49,740 nt of DNA, taken from IMG/VR virus record IMGVR_UViG_3300030328_003197, positions 1-49,740 of that record. One strand, 5' to 3'. Source of the stretch: a virus. Below the pieces are notes generated by a model. The model did no database searches. It saw only the letters and a program-made list of their open reading frames with translations, and was not told where the DNA came from. Of this stretch, positions 1 through 49,740 are shown piece by piece (position 1 is the first letter of the stretch; every line of letters starts with the position of its first letter). The translations under genes and the position numbers were made by a program.

Positions 1-27
1 GGATAGATAGTAAAACGTGAAAGCCTA

Positions 28-49
28 GGGAGGGGAGGGGATGGGAGGG
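28..49 (+). other. G-quadruplex-capable G-run cluster
   Basis: Five runs of three or four guanines (28-30, 32-35, 37-40, 43-45, 47-49) are separated by one or two bases each. This fits the standard short-loop G-quadruplex pattern and stands out sharply in an AT-rich genome. It lies on the coding strand upstream of the first gene. Its role (transcription, replication or packaging signal, or none) cannot be read from the sequence. Confidence 0.6.
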
Positions 50-142
50 AAAAGGCAAAAAAATATCGTTGTGAATTTTAAAACAAAGGCGGGGGTCAAA
101 TGAGAAAAGCGTTTTCCTAGTAGTTGAAAGAATAGGGGGATG

Positions 143-153
143 GGGGTTACCCC
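143..153 (+). other. short G/C hairpin in leader
   Basis: GGGG (143-146), TTA loop, CCCC (150-153). The stem is only four G-C pairs and no T-tract follows (TAACTTC instead), so it does not look like an intrinsic terminator. A nearby GGGGG at 135-139 could compete for the same C-run. Function unknown. Confidence 0.3.
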
Positions 154-252
154 TAACTTCTATATATCTAATATTTTGTAAAAAAGAGTAAAAACCTGTG
201 AATAGGTACTAATGTACACAAAGAAAAATATTAATACTAAAATAAAAACAAA

Positions 253-543
253 ATGGCCGATTTTGATTATAACAACGAATTTGTAGAAGATCGATACTCG
301 ATAACTGCAGATCAACTTAAAAGAGTAACAGGTAGGAGTGAGACTGGTAATAACGGAATAACTAACTTAATATCTGAACATAAAACACCGGGAAGTTACA
401 GTAGTCCATCGGTAATAACAGACGCGTCAGGATTAAAATCTCAAGTTAAAACTAGCGGTGAGTTAGGTGATGTTGTATCAGCTGCTGTTAAAGGTGGTGA
501 TTTTGATGATAACAACGAGTTTGTAGAAACACATTACGCATAA
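253..543 (+). CDS. small protein with matching N- and C-terminal motifs
   Basis: A 96-residue protein of no recognised family. It opens with DFDYNNEFVEDRYS (residues 3-16) and closes with the near copy DFDDNNEFVETHYA (83-96), an unusual same-motif-at-both-ends layout. The middle is Ser/Thr/Gly-rich and contains PGSYSS, which recurs in the 100-residue protein at 9766-10068, so the two are probably distant relatives or bind a common partner. No signal peptide, membrane segment or cysteine is seen. It sits 10 bases before a fibre gene, so a small virion or fibre-assembly role is possible but is inference only. The start is the first ATG after an A-rich leader. Confidence 0.7.
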   Translation: MADFDYNNEFVEDRYSITADQLKRVTGRSETGNNGITNLISEHKTPGSYSSPSVITDASGLKSQVKTSGELGDVVSAAVKGGDFDDNNEFVETHYA

Positions 544-553
544 AAAATAGACA

Positions 554-3010
554 ATGGCAATAATATATACATATCCAGCCGTTACTGACTTAGATATAAA
601 TGATCAGATAGTTATTTCTCAAGCAAATAATAAAAACGCTACGAGAAATACTACTTTAGGAGCTCTGGCTACATGGCTAGGTGGAGGAACAGTGTTTGCA
701 GATAAAGCCTGGCAAAAAATGACATTCAGCTCTAACGGTGTCCCAGCTTCTTTATTTCCAGAAGTAGTTGCAGATGAAGTTGATTCAACACTGAACTTCA
801 CATCAGCAGGAGGATCTATTACATTTACAACAACATATGATGCGGTAACTAAACAATATACCGTTAACATGGAAGATCAAGGATTAGATGGTAATATTGC
901 ATCTAGAGATCTATGGTTTGACGGAGACTGGACAACGAATTTATGGAATAACGTAACAGAGACATTACATACATGGGCTTTAGGTACTAGATTACCAGAA
1001 GATAGTACAAATTCTTTAGAATGGGATACTGTAGCAAAGTTTGATTCTGGTCAAATACAATTTGGAACTAATCCTGTACCCGCTGGATTGCCTTCGAATA
1101 ATTCATCTTGGTTTATTCCTATAAATAATAATAATCAAGGATTAAGAAATGTGCATGTAGGTGGAGCTAAGGGTGGTACTATCGTATCTAACCACAAATT
1201 TGATACAGATTCTGTTTCTTTAGGTTTAAATGCATTAATAAATTCTGGATTAATCAATTATGAAGGAGTTATTTTATCTTTAGATACAAGTGGTCTTCCT
1301 GATGGAACAGGTTATCTTGCAGATTCAGCAGGTCCTACTTTAGTAACTACAACATCTGGATCAGGTGAAGGGTTAGAAATAGAGTGGACAGTTGATGGTA
1401 GTCCTATGGGAAGAGTTAATACTGTAACTATTGTATCAGGTGGTAGTAATTATAATGCAGGAGAAACTATAACTGTTCCTGGTGGCAATGAAGATTGTGT
1501 TCTTGGTATAGTATCAGTTAGTAATGTTGAAAATAATAATGAAAGTGTAGCTATAGGTAATGACGCGCTGAAGATATTTGGTAGTTCAACAGTATTTCCT
1601 ACTACATTTAACTATCAATATGGTCAAAACGTTGCTGTTGGTTATAGTAGTTTAACTAGTAACACTGGTGTTGCTTTAGATGGATTAGGAAATGAATATT
1701 CTGGATCTTTTAACGTAGCAGTAGGTGGTAGAAGTTTAGAAGACTTAGATGGTGGTGAAACAAACACGGCTATTGGACACAATGCAGCTTGGGTTGCTGA
1801 ATTTGCTTCAGGAAACGTAGCAATTGGGTTTGAAGTAGCAGATGGTGGATCACCTAGTTCAGCTGTTCCTTCCGCAGGATTGATAAATGGGTTCAATAAT
1901 GTATTAGTTGGACAACATGCTGACGTTAGTGACGCTATAGAGTCCATAGCAATAGGTCAAGGAGCGCAATTAATTCAAACTCCTACAACTTTTCCTGATC
2001 AAGGGGTGTTAATTGGAGCAGATAGCAGCGCGTATGGCGTAGGAAATGTTAGTATAGGTGCAAAAACAAAGGTTTTAGGCCCAGCCGCAAGCCCATTTGA
2101 CCCTGAAGATGGTAGATATATAACAATTGGGGAAAGTATTGAGTTTTTCCCTAACACTTTTGGAGCTGGACAGTGCTATACTACGGTTGTTGGTAATAAA
2201 GGCGTGAGTTACGGTTCTTTTAATGATCAATTAGGTAATTATACAATCATAGGGGACAACGCTTTCCAAGAAAACTTCGATAATGTTGTTATTGGTGGTG
2301 GATCGGCACTTGCTGGAGGTAGAAACGTAAGTATCGGTACAGATGGAAGAATTGGGTTCAATGCTACATATTGGCCAAATCCACCGGTATATAGTGGAGT
2401 ACCTATTTTAGATTCAATTGGTCTAGGTCATAAACACACTATAACTACAGATGCTACTTTCCAAGTAGCTTTTGACAACGGTGGTACTCCGAATCCATCT
2501 ATAGAACTTGTTTCACCAACAAATGGAGGTGGACTACCTAGTCAAATACAAGTAGACAAAGATTTAACTATAACTGGGTTTAATAACCCTAGTACAGATC
2601 CAGCAGTAGATCCAAGTACATGTCTATTTGAGTTTGAAAGAACACAATTCTTTGGTCAAACAATAGCTTCTCAAAACACATACGTCAATGTAGGCGATTT
2701 AGATACTATAGCACCAAATATGGATTTAGGAGATATAGTGTCAATATTTGTAGATGGAACATTAATTGGTCCAGCATCGTTTACTTTAAGCTTTCCTACT
2801 AACATAGCACCAGGTACTTATATCATGACAATTAGCCATCCGCAAAGTGCAGCATGGACCTTAAATTTTGGACCAGGAAATTGGAAATGGCCAGGTGGTG
2901 TAGTGCCTACATTGACACCGGTAGGAGCACCAGGTCAGGTTGTAGATGTTTTAACTTTTGTATGTGACGGTAGCAACTTATACGGTGTAATGCAAAATGG
3001 ATTCCAATAA
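554..3010 (+). CDS. tail fibre/adhesin with YadA-head-like repeats
   Basis: An 818-residue fibre-like protein. The N-terminal ~60 residues (MAIIYTYPAVTDLDINDQIV) look like a virion-attachment segment seen in marine phage fibres. From about residue 220 to 625 there are roughly fifteen short repeats of the form NVAIGxxA / SVAIGNDAL / NVSIGAK, the pattern of the left-handed beta-roll in trimeric YadA-type adhesin heads. A beta module (SGGSNYNAGETITVPGG, near residue 300) interrupts the series and has a relative in the gene at 12365. The C-terminal ~130 residues (GNWKWPGG ... VDVLTFVCDG ... GVMQNGFQ) match the end of many marine phage fibres as I remember them. Expected to form a homotrimeric host-binding fibre. 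Receptor unknown. Confidence 0.75.
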   Translation: MAIIYTYPAVTDLDINDQIVISQANNKNATRNTTLGALATWLGGGTVFADKAWQKMTFSSNGVPASLFPEVVADEVDSTLNFTSAGGSITFTTTYDAVTKQYTVNMEDQGLDGNIASRDLWFDGDWTTNLWNNVTETLHTWALGTRLPEDSTNSLEWDTVAKFDSGQIQFGTNPVPAGLPSNNSSWFIPINNNNQGLRNVHVGGAKGGTIVSNHKFDTDSVSLGLNALINSGLINYEGVILSLDTSGLPDGTGYLADSAGPTLVTTTSGSGEGLEIEWTVDGSPMGRVNTVTIVSGGSNYNAGETITVPGGNEDCVLGIVSVSNVENNNESVAIGNDALKIFGSSTVFPTTFNYQYGQNVAVGYSSLTSNTGVALDGLGNEYSGSFNVAVGGRSLEDLDGGETNTAIGHNAAWVAEFASGNVAIGFEVADGGSPSSAVPSAGLINGFNNVLVGQHADVSDAIESIAIGQGAQLIQTPTTFPDQGVLIGADSSAYGVGNVSIGAKTKVLGPAASPFDPEDGRYITIGESIEFFPNTFGAGQCYTTVVGNKGVSYGSFNDQLGNYTIIGDNAFQENFDNVVIGGGSALAGGRNVSIGTDGRIGFNATYWPNPPVYSGVPILDSIGLGHKHTITTDATFQVAFDNGGTPNPSIELVSPTNGGGLPSQIQVDKDLTITGFNNPSTDPAVDPSTCLFEFERTQFFGQTIASQNTYVNVGDLDTIAPNMDLGDIVSIFVDGTLIGPASFTLSFPTNIAPGTYIMTISHPQSAAWTLNFGPGNWKWPGGVVPTLTPVGAPGQVVDVLTFVCDGSNLYGVMQNGFQ
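1210..2440 (+). repeat. YadA-head-like short repeats inside fibre gene
   Basis: The encoded repeat is about 10-14 residues around a (V/A)(A/S)(I/V/L)G core: VSLGLNAL, SVAIGNDAL, NVAVGYSSL, NVAVGGRSL, NTAIGHNAA, NVAIGFEVA, NVLVGQHAD, SIAIGQGAQ, VLIGADSS, NVSIGAKTK, TIIGDNAF, NVVIGGGSA, NVSIGTDG and SIGLGHKH. Spacing between copies is irregular because loops are inserted. The repeat is visible in protein, not as near-identical DNA, so it is old or under diversifying change. Confidence 0.75.
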
Positions 3011-3021
3011 AAAAATAAAAC

Positions 3022-4419
3022 ATGAGTATAGTTTTTCCGGTAACATTTTTTCAAAATAACTCAGTTACTCCAAGTAGTAAGTTTGCTATAACAGAATGCA
3101 ACAATCCTGAAGTAATTTTATATACTGAAAGTCCTTTGGGGGAATATGCAGAAACCGGAGCAATTATTAAAGTAGCTGAAGTTTGTTGGAATGTACAAGC
3201 GTTAGAAGCGTTCCCTCCAGGAGCAGAAATTATAGAGATAGAAGAGATAGAGGGAGAATTTCCTGCTGGAGATGAACCACCTGCATGTAACTGTTGTATA
3301 AATGGAGACACTTATGAAGTTAACACTTGTAGTGGAGAACTTGCTGGAATTGTAGATTTAACAGACTTAGACGTTTCTATAGGAGATGTTATTAAGCTTG
3401 AGGAAAGTGAAGATTGTTATATTGTAAGTACAAAAGTATGTACTCCAGCAGATAGAGTGTTTTTTGAAAAAATAGAATGCTTAGTAGATCCTACTGAATG
3501 TTGTGAAAGTTGTGGAGGTGAACCACCCGCAGAAAACTTTAGTTATACAGTTTGTGGCAGTGAAGAAGTAGCTTTTGTCTCAAGTATACAATTACATAGT
3601 GAAGGAGCTTTATCTGTTTGGTATAACTGTCAGTGGTATGATGTAGGACCAACAGTACCTTTTGAACCAGGTCCTATAACTCCTTTAGCGGAACAAGTAT
3701 TTTCCTCTTTTCTACCATGTGAACAAGCTCAAGAAGATCTTGCATATTTAAGATGGGTGAAATGTGGAACAGAAGATGAGTTTATTTATACACCATGCTG
3801 TGAGCTACCGGAAGGAGAAGCGTACACACCGGGTGTTACAACTACAAACAACTTTATTTTACCTGAACCATCTAGTTCGTGTTACACTTTTGAAGCTCCG
3901 TCTGAATTACCAGAAGGTATTGAAGCGGCAGGATGTCCAGAAGGCGTTGTATTATTAAATTGTGAAGAATCTGAAGAGTGCAATGAAGAACCACCGATAG
4001 AAGTACCTAAGTTACGTATTGGTGACGAGCAAGCAGAAGCAAGCAATGATTGGAGTTGTCCATCTGGTGAATGTCCTTTTTCAGAACCACCTGGAACAGA
4101 TTTACCTTATCAAGTATTAAGTACAGATCTTGATGGATGGTATTGGACTAGTATACAAATAGCAGAAGACGCTCCTGAAGGTATACCTATAAATGAAGCT
4201 TTTGAAACTGAAGGATTTTTTCAGCCTTTTGATGCTTTAGCTGGCAATGGATTACTAATAACAGATTCTTCAGTTAATAGTTATTTACCAGCTTTTGGGT
4301 TTAATGGTATTGGAAATATAGTGCCAGGAGCAATTTACCAAGTAAACATAAAACAAAATTCAGAAATAAATCCAGGGGCATACGAAGGGTTAGAAGGAAA
4401 AATTACAATAGTTGAGTAA
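3022..4419 (+). CDS. acidic cysteine-rich structural/adhesin-like protein
   Basis: A 465-residue protein with about two dozen cysteines, many paired (CNCC, ECCESC, PCCELP, CEESEEC), in a strongly acidic, Pro/Gly/Glu-rich background. No signal peptide or membrane segment is seen. The cysteine groups are separated by short beta-like stretches (TYEVNTCSGELAG, YIVSTKVC), suggesting a chain of small disulfide- or metal-stabilised modules. It lies directly downstream of the repeat fibre, which favours a virion-surface or fibre-tip role. Disulfides would form only outside the reducing cytoplasm, so the alternative is metal binding. I do not recognise a named family. Confidence 0.65.
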   Translation: MSIVFPVTFFQNNSVTPSSKFAITECNNPEVILYTESPLGEYAETGAIIKVAEVCWNVQALEAFPPGAEIIEIEEIEGEFPAGDEPPACNCCINGDTYEVNTCSGELAGIVDLTDLDVSIGDVIKLEESEDCYIVSTKVCTPADRVFFEKIECLVDPTECCESCGGEPPAENFSYTVCGSEEVAFVSSIQLHSEGALSVWYNCQWYDVGPTVPFEPGPITPLAEQVFSSFLPCEQAQEDLAYLRWVKCGTEDEFIYTPCCELPEGEAYTPGVTTTNNFILPEPSSSCYTFEAPSELPEGIEAAGCPEGVVLLNCEESEECNEEPPIEVPKLRIGDEQAEASNDWSCPSGECPFSEPPGTDLPYQVLSTDLDGWYWTSIQIAEDAPEGIPINEAFETEGFFQPFDALAGNGLLITDSSVNSYLPAFGFNGIGNIVPGAIYQVNIKQNSEINPGAYEGLEGKITIVE

Positions 4420-4429
4420 ATAAAACAAA

Positions 4430-4651
4430 ATGAGCAAAACAGATAAAGAACTTTTAGATAAAGAAAAAAATATAGTAATGCCAGTTGCAAAAACTAAAAC
4501 AATTTTTGTAAGAAAGGTAAATTACGAAGATAAAGCTGTGATTAATAAGGATATGCCAAAAGAAGGTATTAAAAAACATACTCGTAAAATAATAGAAAAA
4601 CGAGGAGTTAATGACAGGGTTAAGAAAATAAAAAAGAGTTATGCCGGATAA
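4430..4651 (+). CDS. small lysine-rich protein
   Basis: 73 residues, highly basic (repeated KK and KKIKK near the C-terminus), with no cysteine or membrane segment and no recognised domain. It begins 10 bases after the cysteine-rich gene and its 3' end overlaps the next gene by 11 bases, so the two are probably translationally coupled. The charge suggests nucleic-acid contact or binding to an acidic partner such as the preceding protein; both are guesses. Confidence 0.6.
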   Translation: MSKTDKELLDKEKNIVMPVAKTKTIFVRKVNYEDKAVINKDMPKEGIKKHTRKIIEKRGVNDRVKKIKKSYAG

Positions 4652-4964
4652 TATATATAACAAAATAGTTAAAGGAGTAGCTGAAGCCGCTAGTGGACCA
4701 GTATTTCAAGGACTAAAACACCTGTATAATTTCCTAGGTCCACATGAGCGCCCTTCAACTTCAACAAGTAGAAGCACACCCACACCCACACCAAGACCAA
4801 AAGCGCCTACAGAAAAGATTTACAATATCTCTAAACCGTTAAAAGAACATGAGGTTGTTAGTGAAAAAACGGTGAAGAAGTTTCAAAATAATAAGTCTTT
4901 AATGGATAATTATAATCCAGCAGATAAAGACAATTCATTGGAACACTTAGAGAACAAACATTAA
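4641..4964 (+). CDS. small protein with Ser/Thr/Pro-rich linker
   Basis: 107 residues. The N-terminal ~35 are amphipathic helix-like (IYNKIVKGVAEAASGPVFQG). Residues ~37-55 form a Ser/Thr/Pro linker (STSTSRSTPTPTPRP), followed by a charged C-terminal half. The start overlaps the upstream gene by 11 bases. The linker resembles those that tether two domains or a virion decoration. No family recognised. Confidence 0.6.
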   Translation: MPDNIYNKIVKGVAEAASGPVFQGLKHLYNFLGPHERPSTSTSRSTPTPTPRPKAPTEKIYNISKPLKEHEVVSEKTVKKFQNNKSLMDNYNPADKDNSLEHLENKH

Positions 4965-4996
4965 CAACCAACATAATAACCTAAAAACAATAAACC

Positions 4997-5299
4997 ATGA
5001 CGTTTTTATACCGTACTCAATCGTGGAGTAGTACCCCACAACACCCAGACCAAGAGATGGTCAAACTTTGGAACCACGTTGCAAATAAAAGCAATTGGCG
5101 CATAGTACAACTTCCAAATGGATTTTTTCAAACTGAATACAAACATCCTGAAGAAGAAGATTTATGGGTTGATGTAACTAGAAGAGAAACCATGAATGGA
5201 GCTGAAGCAGCTATTGATGGATCCATCGAACATTACTCTAAAAAACTAGAGTTCTTAAAAGGACCTAAAGTAGTTAAAACTTTTGATAATGAAATATAA
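4997..5299 (+). CDS. conserved-looking small phage protein, function unknown
   Basis: 100 residues, with no signal or membrane segment. The composition is that of a compact soluble domain with aromatic residues (WRIVQLPNGFFQTEY, EDLWVDV). I associate similar sequences with marine Bacteroidota phages, but no function is known to me. It precedes the chaperonin genes after a 66-base gap that holds a possible 16-codon frame. Confidence 0.6.
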   Translation: MTFLYRTQSWSSTPQHPDQEMVKLWNHVANKSNWRIVQLPNGFFQTEYKHPEEEDLWVDVTRRETMNGAEAAIDGSIEHYSKKLEFLKGPKVVKTFDNEI

Positions 5300-5339
5300 A
5301 CCAAAAACAAAGCCTAGTAAACCAAGGCCTAAGAAATAA
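5289..5339 (+). CDS. possible 16-residue Lys/Pro microprotein
   Basis: ATG at 5289 opens a 16-codon frame (MKYKPKTKPSKPRPKK) that overlaps the end of the previous gene by 11 bases and stops 26 bases before groEL. The composition (Lys, Pro, Arg, almost nothing else) is not that of random AT-rich DNA, which is the only argument for translation. It may be meaningless. Confidence 0.25.
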   Translation: MKYKPKTKPSKPRPKK

Positions 5340-5365
5340 CTTACAAACCAATTTAATTTAATATA

Positions 5366-6922
5366 ATGAATGAAACAATAGTTAAACATCTTAACTTCGG
5401 TGAAGATGCAAAGAATAAAATATTTCAAGGAATAGAAAAACTCACTAAAGCTGTTAGCTCTACTTTAGGGGCTAACGGCAAATGTGTTATACTTGAAGAT
5501 AGCAAAGGTGATCCACAGATAACTAAAGACGGTGTCACTGTAGCAAACGATATTATATTATTAGATCCTGTAGAAAACATGGGTTCTAAGCTTTTAAAAG
5601 AAGCAGCTCGTAAAACAGTAAAAGAAGCTGGTGATGGAACTACGACTGCCACGGTTTTAGCGCACGCAATACTAAAAGAAGCGTATGGCGCGATAAAATC
5701 GGAAAACTCGCGAGAGTTAAAAATAGGTATACATGATGCAGTTGACAAAGTAATAGCTTATTTAGAAAAAATTTCTAAACCTGTAACAGGTGATCGCATT
5801 AGTCAAGTAGCCACTATATCTTCAAATAACGATAGTGAATTAGGAGAATTAATTGGAGAAGCTTTTAGAGTCGTAGATGAAACTGGTGTTGTGAGAATGC
5901 AGACTCACGAAGATCCTTCCACTGTTATAGAAAACATTGAAGGAGTTCAATATGAGAAAGGTTTTGCTAACCAACATTTCATAACAGATTCTACCACAGG
6001 AACTGCAGAATTAGATAATCCTTTAATATTAATAGTTAATAGTAAGATAGAAAATATTAGGAAAATTCAATCAGTTTTAGAACATGCTATTACAAATAAA
6101 GAATCTTTATTAATAATTGGAGATGTAGAACATGAAGTGATAGGTGCTTTAGCAATGAACAAAGTTAAAGGAAATATCAAAATAAGTGTAGTAGAGGCTC
6201 CCATATTTGGAGTAAGTAGAAAAGAAACGCTAGATGATTTAGCGGCATTAACCGGAGCAACTGTCATAGATGAAACATTAGGTGATGATATGGATCTTAT
6301 CCATGTTGATCAATTAGGTACTTGTAAGAAAGTCACTAGCACGGCATATAACACTTTAATTCAAGTAGAGGAAACTCCTGAAGTTGTAATAGATCTTATT
6401 CAATCGCTTAAAGATAGAATTAAAAAAGAAAAGAACATTAATTTTATAAAAAGATTAGAAAAAAGAGTATCAATGTTGTCTGCTAAGCTAGCTGTAGTTA
6501 AAGTAGGTGCAAACTCTGAAATCGAATTAAAAGAAAAAAGAGATAGAGTAGAAGACGCTATATGCGCTACAAGAGCCGCTATTAAAGAAGGAATAGTTCC
6601 TGGCGGAGGAGTTGCATTACTTAATGCAGCAAATAATATAAAAGCAAAAAGTACAGGGGAGCAAGTATTACTTAACGCAATATGTGCGCCATATAACACT
6701 ATACTTAGAAATGCTGGAATGATAGAAATCTCATTACCTGAAGGAAATGGTAAAGGTTTAGACGTGGTTACAGGGAAAGCGGTTAATATGGTTAAAGCCG
6801 GAATAATAGATCCACTACTAGTAACTAAAAGCGCTTTAAAAAACGCGGCTTCTGTAGCTACTACTATATTGTCAACTGATTGTGTAATTAATAATCTAAG
6901 GATAGATGAAAGCAATAGGTAA
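5366..6922 (+). CDS. groEL: phage chaperonin GroEL (Hsp60)
   Basis: A 518-residue group I chaperonin that folds proteins in an ATP-driven ring with GroES. Nucleotide-site residues are kept: ITKDG (Asp55), DGTTT (from Asp90) and VEDA (Asp397) correspond to E. coli Asp52, Asp87 and Asp398. The PGGG segment and the intermediate- and apical-domain order are normal. It is shorter than the ~548 of E. coli: the Gly-Gly-Met tail is absent and it ends at NNLRIDESNR. In the apical substrate groove GYLSPYF is replaced by GFANQHF, so the E. coli Tyr203 position is His, hinting at altered client choice. It overlaps groES by 17 bases and precedes it, the reverse of the usual bacterial order. Probable clients are virion proteins encoded around it (inference). 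Confidence 0.95.
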   Translation: MNETIVKHLNFGEDAKNKIFQGIEKLTKAVSSTLGANGKCVILEDSKGDPQITKDGVTVANDIILLDPVENMGSKLLKEAARKTVKEAGDGTTTATVLAHAILKEAYGAIKSENSRELKIGIHDAVDKVIAYLEKISKPVTGDRISQVATISSNNDSELGELIGEAFRVVDETGVVRMQTHEDPSTVIENIEGVQYEKGFANQHFITDSTTGTAELDNPLILIVNSKIENIRKIQSVLEHAITNKESLLIIGDVEHEVIGALAMNKVKGNIKISVVEAPIFGVSRKETLDDLAALTGATVIDETLGDDMDLIHVDQLGTCKKVTSTAYNTLIQVEETPEVVIDLIQSLKDRIKKEKNINFIKRLEKRVSMLSAKLAVVKVGANSEIELKEKRDRVEDAICATRAAIKEGIVPGGGVALLNAANNIKAKSTGEQVLLNAICAPYNTILRNAGMIEISLPEGNGKGLDVVTGKAVNMVKAGIIDPLLVTKSALKNAASVATTILSTDCVINNLRIDESNR

Positions 6923-7166
6923 GAACATAGTAGTAAAAGAGAAAAAAGAAACTTCTAAGTCTACCAAAGGTGGATTAATACTAGGTGAGAAGCAAAGAGA
7001 AGATGTAAGGTATAGAGAAGGAGAAATAGTAAAAGTAGGATCTGATGTGGCTATAATAAATGAAGGAGATAAAATCTACTTTGATAGACACGCAGGCTGC
7101 GATATAGAAATAGGTGATAAAATTTTAAAAGTTATCCAAGAAAAAGACGTAGTAATTATACTATAA
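6906..7166 (+). CDS. groES: phage co-chaperonin GroES (Hsp10)
   Basis: An 86-residue Cpn10 that should cap the GroEL ring. Visible features are the first beta strand (IGKNIVVKEK), a mobile loop with the hydrophobic tripeptide LIL (STKGGLIL) that matches the GroEL-contacting IVL of E. coli GroES, the VKVG turn, and a C-terminal strand (KDVVIIL). It is about ten residues shorter than E. coli GroES, with a reduced C-terminal half. Its start lies inside groEL, 17 bases before the groEL stop, so translation is probably coupled and the two act as a pair. Confidence 0.88.
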   Translation: MKAIGKNIVVKEKKETSKSTKGGLILGEKQREDVRYREGEIVKVGSDVAIINEGDKIYFDRHAGCDIEIGDKILKVIQEKDVVIIL

Positions 7167-7169
7167 ATT

Positions 7170-8234
7170 ATGCAAGGAATAAAGAAGGATATAGAATTAG
7201 AAAACGAAATTCGTAAGATAAGCGCTTCTAGTGGTGGAGGAGCGCAAGATGTACAAGTTTTAGAAGTGCAAGGTACTACTGATGCTACTACAGCTGTTGC
7301 TTCATATGGAATTAATATTATTGAAACTGTAACTGCTTCAGATTTTTGTTGTAGATTGCCAGAGGCAAAAACGGGAAAAGAAGTAATATTTATTAATAAA
7401 ACACAAATACCAGTTAATGTTTTTCCAAGTGCACCTGGAGGAGATATAAATGGAAATGTGGATGGTAGTGCTTCTCTTAGTGTGCCTTATACTCCGTATT
7501 CTTTTTATTGCACAGTAAATCCTTTACCGGGTAGTTGGGTATTATCTTCTCCTTTAGCTACGGCTCAAATAGGAATACCAAATTTAGATACAAATACAGG
7601 AGTAGCAGCAAATTATTTAGAAATCCCTCATACTAATGGAGTATTAACTAAAGCAGCAGGATGGGAAACTGGTTCATTCAAGTTATCTCCAGCTGGATTA
7701 GGAGTTCAAAGTGGAGGACCATCAGGATGCGGTTATCTTTTTGGTAATTCGTCTAATGCTCCTACTTATATGCGGTCAGAAACAACTCCAACAAAAATTG
7801 TAAAATTAAAATTATATAGCAATATATTAATATCTGATATACCAAGTCCTTGGACAGGACCAGGATATCCAGTTGTATTTCAAATAAGTTCTAGTTTTTT
7901 AATTGGTTGTAATGGAGGAACAAGTACATCGTGGTATTATAATTATATAAACACTCCAGATTCGTTTGATCCAAGTAATTATTCTACTGAGCTTACAACT
8001 GGAATATCTAATACACCTCTTCAAGTAGGAGATTTAGGAACTCTTTATAATGAATTAAGTGTAGGAGTAAATACACCAACTTCAAACAATCCTCATTATG
8101 GGCAGATAGGTTCAAATATTGGGTTAGTTCCTGGAGGAGGTTCTGACTATTGGTGGTGTCCTTATTTTGAAATATCCGCTGGTATGCCTACTAAAGATTA
8201 TCAATTTAAAATAATATTAGAAGTCAATCAATAA
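7170..8234 (+). CDS. fibre-like virion protein A (tandem paralogue)
   Basis: 354 residues. The first 17 residues (MQGIKKDIELENEIRKI) are identical to those of the next gene and are followed by a Ser/Gly hinge. A shared domain (about residues 30-130) contains YGINIIETVT, FINKTQIPVNVFPSA and FYCTVNPLPGSW, each with a close counterpart downstream. The C-terminal ~220 residues do not resemble the neighbour, the usual layout of receptor-binding proteins with a fixed base and exchangeable tip. No signal peptide. Presumed tail-fibre or spike component; receptor unknown. Confidence 0.65.
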   Translation: MQGIKKDIELENEIRKISASSGGGAQDVQVLEVQGTTDATTAVASYGINIIETVTASDFCCRLPEAKTGKEVIFINKTQIPVNVFPSAPGGDINGNVDGSASLSVPYTPYSFYCTVNPLPGSWVLSSPLATAQIGIPNLDTNTGVAANYLEIPHTNGVLTKAAGWETGSFKLSPAGLGVQSGGPSGCGYLFGNSSNAPTYMRSETTPTKIVKLKLYSNILISDIPSPWTGPGYPVVFQISSSFLIGCNGGTSTSWYYNYINTPDSFDPSNYSTELTTGISNTPLQVGDLGTLYNELSVGVNTPTSNNPHYGQIGSNIGLVPGGGSDYWWCPYFEISAGMPTKDYQFKIILEVNQ

Positions 8235-8291
8235 GAAACAATGCAAGGAATAAAGAAAGATATTGAACTAGAAAATGAGATCCGTAAAATT
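7170..8291 (+). repeat. duplicated 17-codon N-terminal leader
   Basis: The first 51 bases of the two fibre-like genes (7170-7220 and 8241-8291) encode the same 17 residues but differ at eight positions, all third bases or synonymous first bases. This shows constraint on the peptide rather than a recent DNA copy. A degenerate third version (MEGIKRDI...LRKL) starts the gene at 48933. Confidence 0.8.
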
Positions 8292-9320
8292 GCTGCCGGT
8301 GGCGGTGGTGGTGGTGGTACTCAAACAGTGTTAGATGATTTAGTATTAAATAATACAAACGAAACAACTACAAGTGTAGCTATATACGGTATAAATGTAA
8401 TTATCACCAGTACTAATACAGATAGAGCATGTAAATTACCGATAGCGACAACAGGTCGTTCAACTACTTTTATAAACAATTCTTCTTTACCAGTGTTAGT
8501 ATTTCCTTCTGCTTTAGGTGGAAGTATTAATAACACTGTAAATGGAGTTGCGACAATTCCTGCTGATGGGAAAGCTTATACGTTTTATTGTATTGAAAAT
8601 CCTCTTCCTGGCGCTTGGACATGGAGTCCACCTGCTACCACTCAATATGATAGTGGAGAAATAGTTTGTGATACTATAGCTGGAAGTGGTGTTGGCCGTT
8701 ATAATGTAGCAATTAGTAATAATTATGCTAAGGAGTCAGATGGTGCGGGTAGTGCAAGTACTTTTTGGGTATTTGATTGCCAAAACAGAGATTTAATTGG
8801 CGAATACGCACCTGATGATTTACCTGCTTCTTTAGGAGATACTCATGGGGTTTCTGGTACAGCTTTATCAGCAGACATAATGAATATTACTAAGATTAAA
8901 GTATATACAAATGCTTATGTTCCTGGCGCTTCTCCTATGTTTTGTGGTATGGCTATAGGTTGTGGTTTTTCTGTTTATGACAGTGATCAACCAGGAGGAA
9001 CTTTTATTACTAACGGCGCTTCGTCAGCGACAAGTGGACCGAATAGTAATAGCAGTACTTGGGAAACTGTTCCTGGTGCTACTTTAACAGCAAACACATT
9101 AGCACCTAATATTGGTGATCCAGGTACACAGTATATAACTATTGATGTACCTTCCTGGGCATTAGTTGCTAATTATATAAATCTTGGACCAGCTCAATAT
9201 ATTGGACCAAGCACTACTCCAGGGCAATTTATATGGTATGCTGGAGGTTGGCAATTTTTTATTCAAAGTCAAAATGATTTTACAGACTTTAAATATCGTT
9301 TTATATTTGAATATAATTAA
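8241..9320 (+). CDS. fibre-like virion protein B (tandem paralogue)
   Basis: 359 residues, starting 6 bases after its paralogue. The N-terminal helix is identical over 17 residues, followed by a run of seven glycines. The common domain keeps YGINVII, FINNSSLPVLVFPSA and FYCIENPLPGAW. The C-terminal ~220 residues are unrelated to the first copy by eye and rich in Gly, Ser, Thr and Asn, as in beta-rich fibre tips. The pair probably arose by tandem duplication with tip replacement, giving either two receptor specificities or a heteromeric structure. Confidence 0.65.
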   Translation: MQGIKKDIELENEIRKIAAGGGGGGGTQTVLDDLVLNNTNETTTSVAIYGINVIITSTNTDRACKLPIATTGRSTTFINNSSLPVLVFPSALGGSINNTVNGVATIPADGKAYTFYCIENPLPGAWTWSPPATTQYDSGEIVCDTIAGSGVGRYNVAISNNYAKESDGAGSASTFWVFDCQNRDLIGEYAPDDLPASLGDTHGVSGTALSADIMNITKIKVYTNAYVPGASPMFCGMAIGCGFSVYDSDQPGGTFITNGASSATSGPNSNSSTWETVPGATLTANTLAPNIGDPGTQYITIDVPSWALVANYINLGPAQYIGPSTTPGQFIWYAGGWQFFIQSQNDFTDFKYRFIFEYN

Positions 9321-9773
9321 ATGAAGAGATTAACATCAAAAGATGTAAAAGAATTAAATTTACTAAAACATTATAGAATAATAAGGAAATGGGCTGCTAA
9401 AACAAACAGCTTAAAAGAAGCAGATTTAGAGTTATTAATATACTTAGAGGCCACAGACTTATTTACTAAACAAGATTTTAAAAACGGTACACACGCATAC
9501 AGCTGGGATAACAGACGCTGGAACAGATTACTGAAGGAGGGATGGATAGTGGTATGGCGCCAAAGAAACCGCACCACTCAGAAGTATCATATATATAAAG
9601 TTTCTTTCAAGTGTAAACAGTTGATAAACCGAATGTACCGTATAATATTAGGGGAAGAAGAAATCCCCACAACAGAACGTTCCAATCATTTAATGAAAGG
9701 AAAAACTTATAGTGATAGAGTATTAGCCACTACTATAAAAAATATGAATATTAATAAAAAAAGTTATGGATAG
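9321..9773 (+). CDS. winged-helix (MarR-like) DNA-binding protein candidate
   Basis: 150 residues, basic. The region LKEADLELLIYLEATDLFT ... WNRLLKEGWIVVWRQ ... YKVSFKCKQLI reads as helix-turn-helix followed by a beta wing, the order seen in MarR-type regulators. Very similar proteins occur next to structural genes in marine and crAss-like phages as I remember them. It could control late genes or have a virion/packaging role. No operator is visible. It begins one base after the upstream stop, and its last 8 bases overlap the following gene. Confidence 0.55.
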   Translation: MKRLTSKDVKELNLLKHYRIIRKWAAKTNSLKEADLELLIYLEATDLFTKQDFKNGTHAYSWDNRRWNRLLKEGWIVVWRQRNRTTQKYHIYKVSFKCKQLINRMYRIILGEEEIPTTERSNHLMKGKTYSDRVLATTIKNMNINKKSYG

Positions 9774-10068
9774 ATTTGAAGATCCCAACAACTCACTGGA
9801 ATATCAAAATGAACTATATCCTCAAGCGAATGCTGGAGTAACAGGAGGAATAGATCCTACTAGTGGAGAAGAAGTAGCGGGTAATCCTGAATTAAATATA
9901 CCTGGTTCGTATAGTAGTGAGTTTGAACCAGTGTTAAACGTAAGACAAAGCCCTAAAATGCTTAGTGGTATTTCTACAGGAAATTTAAATCCTAAAATAC
10001 CTGGAAGTTTCAGATCTATAAGTGGAGCTGATGAGTTAGACGATGTCGATTACACAGGATTAGTTTAA
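9766..10068 (+). CDS. small protein with PGSYSS/PGSFRS motifs
   Basis: 100 residues, acidic, low in predicted structure. It carries PGSYSS (about residues 47-52) and PGSFRS (about 85-90), an internal echo; PGSYSS also occurs in the 96-residue protein at 253-543. No signal peptide, cysteine or membrane segment. It overlaps the preceding gene by 8 bases. Possibly a linker or scaffold for fibre proteins; unproven. Confidence 0.6.
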   Translation: MDRFEDPNNSLEYQNELYPQANAGVTGGIDPTSGEEVAGNPELNIPGSYSSEFEPVLNVRQSPKMLSGISTGNLNPKIPGSFRSISGADELDDVDYTGLV

Positions 10069-10087
10069 GTTATAAATATATATAAAG

Positions 10088-10216
10088 ATGAAAAAAGCAC
10101 AGAAACCGGCAGGTAAAGTAAACATTATAAGACAACCAAAGGTAAAAAATATTCCTCTTCCAGGACAAGAGTATCCAACTTATAAAGGTAACGCTGTATT
10201 GCGTGCTAACAAATAG
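10088..10216 (+). CDS. 42-residue basic protein
   Basis: ATG at 10088 opens a 42-codon frame (starting MKKAQKPAGKVNII, ending VLRANK). It is Lys/Pro-rich and neutral to basic, with no membrane segment. It fills the gap between two genes, and the next small gene starts 2 bases after its stop, consistent with the compact packing of the cluster. No family recognised. Confidence 0.45.
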   Translation: MKKAQKPAGKVNIIRQPKVKNIPLPGQEYPTYKGNAVLRANK

Positions 10217-10218
10217 CT

Positions 10219-10383
10219 ATGGAAGTAGCAGACAGCATCAAGTTATACGCAGTAAATACGGGAGCATTTGCCGCTAGTTGTTGTGATTGGTTAGAACCAA
10301 CGTTGAAGATACTATTGTTAGGAGCAACATTAGGATACACTTTACACAAGTGGTATTTATTAAAAAAAGATAAAAATAAATAA
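10219..10383 (+). CDS. 54-residue single-membrane-helix protein
   Basis: ATG at 10219 gives 54 residues with one hydrophobic helix (about residues 28-47, LKILLLGATLGYTLHKWY) and a short basic tail (LLKKDKNK). Two adjacent cysteines lie before the helix. Its size, single span and position 200 bases upstream of the amidase fit a small holin or inner-membrane spanin component, but no partner spanin with a lipobox was seen, so the role stays open. Confidence 0.5.
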   Translation: MEVADSIKLYAVNTGAFAASCCDWLEPTLKILLLGATLGYTLHKWYLLKKDKNK

Positions 10384-10384
10384 A

Positions 10385-10600
10385 ATGGCATACGGAGATT
10401 TTAAAGAAGTACAAGAAGTTGCTAGTGGTGATGAAGGAGGAAGTAATAAAAATAAAAAACCAATTGACATCAACTCTAAGGATTTTACTCAAGAAATAGC
10501 ACAGAAGTGGATAGACAACCATAACAATCCAAACAATAATATTACCTTAAACCGCATTGAGCTTAAAAAAGCAAAGGAAGTAGCAAAATACGGATCATGA
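10385..10600 (+). CDS. small hydrophilic protein upstream of endolysin
   Basis: 71 residues, polar and Asn/Lys-rich, with no membrane segment (QKWIDNHNNPNNNITLN in the middle). Its stop overlaps the endolysin start by 4 bases (ATGA), which suggests coupled translation with lysis. Function unknown; a phage head or lysis accessory is possible. Confidence 0.6.
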   Translation: MAYGDFKEVQEVASGDEGGSNKNKKPIDINSKDFTQEIAQKWIDNHNNPNNNITLNRIELKKAKEVAKYGS

Positions 10601-11010
10601 GACAGATAAACAAACTTATTGTACATTGTTCTGCTACTCGTGAAGGTCAAGATGTAACTGTTGAGACTATTAGAAAATGGCACGTGGAAGGTAGAGGTTG
10701 GTCTGATATAGGTTATCATTTTTATATTGATATTTTTGGTAAAATTCATAAAGGTAGAGATATAGCTAAAATGGGTGCTCATTGTAAAGGTTACAATAGA
10801 AATTCAATAGGTATATGTTATGCGGGTGGTGTTGAAGAAGATGGAAAAACCCCTGCTGATACTAGAACTTTTGAACAAGAAGAAGCATTATTATGTGTTT
10901 TAAGAACACTAAAAGCAATGTATCCTGATGCGAAGATACATTCACATAGAGATTTCGCAAACAAAGCCTGTCCTTCTTTTGACGCGACAGAAGAATATAA
11001 AAATCTATAA
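10597..11010 (+). CDS. N-acetylmuramoyl-L-alanine amidase (endolysin)
   Basis: 137 residues, matching the compact Amidase_2/PGRP fold of T7 lysozyme. It cuts the bond between MurNAc and L-Ala in peptidoglycan. Zinc ligands by comparison with T7 lysozyme (His17, His122, Cys130) are His10 (IVHCSA), His117 (SHRDF) and Cys125 (KACPSF). The catalytic Tyr and Lys match Tyr40 (GYHFYI) and Lys123. There is no signal peptide, so it needs a holin or pinholin for release; a holin candidate lies 0.9 kb downstream. It has no separate cell-wall-binding domain, as is usual for phages of Gram-negative hosts. Confidence 0.93.
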   Translation: MRQINKLIVHCSATREGQDVTVETIRKWHVEGRGWSDIGYHFYIDIFGKIHKGRDIAKMGAHCKGYNRNSIGICYAGGVEEDGKTPADTRTFEQEEALLCVLRTLKAMYPDAKIHSHRDFANKACPSFDATEEYKNL

Positions 11011-11021
11011 TAAAAAAAAAG

Positions 11022-11243
11022 ATGAATAGATACGATAGAGATATGATGCATAATAGAGAGTTGATCTATGATGCAAAAGGCCAGTTACACAAAGCTGATG
11101 AAAAATACAAAAAAGGTGATAAAGGCGCAAAGAAAACAATGATCCATGACAGAGAATTGATTCACGATGCAAAAAGAGAAATTCACAGAATAGACGAACA
11201 AAAGCACTGTATTCTTAAACACATGGGTGGTAATAAACACTAA
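11022..11243 (+). CDS. small charged protein built of two helical repeats
   Basis: 73 residues. A 19-residue unit appears twice: MHNRELIYDAKGQLHKADE (9-27) and IHDRELIHDAKREIHRIDE (41-59), joined by a Lys/Gly linker. Each unit is an amphipathic helix with regularly spaced His, Arg and Asp/Glu, so the protein may fold as a helical hairpin, possibly metal-binding. I know no named family. Confidence 0.6.
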   Translation: MNRYDRDMMHNRELIYDAKGQLHKADEKYKKGDKGAKKTMIHDRELIHDAKREIHRIDEQKHCILKHMGGNKH

Positions 11244-11246
11244 GTT

Positions 11247-11507
11247 ATGGCAAAGAAAACTATAAGTGAAATAAGAGAAGAACCTGGTAGTTCAAATGCT
11301 GGAGAATATCCTAATGTAAAAAAGGGAGATTTCTGTGGTCCAGCTGGTGGAGCAGCTGCGGGAACTTATCCAGTGAACACTAGAAAGAGAGCTAAGTCAG
11401 CTCTTAAATTAGCACACAATGCTCCAAATCCAGAAGGAATTAAAGCATGTGTATATAAAAAATATCCTGGTCTTAAAAAAGGTATGGATAGAGGTAAAAG
11501 ATCATAA
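11247..11507 (+). CDS. small protein with YP-N-T-KRA-ALK motif
   Basis: 86 residues, basic. The stretch FCGPAGGAAAGTYPVNT followed by KRAKSALKLAHNAPNPEGI and VYKKYPGLKKG resembles a short domain found repeatedly in phage and bacterial proteins with the pattern 'fP(i/v)ntrxxAxaALrlaxxA...vxxkypxL'. The activity of that domain is not established to my knowledge. It starts 3 bases after the previous stop. Confidence 0.55.
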   Translation: MAKKTISEIREEPGSSNAGEYPNVKKGDFCGPAGGAAAGTYPVNTRKRAKSALKLAHNAPNPEGIKACVYKKYPGLKKGMDRGKRS

Positions 11508-11508
11508 T

Positions 11509-11664
11509 ATGGAAACTATAAAAGAAATTGTTAATCATCCGTTATCTAAAGCCGTTGTTTGCGGTGTTATTGGTGGTTTAATCCTTGCTCATGGACATTC
11601 AATGATGGGTGGAATGGCGTTTGGAATTGGTATTAGAGAATTTTTACTTGCTTTAAAAAAATAA
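11509..11664 (+). CDS. 51-residue Gly-rich membrane protein
   Basis: The ATG at 11509, directly after the previous stop, is preferred over an upstream in-frame ATG at 11419 that would overlap the previous gene by about 90 bases. The 51 residues are mostly hydrophobic and Gly-rich (VVCGVIGGLILAHG, MMGGMAFGIGI), enough for one or two short membrane spans. It lies between the amidase and the holin candidate, so a lysis role is possible. Confidence 0.55.
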   Translation: METIKEIVNHPLSKAVVCGVIGGLILAHGHSMMGGMAFGIGIREFLLALKK

Positions 11665-11683
11665 AATTAAATAATTAAATTAA

Positions 11684-11920
11684 ATGGAATCACCGAGAAA
11701 AAGAAGAAGCAATGGATCACAAGAACCTAAAAAATATTTAGGAACTAAGATTTTAGAATTTAACAAGAAAATAGGATTAGATAAAGCAGCTGACAAAGTT
11801 GCAAAAGCTGTAGGTAAAAAAGATTGTGGTTGTAAAAAACGAGCAAGAACAATTGACAATTTACACGAGACAGTATCTAATATGTTTCAAGGAAACAAAG
11901 ATGGAGAAGAACAAACCTAA
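11684..11920 (+). CDS. small basic protein with CGC motif
   Basis: 78 residues, basic. The central KKDCGCKKRARTIDNL is a motif I associate with small proteins beside holins in marine Bacteroidota phages. The Cys-Gly-Cys pair could bind metal or form a disulfide. No membrane segment. The holin candidate starts inside its last 20 bases. Function unknown. Confidence 0.55.
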   Translation: MESPRKRRSNGSQEPKKYLGTKILEFNKKIGLDKAADKVAKAVGKKDCGCKKRARTIDNLHETVSNMFQGNKDGEEQT

Positions 11921-12368
11921 AAAAAAGTTTAAAGATACAAAAGTTGGTATTTTCTTAAAAGAAAAAGCACCAAAAATTTTAGATTCAATAGGAGATGTAC
12001 TTCCAAATAATGGAGTATATGGAGTTGTTAAAAACTTAATAAGTCAAGATGATGAAATTACTCCAAAAGACAAAGAATTAGCATTAAAGTTAATTGATCA
12101 AGATATTGCTGAAATGAATAGTGTTTCAGAGAGATGGCAATACGACATGAAGTCTGATTCATGGTTAAGTAAAAATACAAGACCATTAACATTAATTTAT
12201 TTAACAGTATGCATGACATTATTTATAGTTTTCGATTCTATCGATTTACTATTTGAAATGAATGCTGCATGGATAGATTTATTACAAACATTATTAGTTA
12301 CAGTATATGTAGCATACTTTGGTTCTAGAGGAGCTGAAAAAGTATTTATAAATAAAAACAAAAAATGA
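11901..12368 (+). CDS. holin candidate (GTA-type holin family)
   Basis: 155 residues from ATG 11901. This start is chosen because the upstream in-frame start at 11826 would encode only a shadow of the previous gene. Two hydrophobic helices (TLIYLTVCMTLFIVF and LLQTLLVTVYVAYFG) follow a soluble part with DSWLSKNTRPLTL just before the first span. The pattern 'sWlskntRPltl' before the spans is that of the three-helix GTA holin family (PF11351) as I remember it. It should open the inner membrane for the amidase. The downstream gene overlaps by 4 bases. Confidence 0.65.
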   Translation: MEKNKPKKKFKDTKVGIFLKEKAPKILDSIGDVLPNNGVYGVVKNLISQDDEITPKDKELALKLIDQDIAEMNSVSERWQYDMKSDSWLSKNTRPLTLIYLTVCMTLFIVFDSIDLLFEMNAAWIDLLQTLLVTVYVAYFGSRGAEKVFINKNKK

Positions 12369-13015
12369 GTACAATAGGAACAACATTAAAAGAGCCAAGA
12401 GTATTTGCACACGACGCTATAGCGTTGAAAGACTTGACTGGATACCCTCCCACTCCAGCTGCTACTTTTACTATTATTGATGGAGGAACAGATTATACAC
12501 CGGGAGTTCTCGGAACTACTACTTTAGATGGTGGAAAATTTGCAAATGTAAACGTAGTTAGTGTTGCTGTCGGTGGAATTGTAACTGGTGTTAACCTAGC
12601 TGGTGGTGATGGTGGAATGAATTACACTGTAGGAGATAGATTAAGAGTATCTGGAGGAGATTTTAACTGTATTTTAGAAGTAGCAACTGTAGCTGCTACT
12701 GGTACTTGGGCACTTGGCGATCCTATAACGGCTCCTGAACCTACTTTTAATACAGTACCATACTGGAATGAAAAAATGTCTTATACATATACTACTACAC
12801 CATTACAAGTTCCTGCGAACTCTGGAACATTTCATACTCCTGGTCCTGGTGCTGCTTTATACGTAGGAGCTGATATGGATATTTCAGTTGTAACTGAAGC
12901 AGGTAATGTGGTAGAATACACAGGTGTAGCATCAGGTAGTTTTTTACCAGTATCAGTATTAAGTGTTACAGCTAAATCTACAGCTGGTTTAGACGATGTA
13001 TTAGCTTTATTCTAA
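12365..13015 (+). CDS. beta-rich structural/spike-like protein
   Basis: 216 residues, rich in Gly, Thr and Val, with no cysteine clusters and no signal peptide. Residues ~35-110 contain two copies of a beta module (TIIDGGTDYTPGVLG and AGGDGGMNYTVGDRLRVSGG), the second closely matching SGGSNYNAGETITVPGG in the repeat fibre at 554-3010. The C-terminal half looks like a small jelly-roll (VEYTGVASGSFLPVSV). Likely a spike, fibre tip or head decoration protein; no direct evidence of which. Confidence 0.55.
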   Translation: MSTIGTTLKEPRVFAHDAIALKDLTGYPPTPAATFTIIDGGTDYTPGVLGTTTLDGGKFANVNVVSVAVGGIVTGVNLAGGDGGMNYTVGDRLRVSGGDFNCILEVATVAATGTWALGDPITAPEPTFNTVPYWNEKMSYTYTTTPLQVPANSGTFHTPGPGAALYVGADMDISVVTEAGNVVEYTGVASGSFLPVSVLSVTAKSTAGLDDVLALF

Positions 13016-13185
13016 TGAGGATAGGTAATAAAAATACAATACCTGCAATATCTAATCTACCTGGCCAAGGCAACCACGGAGGTGGACCTATTCCACCAGT
13101 AAGTAATTTCATAGCCTTAGAATCAGCATTGACGAACTTAATGGCATTAGAATCAGGTCTTACTAACAAAGCAGAACTAGAATAA
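13015..13185 (+). CDS. 56-residue protein with tandem ALES-LTN repeat
   Basis: ATG at 13015 overlaps the previous stop by one base (TAATG), a typical coupled start. The first half is Gly/Pro/Asn-rich (NLPGQGNHGGGPIPP) and the second is a short helix with an internal repeat, FIALESALTN then LMALESGLTN. This resembles the N-terminal stub or trimerising helix of a fibre; it precedes a fibre gene by 15 bases. Possibly a fibre accessory. Confidence 0.5.
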   Translation: MRIGNKNTIPAISNLPGQGNHGGGPIPPVSNFIALESALTNLMALESGLTNKAELE

Positions 13186-13199
13186 TAAAAAATTAAAAC

Positions 13200-14876
13200 A
13201 TGGCAAACGCAAAAATAAGCGATACTAATGTATTTGTAACTACAATAACAGACATAACTGATATAGATGGTTTTGCTGCTTACGCAACAGTATCAGGAAC
13301 AGGGAATGCTGCTATGAGTGGTAACCAAATAGTCACTAGCTTAGAAGCAAATTTAGATTTAGCTAATTTCACTACAGGCATCTTACCTGTTACTAGAGGA
13401 GGCACTGGAGTAGGAACACTAGCAGATGGTCACTTATTATTAGGAAGTGGTGCTAATGCAATTTCAACTTTAGACCTAACAACTAAAGGGTCTCTTGTTG
13501 TTGGTGATGGAGCTATTGATCCTATAGCTTTACCAGTAGGAACAGATGGACAAGTATTAACTGCTGATTCCACTGAAGTAAGTGGACTTAAATGGGACAC
13601 TGCTAGCAGTGGTGGTGGTGATTCAATTCAAACAATATCAGGTGCTGGTGGGACAGTGGAATGGGATTTTACTTTAGGTAACAACGCGATATGGGTACCT
13701 TTAGATACAGGAGCTGGAAACCCAGTTCAAGTTTTAACCGAATCATCTACACCGTCTAAACAGTTTCCTGATGGAGCTCGTGGTTGTTTAAAAATACTTC
13801 CAACAAACACAACTAATTTTCAGCTATTTTCTAATAGCAAACTACCAAGTAACGAAGCTAGTATCAATGCTCAATTAGCATCTGCAAATCCAACTATATT
13901 ATATTACTTTTACGATGGAACAAACTTTAATTGGTTCTATGATGTAAATATGGTAGATCCAATATATACAGGAAATCCCGCAGCTGGAGGTTCTGATCCT
14001 AGTGTAGACACAGCAAATTTAATAGGATTTTGGTGGCCTGGAAGTATATCAAATTTAACAGATGGACAAGAAGTGCAAACCGGTCAAGCTTGGGATTTAG
14101 ACCCTGGTGTATCTAATACATTAATAGGAGATTTATCCTGTCAACGAAGTACAAGTTCAAGCACTACTCCAAGCATGAGATGGTATGCTAGAGATAATGC
14201 AAGTCAAATAGCTCCTTATTGGGAATCTAATCCAGACCAAAACGGAACTAGAGCTGCTTTTACCAAACTATCAATAGCTTCAACAAATATAGGAGATTTT
14301 TCAGTTGCAATGACATTTCAAGTAAACTCTAATACGCAAACAGGAACTAGTTTTGCTGATTACGTAGGGCTGTTTGATTTGGATAGAGATGACGAAGCTG
14401 CGGTTTATATGGTAGATAGAAGATTAGCAGATTACACAGGAGGAACAACTTACCTAGGTAACTTTCCACGACTAATAACAGCTAACGCAACAGGTAATCC
14501 AAATAATATTAATTTTGAAGATCAATGGATTTTTATTCATTTATCATATAATTTTACTGGTCAAATTGTGCAAGGATACATTGGTTGCCAATCAACATAT
14601 GACAATAAAGGAACCACTGGTAACATAAAAGGTTTTGATGGAACAGATCTTACAATTGATTCTTCTGGAATGTATGGCTTTGTTACATCAGTGTCAGGTT
14701 TAACTGAAGGAGCAATTAATGATGTTGTTGTGTGGGGTGCTAGCAGTAGCACAAACACGTATTCTTGGGAAGGTGGAAAACAAGGATTATGTGCTGTGTG
14801 GAACACTGCATTTATTCCTGTTGCAACTATAATTTCAAATTGGGATAACATTAGAAACTCATATTACATATCATAA
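13200..14876 (+). CDS. tail fibre with ILPVTRGGTG motif and LamG-like end
   Basis: 558 residues. The segment FTTGILPVTRGGTGVGTL (about residues 59-76), followed by LLLGSGANAIS and LPVGTDGQVLTAD, is the widespread phage tail-fibre motif near the virion-attachment end. The C-terminal half (about 270-555) has the alternating strands, Trp and Asp/Asn positions of a concanavalin/laminin-G-like beta sandwich (DFSVAMTFQVNS, WIFIHLSYNFTGQIVQGYIG), a fold often used for carbohydrate binding. Predicted receptor-binding fibre; glycan specificity unknown. Confidence 0.72.
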   Translation: MANAKISDTNVFVTTITDITDIDGFAAYATVSGTGNAAMSGNQIVTSLEANLDLANFTTGILPVTRGGTGVGTLADGHLLLGSGANAISTLDLTTKGSLVVGDGAIDPIALPVGTDGQVLTADSTEVSGLKWDTASSGGGDSIQTISGAGGTVEWDFTLGNNAIWVPLDTGAGNPVQVLTESSTPSKQFPDGARGCLKILPTNTTNFQLFSNSKLPSNEASINAQLASANPTILYYFYDGTNFNWFYDVNMVDPIYTGNPAAGGSDPSVDTANLIGFWWPGSISNLTDGQEVQTGQAWDLDPGVSNTLIGDLSCQRSTSSSTTPSMRWYARDNASQIAPYWESNPDQNGTRAAFTKLSIASTNIGDFSVAMTFQVNSNTQTGTSFADYVGLFDLDRDDEAAVYMVDRRLADYTGGTTYLGNFPRLITANATGNPNNINFEDQWIFIHLSYNFTGQIVQGYIGCQSTYDNKGTTGNIKGFDGTDLTIDSSGMYGFVTSVSGLTEGAINDVVVWGASSSTNTYSWEGGKQGLCAVWNTAFIPVATIISNWDNIRNSYYIS

Positions 14877-14906
14877 AAAAAAACAACAACAATTAAATTT
14901 TATAAA

Positions 14907-15173
14907 ATGAAAATTAAAGAAGAACAATTACAAAAAATAAACGAACAACAAGAAGCTATTGCAAATCTTTTAAGTAAGATAGGATATTTAGAAACTCAAA
15001 AACATGGGTATCTCCATGAAATGGTTAGTATAAACCAAGCAGTAGATATGTTTAAAAAAGAACTAGAAGAAGAATATGGTTCTGTGAATATTGATCTAAA
15101 GACTGGGGAATATACTGTCATTGAAGAAAGTGATAGTGAGAAACCTAAGTTAGAAGCGGTAAAAGATGTCTAA
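14907..15173 (+). CDS. small coiled-coil protein
   Basis: 88 residues. The first ~60 form heptad-like helix (EEQLQKINEQQEAIANLL, then a Lys/His/Leu-rich helix) and the tail is a short strand (YGSVNIDLKTGEYTVIEE). Similar small helical proteins precede terminase genes in flavobacterial phages as I remember them. The following gene starts 8 bases before its stop. No catalytic motif. Confidence 0.6.
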   Translation: MKIKEEQLQKINEQQEAIANLLSKIGYLETQKHGYLHEMVSINQAVDMFKKELEEEYGSVNIDLKTGEYTVIEESDSEKPKLEAVKDV

Positions 15174-15393
15174 TAAAATTAGAAAAATAAGTATAGGTTC
15201 TGATTATAAAAATGAAGCTATGCATTATTCTGTAGGTCAAGAAGTTTATGGAGGTCATATTATATCAGATATACTCGAACCACAACAAGGAGAGTATATG
15301 ATATATATAAAGAAAAATGATGAAATTCTTCCTTGGAAAAAGTTTAATTCTAATATGGCTATAGCTATTGAATTTGACTTAGCTTTTTCATGA
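15166..15393 (+). CDS. small beta-rich phage protein
   Basis: 75 residues, mainly beta (KIRKISIGSDYKNEAMHYSVG ... GEYMIYIKKNDEILPWKKF). It overlaps neighbours on both sides by 8 and 4 bases, so it belongs to the same translational unit as the tandem GroES-like gene. I recall relatives in marine Bacteroidota phages without known function. Confidence 0.6.
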   Translation: MSNKIRKISIGSDYKNEAMHYSVGQEVYGGHIISDILEPQQGEYMIYIKKNDEILPWKKFNSNMAIAIEFDLAFS

Positions 15394-16082
15394 GGAGTAT
15401 ATATGATTTCGTAATAGAACCTTTAGGAGATAGATATAGTAATACTAAGAAAATTTCTGATTCTGAGTTAATTTTAAATACTAATATTTCTAATTTTAAA
15501 AGTGTTAATAAACTAGCTAGAGTGGTATCAACTCCTCTAGCTTACACCACTGATATTGAAAAAGGAGATATAGTTGTAGTTCACCACAATATATTTAGAA
15601 GATTTCATAACATTAGAGGAGAAGAAGTTAATAGTCGCTCTTATTTTAAGGAGAACTTATACTTTTGTGCTGTGGATCAATTATATTTATATAATAAAAA
15701 CAATGAATGGATAACTTTTTTAGATAGATGTTTTATTGCTCCGATTAAAAGTAACAATAAATTTACTACAGAAAAAACTAGTATTCAAAAAGGAATAATT
15801 GTTTATGGTAATCCTAAGTTAAAAGAATATAATTTAGAAATAGGAGATTTAATATCTTTTAAAAAAGATAGAGAATTTGAATTTACTATTAATGATCAAT
15901 TATTGTATTGTATGAAATTAAATGATATAGTTGTTAAATATGAACACGAAAGAAACGAAGAGATTTATAATCCAAGCTGGGCACGAAGCAGTGAAGGAAT
16001 TGATAAAAGTGGCGAAGGAGGAGATTGTAGATACAGGGGAGGATGTATCTGCGGACCGACTAAAGAACGCAGCTGCCACTAA
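15390..16082 (+). CDS. tandem GroES-like (Cpn10-fold) protein
   Basis: 230 residues. Residues ~7-100 follow the Cpn10 plan: VIEPLGDRY (first strand), a loop ending SELIL (mobile-loop tripeptide position), ARVVSTPL, DIEKGDIVVVHHNIFR (the 'VKxGDxV' strand) and VDQLYLY (the 'EDIL' strand). Residues ~110-195 repeat the plan more weakly: FIAPIKS, GIIVYGNP, NLEIGDLISF, LNDIVVKYEH. A two-barrel co-chaperonin is therefore likely, distinct from the single-barrel GroES at 6906. The last ~32 residues form a Gly/Cys tail (GGDCRYRGGCICGP) encoded in the overlap with the next gene. The chaperone role is inferred from pattern only. Confidence 0.55.
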   Translation: MRSIYDFVIEPLGDRYSNTKKISDSELILNTNISNFKSVNKLARVVSTPLAYTTDIEKGDIVVVHHNIFRRFHNIRGEEVNSRSYFKENLYFCAVDQLYLYNKNNEWITFLDRCFIAPIKSNNKFTTEKTSIQKGIIVYGNPKLKEYNLEIGDLISFKKDREFEFTINDQLLYCMKLNDIVVKYEHERNEEIYNPSWARSSEGIDKSGEGGDCRYRGGCICGPTKERSCH

Positions 16083-16224
16083 AAAGTTAGCTATATTTGA
16101 TGCTTTTGAAATTCTACAAAGAATTGAAGAGGAAGAAGAGTTATTAAAAGAAAAACCTGTAGAAGAAGTTACTAAAACACCTAGAGGTTTTAAGGGTTTT
16201 GCAGAAGGGAGAAGTAAGACATGA
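15940..16224 (+). CDS. small helical protein before terminase (TerS position)
   Basis: 94 residues from ATG 15940. A TTG at 15931 is also possible, and conserved-looking sequence begins only near QAGHEAVKELIKVAKEE. Two amphipathic helices (VKELIKVAKEEIVDTG and KLAIFDAFEILQRIEEEEELL) end in a basic tail (TPRGFKGFAEGRSKT). It overlaps the upstream gene by 143 bases in another frame and the large terminase by 4 bases. A small-terminase or terminase-accessory role fits the position, but no DNA-binding domain is recognisable. Confidence 0.6.
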   Translation: MNTKETKRFIIQAGHEAVKELIKVAKEEIVDTGEDVSADRLKNAAATKKLAIFDAFEILQRIEEEEELLKEKPVEEVTKTPRGFKGFAEGRSKT

Positions 16225-18449
16225 CTTATATACCTACATTATCTAAAATTGTAAATGATGTAGTTAATCCAAAACTTTTAAAAACAAACAACCGTTTAAA
16301 AAAGTGGGATTATGGTTATAATTCAGATTACGATTTTATAGTAATAAGTAAAACTGGACAAATTGGAGAGATCATTGAAATTCAAAACCTGCGTATTGCA
16401 TTACCAGCAGAAGATGAATGTTTTAAACGAAGCGAAAATAAAGAGGAACAGTATTGGGAAAAACAAGAATATCCAAAAGAATTAAAACGAATTAAAAATC
16501 GTTTTGATTGGGAAAAATACCCTCAAGATTTTCGCGAAGAATGGTGGGATTATATAGATGAAGAATTTAAAAGAAGAGATGAAGGACATTGGTTTTATAA
16601 TAATGGTAAACCTACTTATATCACTGGTACTCATTACATGTACTTGCAATGGTCAAAAATCGATGTTGGAGCTCCGGACTATAGGGAATCAAACAGGTTA
16701 TTCTTTATTTTCTGGGAAGCCTGTAAAGCAGATACTAGATCCTATGGAATGTGCTATCTTAAAAACAGACGATCAGGTTTTTCATTTATGTCATCAGCTG
16801 AACTCGTTAATGAAGCAACCATATCATCCGACAGTAGATACGGGATTTTATCTAAAACTGGTGCAGATGCTAAAAAAATGTTCACAGATAAAGTTGTACC
16901 AATCTCGATTAACTATCCGTTTTTCTTCAAACCAATCCAAGATGGTATGGATCGCCCTAAAACCGAATTGGCATATAGGGTTCCGGCATCTAAACTCACA
17001 CGTAGAAAACTGGAGGTCAATGAAGAGCTTAGAGAACTAGAAGGGTTAGACACTACGATAGATTGGAAAAACACTGGAGACAATAGTTATGATGGTGAAA
17101 AACTAAAGTTATTAGCACACGATGAAAGTGGTAAATGGGAAAAACCTGATAATATAAAGAATAACTGGAAAGTAACTAAAACCTGTTTAAGACTAGGTAG
17201 TAGGATTGTAGGTAAATGTATGATGGGTTCAACGTCTAACGCTTTAGATAAAGGAGGACAAAACTTTAAAGATATATATACAGGTTCTAATGTTTTAAAT
17301 AGAAATAAAAACGGTCAAACTAAAGAAGGTTTATATTCGCTTTTTATTCCAATGGAATGGAATTATGAAGGTTTTATAGATAAATATGGTTATCCTGTAT
17401 TTGATACTCCTAAAAAACCTATTATAGGTATTGATGGTACATTGATAAGTATAGGTGTAATTGAACACTGGGAAAATGAAGTTGAAGGATTAAAACAAGA
17501 TCAAGACGGTCTTAATGAATATTATAGACAATTTCCTCGTACTGAAAAACACGCTTTTAGAGATGAGACTAAAGAATCTTTATTTAATCTAGTTAAGATA
17601 TACGAACAAATTGACTATAACGAAGAATTAAACAACGTGGCCGAGGTTACTCAAGGAAGTTTTCAATGGAGCAATGGAATAAGAGATACGCAGGTAGAGT
17701 TTGTACCTTCTGCTAATGGACGATTTAAGATAAGTTGGGTTCCTCCTAAATCTCTTCAAAATCAAGTAATTATAAAGAATGGATTAAAATATCCTGGTAA
17801 TGACCACTTAGGAGGTTTTGGTTGTGATAGTTATGATATTAGCGGAACTGTTGATGGAAGAGGTTCAAAAGGATCTTTACACGGTTTAACTAAATTTAGT
17901 ATGGAAGACGCTCCTTCTAACAAGTTTTTCTTACAATATATTTCTAGACCTCCAACTGCTGAAACGTTTTTTGAAGATGTGTTAATGGCATTAGTGTTTT
18001 ACGGTATGCCAATATTAGCAGAAAACAACAAACCAAGATTACTTTACTATTTAAAGCGTAGAGGATATAGAATGTTCTCTATGAATAGACCAGATAAAAT
18101 ATGGAATAAACTTTCTGTAACAGAGAAAGAAATAGGTGGTATTCCAAACTCCAGTCAAGATGTGATACAAGCACACGCCGCCGCAATTGAATCTTATATT
18201 GACAATTACGTAGGTTTTAAAAATGATACATATGGTGATATGTATTTTCAAGAAACTTTAGAAGATTGGGCAAAATTTAATATAAACAATAGAACCAAGC
18301 ATGATGCTTCTATTAGTTCTGGGTTAGCTATAATGGCTTGTAATAAAAACAAGTATAAACCACTAGCTGCTCGAACAGTTAGAGAAGTAAACTTAGGAAT
18401 AAAGAGATACGACAATGATGGAATTCTTTCAAAAATAATTAATAAATGA
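16221..18449 (+). CDS. terL: terminase large subunit (packaging ATPase/nuclease)
   Basis: 742 residues. The motor pumps DNA into the procapsid and cuts it. ATPase part: a divergent Walker A-like loop at residues 183-188 (RRSGFS, without the canonical Lys), Walker B at LLAHDES with Asp301-Glu302, and the coupling motif GSTSN at 336-340. RNase H-like nuclease part: GFGCDSYDI gives acidic residues Asp536 and Asp539, with further acidic positions toward the C-terminus (IESYIDNYVG). The order and the ~740-residue length fit terminases of crAss-like and related podoviruses. It overlaps both neighbours by 4 bases. Confidence 0.88.
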   Translation: MTYIPTLSKIVNDVVNPKLLKTNNRLKKWDYGYNSDYDFIVISKTGQIGEIIEIQNLRIALPAEDECFKRSENKEEQYWEKQEYPKELKRIKNRFDWEKYPQDFREEWWDYIDEEFKRRDEGHWFYNNGKPTYITGTHYMYLQWSKIDVGAPDYRESNRLFFIFWEACKADTRSYGMCYLKNRRSGFSFMSSAELVNEATISSDSRYGILSKTGADAKKMFTDKVVPISINYPFFFKPIQDGMDRPKTELAYRVPASKLTRRKLEVNEELRELEGLDTTIDWKNTGDNSYDGEKLKLLAHDESGKWEKPDNIKNNWKVTKTCLRLGSRIVGKCMMGSTSNALDKGGQNFKDIYTGSNVLNRNKNGQTKEGLYSLFIPMEWNYEGFIDKYGYPVFDTPKKPIIGIDGTLISIGVIEHWENEVEGLKQDQDGLNEYYRQFPRTEKHAFRDETKESLFNLVKIYEQIDYNEELNNVAEVTQGSFQWSNGIRDTQVEFVPSANGRFKISWVPPKSLQNQVIIKNGLKYPGNDHLGGFGCDSYDISGTVDGRGSKGSLHGLTKFSMEDAPSNKFFLQYISRPPTAETFFEDVLMALVFYGMPILAENNKPRLLYYLKRRGYRMFSMNRPDKIWNKLSVTEKEIGGIPNSSQDVIQAHAAAIESYIDNYVGFKNDTYGDMYFQETLEDWAKFNINNRTKHDASISSGLAIMACNKNKYKPLAARTVREVNLGIKRYDNDGILSKIINK

Positions 18450-20905
18450 TTTATACGAATACTAGAAGTTCATTTCCTGATCAGGTAGTACCTGAGGCAG
18501 AGAAAATGAGTTTAGAATATGGATTGTTAGTAGGACGAGCAATAGAAAGTGAATGGTTCAGTCAAGGATTAGGAGGAGAAAGATATTCTTTTAACTATAA
18601 TATTTTTCACCAAAGAAGATTGTATTCTAGAGGAGAACAATCAGTTCAAAAATATAAAGATGAACTTTCTATTAATGGAGATTTATCTTATCTAAACCTA
18701 GATTGGAAACCAGTTCCTGTTATCCCCAAGTTTGTTGATATAGTAGTTAACGGAATGAGCAATAAGAATTATGAAATAAAAGCTTTTGCTCAAGATCCAG
18801 CTTCAAGACAAACGAGAACTAAGTATGCAGAAAAAATTGCAAAAGATATTGCAACAAGAGAGTTTACTAAAGCGGTAGAGAAATCTTTTGGAGTAGATAT
18901 CAGTGAGACTAGAGGGATGGAGAATGTTCCACAAGACGAACAAGAGTTAGAAATTCACATGCAGTTAGATTATAAACAATCTATAGAAATTGCAGAAGAG
19001 GAATTAATTGATAATGTATTAGAAAGAAACAAATATAATTTAACTAAAAATAGATTTAATAGGGATTTAGTAGTTTTAGGAATAGGTGCTGTAAAAACTA
19101 ATTATAATAGATCTAATGGTATAGTAGTAGAATATTGCGATCCAGCAAACATGGTATGGTCATATACCGAAGATCCTAATTTTGAAGACATATATTATGT
19201 AGGTGAAGTTAAAAATATATCTCTACCGGAATTAAAGAAACAATTTCCTGATATAACTTCTCAAGAATTGCAAGAAATTCAAAAGTATCCTGGTACTAGA
19301 AATTATACTAGAAACTGGTCGGGAAAAGATGATAACAACACAGTTCAAGTATTATACTTTGAATACAAAACTTATGGTGATCAGGTATTTAAAATAAAAA
19401 GAACAGATAGCGGTCTAGAAAAAGCAATTCAAAAACATGATTTTTTTAATCCACCACCTAGTGATAATTATGATAGAGTTTCTAGATCTATTGAAGTCTT
19501 ATATCATGGTGCTAAGATATTAGGTCACCCTATAATGTTAGAATGGAAAGTTGCGGAAAACATGACAAGACCATTTTCTGATCTTACTAAAGTAAACATG
19601 AATTACCAACTATGTGCACCACACATGTACAAAGGTAGAATAGAATCTTTAGTAGAGAGAATGATGGGTTTTGCTGACATGATTCAGTTAACTTCCTTAA
19701 AACTTCAACAAGTTTTAGCTAGAACTGTTCCAGATGGAGTATTTGTAGATGTAGACGGATTAGCAGAAGTGGATTTAGGTAATGGAACCAACTACAACCC
19801 TGCAGAAGCTTTAAACATGTATTTCCAAACTGGTAGTATCGTAGGTAGGTCTATGACACAGGATGGTGATCTAAACCATGGCAAGGTACCTATCCAGGAG
19901 TTAAATAGTTCATCAGGACAAGCTAAAATTCAATCTCTCATCCAAACATACCAATATTACCTTCAAATGATCAGAGATGTCACCGGATTGAACGAGGCGC
20001 GTGATGGTAGTACTCCAAATGAAGAAGCTTTAGTAGGTTTACAAAAATTAGCAGCAGCTGCATCTAATACTGCTACTAAACATATATTAAACGCTAGTTT
20101 ATATTTAACATTGAGAGCTTGTGAGAATATATCATTAAGAGTTGCAGATTGTTTAGAATTTGATTTAACAAAAGAAGCTTTAATAAATAGTATTAGTTTA
20201 TACAATGTTAAAACTTTAGAAGAAATCCAATCTCTACATTTATACGATTTTGGCATTTATCTACAAGTAGAACCTGATGAAGAAGAAAAAGCGATGCTTG
20301 AGCAAAATATTCAAATGGCTTTACAGCAACAATCAATAAATCTAGAAGACGCTATTGACATTAGGGAAATAAATAACTTAAAGTTAGCTAATCAATATTT
20401 GAAGTTGTTAAGAAAAAAGAAAGCTAAAGAAGATATGGCCAAACAAAAACAAATGATGGCTATGGAAGAGCAGAAAAACGCTAAACAAGTTCAAGCGGCT
20501 GCTACTGCTGAAATGCAAAAACAACAAGCTTTAGCTCAAAGTGAATTACAAGTAGAACAAGGTAAGTCACAATTTGATATTCAGAAATTACAAGCAAAAG
20601 CTCAAATCGACAAAGAATTAATGACTATGAAATTTGAATTTGACAAGCAGTTAAAGCAAATGGAAATAGGTGCTGCTACTCAAAAAGAAGCAGAAATTGA
20701 AGATAGAAAAGATAAACGAACTAAATTACAAGCTACACAACAAAGTGAAATGATTGCTCAAAGAAAAAATGGTGGATTACCAATGAACTTTGAAAAATCA
20801 CAAGGAGATCCATCTGAGATGGGTGGAGATCCACCTTTATTAAATACTGGTGAAGGAATGACTCCTCCGCCTGGGCCGGGTGCTCCGATGATGCCGCCAC
20901 AATAA
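18446..20905 (+). CDS. portal protein
   Basis: 819 residues. It forms the dodecameric ring at the capsid vertex through which DNA is packed and ejected. Core features are the early segment WKPVPVIPKFVDIVVNGM, a stem/clip-like region (VVEYCDPANMVWSY), helices around IRDVTGLNEARDG and LVGLQKLAAAASNTATK, then a long Lys/Gln/Glu coiled coil (about residues 640-760) and a Pro/Gly/Met-rich tail (PPPGPGAPMMPPQ). The length and helical barrel-like extension fit P22-type and crAss-like portals. The start overlaps the terminase stop by 4 bases, the classic TerL-portal junction. Confidence 0.87.
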   Translation: MIYTNTRSSFPDQVVPEAEKMSLEYGLLVGRAIESEWFSQGLGGERYSFNYNIFHQRRLYSRGEQSVQKYKDELSINGDLSYLNLDWKPVPVIPKFVDIVVNGMSNKNYEIKAFAQDPASRQTRTKYAEKIAKDIATREFTKAVEKSFGVDISETRGMENVPQDEQELEIHMQLDYKQSIEIAEEELIDNVLERNKYNLTKNRFNRDLVVLGIGAVKTNYNRSNGIVVEYCDPANMVWSYTEDPNFEDIYYVGEVKNISLPELKKQFPDITSQELQEIQKYPGTRNYTRNWSGKDDNNTVQVLYFEYKTYGDQVFKIKRTDSGLEKAIQKHDFFNPPPSDNYDRVSRSIEVLYHGAKILGHPIMLEWKVAENMTRPFSDLTKVNMNYQLCAPHMYKGRIESLVERMMGFADMIQLTSLKLQQVLARTVPDGVFVDVDGLAEVDLGNGTNYNPAEALNMYFQTGSIVGRSMTQDGDLNHGKVPIQELNSSSGQAKIQSLIQTYQYYLQMIRDVTGLNEARDGSTPNEEALVGLQKLAAAASNTATKHILNASLYLTLRACENISLRVADCLEFDLTKEALINSISLYNVKTLEEIQSLHLYDFGIYLQVEPDEEEKAMLEQNIQMALQQQSINLEDAIDIREINNLKLANQYLKLLRKKKAKEDMAKQKQMMAMEEQKNAKQVQAAATAEMQKQQALAQSELQVEQGKSQFDIQKLQAKAQIDKELMTMKFEFDKQLKQMEIGAATQKEAEIEDRKDKRTKLQATQQSEMIAQRKNGGLPMNFEKSQGDPSEMGGDPPLLNTGEGMTPPPGPGAPMMPPQ

Positions 20906-20922
20906 TTATATAATATCATATC

Positions 20923-22080
20923 ATGGAACAAGAAAAACCAGCAGTGGATACTAAGGTAGAACCACTCAAAGTAAAAAAGAAACCTAGAAAACTAGCTAAT
21001 AAGAAAACTGAAGTAGCTAAAGTAGATTTAACTAAGAAAGAAGAAATAGATGCCGTACAAGGGGAAACAGTTGAAAGCGTGCAAAGCACAGGAGAGCAAA
21101 GCGAAGAAAGCGGGAAAGATACCCAAATGGAAGTGTCACACGAAGACAAAGATACGCAAGAACAAGAAGTAGTAGTAATAGAAGAATTAACTCCTAGTGC
21201 AGCTACTGAAGAAGTAGTTAAAGATATTAAAAAAGAATTAAAAGAAAAACCAGAATTACAGCTACCTGAAAATGTAGAGAAACTTGTTAAGTTTATGCAA
21301 GATACAGGAGGTAATATGGAAGATTATATAAGGTTAAACGCTGATTATAGTAAAGCAGATGATTTAACTTTATTAAGAGAATATTATAAAAAATCTAAAC
21401 CACATTTAAATAAGGATGAAGTTGAATTTATGATTGATGATAAATTTGCCTACAATTCGGATTTAGATAGTGAAAAAGAAATACGTAAGCGAAAGCTTGC
21501 GATTAAAGAAGAAGTTGCGAAAGCTCAAGGTTATTTGGACAAGATGAAAAGTGATTATTACGATGAGATCAAAATGAGACCAGGTATATCACAAGATCAA
21601 CAAAAAGCCATGGACTTTTTCAACAGATATAACAAAGAACAGGAAACTGCTCAAAAGAGACGTGAGGATTTTGTTAACCGTACTAATACACATTTTTCTG
21701 ATGAATTCAAAGGTTTTGATTTCAGTGTAGGAGAAAAGAAATTTAGATACAAAGTCAACAATCCTTCAGATGTTGCTAGTAAACAATCAGATATAGAAAA
21801 TTTCGTTAAGAGGTTCTTAGATGAAAAAGGCGATATTGTAGACATGGCAGGCTATCACAAAGCTCTTTACGCGGCTAGAAATGCTGATTCCTTAGCTAAT
21901 CACTTTTATGAACAAGGCAAAGCAGATGCGATTCGCTCTGAATATAAAAAGTCTAAAAATATAAGTGATGGTTCAAGACCAACTAGAAGTGGAGATACTG
22001 ATATAAGGTTTAAAGGAATGAAAATTAAAGCAGTAAACGGAGTTGATAGTTCTAAGTTAAAAATTAAACGAAAAACGTAA
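20923..22080 (+). CDS. scaffold-like capsid assembly protein
   Basis: 385 residues, highly charged and helical. The N-terminal ~120 residues are disordered-looking (Lys/Glu/Gln/Val repeats), the middle is helical (MQDTGGNMEDYIRLNADY, REYYKKSKPHLNKDEVEFM) and the C-terminus is basic (SSKLKIKRKT). The position between portal and major capsid protein, the composition and the basic tail are those of scaffolding proteins that bind capsid subunits and leave before maturation. No protease motif is seen. Confidence 0.75.
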   Translation: MEQEKPAVDTKVEPLKVKKKPRKLANKKTEVAKVDLTKKEEIDAVQGETVESVQSTGEQSEESGKDTQMEVSHEDKDTQEQEVVVIEELTPSAATEEVVKDIKKELKEKPELQLPENVEKLVKFMQDTGGNMEDYIRLNADYSKADDLTLLREYYKKSKPHLNKDEVEFMIDDKFAYNSDLDSEKEIRKRKLAIKEEVAKAQGYLDKMKSDYYDEIKMRPGISQDQQKAMDFFNRYNKEQETAQKRREDFVNRTNTHFSDEFKGFDFSVGEKKFRYKVNNPSDVASKQSDIENFVKRFLDEKGDIVDMAGYHKALYAARNADSLANHFYEQGKADAIRSEYKKSKNISDGSRPTRSGDTDIRFKGMKIKAVNGVDSSKLKIKRKT

Positions 22081-22091
22081 ATTAATAAATT

Positions 22092-23537
22092 ATGAGTTTT
22101 ACAGCTATGCATGCGGGGTTACAACCGTACCCGGAGCAACAAGTATTATCAAGTAATTACCTACAATGGACAGATGTAGGTGGTGGCGGTGCAGGAACTG
22201 ATTTTGCAGATTTTGCTCAACAATACTTGCCGGAATTATACGAACAAGAAGTCGAAAGATTTGGTAATAGAACCATCTCTGGATTTCTTAGAATGGTCGG
22301 AGCAGAAATGCCAATGACCTCAGATCAAGTAATCTGGTCTGAACAAAATAGATTACATATTGCTTACACAGACGTTTCAGAAGCGGCTGGTACTTTTACA
22401 GTGAACAGTACAGGTGATCCTTTAGCAATTAGAGTTAATAATACAATTGTAGTGTATGATCCAGTTAGTGGAGTTACATTAAAAGGTATTGTTAGTTTAA
22501 TTGATGATGGAGCTGCTGGTGGTTTAAATCCTAACCAGTTTGATGCTGTTTGTTATACAACTGCTGGTGGTGGTTGGGGCGCTCTTGCTGGTGTAGCAGG
22601 ACTTAGACTATTTGTTTATGGTTCTGATTTCCAAAAAGGAACAGAAGGAATGTTAGGTGCAGTTGAGCCAGTAATGACTCAATTCAACAACAAGCCTATT
22701 ATCATTAAAGATCAGTATGAAGTTAACGGTTCTGACACAGCTCAAATTGGTTGGGTTGAAGTTGCATCTGAAGATGGAGCCACTGGTTTCTTATGGTATA
22801 TTAAAGCTGAATCAGAAACTAGATTAAGATATGAAGATTATCTTGAAATGGTATGTGTTGAAGGTGAAATCGCTAATAATGCTGCGGCAATTACTGCTGG
22901 ATCAGGTGGTGGAACACAAGGTATGTTTGCTGCTCTAGAAGATAGAGGTAACGTATATGCTGGTTTCGCTGGCGCTGCTGCTCCTGGAGCTGGTGCGTTA
23001 GGTGATTTCGATCAAATCCTACAACAATTAGATAAGCAAGGTGCTATTGAAGAAAACATGCTTTTCTTGGATAGAGCTACTGCTCTTGATTTTGACGATA
23101 TGATTGGCGCTCAAGCTGGTGGAGGTTATTCTTCAGTTGCTTCAGCTTCATATGGTTTATTTGACAATTCTAGTGAAATGGCATTAAACTTTGGATTTTC
23201 TGGTTTTAGAAGAGGTTCTTATGACTTTTATAAAACTGATTGGAAATATCTAAACGATGCTTCTACTAGAGGGATGGTTGATAATATCAAAGGAGTTATG
23301 GTTCCTGCTGGTACATCAACTGTTTATGATCAAATGATGGGTCAGAACATTAGACGTCCTTTCTTACACGTTAGGTATAGAGCTTCACAAACTGATGATA
23401 GAAGATTAAAATCTTGGATCCTTGGTTCTGTTGGAGGAGCATACACATCTTCTTTAGATGCAATGCAAGTTCAATACTTATCAGAAAGATGTTTGTGTGT
23501 TCAAGCAGCTAACAACTTCGTATTATTTACGGCTTAA
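22092..23537 (+). CDS. major capsid protein
   Basis: 481 residues, soluble, no signal peptide. Called from position after the scaffold-like gene, size, and sequence character: an early helix region (FAQQYLPELYEQEVERFGNR), a probable inserted beta domain (about residues 90-170), and a C-terminal part with FLHVRYRASQTDDRRLKSW and a cysteine pair near the end (RCLCVQ). HK97-type fold expected from the family setting; this cannot be proven by eye. Codon choice is slightly richer in G/C-ending codons than its neighbours, as in highly expressed genes. Confidence 0.85.
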   Translation: MSFTAMHAGLQPYPEQQVLSSNYLQWTDVGGGGAGTDFADFAQQYLPELYEQEVERFGNRTISGFLRMVGAEMPMTSDQVIWSEQNRLHIAYTDVSEAAGTFTVNSTGDPLAIRVNNTIVVYDPVSGVTLKGIVSLIDDGAAGGLNPNQFDAVCYTTAGGGWGALAGVAGLRLFVYGSDFQKGTEGMLGAVEPVMTQFNNKPIIIKDQYEVNGSDTAQIGWVEVASEDGATGFLWYIKAESETRLRYEDYLEMVCVEGEIANNAAAITAGSGGGTQGMFAALEDRGNVYAGFAGAAAPGAGALGDFDQILQQLDKQGAIEENMLFLDRATALDFDDMIGAQAGGGYSSVASASYGLFDNSSEMALNFGFSGFRRGSYDFYKTDWKYLNDASTRGMVDNIKGVMVPAGTSTVYDQMMGQNIRRPFLHVRYRASQTDDRRLKSWILGSVGGAYTSSLDAMQVQYLSERCLCVQAANNFVLFTA

Positions 23538-23566
23538 TAATAATTAACATTTAAAAATACAAAGTT

Positions 23567-23938
23567 ATGCTTATCAATTTCATAAACCCGAACACGTCCG
23601 TTACAGAATTATCTGGTGGGACTGTACAAACTGGTGATGTTATAGTGGATGTTGACATTCCTATATTAATCTCTGGTTATTCTAATAGTAATTCGTTATC
23701 ATCGTTTGATCTTGCTATTCAAGATCCAACTGGTGGCGCACTTACTACTTTAGAAATTCAATTTGATGGTGACATGGGAGCTACGCTTCCGCAAGCTGCA
23801 ATTGATGCTTTAAATGCGACTTTAGAAGCTGGTGTGGCTGATCCATATCATATTCCTAAATTTGCTGCTGTTTCTGTTCCAACTGAATACTTAGAAGCTC
23901 CAACGCTTTATAAGATCACTGGGATAGAGATATCGTAG
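23567..23938 (+). CDS. putative capsid-associated (decoration) protein
   Basis: 123 residues, beta-rich and acidic (VIVDVDIPILISGYS, TLEIQFDGDMG), with no cysteine or membrane segment. It follows the capsid gene by 29 bases and is the last gene before a strong terminator, so it is co-transcribed with the capsid protein at high level. That favours a head decoration or head-completion role; no family is recognised. Confidence 0.55.
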   Translation: MLINFINPNTSVTELSGGTVQTGDVIVDVDIPILISGYSNSNSLSSFDLAIQDPTGGALTTLEIQFDGDMGATLPQAAIDALNATLEAGVADPYHIPKFAAVSVPTEYLEAPTLYKITGIEIS

Positions 23939-23950
23939 ATTACACTTAAT

Positions 23951-23978
23951 AAGACCCCTTTAATTAGGGGTCTTTTTT
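23951..23978 (+). terminator. intrinsic terminator after capsid genes
   Basis: Perfect 8-pair stem AAGACCCC (23951-23958) and GGGGTCTT (23967-23974), 8-base loop TTTAATTA, then a T-tract (six T's at 23973-23978, including the stem end). It lies 12 bases after the stop of the putative decoration gene. It should end or attenuate the terminase-capsid transcript, separating it from the tail genes. Confidence 0.88.
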
Positions 23979-24000
23979 AACTTTTTAATTATATTATATT

Positions 24001-24774
24001 ATGTCAAAAGAAACAAAAGAATTAAAAACTATAGAAGAAACGTGGGAAATAAAAGATAGAACTTATTACTTATTAAATAATAAAAGTCCTTTAAGTTTCA
24101 CTTTACCTTCTAAACATACAAGAAGATTTCCTTTATTATATTTCGATCCAGAAACAAATATGCAAAGAGAAATTAGATATGCAACTAATCAAAACTCTGT
24201 TTTTGTAGATGAACAACAAGGTCAATGCACGATGAAACACATTATTTTTAATGATGGTGCGTTGTTTGTTCCTAAAGAACAACAAAGTCTTCAAAAACTA
24301 TTATCTTTATACCATCCGTGGAAAGGAAAAAGATATGGAGAAATAGATGATGTAAAAGAAGCTGTTGAAGATTTAGATTTATTTGATATTCAATTAGAAG
24401 CTATGAACGCTGCTAAAGGAATGGATATAGATCACGCAGAAGCTATATTAAGAGTAGAAGTTGGTTCAGACGTAAACGCTCTTTCTACTAAAGAAATAAA
24501 AAGAGATCTTAGGGTATTTGCAAAAAATAATCCTAAAACCTTTTTAGCGTTAGCGAACGATGAAAACATACAATTAAGGAACTTTGGTATAAAAGCAAGA
24601 GAAGCGGGTATAATCAAACTTTCTCAAGATCAAAAAACATTTTCATGGGGAAGTAATGGTAAAAAGCTTATGACTGTACCATTTGATGAAAACGCATATA
24701 GCGCTTTAGCTTCATGGTTCCAAACAGATGAAGGATTAGAAGTGTACAAATCAATAGAAAAAAAGTTTAGTTAA
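24001..24774 (+). CDS. unknown virion/head-tail protein
   Basis: 257 residues with no membrane segment. The first ~100 are beta-like with a KHTRRFPLLYFDPETN motif, the middle is acidic helix (DDVKEAVEDLDLFDIQLEAMNAA) and the C-terminal ~80 resemble a small helical domain (STKEIKRDLRVFAKNNPKTF). It stands alone between two hairpin terminators, so it may be separately transcribed. By position it may belong to the head-tail connector; I know relatives in marine flavophages only as unknown. Confidence 0.6.
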   Translation: MSKETKELKTIEETWEIKDRTYYLLNNKSPLSFTLPSKHTRRFPLLYFDPETNMQREIRYATNQNSVFVDEQQGQCTMKHIIFNDGALFVPKEQQSLQKLLSLYHPWKGKRYGEIDDVKEAVEDLDLFDIQLEAMNAAKGMDIDHAEAILRVEVGSDVNALSTKEIKRDLRVFAKNNPKTFLALANDENIQLRNFGIKAREAGIIKLSQDQKTFSWGSNGKKLMTVPFDENAYSALASWFQTDEGLEVYKSIEKKFS

Positions 24775-24800
24775 ATACTCACTAAACATGTAATCTTAAT

Positions 24801-24830
24801 AAAGGCGGCTATTATCGCCGCCTTTATTAT
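24801..24830 (+). terminator. hairpin, probable terminator
   Basis: AAAGGCGGC (24801-24809) pairs perfectly with GCCGCCTTT (24817-24825) around a 7-base loop. The T-tract is broken (TTTATTATTT), so termination may be partial. It is the only strong GC stem in the gap between 24774 and 24850. Confidence 0.75.
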
Positions 24831-24849
24831 TTATAGTAAAACAGGAAAT

Positions 24850-25638
24850 ATGGCAATAAGTGTAGATACAGTGTACAAAACAGTACTACTAATTTTAAAT
24901 AAAGAACAAAGAGGTTTTATAACACCTGTTGAATTTAATAGTTTAGCTACTCAAGTTCAGTTAGAGATATTTGAAAAATACTTTGAAGACTTTAACCAAC
25001 AATTTAGAGTAACTCAAAACAATAGTGAATATGGGAATAGACTAGATAATCTAGATGAAAGAATGTCTATATTCAAAGACAACGTTGCTTTAAACTTTAT
25101 CAACTTATTTCCAAATACATCTTATTACACTTTACCTAGTAGTATTTATTATATAGGAGATTTGTTTTTTCAAAACGAAGTTACAGGTAAATCTTATATT
25201 ATGGAAAGAGTGGATCCAGGTCAAGCATTACTTCGTAATAATTCTAATTATACTAAACCTTCAGCTATAAATCCTATATACACCCAACAAGGTGGATACA
25301 GCGGTGGATCAAGTCCTGGTTCACCTAGAATAGATATATATGGACCTGATAATAGTGTTTTAAATTTAAACTCGATACGTGCTTTATGTATTAGAAAACC
25401 TCAAGATCCTGTTTGGGCTTACACAGTTGGAACTTTAGGACAGTATGAATACTCACCTATACCAGGAGGTACAGTTGTACCAACCACTGGTCCCGTAGAT
25501 TTTGATCTTCATATAGAAGAACAAACTGATGTTATTATTCAAATATTAATGTATGCTGGAGTAGTAATTAGAGATCCACAAATAGTACAAAGTGCGGCTC
25601 AAATGGTTCAACAAGAAAATATAAACGAAAAAAGTTAA
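24850..25638 (+). CDS. head-tail connector (ring/adaptor) protein
   Basis: 262 residues. The N-terminal helices (NKEQRGFITPVEFNSLATQVQLEIFEKYF, two helices read in sequence) resemble a portal-adjacent connector protein of crAss-like and marine podoviruses as I remember it. The middle carries beta strands (TSYYTLPSSIYYIGDLFF) and a Gly/Ser-rich loop (GGYSGGSSPGSP). The helical C-terminus (VQSAAQMVQQENINEKS) may dock on the portal. The role is inferred from family resemblance and location. Confidence 0.6.
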   Translation: MAISVDTVYKTVLLILNKEQRGFITPVEFNSLATQVQLEIFEKYFEDFNQQFRVTQNNSEYGNRLDNLDERMSIFKDNVALNFINLFPNTSYYTLPSSIYYIGDLFFQNEVTGKSYIMERVDPGQALLRNNSNYTKPSAINPIYTQQGGYSGGSSPGSPRIDIYGPDNSVLNLNSIRALCIRKPQDPVWAYTVGTLGQYEYSPIPGGTVVPTTGPVDFDLHIEEQTDVIIQILMYAGVVIRDPQIVQSAAQMVQQENINEKS

Positions 25639-25644
25639 TAAACT

Positions 25645-26853
25645 ATGGCAACACCAAACGGAGGACTAATTACAGAAACAAACGCCCAGTATTACGCAGG
25701 TCAACAAATATTAGAATCAAGTGGTATTCCAGGAGAAACTTTTTACTTTGATTTTAACACCGTATTACAATTAGGAAGCTTTAATAGTTACGATCCAGCT
25801 TCTCCTGAATATGCTCTTAATAATTTTAAGGTATATACTTCTCCAACTGGAGTAGGTCCTTTTGAAGGAGTAGGAAGTACTTGGACAGAATACATTGGTG
25901 GATACACCATGGAAGGTAACACGTTAAAAGCTGCGCCTGGTCCAATTCCTGTAGGTTACATTGGATTACAAATAAAACAGCAAGCGTTGTGGAATAACTA
26001 TGGTGGTTATGAATACGTAAGCTTAGAAGAAGTTATAAACAACTTCATGATGATGTATGTTGGTAAAGATAAAATAATATCTCAAACACCAAGAGGAGAT
26101 GTAATTTTCCACGCAAAAAGAGGGTTGCAAGAATTTTCTTATGATACATTAAAAAGTGTAAAAACTCAAGAAGTTAGTGTTCCGTCAAGCTTATCTGTGA
26201 TTATACCTCAAGACTACGTTAACTATGTACAGTTATCATGGATAGATAGAGTAGGTGTTAAACATATAATATATCCTACTGATTTAACTGTTAATCCAAC
26301 AGATACGCCTTTACAAGACAATACTCCAGAAGGTGTTCCTATTCAAGATAAATGGGAAGAAAACTTAGAAGGAACATCATTAACAGATGAAAGATGGAAA
26401 AACGCTCCTAAAGACTTAAGTATTGAACCTTTGTTTGATTATGGATATGCTGACTCTTGGTATGGTTATAGAGATTTTGCTTTATTAGGTCAACGTTATG
26501 GAATACATCCGGAAACAGCAAATGTTAATGGGTGGTTTACTATAAATGAAAGAGAAGGAAAATTTTCGTTTAGTAGTAATTTAGCCAACAAATTAATAAC
26601 AATTGAATATATTTCAGATGGGCTCGCTTATGAGGAAGATACTAAAATACCAAAAATGGCTGAACAAGCTTTATACATGCATATACTTCATGCTATTCTA
26701 TCTACGAGGATGGGAGTTCAAGAATATGTTATAAGAAGATTTAAAAAAGAAAGATCAGCAGCTTTGAGAAATGCTAAGATTAGATTATCTAACTTAAAAC
26801 TTGATGAGTTTGTTCAAATAATGCGTGGTAAATCAAAATGGATTAAATACTAA
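25645..26853 (+). CDS. tail tubular/ring protein
   Basis: 402 residues. Residues ~125-210 (EEVINNFMMMYVGKDKII ... VIFHAKRGLQEFSYD ... IPQDYVNYVQLSWIDRVG) match a tail-tube/ring protein conserved in marine and crAss-like podoviruses as I recall. The N-terminal ~100 residues are a beta-sandwich-like extra domain. The basic helical C-terminus (RRFKKERSAALRNAKIRLSNL) may contact neighbouring rings. It follows the connector by 6 bases and precedes the muzzle-like gene by 5. Confidence 0.65.
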   Translation: MATPNGGLITETNAQYYAGQQILESSGIPGETFYFDFNTVLQLGSFNSYDPASPEYALNNFKVYTSPTGVGPFEGVGSTWTEYIGGYTMEGNTLKAAPGPIPVGYIGLQIKQQALWNNYGGYEYVSLEEVINNFMMMYVGKDKIISQTPRGDVIFHAKRGLQEFSYDTLKSVKTQEVSVPSSLSVIIPQDYVNYVQLSWIDRVGVKHIIYPTDLTVNPTDTPLQDNTPEGVPIQDKWEENLEGTSLTDERWKNAPKDLSIEPLFDYGYADSWYGYRDFALLGQRYGIHPETANVNGWFTINEREGKFSFSSNLANKLITIEYISDGLAYEEDTKIPKMAEQALYMHILHAILSTRMGVQEYVIRRFKKERSAALRNAKIRLSNLKLDEFVQIMRGKSKWIKY

Positions 26854-26858
26854 ATATA

Positions 26859-29800
26859 ATGCCAGAAATTAAAAATACATTTCTTAAGTCTAAAATGAAC
26901 CAAGACTTAGACGAAAGGTTAATTGAAAAGGGAGAGTACAGAGAAGGAAAAAACATTTCAATAAACAAATCAGAAGGTCCCAACGTAGGTGCGTTAGAGA
27001 ATGTATTGGGTAATACAGAAACTAGTAAATTAGGAAATAATATCCAAGATATAGGTTCTACTGGAAAAAATTATATTCAAAGAGATTCTTACGAACCACT
27101 TAGTCCATTATATCCACCTGGGGGATTTCCTATTCCTTGCCCTTCGTCTACTAATGACGCTGCGGTAGATCCTAATTCTTTTGTTAGAACTAAAATGGAA
27201 GTTATAGGTAGTTATGTTGACACCCAGAACAATAGAATATATTATTTTTTAACAGATTATACTGATTGTAGTCCTCAATTAACTACACGAGCTCCTTCTG
27301 ACTTTTACGAGACTGTATTTGGGTATGTATCTAGAGGTGCTATTTGTCAAATAGTATGTTATAATACGTTAACACAAGACACTACTATCCTTGTTGAAGG
27401 TAGTTGGTTGAATTTTTCTACTACAAATTACATAACAGGAGTAAACCTATTAGAAGATGTATTGGCGTGGACAGATAACAGAAATCAACCTAGAAAAATT
27501 AATGTAGACTTTGCTTTTAGTGCTCCTGCATGCTCAAGCAATCCTTATTATCAAAATGAAGATCACGTATCAGTTGCTAAATACGCACCCGTAGAGGTTA
27601 TTGATTTTCAAAGTCCTATTCCTACTACAGCTCTAAGCACAGAAGACAAAGAATCTTTATTAAAAGATAAGGTTTCTCAATGGAATCCTCCTCATTTTTT
27701 AACTAGTATATCTAATTTAGCTGGTGCTGGTGCTGGAGACGTTACTTTGAGTGATGCATATTCTTTTGGTGTTCCATCTTCTAGTGACTACTTGTGGGAA
27801 GGTAAGGGTTATTGTATTAAGTGTACTAATGTAGATAAACCTAATTCACCAGATGTTTTTATACAAAGCTTAATAAACCCACCGTTAAACATTGTTAGAA
27901 CAGCAAACATAAACAATAACGCTAATGTAGTTGATGTTACAACACCTACATACAATTGGGAAGTAGGAGATAAGTTAAGATTTTGTTACTCTAACGTTGA
28001 TTATGACTTGACTTTTCCAGGTGATGAAAACTATTTAAAAGATAAATTTCCTAGATTTAGTTATAGATTTAAGTATGATGATGGAGAATATTCATTAATG
28101 GCTCCATTTACTCAAGCTGCTTTTGTTCCAGAAAACAATGGTTTTTTCATAAACAATTTTGATTATGATTCTGAATTCTTAAAATTAGAAGGAGTAGCAC
28201 CTGATGAACTAGCTGAACCAGTAGATAATTGTAGTGTAGGAGATGAGAAAAACACTGCTGAAACTGGTGTAGTTGATTTCATGGAAAACAAGATCAACTC
28301 TATAGGTCTAAAAATAGATTTACCAACTTCAGTTGATAAACTAACAAGTGAATATAAAGTTGACGAAATACAAATACTGTTTAAAGATGCTAATGAGCAA
28401 ACCATAAAAGTAATAGAAGATATAAGTAGTGAAATATTTAGTCAACCACCTAGCTTTGTAGTATCCGGAAGTGCTTGTGGAAACAATTATTTTGATGAAT
28501 TAACTACTTTGTATATAGAAGAAACACTAGGTGCAATGGCTTATGCATTTTCATATCTAAATAATGGAGTATACACAAACTGTGGCACTGATACTTACGC
28601 TCAACTATTTAGAGAAGATGGTATAACTCCTTTATTGTCCATTGATGGAGAACCGGTTTACCTTACAAGTATTTTCCCTCCCACTGGATACTGTTATCCT
28701 GACTGTGAAGACGCTTTATGGCAAATAGGATTTGAAGCTATTACTGGAGGCGCGATTGAATTACCTGTAAACGCTTTAGCAGTAGGTGAAAAAATAGTTA
28801 TAAAAGCACAATGTTATCCTGATCATTATATTTTTGAATATAATTCTATAAAACCTTACAAAGTTCTTCCTGAAGCAGATTTAATTAGAGTTAGTGATAG
28901 AGTTCCTGTAGCTGCTTTGAGTCAGGAGATTGTATCTAATAGAATAGTTTATGGAAATTATTTAGATAAACATACTTCTCCTTTATATTTAGACTATGAA
29001 GTTGATATAAACGTTAGAAGAGGAGTTCAGTATGAAGACTCAGATATGAAAGCGTTACCTTTAAGTACTCTAAAACAAAATAGAACTTATCAAGTTGGAG
29101 TAGTATTACAAGATAGATATGGTAGAGCTTCTAGTGTAACCCTGAGAAACCCAGCACAGTTAATCACGGACAGTTTTTCTAATGACACTGTATTTGCTCC
29201 GTATTCATTTGGACAACCAGACCCAGTTCAGTGGTTTGGAAACTCATTAAAAATAAATTTCAACAATCCTATTCCATCTGATGGTATACAAGGTTACCCT
29301 GGTCTGTGGAGCGAAGATAATCCTTTAGGTTGGTATAGTTATAAAATTGTAGTAAAACAACAAGATCATGATTATTATAATGTTTATGTACCAGGTGCTA
29401 CAAGTGGAAAAATTACATGGAACCCTATAGGTGCTAACACTGGTGGAACTGCTCCAACTAAAAAACACCAATTAGAACCAAGGTATGTTAGTACTACGGT
29501 GGTTTCTAACATATCTTTATTTGGAGATAATATAAATAAAGTTCCTAAGAATTTAAATGACCCAGGACCTGTTCAAGAGGTTTTTGGATCTGAAGAAGTA
29601 TTATGGAGTATTGTAATGCCTAATTATATTGAGTCAGCCATAATAAGTAGTCCTATACCTTATCAAATGTCTATTTGGGTTAATCAACAATTTAGTCCTA
29701 ATTCAGGTGTTTCATATAGTTATAATTACAACAAAGTTAATGTGACTACTCTTCAACCTTTCAACACTTTAGGAGAATGGACTAGTAGAAAAAGAGACAC

Positions 29801-31286
29801 TGATCTTGAAGATCAATTTTACCCATATTACATAGAAAATCTTACAGGTAGTGCAGATAGAGTACCTGTGGATCCTATATTTAAAGCTGATGACAATCCT
29901 TATGTTGCTGAGTTAAGTACTCAATACCAAATTGGATTAAATAAAAATGATCAACAAAATTTCCCTGTAACAGCACTTAAACCTCTTACGTTTCCTCCTT
30001 TATTTAGCAATGCTTTAACAGTGTTTGAAACTACTCCATTTCATTCTAATTTAGAAATTTATTGGGAAACATCGACTAGTGGGCTAATTAGTGATTTAAA
30101 TCAATTGATTGATGATGGATACGCTCCTAATGGAGTTTATTCATTACCAGAATTTACAAGTAGTAGTTTATTTACATGGTCTGAATGTACGGCACCTGGA
30201 GATGAGGTAACTCCTAACTCATTTGAGCCTTTCAACGAAGCTGGTTTCCCTTGTGCTGACCCTGCTGCTACATGTGCTTTATTACAATCAAACAATGGTG
30301 ATTTCTTACCTGCAGATTTAATAGATGTTTTTGAAGTTTTTATAGATTCGTATGGAGCTAATGGACAACCTTTATGGAAATTAAGATTAAAGCCAGGAGC
30401 AGATCCCAATGTATTTATTGCTGACGATCTTAGCACTAATCCTCTACAATTTATATTTTTAAGATTAATAGTTACAGCTAATGGAACATCAAAGACTTTT
30501 GATAGAGATTTCTTATTAGATAACTGTAGACCTGTAGTTACCGTATATAATGGACAATCTGCAGCTCCCGGAACCGCAACGCAACTTCCTAATGGAGGTG
30601 CTCTTACTATTGACAGTGATATAACATGGCAAGAAGCTGTGAATACATGTGATGCAGATGATGGCGATGTTGAGTTCTTTACGGTGAGATTTGAAAACGG
30701 TTCTTATACTGCAAGTTTGAGGAACACTGAACTAGTATATGATTGGGAAATAAAAAGTGTAACAAGCTCAGGTGCTTGTAGTCCTATAAGTGGTATAAAC
30801 AACTCTGATTTTTACACAGAAACTGTAGTTGACCCAGGTGGTGAATATACAGAAGTTTCAGTATATCTAACTCAAGATATAACTGAAAGAATATATGGAG
30901 AAGGTGAATGGTTTGGGATGGAACAAGATGCTTGGGATGGAAATCCAGCTAATTTAACTAGTTGTTCATGTTGTGCAAATTTTCCTAATTGTGTTGGGCA
31001 AGAATTAATATTTAATTTTGGAGTTGCTTGTGAAGACGCAAATGCTTCTGGAAGAGGAGATGAAACATATTGGGGTTACTTAGCAGATGCTGGAAATCCT
31101 AATGCTACGGAAAATGATATTATTTATCGTTTCCCTCATCCAGGTGTAAACGGTGATAATTTCCCTTGTCCTGACGGATCAACAGATCCAGGTGTTGGAT
31201 TTGCTGGATGTACAGGTGATTGTGGCGGTGGCAGCGGCAGTGGAGGTTGTGATGATCTTGATCCATGTACTGGTGAATGCGATTAG
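26859..31286 (+). CDS. very large tail protein (stabilisation/muzzle-like), N part
   Basis: 1,475 residues. The opening MPEIKNTFLKSKMNQDLDER followed by LIEKGEYREGKNISINKSEG is the hallmark start of the large tail stabilisation/muzzle proteins of crAss-like and marine podoviruses as I remember them. The body is beta-rich with many Asp/Asn/Pro loops, and a middle region (YRFKYDDGEYSLMAPFTQAA) fits the same family. The last ~300 residues are cysteine-rich (SCSCCANFPNC) and end in a Gly/Ser/Cys tail (CGGGSGSGGCDDLDPC). The next gene appears to continue the family, so the usual single protein may be split here. It forms the tail nozzle. Confidence 0.65.
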   Translation: MPEIKNTFLKSKMNQDLDERLIEKGEYREGKNISINKSEGPNVGALENVLGNTETSKLGNNIQDIGSTGKNYIQRDSYEPLSPLYPPGGFPIPCPSSTNDAAVDPNSFVRTKMEVIGSYVDTQNNRIYYFLTDYTDCSPQLTTRAPSDFYETVFGYVSRGAICQIVCYNTLTQDTTILVEGSWLNFSTTNYITGVNLLEDVLAWTDNRNQPRKINVDFAFSAPACSSNPYYQNEDHVSVAKYAPVEVIDFQSPIPTTALSTEDKESLLKDKVSQWNPPHFLTSISNLAGAGAGDVTLSDAYSFGVPSSSDYLWEGKGYCIKCTNVDKPNSPDVFIQSLINPPLNIVRTANINNNANVVDVTTPTYNWEVGDKLRFCYSNVDYDLTFPGDENYLKDKFPRFSYRFKYDDGEYSLMAPFTQAAFVPENNGFFINNFDYDSEFLKLEGVAPDELAEPVDNCSVGDEKNTAETGVVDFMENKINSIGLKIDLPTSVDKLTSEYKVDEIQILFKDANEQTIKVIEDISSEIFSQPPSFVVSGSACGNNYFDELTTLYIEETLGAMAYAFSYLNNGVYTNCGTDTYAQLFREDGITPLLSIDGEPVYLTSIFPPTGYCYPDCEDALWQIGFEAITGGAIELPVNALAVGEKIVIKAQCYPDHYIFEYNSIKPYKVLPEADLIRVSDRVPVAALSQEIVSNRIVYGNYLDKHTSPLYLDYEVDINVRRGVQYEDSDMKALPLSTLKQNRTYQVGVVLQDRYGRASSVTLRNPAQLITDSFSNDTVFAPYSFGQPDPVQWFGNSLKINFNNPIPSDGIQGYPGLWSEDNPLGWYSYKIVVKQQDHDYYNVYVPGATSGKITWNPIGANTGGTAPTKKHQLEPRYVSTTVVSNISLFGDNINKVPKNLNDPGPVQEVFGSEEVLWSIVMPNYIESAIISSPIPYQMSIWVNQQFSPNSGVSYSYNYNKVNVTTLQPFNTLGEWTSRKRDTDLEDQFYPYYIENLTGSADRVPVDPIFKADDNPYVAELSTQYQIGLNKNDQQNFPVTALKPLTFPPLFSNALTVFETTPFHSNLEIYWETSTSGLISDLNQLIDDGYAPNGVYSLPEFTSSSLFTWSECTAPGDEVTPNSFEPFNEAGFPCADPAATCALLQSNNGDFLPADLIDVFEVFIDSYGANGQPLWKLRLKPGADPNVFIADDLSTNPLQFIFLRLIVTANGTSKTFDRDFLLDNCRPVVTVYNGQSAAPGTATQLPNGGALTIDSDITWQEAVNTCDADDGDVEFFTVRFENGSYTASLRNTELVYDWEIKSVTSSGACSPISGINNSDFYTETVVDPGGEYTEVSVYLTQDITERIYGEGEWFGMEQDAWDGNPANLTSCSCCANFPNCVGQELIFNFGVACEDANASGRGDETYWGYLADAGNPNATENDIIYRFPHPGVNGDNFPCPDGSTDPGVGFAGCTGDCGGGSGSGGCDDLDPCTGECD

Positions 31287-31319
31287 GTAATTAAAATTAA
31301 TAACAAGTAATTATAAAAT

Positions 31320-33203
31320 ATGGCAGCAGAATTAGAAGTATCTTATTTTAACACTTTCTTATTGAAAAGAATAATTGATTCTTCTCCTAATAAAAACGCT
31401 TTTTATACGGGAGTTCCATGGGAAGGTGTAAATAGTTCTACAACGTTTTTAAATAACCAAGGAGCTTGGCCTCCTTTTCCTGTAGACGCTGACATAAGTG
31501 CAGGAGATTCTAACTGGGTTGTTGAAGAAGCAAGAATACAAGGAGGATACAATAATAATATAGTAAGTTTAGGTGTAAAAGCGCATATAACTGAAGATGA
31601 TAATAATCAACAAAGATTATTTAGTGGGTTAATTTACTCAGGGATATTTAATTCTAGAACAGGAATTAATGAATTAAATGTTTTTAGCGTAGGTCAAGAG
31701 ATTACAAGAAGTATAGATCCAGCTTACGGTAGTATACAAAGGTTATTTGCAGAAGATACAAACTTAAGTATATTTCAAGAAAATAAAGTAAGTAAAGCCT
31801 TAATAGATAAAGATGCTATATACGCCGCTGATGGTGTTCAAACTCCAGTTACCACTCAAAACTTAGTTATTGGACAAATAACTCCATACTTAGGTCATTG
31901 GGGAATTAGTAATGATCCTAGGTCGTTTGGAACATTTGGATATAGAAAATATTTTGCCGATAAGAACAGAGGTACTGTGATGAGATTGTCTAGAGATGGA
32001 TTAACTCAGATTAGTGAATATGGAATGAAAGATTTTTTTAGAGATCGTTTAGCTGACTTATCTGATACAAATAAAACTTTTTCTTTCACTGACACGGTTA
32101 CTGCAGGAAGTGGAATAGATTGCCTTTCTGAAGGTTTTAATCTAGAAACAGATGGACAAAATCTAGAAAAAGGTATGACAATATCTTATTTAGATCCTAT
32201 AAGTTTGAACTACGTCTCTACTAACGCATATGTTAAAAGTTGGAGAAACTGGAATAATGCAGGTGAGGTTAATTGTTTCGTATTTACTAGTGAAGACATT
32301 AGCGCTTTAATATGTGGAATAGCTAAAGTTACTATTAGGTTTAACAAAGTAGTGAAAGATAGATTAGTAGGAGGTTGGGATATACATAATAGTAATTACG
32401 TTTTATCAATTCAAAAGCCATATACTTCTCCTGATCCAGACTATAATGTTAATTGGGCAGATTGGTTAGTTGATAACACAGTTCCCCCTACGTCTACTAT
32501 AAAAAGGTGGACAAATGACTATTATACATTAACATTTGATGAAGAAGCAAAAGGATGGACTAGTTTCTTCAGTTACGCTCCTACTTCAGTAGATAGTTTA
32601 AAAGCTAATTATTTTACAACTTTTGATGGGTTTGTATGGAAACATTACGTTTCAGATGCAATACTTCCTAATAATAGAGGTACTTTCTACACAATGAGTA
32701 ATGATGCTAGTATTACTTTTATTTTCAATCCTGCTCCTAGTACTATGAAAAACTTTCAAACTGTTAGTTATGAAGGAAATAGTGGTTGGGAAATAGATTA
32801 TTTTGAATCAGATTTAGAGGGTATGGATACATTTTTTGAAGTTGTAGATCCACCTCCCGTTCCTGTACCACCACCATTGTGGCAAGAGTATAAGGATACT
32901 TCTAGCAAAGTATATAGCTATTACGAAGGAGAATATGATACAGCAGGAAACACGCATTTGACAGGTGCTTATTTAATTCCACCTATATACCACGCAGGTT
33001 TTGATAGACAAGAAAATGACTATGTAGCAAATTTAGTTAATAATAGTACAGCTAGACCTGAAGAAGTAATATGGGGATCAGCAATGTCTGGAATCAAAGG
33101 TTATATAGCAAGAGTTAAAATATCTACAGATTCATTAACTGACCCAGGTGGACCAAAGGAATTATGGACAGTAGGATCTAATTTTGTAGTATCCTCTCAA
33201 TAA
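31320..33203 (+). CDS. tail protein resembling C part of muzzle family
   Basis: 627 residues. Residues ~100-260 (LIYSGIFNSRTGINELNVF, SIDPAYGSIQRLFAEDTNL, FGTFGYRKYFADKNRGTVMR followed by LSRDGLTQISEYGM) match what I remember as the C-terminal half of large crAss-like tail stabilisation proteins. Here this half is a separate gene 33 bases downstream of the N part. The C-terminal half has Trp/Tyr-rich beta strands and a Pro-rich linker (PPPVPVPPPLW). Probable partner of the 1,475-residue protein in the tail tip. Confidence 0.6.
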   Translation: MAAELEVSYFNTFLLKRIIDSSPNKNAFYTGVPWEGVNSSTTFLNNQGAWPPFPVDADISAGDSNWVVEEARIQGGYNNNIVSLGVKAHITEDDNNQQRLFSGLIYSGIFNSRTGINELNVFSVGQEITRSIDPAYGSIQRLFAEDTNLSIFQENKVSKALIDKDAIYAADGVQTPVTTQNLVIGQITPYLGHWGISNDPRSFGTFGYRKYFADKNRGTVMRLSRDGLTQISEYGMKDFFRDRLADLSDTNKTFSFTDTVTAGSGIDCLSEGFNLETDGQNLEKGMTISYLDPISLNYVSTNAYVKSWRNWNNAGEVNCFVFTSEDISALICGIAKVTIRFNKVVKDRLVGGWDIHNSNYVLSIQKPYTSPDPDYNVNWADWLVDNTVPPTSTIKRWTNDYYTLTFDEEAKGWTSFFSYAPTSVDSLKANYFTTFDGFVWKHYVSDAILPNNRGTFYTMSNDASITFIFNPAPSTMKNFQTVSYEGNSGWEIDYFESDLEGMDTFFEVVDPPPVPVPPPLWQEYKDTSSKVYSYYEGEYDTAGNTHLTGAYLIPPIYHAGFDRQENDYVANLVNNSTARPEEVIWGSAMSGIKGYIARVKISTDSLTDPGGPKELWTVGSNFVVSSQ

Positions 33204-33214
33204 TATAAAATAAA

Positions 33215-33625
33215 ATGAAATTAAATATAAGACAATTAACTGAGTCTGATTGGCAAACTTTACCTACATGGTGGGAAGGTTGGAAAGATTGGACTACACC
33301 AAATAGAGATTCTCTTCCAAATAATGGCTTAGGAGGTCTGATGGTAGAAAAAGATAATAAACCGATTTTAGCAGGTTTTATATACACTACTAACTCCAAA
33401 GGAGCTTGGGTAGAATGGATTATTTCTGATCCTGAATATAGAGAAAACGATAGACAAGAAGCTTTAGAATTGTTTATTGCTGGAGCGGAAAATGTTTGTA
33501 AAGCACAAGACATTAAATACATGTTATTTATAGGTCGACACAAGAACTTAATAAACACATTTGAAAAATTTGGATGGCACGTGGATAAAAAGCCATCTTA
33601 TGAACTAATGAAAAAAATACAATAA
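33215..33625 (+). CDS. GNAT-like acetyltransferase fold protein
   Basis: 136 residues: LNIRQLTESDW at the start, a core strand (ILAGFIYTTNSKGAWVEWIISD), the DPEYRENDRQEALELFI helix that replaces the GNAT acetyl-CoA loop, then YMLFIGRHKNLINTFEKFGW, which fits the last strands and the 'ekxGF' signature. The classic Q/RxxGxG/A loop is not intact, so activity is uncertain. Such GNAT-like genes are common among virion genes of marine podoviruses. Substrate unknown. Confidence 0.65.
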   Translation: MKLNIRQLTESDWQTLPTWWEGWKDWTTPNRDSLPNNGLGGLMVEKDNKPILAGFIYTTNSKGAWVEWIISDPEYRENDRQEALELFIAGAENVCKAQDIKYMLFIGRHKNLINTFEKFGWHVDKKPSYELMKKIQ

Positions 33626-33626
33626 T

Positions 33627-34253
33627 ATGGGAGCAACAACAGCAGTGATAGTAGGAGGAATGGTTATATCCGCCGCAACTGGAGCAATTGCAGCAGCCGA
33701 TGCCGAAGGGCAAGCTGAGTTATCACGAACTGATCAAAATACATTAAATGCTGCTATTACCGATGCTGAAAACAGTAGACAAGATATAACAAATCCTTAC
33801 GCTAATATGACAAACCCTTATAATAATTTAAGTGTTGCTACTGGCGCTGCTGAATTCCAAGCTGAACAAACAGACATAGCGTTAGCTAACACTTTAGATA
33901 CATTAAGGGCTTCAGGTTCTGGATCTGGAGGAGCTACTGCATTAGCTCAAGCTGCAGCTAAATCTAAACAAGAGATAGCAGCAGATATTCAAAAACAAGA
34001 AAAACAAAACGAAGATCTTAGAGCAAAAGGTGAAGCGGACTTACAAAAAATGTTAGCTGAAGGAGAAAAGTGGATGTTTGATAAACAAGAAGAAAGAGAG
34101 ATGACTCAACTAGATAGATTACAAGCTAACTTAGATCAAGAAAGATTAATAGAAGCAGAAGCTAATCAAGCAAAGTGGGAAGCTATTGGAAATATTGGAG
34201 GTGGTATTACCGGTGGGCTTGGAGCTTTAGCAACAGATGGAGGATTAGGTTAA
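33627..34253 (+). CDS. internal virion protein with membrane-active ends
   Basis: 208 residues. The N-terminus is an Ala/Gly/Val membrane-like helix (AVIVGGMVISAATGAIAAAD), the middle is Ala/Gln/Glu coiled coil with a Gly/Ser stretch (RASGSGSGGATALAQAA), and the C-terminus is again Gly-rich and hydrophobic (IGNIGGGITGGLGALA). Podoviral ejection proteins (T7 gp14, P22 gp7/gp20 type) have this make-up and help thread DNA through the envelope. The marine-phage family is familiar (AEFQAEQTDIALANTLDTLR). Starts 1 base after the GNAT-like stop. Confidence 0.65.
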   Translation: MGATTAVIVGGMVISAATGAIAAADAEGQAELSRTDQNTLNAAITDAENSRQDITNPYANMTNPYNNLSVATGAAEFQAEQTDIALANTLDTLRASGSGSGGATALAQAAAKSKQEIAADIQKQEKQNEDLRAKGEADLQKMLAEGEKWMFDKQEEREMTQLDRLQANLDQERLIEAEANQAKWEAIGNIGGGITGGLGALATDGGLG

Positions 34254-34268
34254 AATTAAAATTTAAAC

Positions 34269-36308
34269 ATGGGAACGTATAGACAACCAGATATAATTAA
34301 AAATTCTACAGGCTTGCAAAGCATGACAGCTGCGCATGCTAAATTTAATGAGGATTTACTCAAGACGTATGATTCTATGGCTAAAGCACAAGCTAGTAGA
34401 AGAGCTCAAACTCAAAAGCTTCAAGATGAATTGGAGAAAAGAAAGATAAAGGATTATGATGAATTTAATAAATCTTTAGAAGCAGCCGGAATTGATCAAT
34501 CAGATAGCACTGTCATGGAAACCGTCAAGGAATTGAGAGATGAATACTGGAAAAGAGCTGGGTCTTTAGAAAACGAGGATAAAGATTATATGTCATACTT
34601 AAGAAGTTTACCTGAGCAAATAGCTAATGGTGTTCAAATATCTGATGCTTTATTTCAAGATTTTGATAAAACTTTAAATTTTGAACAAGGAACTCCAAAT
34701 TCAATGAATTTAGATCAAGTAGATCCTGCTCTATTAGCTATAGCTATAGATAAAAAGTTTAATGGAGGAAAAAATATTAAATTTAAAATCAATAGAGATC
34801 CAGAAAGCGCTGACTATATGAAAGGATTTTGGACAGTAGATAGAGCTTCATTGTTTGATCCAGACACAGAGGAATATATCGTAGATATAGACGGAAGCGG
34901 AGAAATCGATGATTGGGAAAAAGAATATACTTCTGGAGATTTTGGTGGTACTGAGTTTAAAATAAGTAATTCAGGGTTGATACAGCAATTTGGAGATCCA
35001 AAAAATAGACCTCAATTTTTTCCTACATTAGGGGATATGAATATAACTACTGATGTTGTTATGGAAGGGACAGATACTATTCCAGGACTTAATGAAGTTT
35101 TTACAGCAGAGACTATTACTATATATGATCCAGCAACAAATGAAGATGTTCAAACAAAAAGTTATGGTCCAGCAAGAGAAAAATTAGCTGAAAATTTAGT
35201 TAATTATAATTACACTGCTACTTTAAATGATAAAAAATATTCTACAAGTGTATGGTCTCAATCTTTAACCTATGCCTTAAATGGACTAGAAGAAACTAAC
35301 AGGAAATTAGAAGCTGGAGAATCTTTAAATGCCGTAGATGTAGAATTAAGAAAAACATTTTATGGTGACGATCAAGTATACCAGCAAGGTACAGATCCTA
35401 TAGATCAATTTAAAGAAGGAGGAACAACCTCTTTCGGTCCATATATTGGTTACATGAATAATAGCCAAACTCAAAACAATAATCAAGTTCAATGGCAAAG
35501 AAAAGTTTTAGGTTTAGGTCACAGTCAAATGATATTAGACAATCCAGCATATAACAAGCAAGATGTTGAACACTCAAGAAAACCTCATAAAGCAGGAAGT
35601 AAAAAGCAATATAAGCAAACTGCAAGTGAAAAAAATCAAAAGGTTTGGCAAAATCGTTACAATATAAATTACAGTAAAGCAAAAGATTACTATAGTGATA
35701 ATGATAATCTTGGACCAAACGTTGCAGGTCACCACAAAAAAGGAGATGCTGTTAATGATTTAGTTAAAGTATTAAACACTCAAGTACCAGGAGGTAAAAC
35801 TGGTTATTACGTTGGTAGTGATTTATTGCTTGCTCCAGGTGGAGGTAAAACTATACAGGAAATCGCCACAATGAGACAGAATGGTAAAAAGGTGGGTAAA
35901 TATTTTACAAAAGCTGCAGCTGATAAATTTGGTTTTGGTAGTTTAGACGAAGCTATTGATTGGGCTGTAGGTCCAGGTAGCACTACGGTTTATAATACTG
36001 ATAACCCAAGTAGTGTTCAAGACGGTGTTGTAGACGCTAGTCTTTATGATACACCTGAAGCATTCGCAACACTAATGACAGACGCTGCGAAAATAGCTCC
36101 ACAACAAAGACAAAGTCTTAACACTCCGCAAGCTCAATACCACGCTTTTGTTCAAGATGAAATACGAATGAAAATGAGAACTTTAACAGGAACTAAAGAG
36201 CAAAAAGCAGCTAAAATTAAACAGTTTAAAAAAGATAATTGCTTAGCCGATTACAGCACTAGTCAAGGTAAAAAATGTTTTGCAAAATGGCAAAAAAATA
36301 ATCCGTAA
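34269..36308 (+). CDS. internal virion protein with EF-hand-like loop
   Basis: 679 residues. The N-terminal ~100 are charged helix (KLQDELEKRKIKDYDEFNK). Residues 206-217, DIDGSGEIDDWE, fit the 12-residue EF-hand loop with ligands at positions 1, 3, 5, 7, 9 and 12. The centre is Gln/Asn-rich (NNSQTQNNNQVQWQRK), the C-terminal part is mixed, and it ends in a basic segment with two cysteines (DNCLADYSTSQGKKCFAKW). Its place between the membrane-active internal protein and the giant suggests a cargo/ejection protein. No enzyme motif is seen. Confidence 0.6.
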   Translation: MGTYRQPDIIKNSTGLQSMTAAHAKFNEDLLKTYDSMAKAQASRRAQTQKLQDELEKRKIKDYDEFNKSLEAAGIDQSDSTVMETVKELRDEYWKRAGSLENEDKDYMSYLRSLPEQIANGVQISDALFQDFDKTLNFEQGTPNSMNLDQVDPALLAIAIDKKFNGGKNIKFKINRDPESADYMKGFWTVDRASLFDPDTEEYIVDIDGSGEIDDWEKEYTSGDFGGTEFKISNSGLIQQFGDPKNRPQFFPTLGDMNITTDVVMEGTDTIPGLNEVFTAETITIYDPATNEDVQTKSYGPAREKLAENLVNYNYTATLNDKKYSTSVWSQSLTYALNGLEETNRKLEAGESLNAVDVELRKTFYGDDQVYQQGTDPIDQFKEGGTTSFGPYIGYMNNSQTQNNNQVQWQRKVLGLGHSQMILDNPAYNKQDVEHSRKPHKAGSKKQYKQTASEKNQKVWQNRYNINYSKAKDYYSDNDNLGPNVAGHHKKGDAVNDLVKVLNTQVPGGKTGYYVGSDLLLAPGGGKTIQEIATMRQNGKKVGKYFTKAAADKFGFGSLDEAIDWAVGPGSTTVYNTDNPSSVQDGVVDASLYDTPEAFATLMTDAAKIAPQQRQSLNTPQAQYHAFVQDEIRMKMRTLTGTKEQKAAKIKQFKKDNCLADYSTSQGKKCFAKWQKNNP

Positions 36309-36319
36309 TTAAATATTAT

Positions 36320-39300
36320 ATGGCAGAAGATCTAGAAGTAGAAGAGTTTGTAGAAGATAATACTCAGACTGACTCACCGTGTCCGGAATGTCCTGATGGA
36401 AGTTCACCAGGAAGAGATCCAGATGGTAATTGTTTACCATGCGCTCCGGAAGGAACCGTAGTGACTAAAGATGAACGTGGACAAGAAGTTAGTGTTAAAA
36501 ATCAAGCTGTAGCAGATGAAATAGAAGGGAAAAAAGCTTTAGCTAGATTAGACAAAGCTGAAGGTAAAAAACCTGAAAATCAAGCTCAAGAAGGTTTAGA
36601 TGAACTAAACACAATCGTGGACAACGTTGTAAGTAAAGTTGGGGATGATGCCGATTATGAACTAAATGATTGGGAAACAAACTTGATAGAGCTTTCTACC
36701 ATGCAAGACGAGGAAGGTTCTACTGTGGTTCTAGATAACGGAGAAAGGGTTTATAATCCGTTAAACGAAATAAATCAAACTAAATTAAAGCAAGTTGTTT
36801 CACAAGCTTCAAATGGGGTTAGGATTCCTGCTTCTCCAGAAAACTTAGGATTATTAGAAACTTATGGATATACTTTTATTGAGGTAACTCCTGAACTTAG
36901 ACATGCGGGTGTAACTTATGAATATATATTAGAATTAGGTAATATAAATAACTCTCCTAACGTTGTTAAAAAAATTCCAATAGATAAGTCTTCTTCTTCG
37001 GCAGATCAAGAAAAACCTTTAACTCCTGAGGGAGTGCAACCTAGTGAGTTAAGACAACAAAGTGAATCATTCCAAGAAGATATTCAAAGTCAACTTCCTC
37101 AACCAAGCGAGGAAGAGGTTACTGCTAATTTAGATGTCCTAGCTTCAACTATGCAGACGACTGAGAATGAAAAGTGGTTTATGATACAGAATAATGTTGG
37201 TGTTATAAATGATTATCGTCAAGAGGAGGGAAATGAAGCTATAATTATAGACCCTGATGGAAATATTATTGGTACGGCTGGTGTTCCTTTAGGAAATACG
37301 CAAACTCCTCAAAGAATGCCTGAAAATGTTTTAGAAGAAATTACTGAGTTATTGATTAGCGGTCCTGATGCTATACAGCCTAGTAGACAAACATTATATT
37401 ATTTAGGGTTAGTACAGTTTGAGGATGATAGATGGATGAATCAAGAGGAAAAAGAAGCAGAAGAAGAAATGCTTACTAGTCAAACTGGATTCACTGAAAC
37501 TCCACAAGAAGGATTAAATAACTTAATGATAGAAACTTTAAATCAACCTAGATTTGAAGGAGTACTTCGGTATGTTATAGATAACGACGCACAGGTTACT
37601 AGAAGAGATAATCTTTATAATATAATGGGTGTTGATGAAAAAGGAGAACTAACTAAATCAAGGATTGATGGTACTACCCCTATGTTTAACGGTAAACCTT
37701 TTGATCCCGCAAAAGGAACACCACTACAACAAGCAGCTTATATTCAGCAAAAACAAACCTTAGACGGAATACAAAAGTCTTTTCTTCCTGTTACTTGGGA
37801 TTTAGAATACGCAGCAGACATGAAGTATAAAATGGCTCATGCCTCAAGCGTAGAAGAATTTGAAGATTTACAATCAGAATGGAAATCATATATTCAAAAA
37901 CAAGACGTTGATGGTGTTGAAGAAGACACCGAAATGCTTTATAATCCTCAAACTGGTAACTTATTTAGAAGAGATGAAATAGATCCGGAAGATATTACTA
38001 AGTATAATCTTATCCCACTAGAACAGTTTGTACAGTCAGAATTTAGGTTTACTGATGAAGATCAATTACTCGAAAACATCATGGATCAATCCTTTGATTT
38101 AATTGCTGCTGCAAAGCTAATGTCCGAATCAGATAATTTTGGGTTTCAAGCGACTGCATGGAATAGAGATCTTATAGGTATAATTAATAAAATAGCAGAC
38201 CAAGGAAGTTTAGATGGACTCAAGACGGACAAGAGGTCTCCGTTTATAGGGAAATTAAAAAAGTTCCATTTTCCTGACAGTCCAATTGAACACCAATGGA
38301 ACAACTTAATAAACAAACTAACAGTTACGTCTAGAGCTTATTTAATGAACTTTGATCCATTAACCTTAGAAAGAGATGGTACAGCAGATGGTTTTACAGA
38401 TAGAGCTGCTGAATGGTTAGGAGTGGATAACGTGTCTCCTGATGAAGAAAAAACTGTCTGGGCTAATCATTTTCAAGAAGATTTTCCAGAATTGTGGAAC
38501 AGCATGACACAGGTGGAAAGAGATGCTTTTTATGAAAGTAGTGCATGGAGAAGCTTTGGGCAAGGAAGTTTTGATTTTGCAATTATAGCTGCAGAGTTTT
38601 TATTAACTAGAAAGTTAGTTGGTGGTACTTTAACTAGAATACTTTATGGAGACGCAAAGTACGGGTTTACAGGTTTAAGAGGAATAGCTGCTCAAGCTAA
38701 AACTGGAAGTAGTTATAACGCTTTAGCAATAAAAGTTGGAGCTGGAAATGGTGGTAAAGCTACTAAAAGCATGATTGACTGGAGCATGTATTATGCTGAA
38801 GAAGTAGGTATTGTAGCAGCTAATGATGTTATATGGCAAGAGGAAATGAATCCATTTTATTTTCCTATAGGTATTGCTACTATGAGAACAGTATTGAATA
38901 GAGCTCCTGCTGGTTTCTTATCTAAATTAGATGATCCTAAATGGGTTAAAGCTAATCCTGCAAAAGCCACTCAGTTAAAGAAAATACATAACGTATTAAA
39001 AGTAACAGGTTTTCCAGCTACATTAGAAGAAGCTGCAGTTCAAGCAAAAGCTATAGTTACTGGTGCTGGTACTTTAAAGACTGGTGGTTTCTTTGAAGGA
39101 CTTGGGCACGCTATCGAAAACCCAGACGATTCCGGTTTAATTGCAGAAGCTTTTTTAAACTTTGTTGACCCTAAGGATTGGGCTAATACAATGGGGTTTT
39201 TAGTTGCTAATAGATTACTTTTACCAGACAAAGCAAATAGGGCAATGTTTAATAAATTTAAACTTGATGCTAGAAGATTATTAGATGTTGATAGAAGAAG

Positions 39301-42300
39301 CTTTGCAAGTACTCTAGGTGGTAGTAGAAAGTCTTTTTACGATCCTAAAACTCCTTTAGGAACTAGAACTCGTAATATTGATAACGCTGCCTCTAAAGCA
39401 AAGAAAAGCAGAGGGCTTAATATTGGTGATGAGAGTAATTCTGATAGAATTTATGAAAGCATTAAAAACGATTTTAAACAATTAGGGATTTCAATTAGTG
39501 AGATAAAAGGTAAGAGCTTGCAAGAGATTGGAGAGCTAATGAGATCTAAAGCTAATGAGAAAAACAATGGAGAAGGGGTTAGTAATCCTGACGTAGCAGC
39601 AATGACCAAAATTTATGACTTCCTACAAGGTGGAGGAGTTACTGTTGAAAGTCTAGTTAACCATCACGAAATTAGTACTGCACAAAACTTTTCTCACGCT
39701 GTTAATGAGACTCAAGCGGCCATGCACTTGTATGATAAAAGTAACGCTGCTGGAGCATACGATCCAGATGATTTTGCAAAAACAGCTGTTGGACAAAAAC
39801 AAGGATGGGTACCTAACTCTAGAGAGTTACAATTTATAGGTAATACTAGTAACAACGCTTTAAAAGTAATGTTAAACGAAGCAGGATGGACTGAAACTCA
39901 AATTTCACAATGGTTAGGTAAATGGACTGCTGTAGCAGAAAATATACAAGCTGCTACTTTTAGATATGGGTTTAAAGCTGGTTCTCCAGAACAACAACAA
40001 TACATAAGAAATGAGCAAAAATATACTAATTTAGTAGATATATTAGCGGTAGCTAAGGAAGAGTTTAAAAACAATCCTAACAGTGTTAATACATTAAATC
40101 TTGAAACAGCTCAAAGTAAAGTTGATGCTCAATTAAAAAAACAGATTGATTTAATAACTGAACAAAAGAAAAGGACGAAAGAACAAGGAGAAGAGTTTCT
40201 TAACAAAGCCCAAGAAGAAGGAACAGAGGTTTATGAAACTACAGCAGAATTAATGGCAAGAATTGATGAGTTAGCTGCAAACGATCCAGCTATGGCACCA
40301 GAGTTAATGCGATTAAAAAGAAAAGTTGAATATGAAAAACAATTTACTGTTGAAGATAATCAAAAACTAGATGATTTAGATTACGAAATTGAACAAGCTG
40401 ATTTAGCAGGGGATTTAGATCTTTTAAAAGATTTGCAAGCACAGAAACAACTTATAATAGATAACGCTGCAGATGTAGGTTCTAAAGGGTTCTCATTACC
40501 TAACGGTGTTAGTATAGTTAACAAAGAGTATATCGGTAACGAGCTTAAAACCATGATGAACGCGAGAATAGGTGATTGGGCCACTGGTCAACATGAAAAT
40601 GTTCACCATTGGGTTAACGATATAATGCGTCAAAAAGGTTGGAAAACAGCTGAAGGTAAATGGGTGCGAGGTGGACAAATTAAAGCTAGAGAGTTTGTAA
40701 AAAAATTCAAGAATCTTCTTACTGAACCTCAACGAAAAATAATTTTACAACGCTTATCTAAAGACGGTAGTTATCAAAGAGATCCTCAAGGAAGTATAGA
40801 ATGGTTAAATTATTATGCTGAGGCTTTACTTAATGGTGAATTAGACTATGGTTATAATGATATTAAGCAAATGGCTGATTTAATTGGATCAGAACTTAAA
40901 GCAGGAGCTAAACAAATGGGTATGTCAGATGCAGAGTTTGAACTATCTCCTGAAGGTATGATGAACTTTCTGTTAGGTTACGCTGCAGATACGCGTAAAG
41001 GAGGAATGTCTTACAGAAACAAGGTTATGGCGGTAATGGCTGGTAAAAAAGTGGATCTATCTGACAAAGACGTTAAAGAGGTTGAAGCTACAGTTGAGGA
41101 TCTTGAAGGTAAAGTTATTGAATGGAGCGAAGAGTTAAAGGAATTTGAAGCTAAAAAGAAAGAATTAATAAAAGAAAAGTCTAAGGCTAGTTATCAGTAC
41201 ATGGCTGGCGACATGACTAAAGAAGATTATCAAGACAGAATAGATGGTTTGAATTTGAAAATCAAATTAGCTAAAGACATGATTTCAAATGTTTCTGATA
41301 AAGATAGCTCGTTAGAGATAAGAATAAGAAACGCAAAGAATATGGAGATAATAAAAGATCTAAGTATTCCTCAATTTGATTCTAGAAGAGTTAGAGCTGA
41401 CAACCAATTGTTTGAAGATAACCAAGGTATTTTGCAAGAAGAAAGAGCTAAATATAATCCTAATTTAGGAGAAGGTATTACTAGATCTGACTGGAATGCG
41501 CAAATATATTCCTATTATACCGATGCTGTGAAGAGTTATACTCCTAGTAAAGGTGCTTTTTCCACTTATTTAAAATCTACTTTAAACCACAAGTTAGGAA
41601 ATTATATTGATAAAAACTTAGACAAACTAACTAAAGATTCGGGCGAATACCACAAGAAAAGACCTGATCAGCAAGTAAGCTCTGGTGGTGATGAAATGAC
41701 AAACGCATGGGATATAACCATGCAACAGATTGATAAAGGTTATTTAACTGAAGGTTCTCCTGATGTTACGATAGATTACGATATTGGTGGAAATAAAGGT
41801 TCTGTATCAAAAGGAAATAATAGAGATTATAGTCTTTCTGGAGCTGACGCGAACAAGATTTTATCTGAAGAATTTAATATGAATACCAACGAGATGATTG
41901 GCATGATAAATGAGGCTTTAGGTAAATTAGGTTTGGAAAACTTTACAATGAAAGGTTTACATACTGAAAAAATCACTCTTGAAGATGGAACGGAAATGCC
42001 TTTAGGAAGAGCTTTAGAAATGAGTATTAGAGAGCAATTTGGACCAGAAATACATACGGCTAAAGATGGAGGATTGAAATGGGGAGCAAAAGAAAAAGAA
42101 CATTGGAAGACTTTTTTAAATGAACATTGGGAAACTATATATCAACTTTTACCTGAAAACTTAACTAGTGAATCTTTTACTACTAGAGGAGGTCAATCAA
42201 CTGGAGTACGAAACGTATTATTAAATGAGTTTTATACTCAAAAAGATAGAGTAGGTGCAGGACAAGGTTTTTCTGATAAAGGAGTTGGTTCTAAATGGCA

Positions 42301-45300
42301 AGAAAAAAATCCTGTTGATTTTAAAAGTAATATAGATAAAGAAAACTTTATTGCTTTCGTAATGGGAGGTAAGAATAGATTGGAAGCTATATTAAACGAA
42401 ATGGCTAAAACAACTGGTAATCAACTTGCTAGACAAACTAAAGACGCTGCAACCCAACAAAAAATACTACAACAAGGTATAGATAATCCCGAATATGAAA
42501 AATATACTGAAGAGCAATTCTTAAATAATGTTGAGGCTCAGTTAAGATCTGGTATGAGTAAGATGGCTGATTCTGAAGGAAGAATATTATTTTCAGAAGA
42601 AATGCAACAGAAAGGTTATGATGAAGTAGCTGAAGCAGTGTTGGTATTCAATGATTACAACCAAAAACATAAACCTGTAAAAGGCAAAAATTTCTTTGAA
42701 TATTACAGGGATTGGAAAGAAGGTGATCGCGAAAATATTCCAGACTCCATGTTAGCCGATATAATGCAGGTGGATATGGATATATTACAGAAGATTCAAA
42801 CCAAAGCAGGCTCTAAAAGATTTGGACAAAAGTTTACTGATTTTGTAAGTGAAGAAGATAACATACAAAAAGTTGGAGCTAACTTTAATAGAAACGCAAC
42901 TGAAGTAAAAAGCATGCTTAAGCGTCTTGAGAAACAAAAAGCAAGTTTCTATACTGTAAAAGGTGATGATAAAATCTGGGATAAAGATGCTTTAGCAAAA
43001 TTTGATAAAACACATCAAGAGTTTTTTGAATTTGTAATGACTTCTTTTCCTGAACTAAATAAGTTCACTCAAAAAACAGGGAATAGATACGACATCACTA
43101 AGGGTAAAGAAATGCTTACTCAGATGTTTGGTATTGGATCTAGAACTACAGGTGGAAAAGATATTGATATAAGTCATAAATGGTTTAAACCAGAAAACTT
43201 TAAAGAAGCTTTAGATAATCCTAATATATCTCAAGAAGCTAAAGATTATTTTAATGCTATTGACTGGAGTCAGATAACAGCTAACAACATAGGAGCGTTT
43301 AATAAAATAAAAAGTATTTTACAAGGAACTTATTATTCGACCGAAAAAGGTGGAGGATTAAAAACTAAACCTAGTGCTGATCGACAAGAAAAAATAGATG
43401 CTATTGCTAAAGAGCTTAAACCTGAAGCACAACAAGCTTTAGGAAATCTTTATAATTTTTGGGCAACAATGAAAAATGATTTTGTTGCAAGTAAAAATAA
43501 TGGTGGTAAGGGAGATATAGCCGGACTGGAAGATGCTTTAAGTTTTGTTAAACATTTAGAACAGTTCAACTCTAATTTAGTTTATGGACCAAGAGCAATG
43601 TATAATACTAAATACTTCTATGTTACTGAAGGATATCAAGATTTTACCGTAGATAATCCTATTTATAAACAAAGATATGACGATGTATTATATGAATATA
43701 GAGATCGTGATCCTAGTGAACCAATTACGATTGGAAAGAAAACGTATGACAACTTGTTTAAATATGCTGAATATGCAGCTAAGGAATGGGCTAAGTTTAA
43801 AGGAGAACATGTATACGATTCATCTAATCAATCTTATCAAGGATATGTTGATATATTAACAGGAAACACAGCGGAAGCTCTTAGAACTAAAGATTGGGAT
43901 TTAATGGTTCAAGTGATGTCTCCAAAAAGAAATTTAGATCGCATCGATAATCTTTATGGTAGTACTTCTCCTTATAACTATACCAGATTCGTTTCTGAAA
44001 ATAAATCTATATTAGAAAACTACATAGACCCAATGACTGGTGAAACTCTACTAGAGACTGTTAGAATGAAAGCTGGTAAACGTGTTGATGAAATATTAAA
44101 TAGAGATGTAGACATAAATAAATTACTTGAAAACCCAGCTTTTAAAGATAAGTTTGACGTTGTAGCTGTTACTGATGCGTTTAATAAATATGATGCTACC
44201 TCAGTTGCATTGGTAGAAACTTTACTCAACGCTATTAGAGATCCAAAAGCTGCAGAAGCTAGTACTGAAGCTGCTAATACTCAAGCTACAGAAAGATTAA
44301 ATGACATGGGTGTTGATGTTGAAATAACAGGTTTAAGTGAAACCGAAGCAAATCACGTGACACAAATGAGTGAAGAGTTTCAAAATCATGAAGGTACTGT
44401 TGATAGAAAACTAGGTGTTCCTACTAAAGAAGTTAAGGCGGAGGTTGGAGTGATGGATAGCGTAATGGAAGAAGTTACAGCAGAAATGGCAGATTTTGAT
44501 GACGTAACAGGTTCTTCAGAGACTATAATAAAATACACTACAAAAGATGGAGTAGTACATGAAATTACTCAAGATGTATTTAATGCTAAAAAATTAGAAA
44601 TAGAAAGTGCAGACGACTTCGTGGAAGGGTCCTGGGATTACGAAGGTTTTAATAGTATGGATAGCGCTGTAGAAGGACCTGATTTTCAATATCAATTAGA
44701 CACGTGGAATAGATTAGTAAAAGAAGGAAGACCAGAAGATTATTTTTTAATTACAGCACGAGGTCCTAAAGGAAGAGAAAATTATGTTCAATGGATGAAC
44801 GACCACGGTTTTGAAGGATTTACATTAGATAATTTAATTACTACTGAAGGAACATTAATTGAAGGAGCTGGTGATCATGTTTGGGATAACAAGAAAGTTA
44901 TAATGGGATTATTACCATTAGTATCTGGTCAACGTGGTAAGTTTTATAACAAAATAAATATATCTGAAGATTATCAACCTACGATAGAAGCTTTTGAAGT
45001 GGCATTAGAATCATTAGGTTTAGCTGGAGAACAAAGACTTATTATTGAAGAAAGTTCTGAATTATTTGGTTTAGAAGATAAAACTAATGCAATAGATATA
45101 TTATTAGAAGAAAGTTTTGGAATAGATAGAATTAAAGAATATTCTGCAGTAAGAGCTCATCAAATAGGTGAAAAATCTGGTAAAAGAACAGGATTACTAG
45201 GGCCTCAATACCAAGACATGGAAGGTATGTATTATGGAATTATCTCTCCAGGTAAACAAGGGGAAGCTCAATTAAAATATTTAAATGAAAATCATTTAGA

Positions 45301-47230
45301 TGTTTATATTGACAACCAAATGAAGCATGAGGGAGAAACTATAAGAATGGGTAAAGAATACAATGTTCTTAGAGAAGAAAACAATACTATATTAAAAGAT
45401 AAAAATAAAGTTTTAAAACTGGATGGAGTAGGTACTGAGTACACGTTAGAAGATGTTATTAGAATTGGTGCGTGGCAAGCAGTAGGTACAGAAATAAATG
45501 GAATTGCAAAATCTGATTTAACAGCTATAAATAACTATTTATCAGAACATCCAGAAATAGCTGCATTTTCTCAACGATTAGTAGGTATTAGTAAGTTAGG
45601 TACATACGAGGGTATGACTAATGATGCGTCTTGGAAAGCTGGAAGTATCGAAGGAGATTTATATAGTACTCTTAGAGGTTCAGTTAGAGACAATGTCTTT
45701 CAACCATTTTATATAGCCGATGCATTACTCTTCTCAGAGAGAAATGAAAATAAAATAAGAGTAGCTAGAGGAAATGCTTTTGGAGACGAATTCAATACAC
45801 TGAGACAAACCATGAGAGATGGTACTAATAGATTAGGTCAAGGTAATATTCAAGATCAAAAGTATTTAAATTACTTTACACAATGGCAACAAGCTGTAAT
45901 GAGTGTAAACTTTAGATCAATGGCTATGCAAACCACTTCGCTTACTAACTTTATTAATGTATCAGATAATAATATATTTGCAGCTGGTAAAGCTTTTGCT
46001 AATCAACCTAGATATTGGAGTGATGTTTCAGAGATTTGGAACTCAGATTGGGCAAAATCCCGAAGAGGTGGTGGTAATGAAATAGCTTCAGCAGAGATAA
46101 TTGAATTATTAAGAACATCTAAAGGCAATAAAATGCAAACCTTTTTAAATTATATGTTAGAAAAAGGGTATAAACCTGCTCAAATGGGTGATATTGCAGC
46201 TATAGTTTTTGGTGGTGCTCCATTGTTACATAATAGAACTCAAACCTATATTAAAAAAGGAATGAGTTATGAGGATGCGAGAGCCAAAGCTATGAAAGAT
46301 GTCTATAAAAAAGTACAGCGAAATCAACAGTCTCGTTTACCAGGATTTTTAGGCAATTGGCAGAAAAGTATGAGAGGTAGAATCTTTGGTGGATTCCATA
46401 CTACACAGTTTGCTTACGCAAGAGAAATAGATAAAGCTCTAAGAGATATAAAAAATAAAAGAGGTAGTTTAAAAGAAAACATATCTAAAGTTTTAAATTA
46501 TGGGGTTCTTCAACCTGCAGCTTTTGCAGCGGGACAAGGAGGTTTATTTATGTTATTAGCTAATGGATATAGCGAAGAAGAAGCTAAAGAAATGATGCTA
46601 CAAACTGGTAGAACTGCTGGTGGAAATGTTATGCAAGGTTTTGGAATGCCCGGTATAATATTAGATGTTTCATTGCAAGCTGGTGAAGAGCTTTATAAAC
46701 AGTATCAAAAAGAAGGTACTTGGCCTGGTCCTGATTATTCTAAAGCTTTAATGAAATTTTTAAATCTATCTCCAGCTGTGGGAGGTAAACTAAAACAATT
46801 TTTAGGAGCTGGTAACGCTATAAAGTATCAAACTAGTGTTACTAGAAACGGTAAAAAATATACTATAGACTACAAAGTTTATGATCCTAACAATCCTAAA
46901 TTTGAAGCAGCAACTAAAAGTCTTCAAGCTATCTTTAATATTCCTGCAGAGAATTTTAGAAAGTTATACGCTAATGCTTGGGCTATAGGTTTAAAAACTA
47001 TGGATCCAGCAGCTTGGGACTCAGGAGACATTTTAAAAGTTACTGCCTTGATGTTGGGTTGGCCAGAGTGGCAAGTTACTAGTCAAGCTGATAAAGACGC
47101 TAAACAAGCAGCAGAGAAAAAACAGATATTAGAAGAAAATTCTGAGCAAATAATGGAAGATCGATTTAATAAAGATAACTGGGGCGATAAAAATGACAAA
47201 GACCCTTTTGATAAAGCAGATAACTGGTAA
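36320..47230 (+). CDS. giant multidomain (polyvalent) internal virion protein
   Basis: 3,636 residues in one uninterrupted frame. N-terminus: a cysteine knot-like stretch (CPECPDGSSPGRDPDGNC, residues ~20-37). About residue 1425: HENVHH fits the HExxH zinc-peptidase motif, with Glu1501 (NYYAEAL) as a possible third ligand. About 1700-1760: SYTPSKGAFSTYLKSTLNHK resembles the helical core of sigma-like modules in polyvalent proteins. About 2725-2890: a HAD-like hydrolase pattern with DFDD (Asp2725), TAR at 2812-2814 and SED (Asp2884). About 3190-3430: a helical module (MAMQTTSLTNF, GRIFGGFHTTQFAYARE) typical of marine podovirus giants. It is probably packed in the head and ejected into the host. 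Start ATG follows the previous stop by 11 bases. Confidence 0.75.
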   Translation: MAEDLEVEEFVEDNTQTDSPCPECPDGSSPGRDPDGNCLPCAPEGTVVTKDERGQEVSVKNQAVADEIEGKKALARLDKAEGKKPENQAQEGLDELNTIVDNVVSKVGDDADYELNDWETNLIELSTMQDEEGSTVVLDNGERVYNPLNEINQTKLKQVVSQASNGVRIPASPENLGLLETYGYTFIEVTPELRHAGVTYEYILELGNINNSPNVVKKIPIDKSSSSADQEKPLTPEGVQPSELRQQSESFQEDIQSQLPQPSEEEVTANLDVLASTMQTTENEKWFMIQNNVGVINDYRQEEGNEAIIIDPDGNIIGTAGVPLGNTQTPQRMPENVLEEITELLISGPDAIQPSRQTLYYLGLVQFEDDRWMNQEEKEAEEEMLTSQTGFTETPQEGLNNLMIETLNQPRFEGVLRYVIDNDAQVTRRDNLYNIMGVDEKGELTKSRIDGTTPMFNGKPFDPAKGTPLQQAAYIQQKQTLDGIQKSFLPVTWDLEYAADMKYKMAHASSVEEFEDLQSEWKSYIQKQDVDGVEEDTEMLYNPQTGNLFRRDEIDPEDITKYNLIPLEQFVQSEFRFTDEDQLLENIMDQSFDLIAAAKLMSESDNFGFQATAWNRDLIGIINKIADQGSLDGLKTDKRSPFIGKLKKFHFPDSPIEHQWNNLINKLTVTSRAYLMNFDPLTLERDGTADGFTDRAAEWLGVDNVSPDEEKTVWANHFQEDFPELWNSMTQVERDAFYESSAWRSFGQGSFDFAIIAAEFLLTRKLVGGTLTRILYGDAKYGFTGLRGIAAQAKTGSSYNALAIKVGAGNGGKATKSMIDWSMYYAEEVGIVAANDVIWQEEMNPFYFPIGIATMRTVLNRAPAGFLSKLDDPKWVKANPAKATQLKKIHNVLKVTGFPATLEEAAVQAKAIVTGAGTLKTGGFFEGLGHAIENPDDSGLIAEAFLNFVDPKDWANTMGFLVANRLLLPDKANRAMFNKFKLDARRLLDVDRRSFASTLGGSRKSFYDPKTPLGTRTRNIDNAASKAKKSRGLNIGDESNSDRIYESIKNDFKQLGISISEIKGKSLQEIGELMRSKANEKNNGEGVSNPDVAAMTKIYDFLQGGGVTVESLVNHHEISTAQNFSHAVNETQAAMHLYDKSNAAGAYDPDDFAKTAVGQKQGWVPNSRELQFIGNTSNNALKVMLNEAGWTETQISQWLGKWTAVAENIQAATFRYGFKAGSPEQQQYIRNEQKYTNLVDILAVAKEEFKNNPNSVNTLNLETAQSKVDAQLKKQIDLITEQKKRTKEQGEEFLNKAQEEGTEVYETTAELMARIDELAANDPAMAPELMRLKRKVEYEKQFTVEDNQKLDDLDYEIEQADLAGDLDLLKDLQAQKQLIIDNAADVGSKGFSLPNGVSIVNKEYIGNELKTMMNARIGDWATGQHENVHHWVNDIMRQKGWKTAEGKWVRGGQIKAREFVKKFKNLLTEPQRKIILQRLSKDGSYQRDPQGSIEWLNYYAEALLNGELDYGYNDIKQMADLIGSELKAGAKQMGMSDAEFELSPEGMMNFLLGYAADTRKGGMSYRNKVMAVMAGKKVDLSDKDVKEVEATVEDLEGKVIEWSEELKEFEAKKKELIKEKSKASYQYMAGDMTKEDYQDRIDGLNLKIKLAKDMISNVSDKDSSLEIRIRNAKNMEIIKDLSIPQFDSRRVRADNQLFEDNQGILQEERAKYNPNLGEGITRSDWNAQIYSYYTDAVKSYTPSKGAFSTYLKSTLNHKLGNYIDKNLDKLTKDSGEYHKKRPDQQVSSGGDEMTNAWDITMQQIDKGYLTEGSPDVTIDYDIGGNKGSVSKGNNRDYSLSGADANKILSEEFNMNTNEMIGMINEALGKLGLENFTMKGLHTEKITLEDGTEMPLGRALEMSIREQFGPEIHTAKDGGLKWGAKEKEHWKTFLNEHWETIYQLLPENLTSESFTTRGGQSTGVRNVLLNEFYTQKDRVGAGQGFSDKGVGSKWQEKNPVDFKSNIDKENFIAFVMGGKNRLEAILNEMAKTTGNQLARQTKDAATQQKILQQGIDNPEYEKYTEEQFLNNVEAQLRSGMSKMADSEGRILFSEEMQQKGYDEVAEAVLVFNDYNQKHKPVKGKNFFEYYRDWKEGDRENIPDSMLADIMQVDMDILQKIQTKAGSKRFGQKFTDFVSEEDNIQKVGANFNRNATEVKSMLKRLEKQKASFYTVKGDDKIWDKDALAKFDKTHQEFFEFVMTSFPELNKFTQKTGNRYDITKGKEMLTQMFGIGSRTTGGKDIDISHKWFKPENFKEALDNPNISQEAKDYFNAIDWSQITANNIGAFNKIKSILQGTYYSTEKGGGLKTKPSADRQEKIDAIAKELKPEAQQALGNLYNFWATMKNDFVASKNNGGKGDIAGLEDALSFVKHLEQFNSNLVYGPRAMYNTKYFYVTEGYQDFTVDNPIYKQRYDDVLYEYRDRDPSEPITIGKKTYDNLFKYAEYAAKEWAKFKGEHVYDSSNQSYQGYVDILTGNTAEALRTKDWDLMVQVMSPKRNLDRIDNLYGSTSPYNYTRFVSENKSILENYIDPMTGETLLETVRMKAGKRVDEILNRDVDINKLLENPAFKDKFDVVAVTDAFNKYDATSVALVETLLNAIRDPKAAEASTEAANTQATERLNDMGVDVEITGLSETEANHVTQMSEEFQNHEGTVDRKLGVPTKEVKAEVGVMDSVMEEVTAEMADFDDVTGSSETIIKYTTKDGVVHEITQDVFNAKKLEIESADDFVEGSWDYEGFNSMDSAVEGPDFQYQLDTWNRLVKEGRPEDYFLITARGPKGRENYVQWMNDHGFEGFTLDNLITTEGTLIEGAGDHVWDNKKVIMGLLPLVSGQRGKFYNKINISEDYQPTIEAFEVALESLGLAGEQRLIIEESSELFGLEDKTNAIDILLEESFGIDRIKEYSAVRAHQIGEKSGKRTGLLGPQYQDMEGMYYGIISPGKQGEAQLKYLNENHLDVYIDNQMKHEGETIRMGKEYNVLREENNTILKDKNKVLKLDGVGTEYTLEDVIRIGAWQAVGTEINGIAKSDLTAINNYLSEHPEIAAFSQRLVGISKLGTYEGMTNDASWKAGSIEGDLYSTLRGSVRDNVFQPFYIADALLFSERNENKIRVARGNAFGDEFNTLRQTMRDGTNRLGQGNIQDQKYLNYFTQWQQAVMSVNFRSMAMQTTSLTNFINVSDNNIFAAGKAFANQPRYWSDVSEIWNSDWAKSRRGGGNEIASAEIIELLRTSKGNKMQTFLNYMLEKGYKPAQMGDIAAIVFGGAPLLHNRTQTYIKKGMSYEDARAKAMKDVYKKVQRNQQSRLPGFLGNWQKSMRGRIFGGFHTTQFAYAREIDKALRDIKNKRGSLKENISKVLNYGVLQPAAFAAGQGGLFMLLANGYSEEEAKEMMLQTGRTAGGNVMQGFGMPGIILDVSLQAGEELYKQYQKEGTWPGPDYSKALMKFLNLSPAVGGKLKQFLGAGNAIKYQTSVTRNGKKYTIDYKVYDPNNPKFEAATKSLQAIFNIPAENFRKLYANAWAIGLKTMDPAAWDSGDILKVTALMLGWPEWQVTSQADKDAKQAAEKKQILEENSEQIMEDRFNKDNWGDKNDKDPFDKADNW

Positions 47231-47236
47231 CAACAT

Positions 47237-47512
47237 ATGAAAGTAAATGAACAAACAGAAGTTAAATTAGACCTTAAAGGTATAATAAAAATTGTAATGT
47301 TAACAGCAACTTTTGTTGGCATGTATTACACTTTACAATCCGATATTGCAGAAGCAAAAACCCTTCCACCTGCTGAAATTAAAAGATTGGAATATGATTT
47401 AAAACAAGAATGGCAGACAAAACATATTGAAAAATTAGAAACCAAGGTTGACGAAATATTGTATTGGTGCAAAGAAGTTGATAAAGAAATATATAAAAAT
47501 AAAAAGAAATGA
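47237..47512 (+). CDS. small single-span membrane protein with coiled coil
   Basis: 91 residues. One membrane helix (about residues 14-33, GIIKIVMLTATFVGMYYTL) is followed by a charged helix (EIKRLEYDLKQEWQTKHIEK, LETKVDEILYW). This N-in single-span-plus-coiled-coil layout is shared by i-spanins and by several small phage membrane proteins; I recall relatives in marine phages annotated as unknown. No outer spanin partner is seen. It overlaps the next gene by 4 bases. Confidence 0.6.
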   Translation: MKVNEQTEVKLDLKGIIKIVMLTATFVGMYYTLQSDIAEAKTLPPAEIKRLEYDLKQEWQTKHIEKLETKVDEILYWCKEVDKEIYKNKKK

Positions 47513-48927
47513 AACACTTAATAACTTTAATATTTACTTTACTTATTATATTAGGATATTCTCAATGTGATAATGGTACTAATTATTATCCAAGTGCTAC
47601 TTACACTCCAGACAACAACACATGGGGTTCAGCTACTGCTTCTAATTGGGCTGGTGAAGTTATTAAAGTTAATATAACTAATGGAGATGAATATGAATTT
47701 TCAACTTGTAGTTCACATGGAGGAATATCCGCGTCTTACGATACACAACTTACGTTAAGAGATGAATTAGGTTTAGTTGCAGGTTTTAATGATGACTATA
47801 CTAGTTGCGGTTTAACTTCTTATATTAAGTATACCGCGACTTATACAGGTGTTTTATATGTTCATTTGAATCAATATAATTGTGCTACTAACTCTACCTC
47901 CACTCAGGTAATGATGAAAAAAACTCCAGTGTCAAGTGGGGGAGGAGGAGGAAACTCTAATGAAGTTACTATAGGAGATCCAAATTCTAATCTTCAAAAC
48001 GGGAGAGTTCCTGCTTATGGATATTATGACTATAGTTGGAGTGCTTCTATCTATACAGCGGCAGAACTAGGTAACACTCCTTTAACTATAGAGAAAATAA
48101 GTTGGAATGTAGCTAATTCAAGTTCTCTTAATTTAAATAATCAAGAGATCTGGATGGCTATGACTCCAGATGAAATATTTAACGATGGCACAATGCCTGA
48201 ACCTGGTAACGGGCCGTGGGATGCTTGGAAAAAAGTATATGATGGTACCTTAAGCTTTTCACCTGGATGGAATGAAGTTACATTACAAGGATTATATGGA
48301 TATGATGGAACACAAAACCTTTTAGTTAAGGTTGTTAATAATCATGGATCATGGGCTTCAAGTTATCCAGAATTTCAATACACAGCTAAATCTAACTCAG
48401 TTGTATATAATTATGATGATGGAGCTTTTCCATCTCCTATGGGTTACAGAAATTCTTATAGACCTAATACTGTATTTGGACACCAAGGTGGTGGTAGTGC
48501 TTTACCTATAGATCTTATCTCTTTTAATGCTGAACACTTAGGTGGAGAGTTTCATCCTATTGTTTTGGTTGAATGGATTATTTTATCTCAAGTGAATAAT
48601 GATTATTTCGAAATACAAAGAAGTGTTAATGTAGAAGAATGGTACACTATAGGAGTTGTGACAGGAGCTGGGAATAGTAACAGCCAAATGTCATATAGTA
48701 TAATAGATGATAATCCATTATATGGAGTTTCTTATTATCGTTTAAAACAAACTGATTATGATGGACAATACGAATCGTTTCGTCCTGTTTCAGTCTCAAT
48801 CAGTTCACAAGAAAAAACAATAGATAAAGTATATAATTTAATGGGTCAAGAAATAAACAGCACATATAATGGCCTTGTGTTAGAGTTCTATACTGATGGA
48901 ACATTTTCAAAAAAGTACTATAAATAA
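47509..48927 (+). CDS. secreted protein with type IX sorting-like C-terminus
   Basis: 472 residues. The signal peptide is MKHLITLIFTLLIILGYSQ (1-19), with likely cleavage next to Gln; Cys20 follows but there is no lipobox. Residues ~25-145 form a beta-sandwich typical of Bacteroidota secreted proteins (NGDEYEFSTCSSHG). After a Gly5 hinge, residues ~155-325 form a second beta domain (IGDPNSNLQNGRVPAYGYYD). Residues ~335-425 (LPIDLISFNAE, YFEIQRSVNVEEW, VSYYRLKQTDYDGQY) and the end (YNLMGQEINS, YTDGTFSKKYYK) match the pre-tail and the 'GQ-x(n)-G' sorting domain of type IX secretion substrates. In a phage this suggests capture from a host and display or release outside the cell. Starts 4 bases inside the preceding gene. 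Confidence 0.78.
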   Translation: MKHLITLIFTLLIILGYSQCDNGTNYYPSATYTPDNNTWGSATASNWAGEVIKVNITNGDEYEFSTCSSHGGISASYDTQLTLRDELGLVAGFNDDYTSCGLTSYIKYTATYTGVLYVHLNQYNCATNSTSTQVMMKKTPVSSGGGGGNSNEVTIGDPNSNLQNGRVPAYGYYDYSWSASIYTAAELGNTPLTIEKISWNVANSSSLNLNNQEIWMAMTPDEIFNDGTMPEPGNGPWDAWKKVYDGTLSFSPGWNEVTLQGLYGYDGTQNLLVKVVNNHGSWASSYPEFQYTAKSNSVVYNYDDGAFPSPMGYRNSYRPNTVFGHQGGGSALPIDLISFNAEHLGGEFHPIVLVEWIILSQVNNDYFEIQRSVNVEEWYTIGVVTGAGNSNSQMSYSIIDDNPLYGVSYYRLKQTDYDGQYESFRPVSVSISSQEKTIDKVYNLMGQEINSTYNGLVLEFYTDGTFSKKYYK

Positions 48928-48932
48928 CAAAA

Positions 48933-49457
48933 ATGGAAGGAATAAAAAGAGATATCTCAATAACGATGCAGTTAAGAAAATTGCAAAAGGAAATAAAGGA
49001 ACTTAAACCAAAGACATGTGAAGAACTATGTGCGGCTAAGGATTTAGCTTTTCAACAAGTAGGAATCACAGCACAAGAACTAGAGCAAGCAAATCAAGCT
49101 TTTCTAGCCGCCCAAGATGCTGTAGATGATGCTGCTGCAGCCGAAGCAGAAGCAGGACAAAATCTATCTGAAACACAACAAAGCAATATAGAATGTACAG
49201 AGCAATGTGAGCCGCTTCCAGCAGGACAAGTTTGCGTTGATGGTTGTAATGATGAATTTAATGTTGATGCAGCACAAGACGCATTACAAGCAGCTGAAGA
49301 AGCTTCTACTCAAGCTTTACTAGCTTTAACAGACGCAGAGTTAGCAGATGCAGTTGCTAAAGCAGCTTTTGATGATGCTAAAATAGTTTATGAAGAAGCA
49401 AATAAAGCAGCTGAAGAGGGTGAGTGTGATTGTCCAGATCCTAAAAAATCAAAATAA
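48933..49457 (+). CDS. Ala-rich coiled-coil protein with fibre-type N-terminus
   Basis: 174 residues. The start MEGIKRDISITMQLRKL is a variant of MQGIKKDIELENEIRKI from the two fibre-like genes at 7170 and 8241. The rest is an alanine/glutamate-rich helix series (AAQDAVDDAAAAEAEAG, AAEEASTQALLALTDAELA), broken by cysteine groups (CEELCA, CTEQC, CVDGC) and ending in CDCPDP. A long helical rod joined by paired cysteines and anchored by the common N-terminus is the simplest model; no family is known to me. Starts 5 bases after the previous stop. Confidence 0.6.
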   Translation: MEGIKRDISITMQLRKLQKEIKELKPKTCEELCAAKDLAFQQVGITAQELEQANQAFLAAQDAVDDAAAAEAEAGQNLSETQQSNIECTEQCEPLPAGQVCVDGCNDEFNVDAAQDALQAAEEASTQALLALTDAELADAVAKAAFDDAKIVYEEANKAAEEGECDCPDPKKSK

Positions 49458-49660
49458 TGGGACATAGAAATAAAAGAATGGAAGGTGATTGGGGTAACTT
49501 CTTAAAAAGAAAGACTCATGGCGTAGAAATAGATGGAAAAGAATATCAAATGAAAGCTTACAGAATACCTAGAAGTAAAAAAGCTAAAGCCAAAGGTAAA
49601 TTAGGATTGTTTGGTATAAAAGATCCCGTACATAGAGAAATGTATAGAAACGTAAAGTAG
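49457..49660 (+). CDS. small basic protein
   Basis: 67 residues, strongly basic (KRMEGDWGNFLKRKTHG, RSKKAKAKGKLGLFG), overlapping the previous stop by one base (TAATG). No cysteine, membrane segment or recognised domain. Its charge suggests nucleic-acid or acidic-protein binding. It is the last gene before the strong terminator at the window end. Confidence 0.6.
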   Translation: MGHRNKRMEGDWGNFLKRKTHGVEIDGKEYQMKAYRIPRSKKAKAKGKLGLFGIKDPVHREMYRNVK

Positions 49661-49703
49661 GAACAAAAAGAAATGGGCACCATACCCAAAGTTCCTGTAA
49701 CCA

Positions 49704-49736
49704 AAAAAGGGGATCTCAAAACGAGGTCCCCTTTTT
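49704..49736 (+). terminator. strong intrinsic terminator at end of late genes
   Basis: GGGGATCTC (49709-49717) pairs with GAGGTCCCC (49723-49731), one T-G wobble, loop AAAAC. A run of A (49704-49708) pairs with the T-tract (49732-49736), so the structure could also work on the opposite strand. It lies 44 bases after the last stop and closes the gene run. Confidence 0.9.
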
Positions 49737-49740
49737 AATT

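Follow-up and report, generated by a model that had tools for sequence, protein, structure and literature searches.

The window analysed here is the whole of IMG/VR virus record IMGVR_UViG_3300030328_003197, a stretch of 49,740 nucleotides. Its terminase large subunit and P22-like portal identify the contig as a podovirus fragment, and several virion proteins are also encoded. Contamination with host DNA was considered and ruled out, both by the presence of terminase and portal on the same contig and by the occurrence of the same terminase (80-98% identity) on 11 contigs of close relatives. The phage is related to Cellulophaga and Flavobacterium phages, the nearest named terminases being those of the uncultured podovirus MW202828 (63%), of Flavobacterium phages of the elemo group (44.5%) and then of Cellulophaga phages; its hosts are marine Flavobacteria-like bacteria. 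The window contains its own GroEL and a GroES-like gene (5366-6922 and 15390-16082; PHROG E=2.6e-136 for GroEL), as does MW202828. The features considered below are as follows.

16221..20905, plus strand: terminase large subunit and P22-like portal, marking the contig as a podovirus.
47237..47512, plus strand: ORF for a 91-residue protein that has a single membrane helix and finishes in a coiled-coil-like stretch; it overlaps the start of the next gene.
47509..48927, plus strand: whole gene for a phage-encoded putative type IX secretion cargo of 472 residues, defined by its ORF, its viral relatives and a dN/dS of about 0.15.
47509..47565, plus strand: signal-peptide-like start, residues 1-19, with a predicted cut before C20 and a helix at residues 2-16 in the model.
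47563..47928, plus strand: N-domain, residues about 19-140, with invariant cysteines C20, C67, C100 and C125, common to the Flavobacteriales proteins L020-L025.
47956..48474, plus strand: middle beta domain, residues about 150-322, defined by the family alignment and missing from relatives of about 285 residues.
48502..48789, plus strand: fibronectin-III-like (FN3) domain, residues about 332-427, containing YYRLKQTDYDG and defined with AlphaFold2 and Foldseek.
48799..48924, plus strand: short sorting-domain-like tail, residues about 431-472, with strands at 438-443, 455-461 and 466-471.
48933..49457, plus strand: ORF for an Ala/Glu-rich protein of 174 residues, downstream of the candidate cargo gene and with a counterpart in some relatives only.

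The candidate cargo gene begins with ATG and overlaps the stop codon of the upstream gene by four bases (ATGA). A reading made earlier from the sequence only had placed an ORF at exactly this position, and the segments that it quoted, VSYYRLKQTDYDGQY, YNLMGQEINS and YTDGTFSKKYYK, are all found in the 472-residue protein. It had also put the gene inside a late operon with an overlapping start and denied that it is a random insertion, and here too we agree: the gene lies on the late strand and overlaps the 91-residue gene, about 20 viral relatives exist, the close ones at the same genome place, and 59 different viral proteins bear the tail, as do proteins of at least 20 cellular genomes. The low dN/dS (for example, dN 0.108 and dS 0.73 against relative L001) indicates purifying selection on the protein, and the gene is real.

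The 91-residue protein matches phrog_20984, a family of unknown function, and appears to be holin- or spanin-like. An Amidase_2 endolysin candidate (E=2.3e-13) is found at 10597-11010, distant from this holin-like gene at 47237. Further upstream, positions 36320-47230 encode a giant protein of 3636 residues that neither Pfam nor PHROG matches; its N-terminal 200 residues likewise had no counterpart in the phage collection searched. It is possibly a virion-injected polyprotein. Giant counterparts with 28-92% identity over the aligned part occupy the same place in relatives. That of MW202828 has about 3860 residues, and no equivalent of the candidate cargo gene is obvious beside it.

Two beta-rich domains had been proposed for the 472-residue protein; there are in fact three, namely the N-domain, the middle domain and the FN3 domain, followed by the three-stranded tail. 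The clear signal peptide claimed by the same reading is upheld, in that the start, MKHLITLIFTLLIILGYSQ followed by C20, has the form of the N-terminal Sec signal peptide expected of type IX cargo. A simple rule served to call signal peptides; it assigned a signal-like start to 60 of the 63 viral members of the C-terminal set whose start is complete, compared with 11 of 173 control ORFs. The possibility that the protein is a lipoprotein was rejected, since a glutamine precedes C20, leaving no proper lipobox, and since C20 is among the four cysteines kept invariant in the cellular homologues too. AlphaFold2 modelling of the last 142 residues, using 53 viral sequences, gave a mean pLDDT of 89. 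In this model the FN3 domain has seven strands and an additional short one at its edge, and the tail is a separate three-stranded unit placed after the sandwich; the full-length model yields the same strands. Foldseek matches to the full-length model were to generic beta-sandwiches, with TM values of 0.15-0.19, and were set aside. Sequence searches of the PDB found no convincing relative of the N-domain or middle domain; one hit to a designed protein (E=1.5e-4) contained no passing stretch and was judged due to chance. Neither Pfam nor PDB sequence searches revealed an enzyme or membrane-active domain in the protein. The N-terminal and middle domains probably bind glycans or proteins of a surface or matrix.

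The C-terminus had been assigned to the Bacteroidota sorting domain on the strength of its GQ motif and basic finish. The profile models do not bear this out directly: TIGR04183 and PF18962, which describe type A domains, fail to match the 472-residue protein even at E<=10, and hence at their curated cut-offs; TIGR04183 has no match anywhere in the window; and whole-protein searches of Pfam and NCBIfam (E<=10) and of PHROGs were empty. Evidence was therefore sought in the family instead. When profiles of the short and long tails were compared, the GQ motif alone was aligned, with a probability of 8%, which is insufficient as proof of homology. The tail does, however, have the length (40-55 residues) and, in a high-confidence model, the three strands of the short sorting domains of Prevotella intermedia, as well as their glycines in motifs B and D and basic motif E; the residues in question, G446, G455 and K468, are invariant in the tail alignment A2. 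It departs from them in motif D, where GLV is found rather than GxY or GxN followed by Ile, and in the absence of their PT/GI cleavage motif. The short tail always forms the end of the protein. Sequence and model thus support its reading as a putative short sorting-tail variant that existing models do not describe.

Relatives are encoded by 19 IMG/VR loci, with identities of 52-84% over the best segment, and a profile search brought in three further loci (L034, L040 and L041). There are two main architectures, one of about 470 residues, composed of signal peptide, N-domain, middle domain, FN3 domain and tail, and one of about 285 residues in which the middle domain is lacking. In the viral homologues L009, L010 and L034 a canonical PF18962 domain, above the Pfam cut-off (38 bits against 27), occupies the position of the short tail. 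The order giant protein, 91-residue membrane protein, candidate cargo gene is kept in the closest group, the 91-residue gene lying directly upstream of the cargo gene or, where one small gene intervenes, one gene further upstream. In L007 (554-2855) the cargo gene is on the strand opposite to the 91-residue and giant genes, which shows that its orientation with respect to the late operon can be reversed.

Proteins of Flavobacteriales and Crocinitomicaceae also contain the N-domain and its invariant cysteines. Among these proteins, L022 ends in the type B domain CHU_C and L023 in the type A domain PF18962, both above cut-off, and the end of L025 is similar to CHU_C by eye; SprA is present in six of six genomes with such proteins. 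A tail-only profile matched a single genome among 296 Bacteroidota, being too short and narrow for sensitivity, and for this reason the FN3 domain was added to it. The resulting FN3-plus-tail profile matched 105 of 150 Flavobacteriales genomes, with matches reaching the end of the short tail in at least 20 genomes, 20 of 20 of which have SprA. Many of the proteins matched are complete, open with a signal-like sequence and terminate at the tail (e.g. L047, L048, L049, L051, L061, L062 and L068); L066 and L072 are further cellular proteins ending in it. The short tail is consequently not a phage oddity but a cellular C-terminal element missed by current models. Scans of L047, L048 and L068 gave no Pfam match, from which it follows that counts of type IX cargo in Flavobacteriales are probably too low.

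In the sample of 296 Bacteroidota genomes, all 69 positive for the FN3-plus-tail profile were among the 229 with SprA and none among the 67 without (P=1.5e-9, with no correction for kinship and with most matches covering FN3 only, few reaching the tail); in one of the 69, G275, the SprA match is weak. The family is in this sample confined to genomes with the SprA/Sov translocon, as expected of type IX cargo, mostly on the strength of the FN3 signal. Within the Flavobacteriales, where 147 of 150 genomes have SprA, co-occurrence is weak evidence, because nearly all members of the order possess the translocon.

The same profile returned 76 viral loci which, together with the viral loci found earlier, account for distinct proteins of two kinds, 59 with the short tail and 10 with a long one. 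Modules identified among 48 scanned viral proteins were MAM (11), CUB (9), P-domain (3) and the long sorting domain (9). Among 20 additional contigs, 10 have a T4-type capsid gene above cut-off, which means that the trait is not confined to one type of phage; relatives are also present in huge-phage records, that of L153 being a secreted-type protein of 236 residues with a variant tail. At least six exchanges between phages and cells are forced by well-supported branches of the domain tree. Two phages each have two secreted-type genes close together (L117, 2403-5543 and 5694-9296; L142, 112-1113 and 3993-5429). In seven sister phages (L087-L089, L091, L094, L097 and L099) the cargo gene stands directly before an M15 endolysin gene, preceded, where the contig extends that far, by a gene for a coiled-coil membrane protein of 61 residues and followed downstream by genes for a small membrane protein and a lipoprotein. 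The endolysin neighbours link the cargo gene with the lytic phase, at a late stage of infection. In L097 (4381-6405) the 61-residue protein, a CUB short-tail protein, an overlapping M15 peptidase, the small membrane protein and the lipoprotein follow in succession, in what is likely a lysis cassette with a type IX cargo among its members.

The 472-residue protein is, in our judgement, probably a phage-encoded type IX cargo, whose export would come late and lead to display on the cell. This reading is based on the canonical PF18962 domain at the tail position of viral homologues; on the cellular N-domain proteins ending in PF18962 or CHU_C; on the short tail in at least 20 SprA-positive Flavobacteriales genomes; on the match of the three-stranded tail fold to the short sorting domains of P. 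intermedia; and on the signal-like start, purifying selection, swappable binding modules before a constant end, and endolysin neighbours. The proposal of the sequence-only reading that the protein leaves through the host type IX system has accordingly gained indirect support from the family, the cellular proteins and the fold, while the direct test of the protein against the sorting-domain models failed. Its actual export, final location, timing and role we infer from these lines together. The Sec system would move the protein into the periplasm by way of its signal peptide, where the short tail would be recognised; SprA/Sov would then carry it across the outer membrane, to be attached to the cell surface or released from it. 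The tail would be the putative export signal; homologues carry recognised sorting domains. Gene order suggests late expression of the cargo, whose gene belongs to the run that also holds the structural genes and comes right behind that of the small membrane protein. Sequence does not discriminate among the three roles offered by the sequence-only reading, namely a block to superinfection, altered adhesion and help with virion release. The role that we favour, tentatively and as something short of probable, is that it coats or masks the surface of the dying cell and its debris, sparing progeny from re-adsorption or the cell from superinfection.

Other readings have to be weighed against these. 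The export route could be as proposed and the role lie instead in lysis or release, the surface protein loosening the outer membrane, S-layer or capsule matrix. The endolysin neighbours in the seven sister phages and the overlap of the window gene with a holin-like gene speak for such a role, yet the window protein has no recognised enzymatic or membrane-active domain, the amidase of the window is encoded far away and other phages have non-lysis neighbours; on balance we think it rather unlikely. That the protein alters the behaviour of the infected cell, through aggregation, attachment to particles or algae, or gliding, and so places progeny near new hosts, would suit the CUB, MAM and P-domain modules of the sister proteins and the repeated exchange between cells and phages. 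The late position of the gene, however, leaves little time for this ahead of lysis, and we hold it improbable.

Two further readings dispense with export across the outer membrane. The protein might stay in the periplasm or be anchored in the outer membrane, the tail being an ordinary folded domain and no sorting signal, as the silence of the sorting models and the weak profile similarity to long sorting domains would allow. Canonical long sorting domains nevertheless substitute for the tail within the family, the tail is always terminal, and the start is unsuited to a lipoprotein for the reasons given above, all of which makes this reading distinctly doubtful. The idea of a virion fibre or decoration protein, with a hydrophobic start that merely resembles a signal peptide, draws on the position of the gene within a structural and late run, on the frequency of beta-sandwich domains in fibres and on lambda tail-tip chains among the full-length Foldseek matches. 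Those matches are of the generic kind already described, the relatives are secreted-type cellular proteins, and a fibre would have no export signal, while the start found here is signal-peptide-like and such starts are far commoner in the viral set than in the control ORFs; the signal peptide above all makes the fibre reading highly improbable.

Returning to phage-encoded type IX cargo, the chances seem to us evenly balanced that several lineages of marine Bacteroidota phages (podoviruses, T4-like myoviruses and jumbo phages) share a strategy in which modular late proteins carry exchangeable binding domains on a type IX tag of about 40 residues and remodel the host surface, via host secretion, around lysis, the tag belonging to a widespread, unmodelled class of sorting signals in Flavobacteriales. 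Were this so, phages of a major group of ocean bacteria would commonly remodel the cell surface by means of host secretion. The short tail would also be a minimal export signal, open to testing and overlooked by current models, and because of that oversight Flavobacteriales and their phages probably have more type IX cargo than is annotated.

An analogy of function is provided by Llp of phage T5, a small, phage-made outer-membrane lipoprotein that acts from the periplasmic side, blocking receptors and sparing progeny. The likeness is one of how the proteins may work: Llp is not type IX cargo and homology is not claimed. Phage-encoded type IX cargo as such was already reported in 2020, for Cryophage, where three genes with recognised type IX sorting domains, termed there a unique occurrence, led to the proposal that the host system is hijacked (PMC7468147). 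Apart from this and the crAss-like case below, searches confined to the open-licence literature found no report of such cargo, and none of short sorting tails in phages; given that scope, priority cannot be claimed. The novelty lies in a short tail of this kind in both phages and Flavobacteriales, in how widely it occurs, and in its lysis-gene setting in sister phages. Cryophage resembles the present case in its phage genes with sorting domains; these are type A, borne by an endoglucanase, a GH39 hydrolase and a PA14 protein encoded by variable accessory genes (PMC7468147), whereas the window phage has an unmodelled short tail, binding modules and a conserved late position. Another parallel is with the crAss-like BACON phages, Bacteroidota phages in which sorting-domain proteins are encoded close to the head genes; one sorting-domain case plus neighbouring genes was reported, in proteins whose domains differ from those of the window protein (PMC6949934).

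As regards the tail itself, type A domains (TIGR04183/PF18962) share with it a C-terminal position after a beta-sandwich cargo with a signal peptide, the GQ motif and the basic end, and they exchange with it inside the family; the window tail differs in having about 40 rather than 70-80 residues, three strands rather than seven, and no model match. In P. gingivalis the last 22 residues of one sorting domain are enough for export (reviewed in PMC5445135 and PMC10202324). Ye et al. (2025) described three-stranded short sorting domains in P. intermedia cargo, some of it shown to be cleaved and glycosylated, and predicted that the strands correspond to strands 3, 6 and 7 of the long form (PMC11969387). 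Those domains have about 43-55 residues and a gap of 1-6 residues between motifs B and D (PMC11969387); the window tail shares their length, three strands, glycine motifs B and D, basic end and short B-D gap, and differs in missing GxY and the PT/GI motif. Short and long domains were reported there from P. intermedia only (PMC11969387), whereas the short tail occurs here in phages and in Flavobacteriales, whose tails, if functional, extend the short domains of Ye et al.
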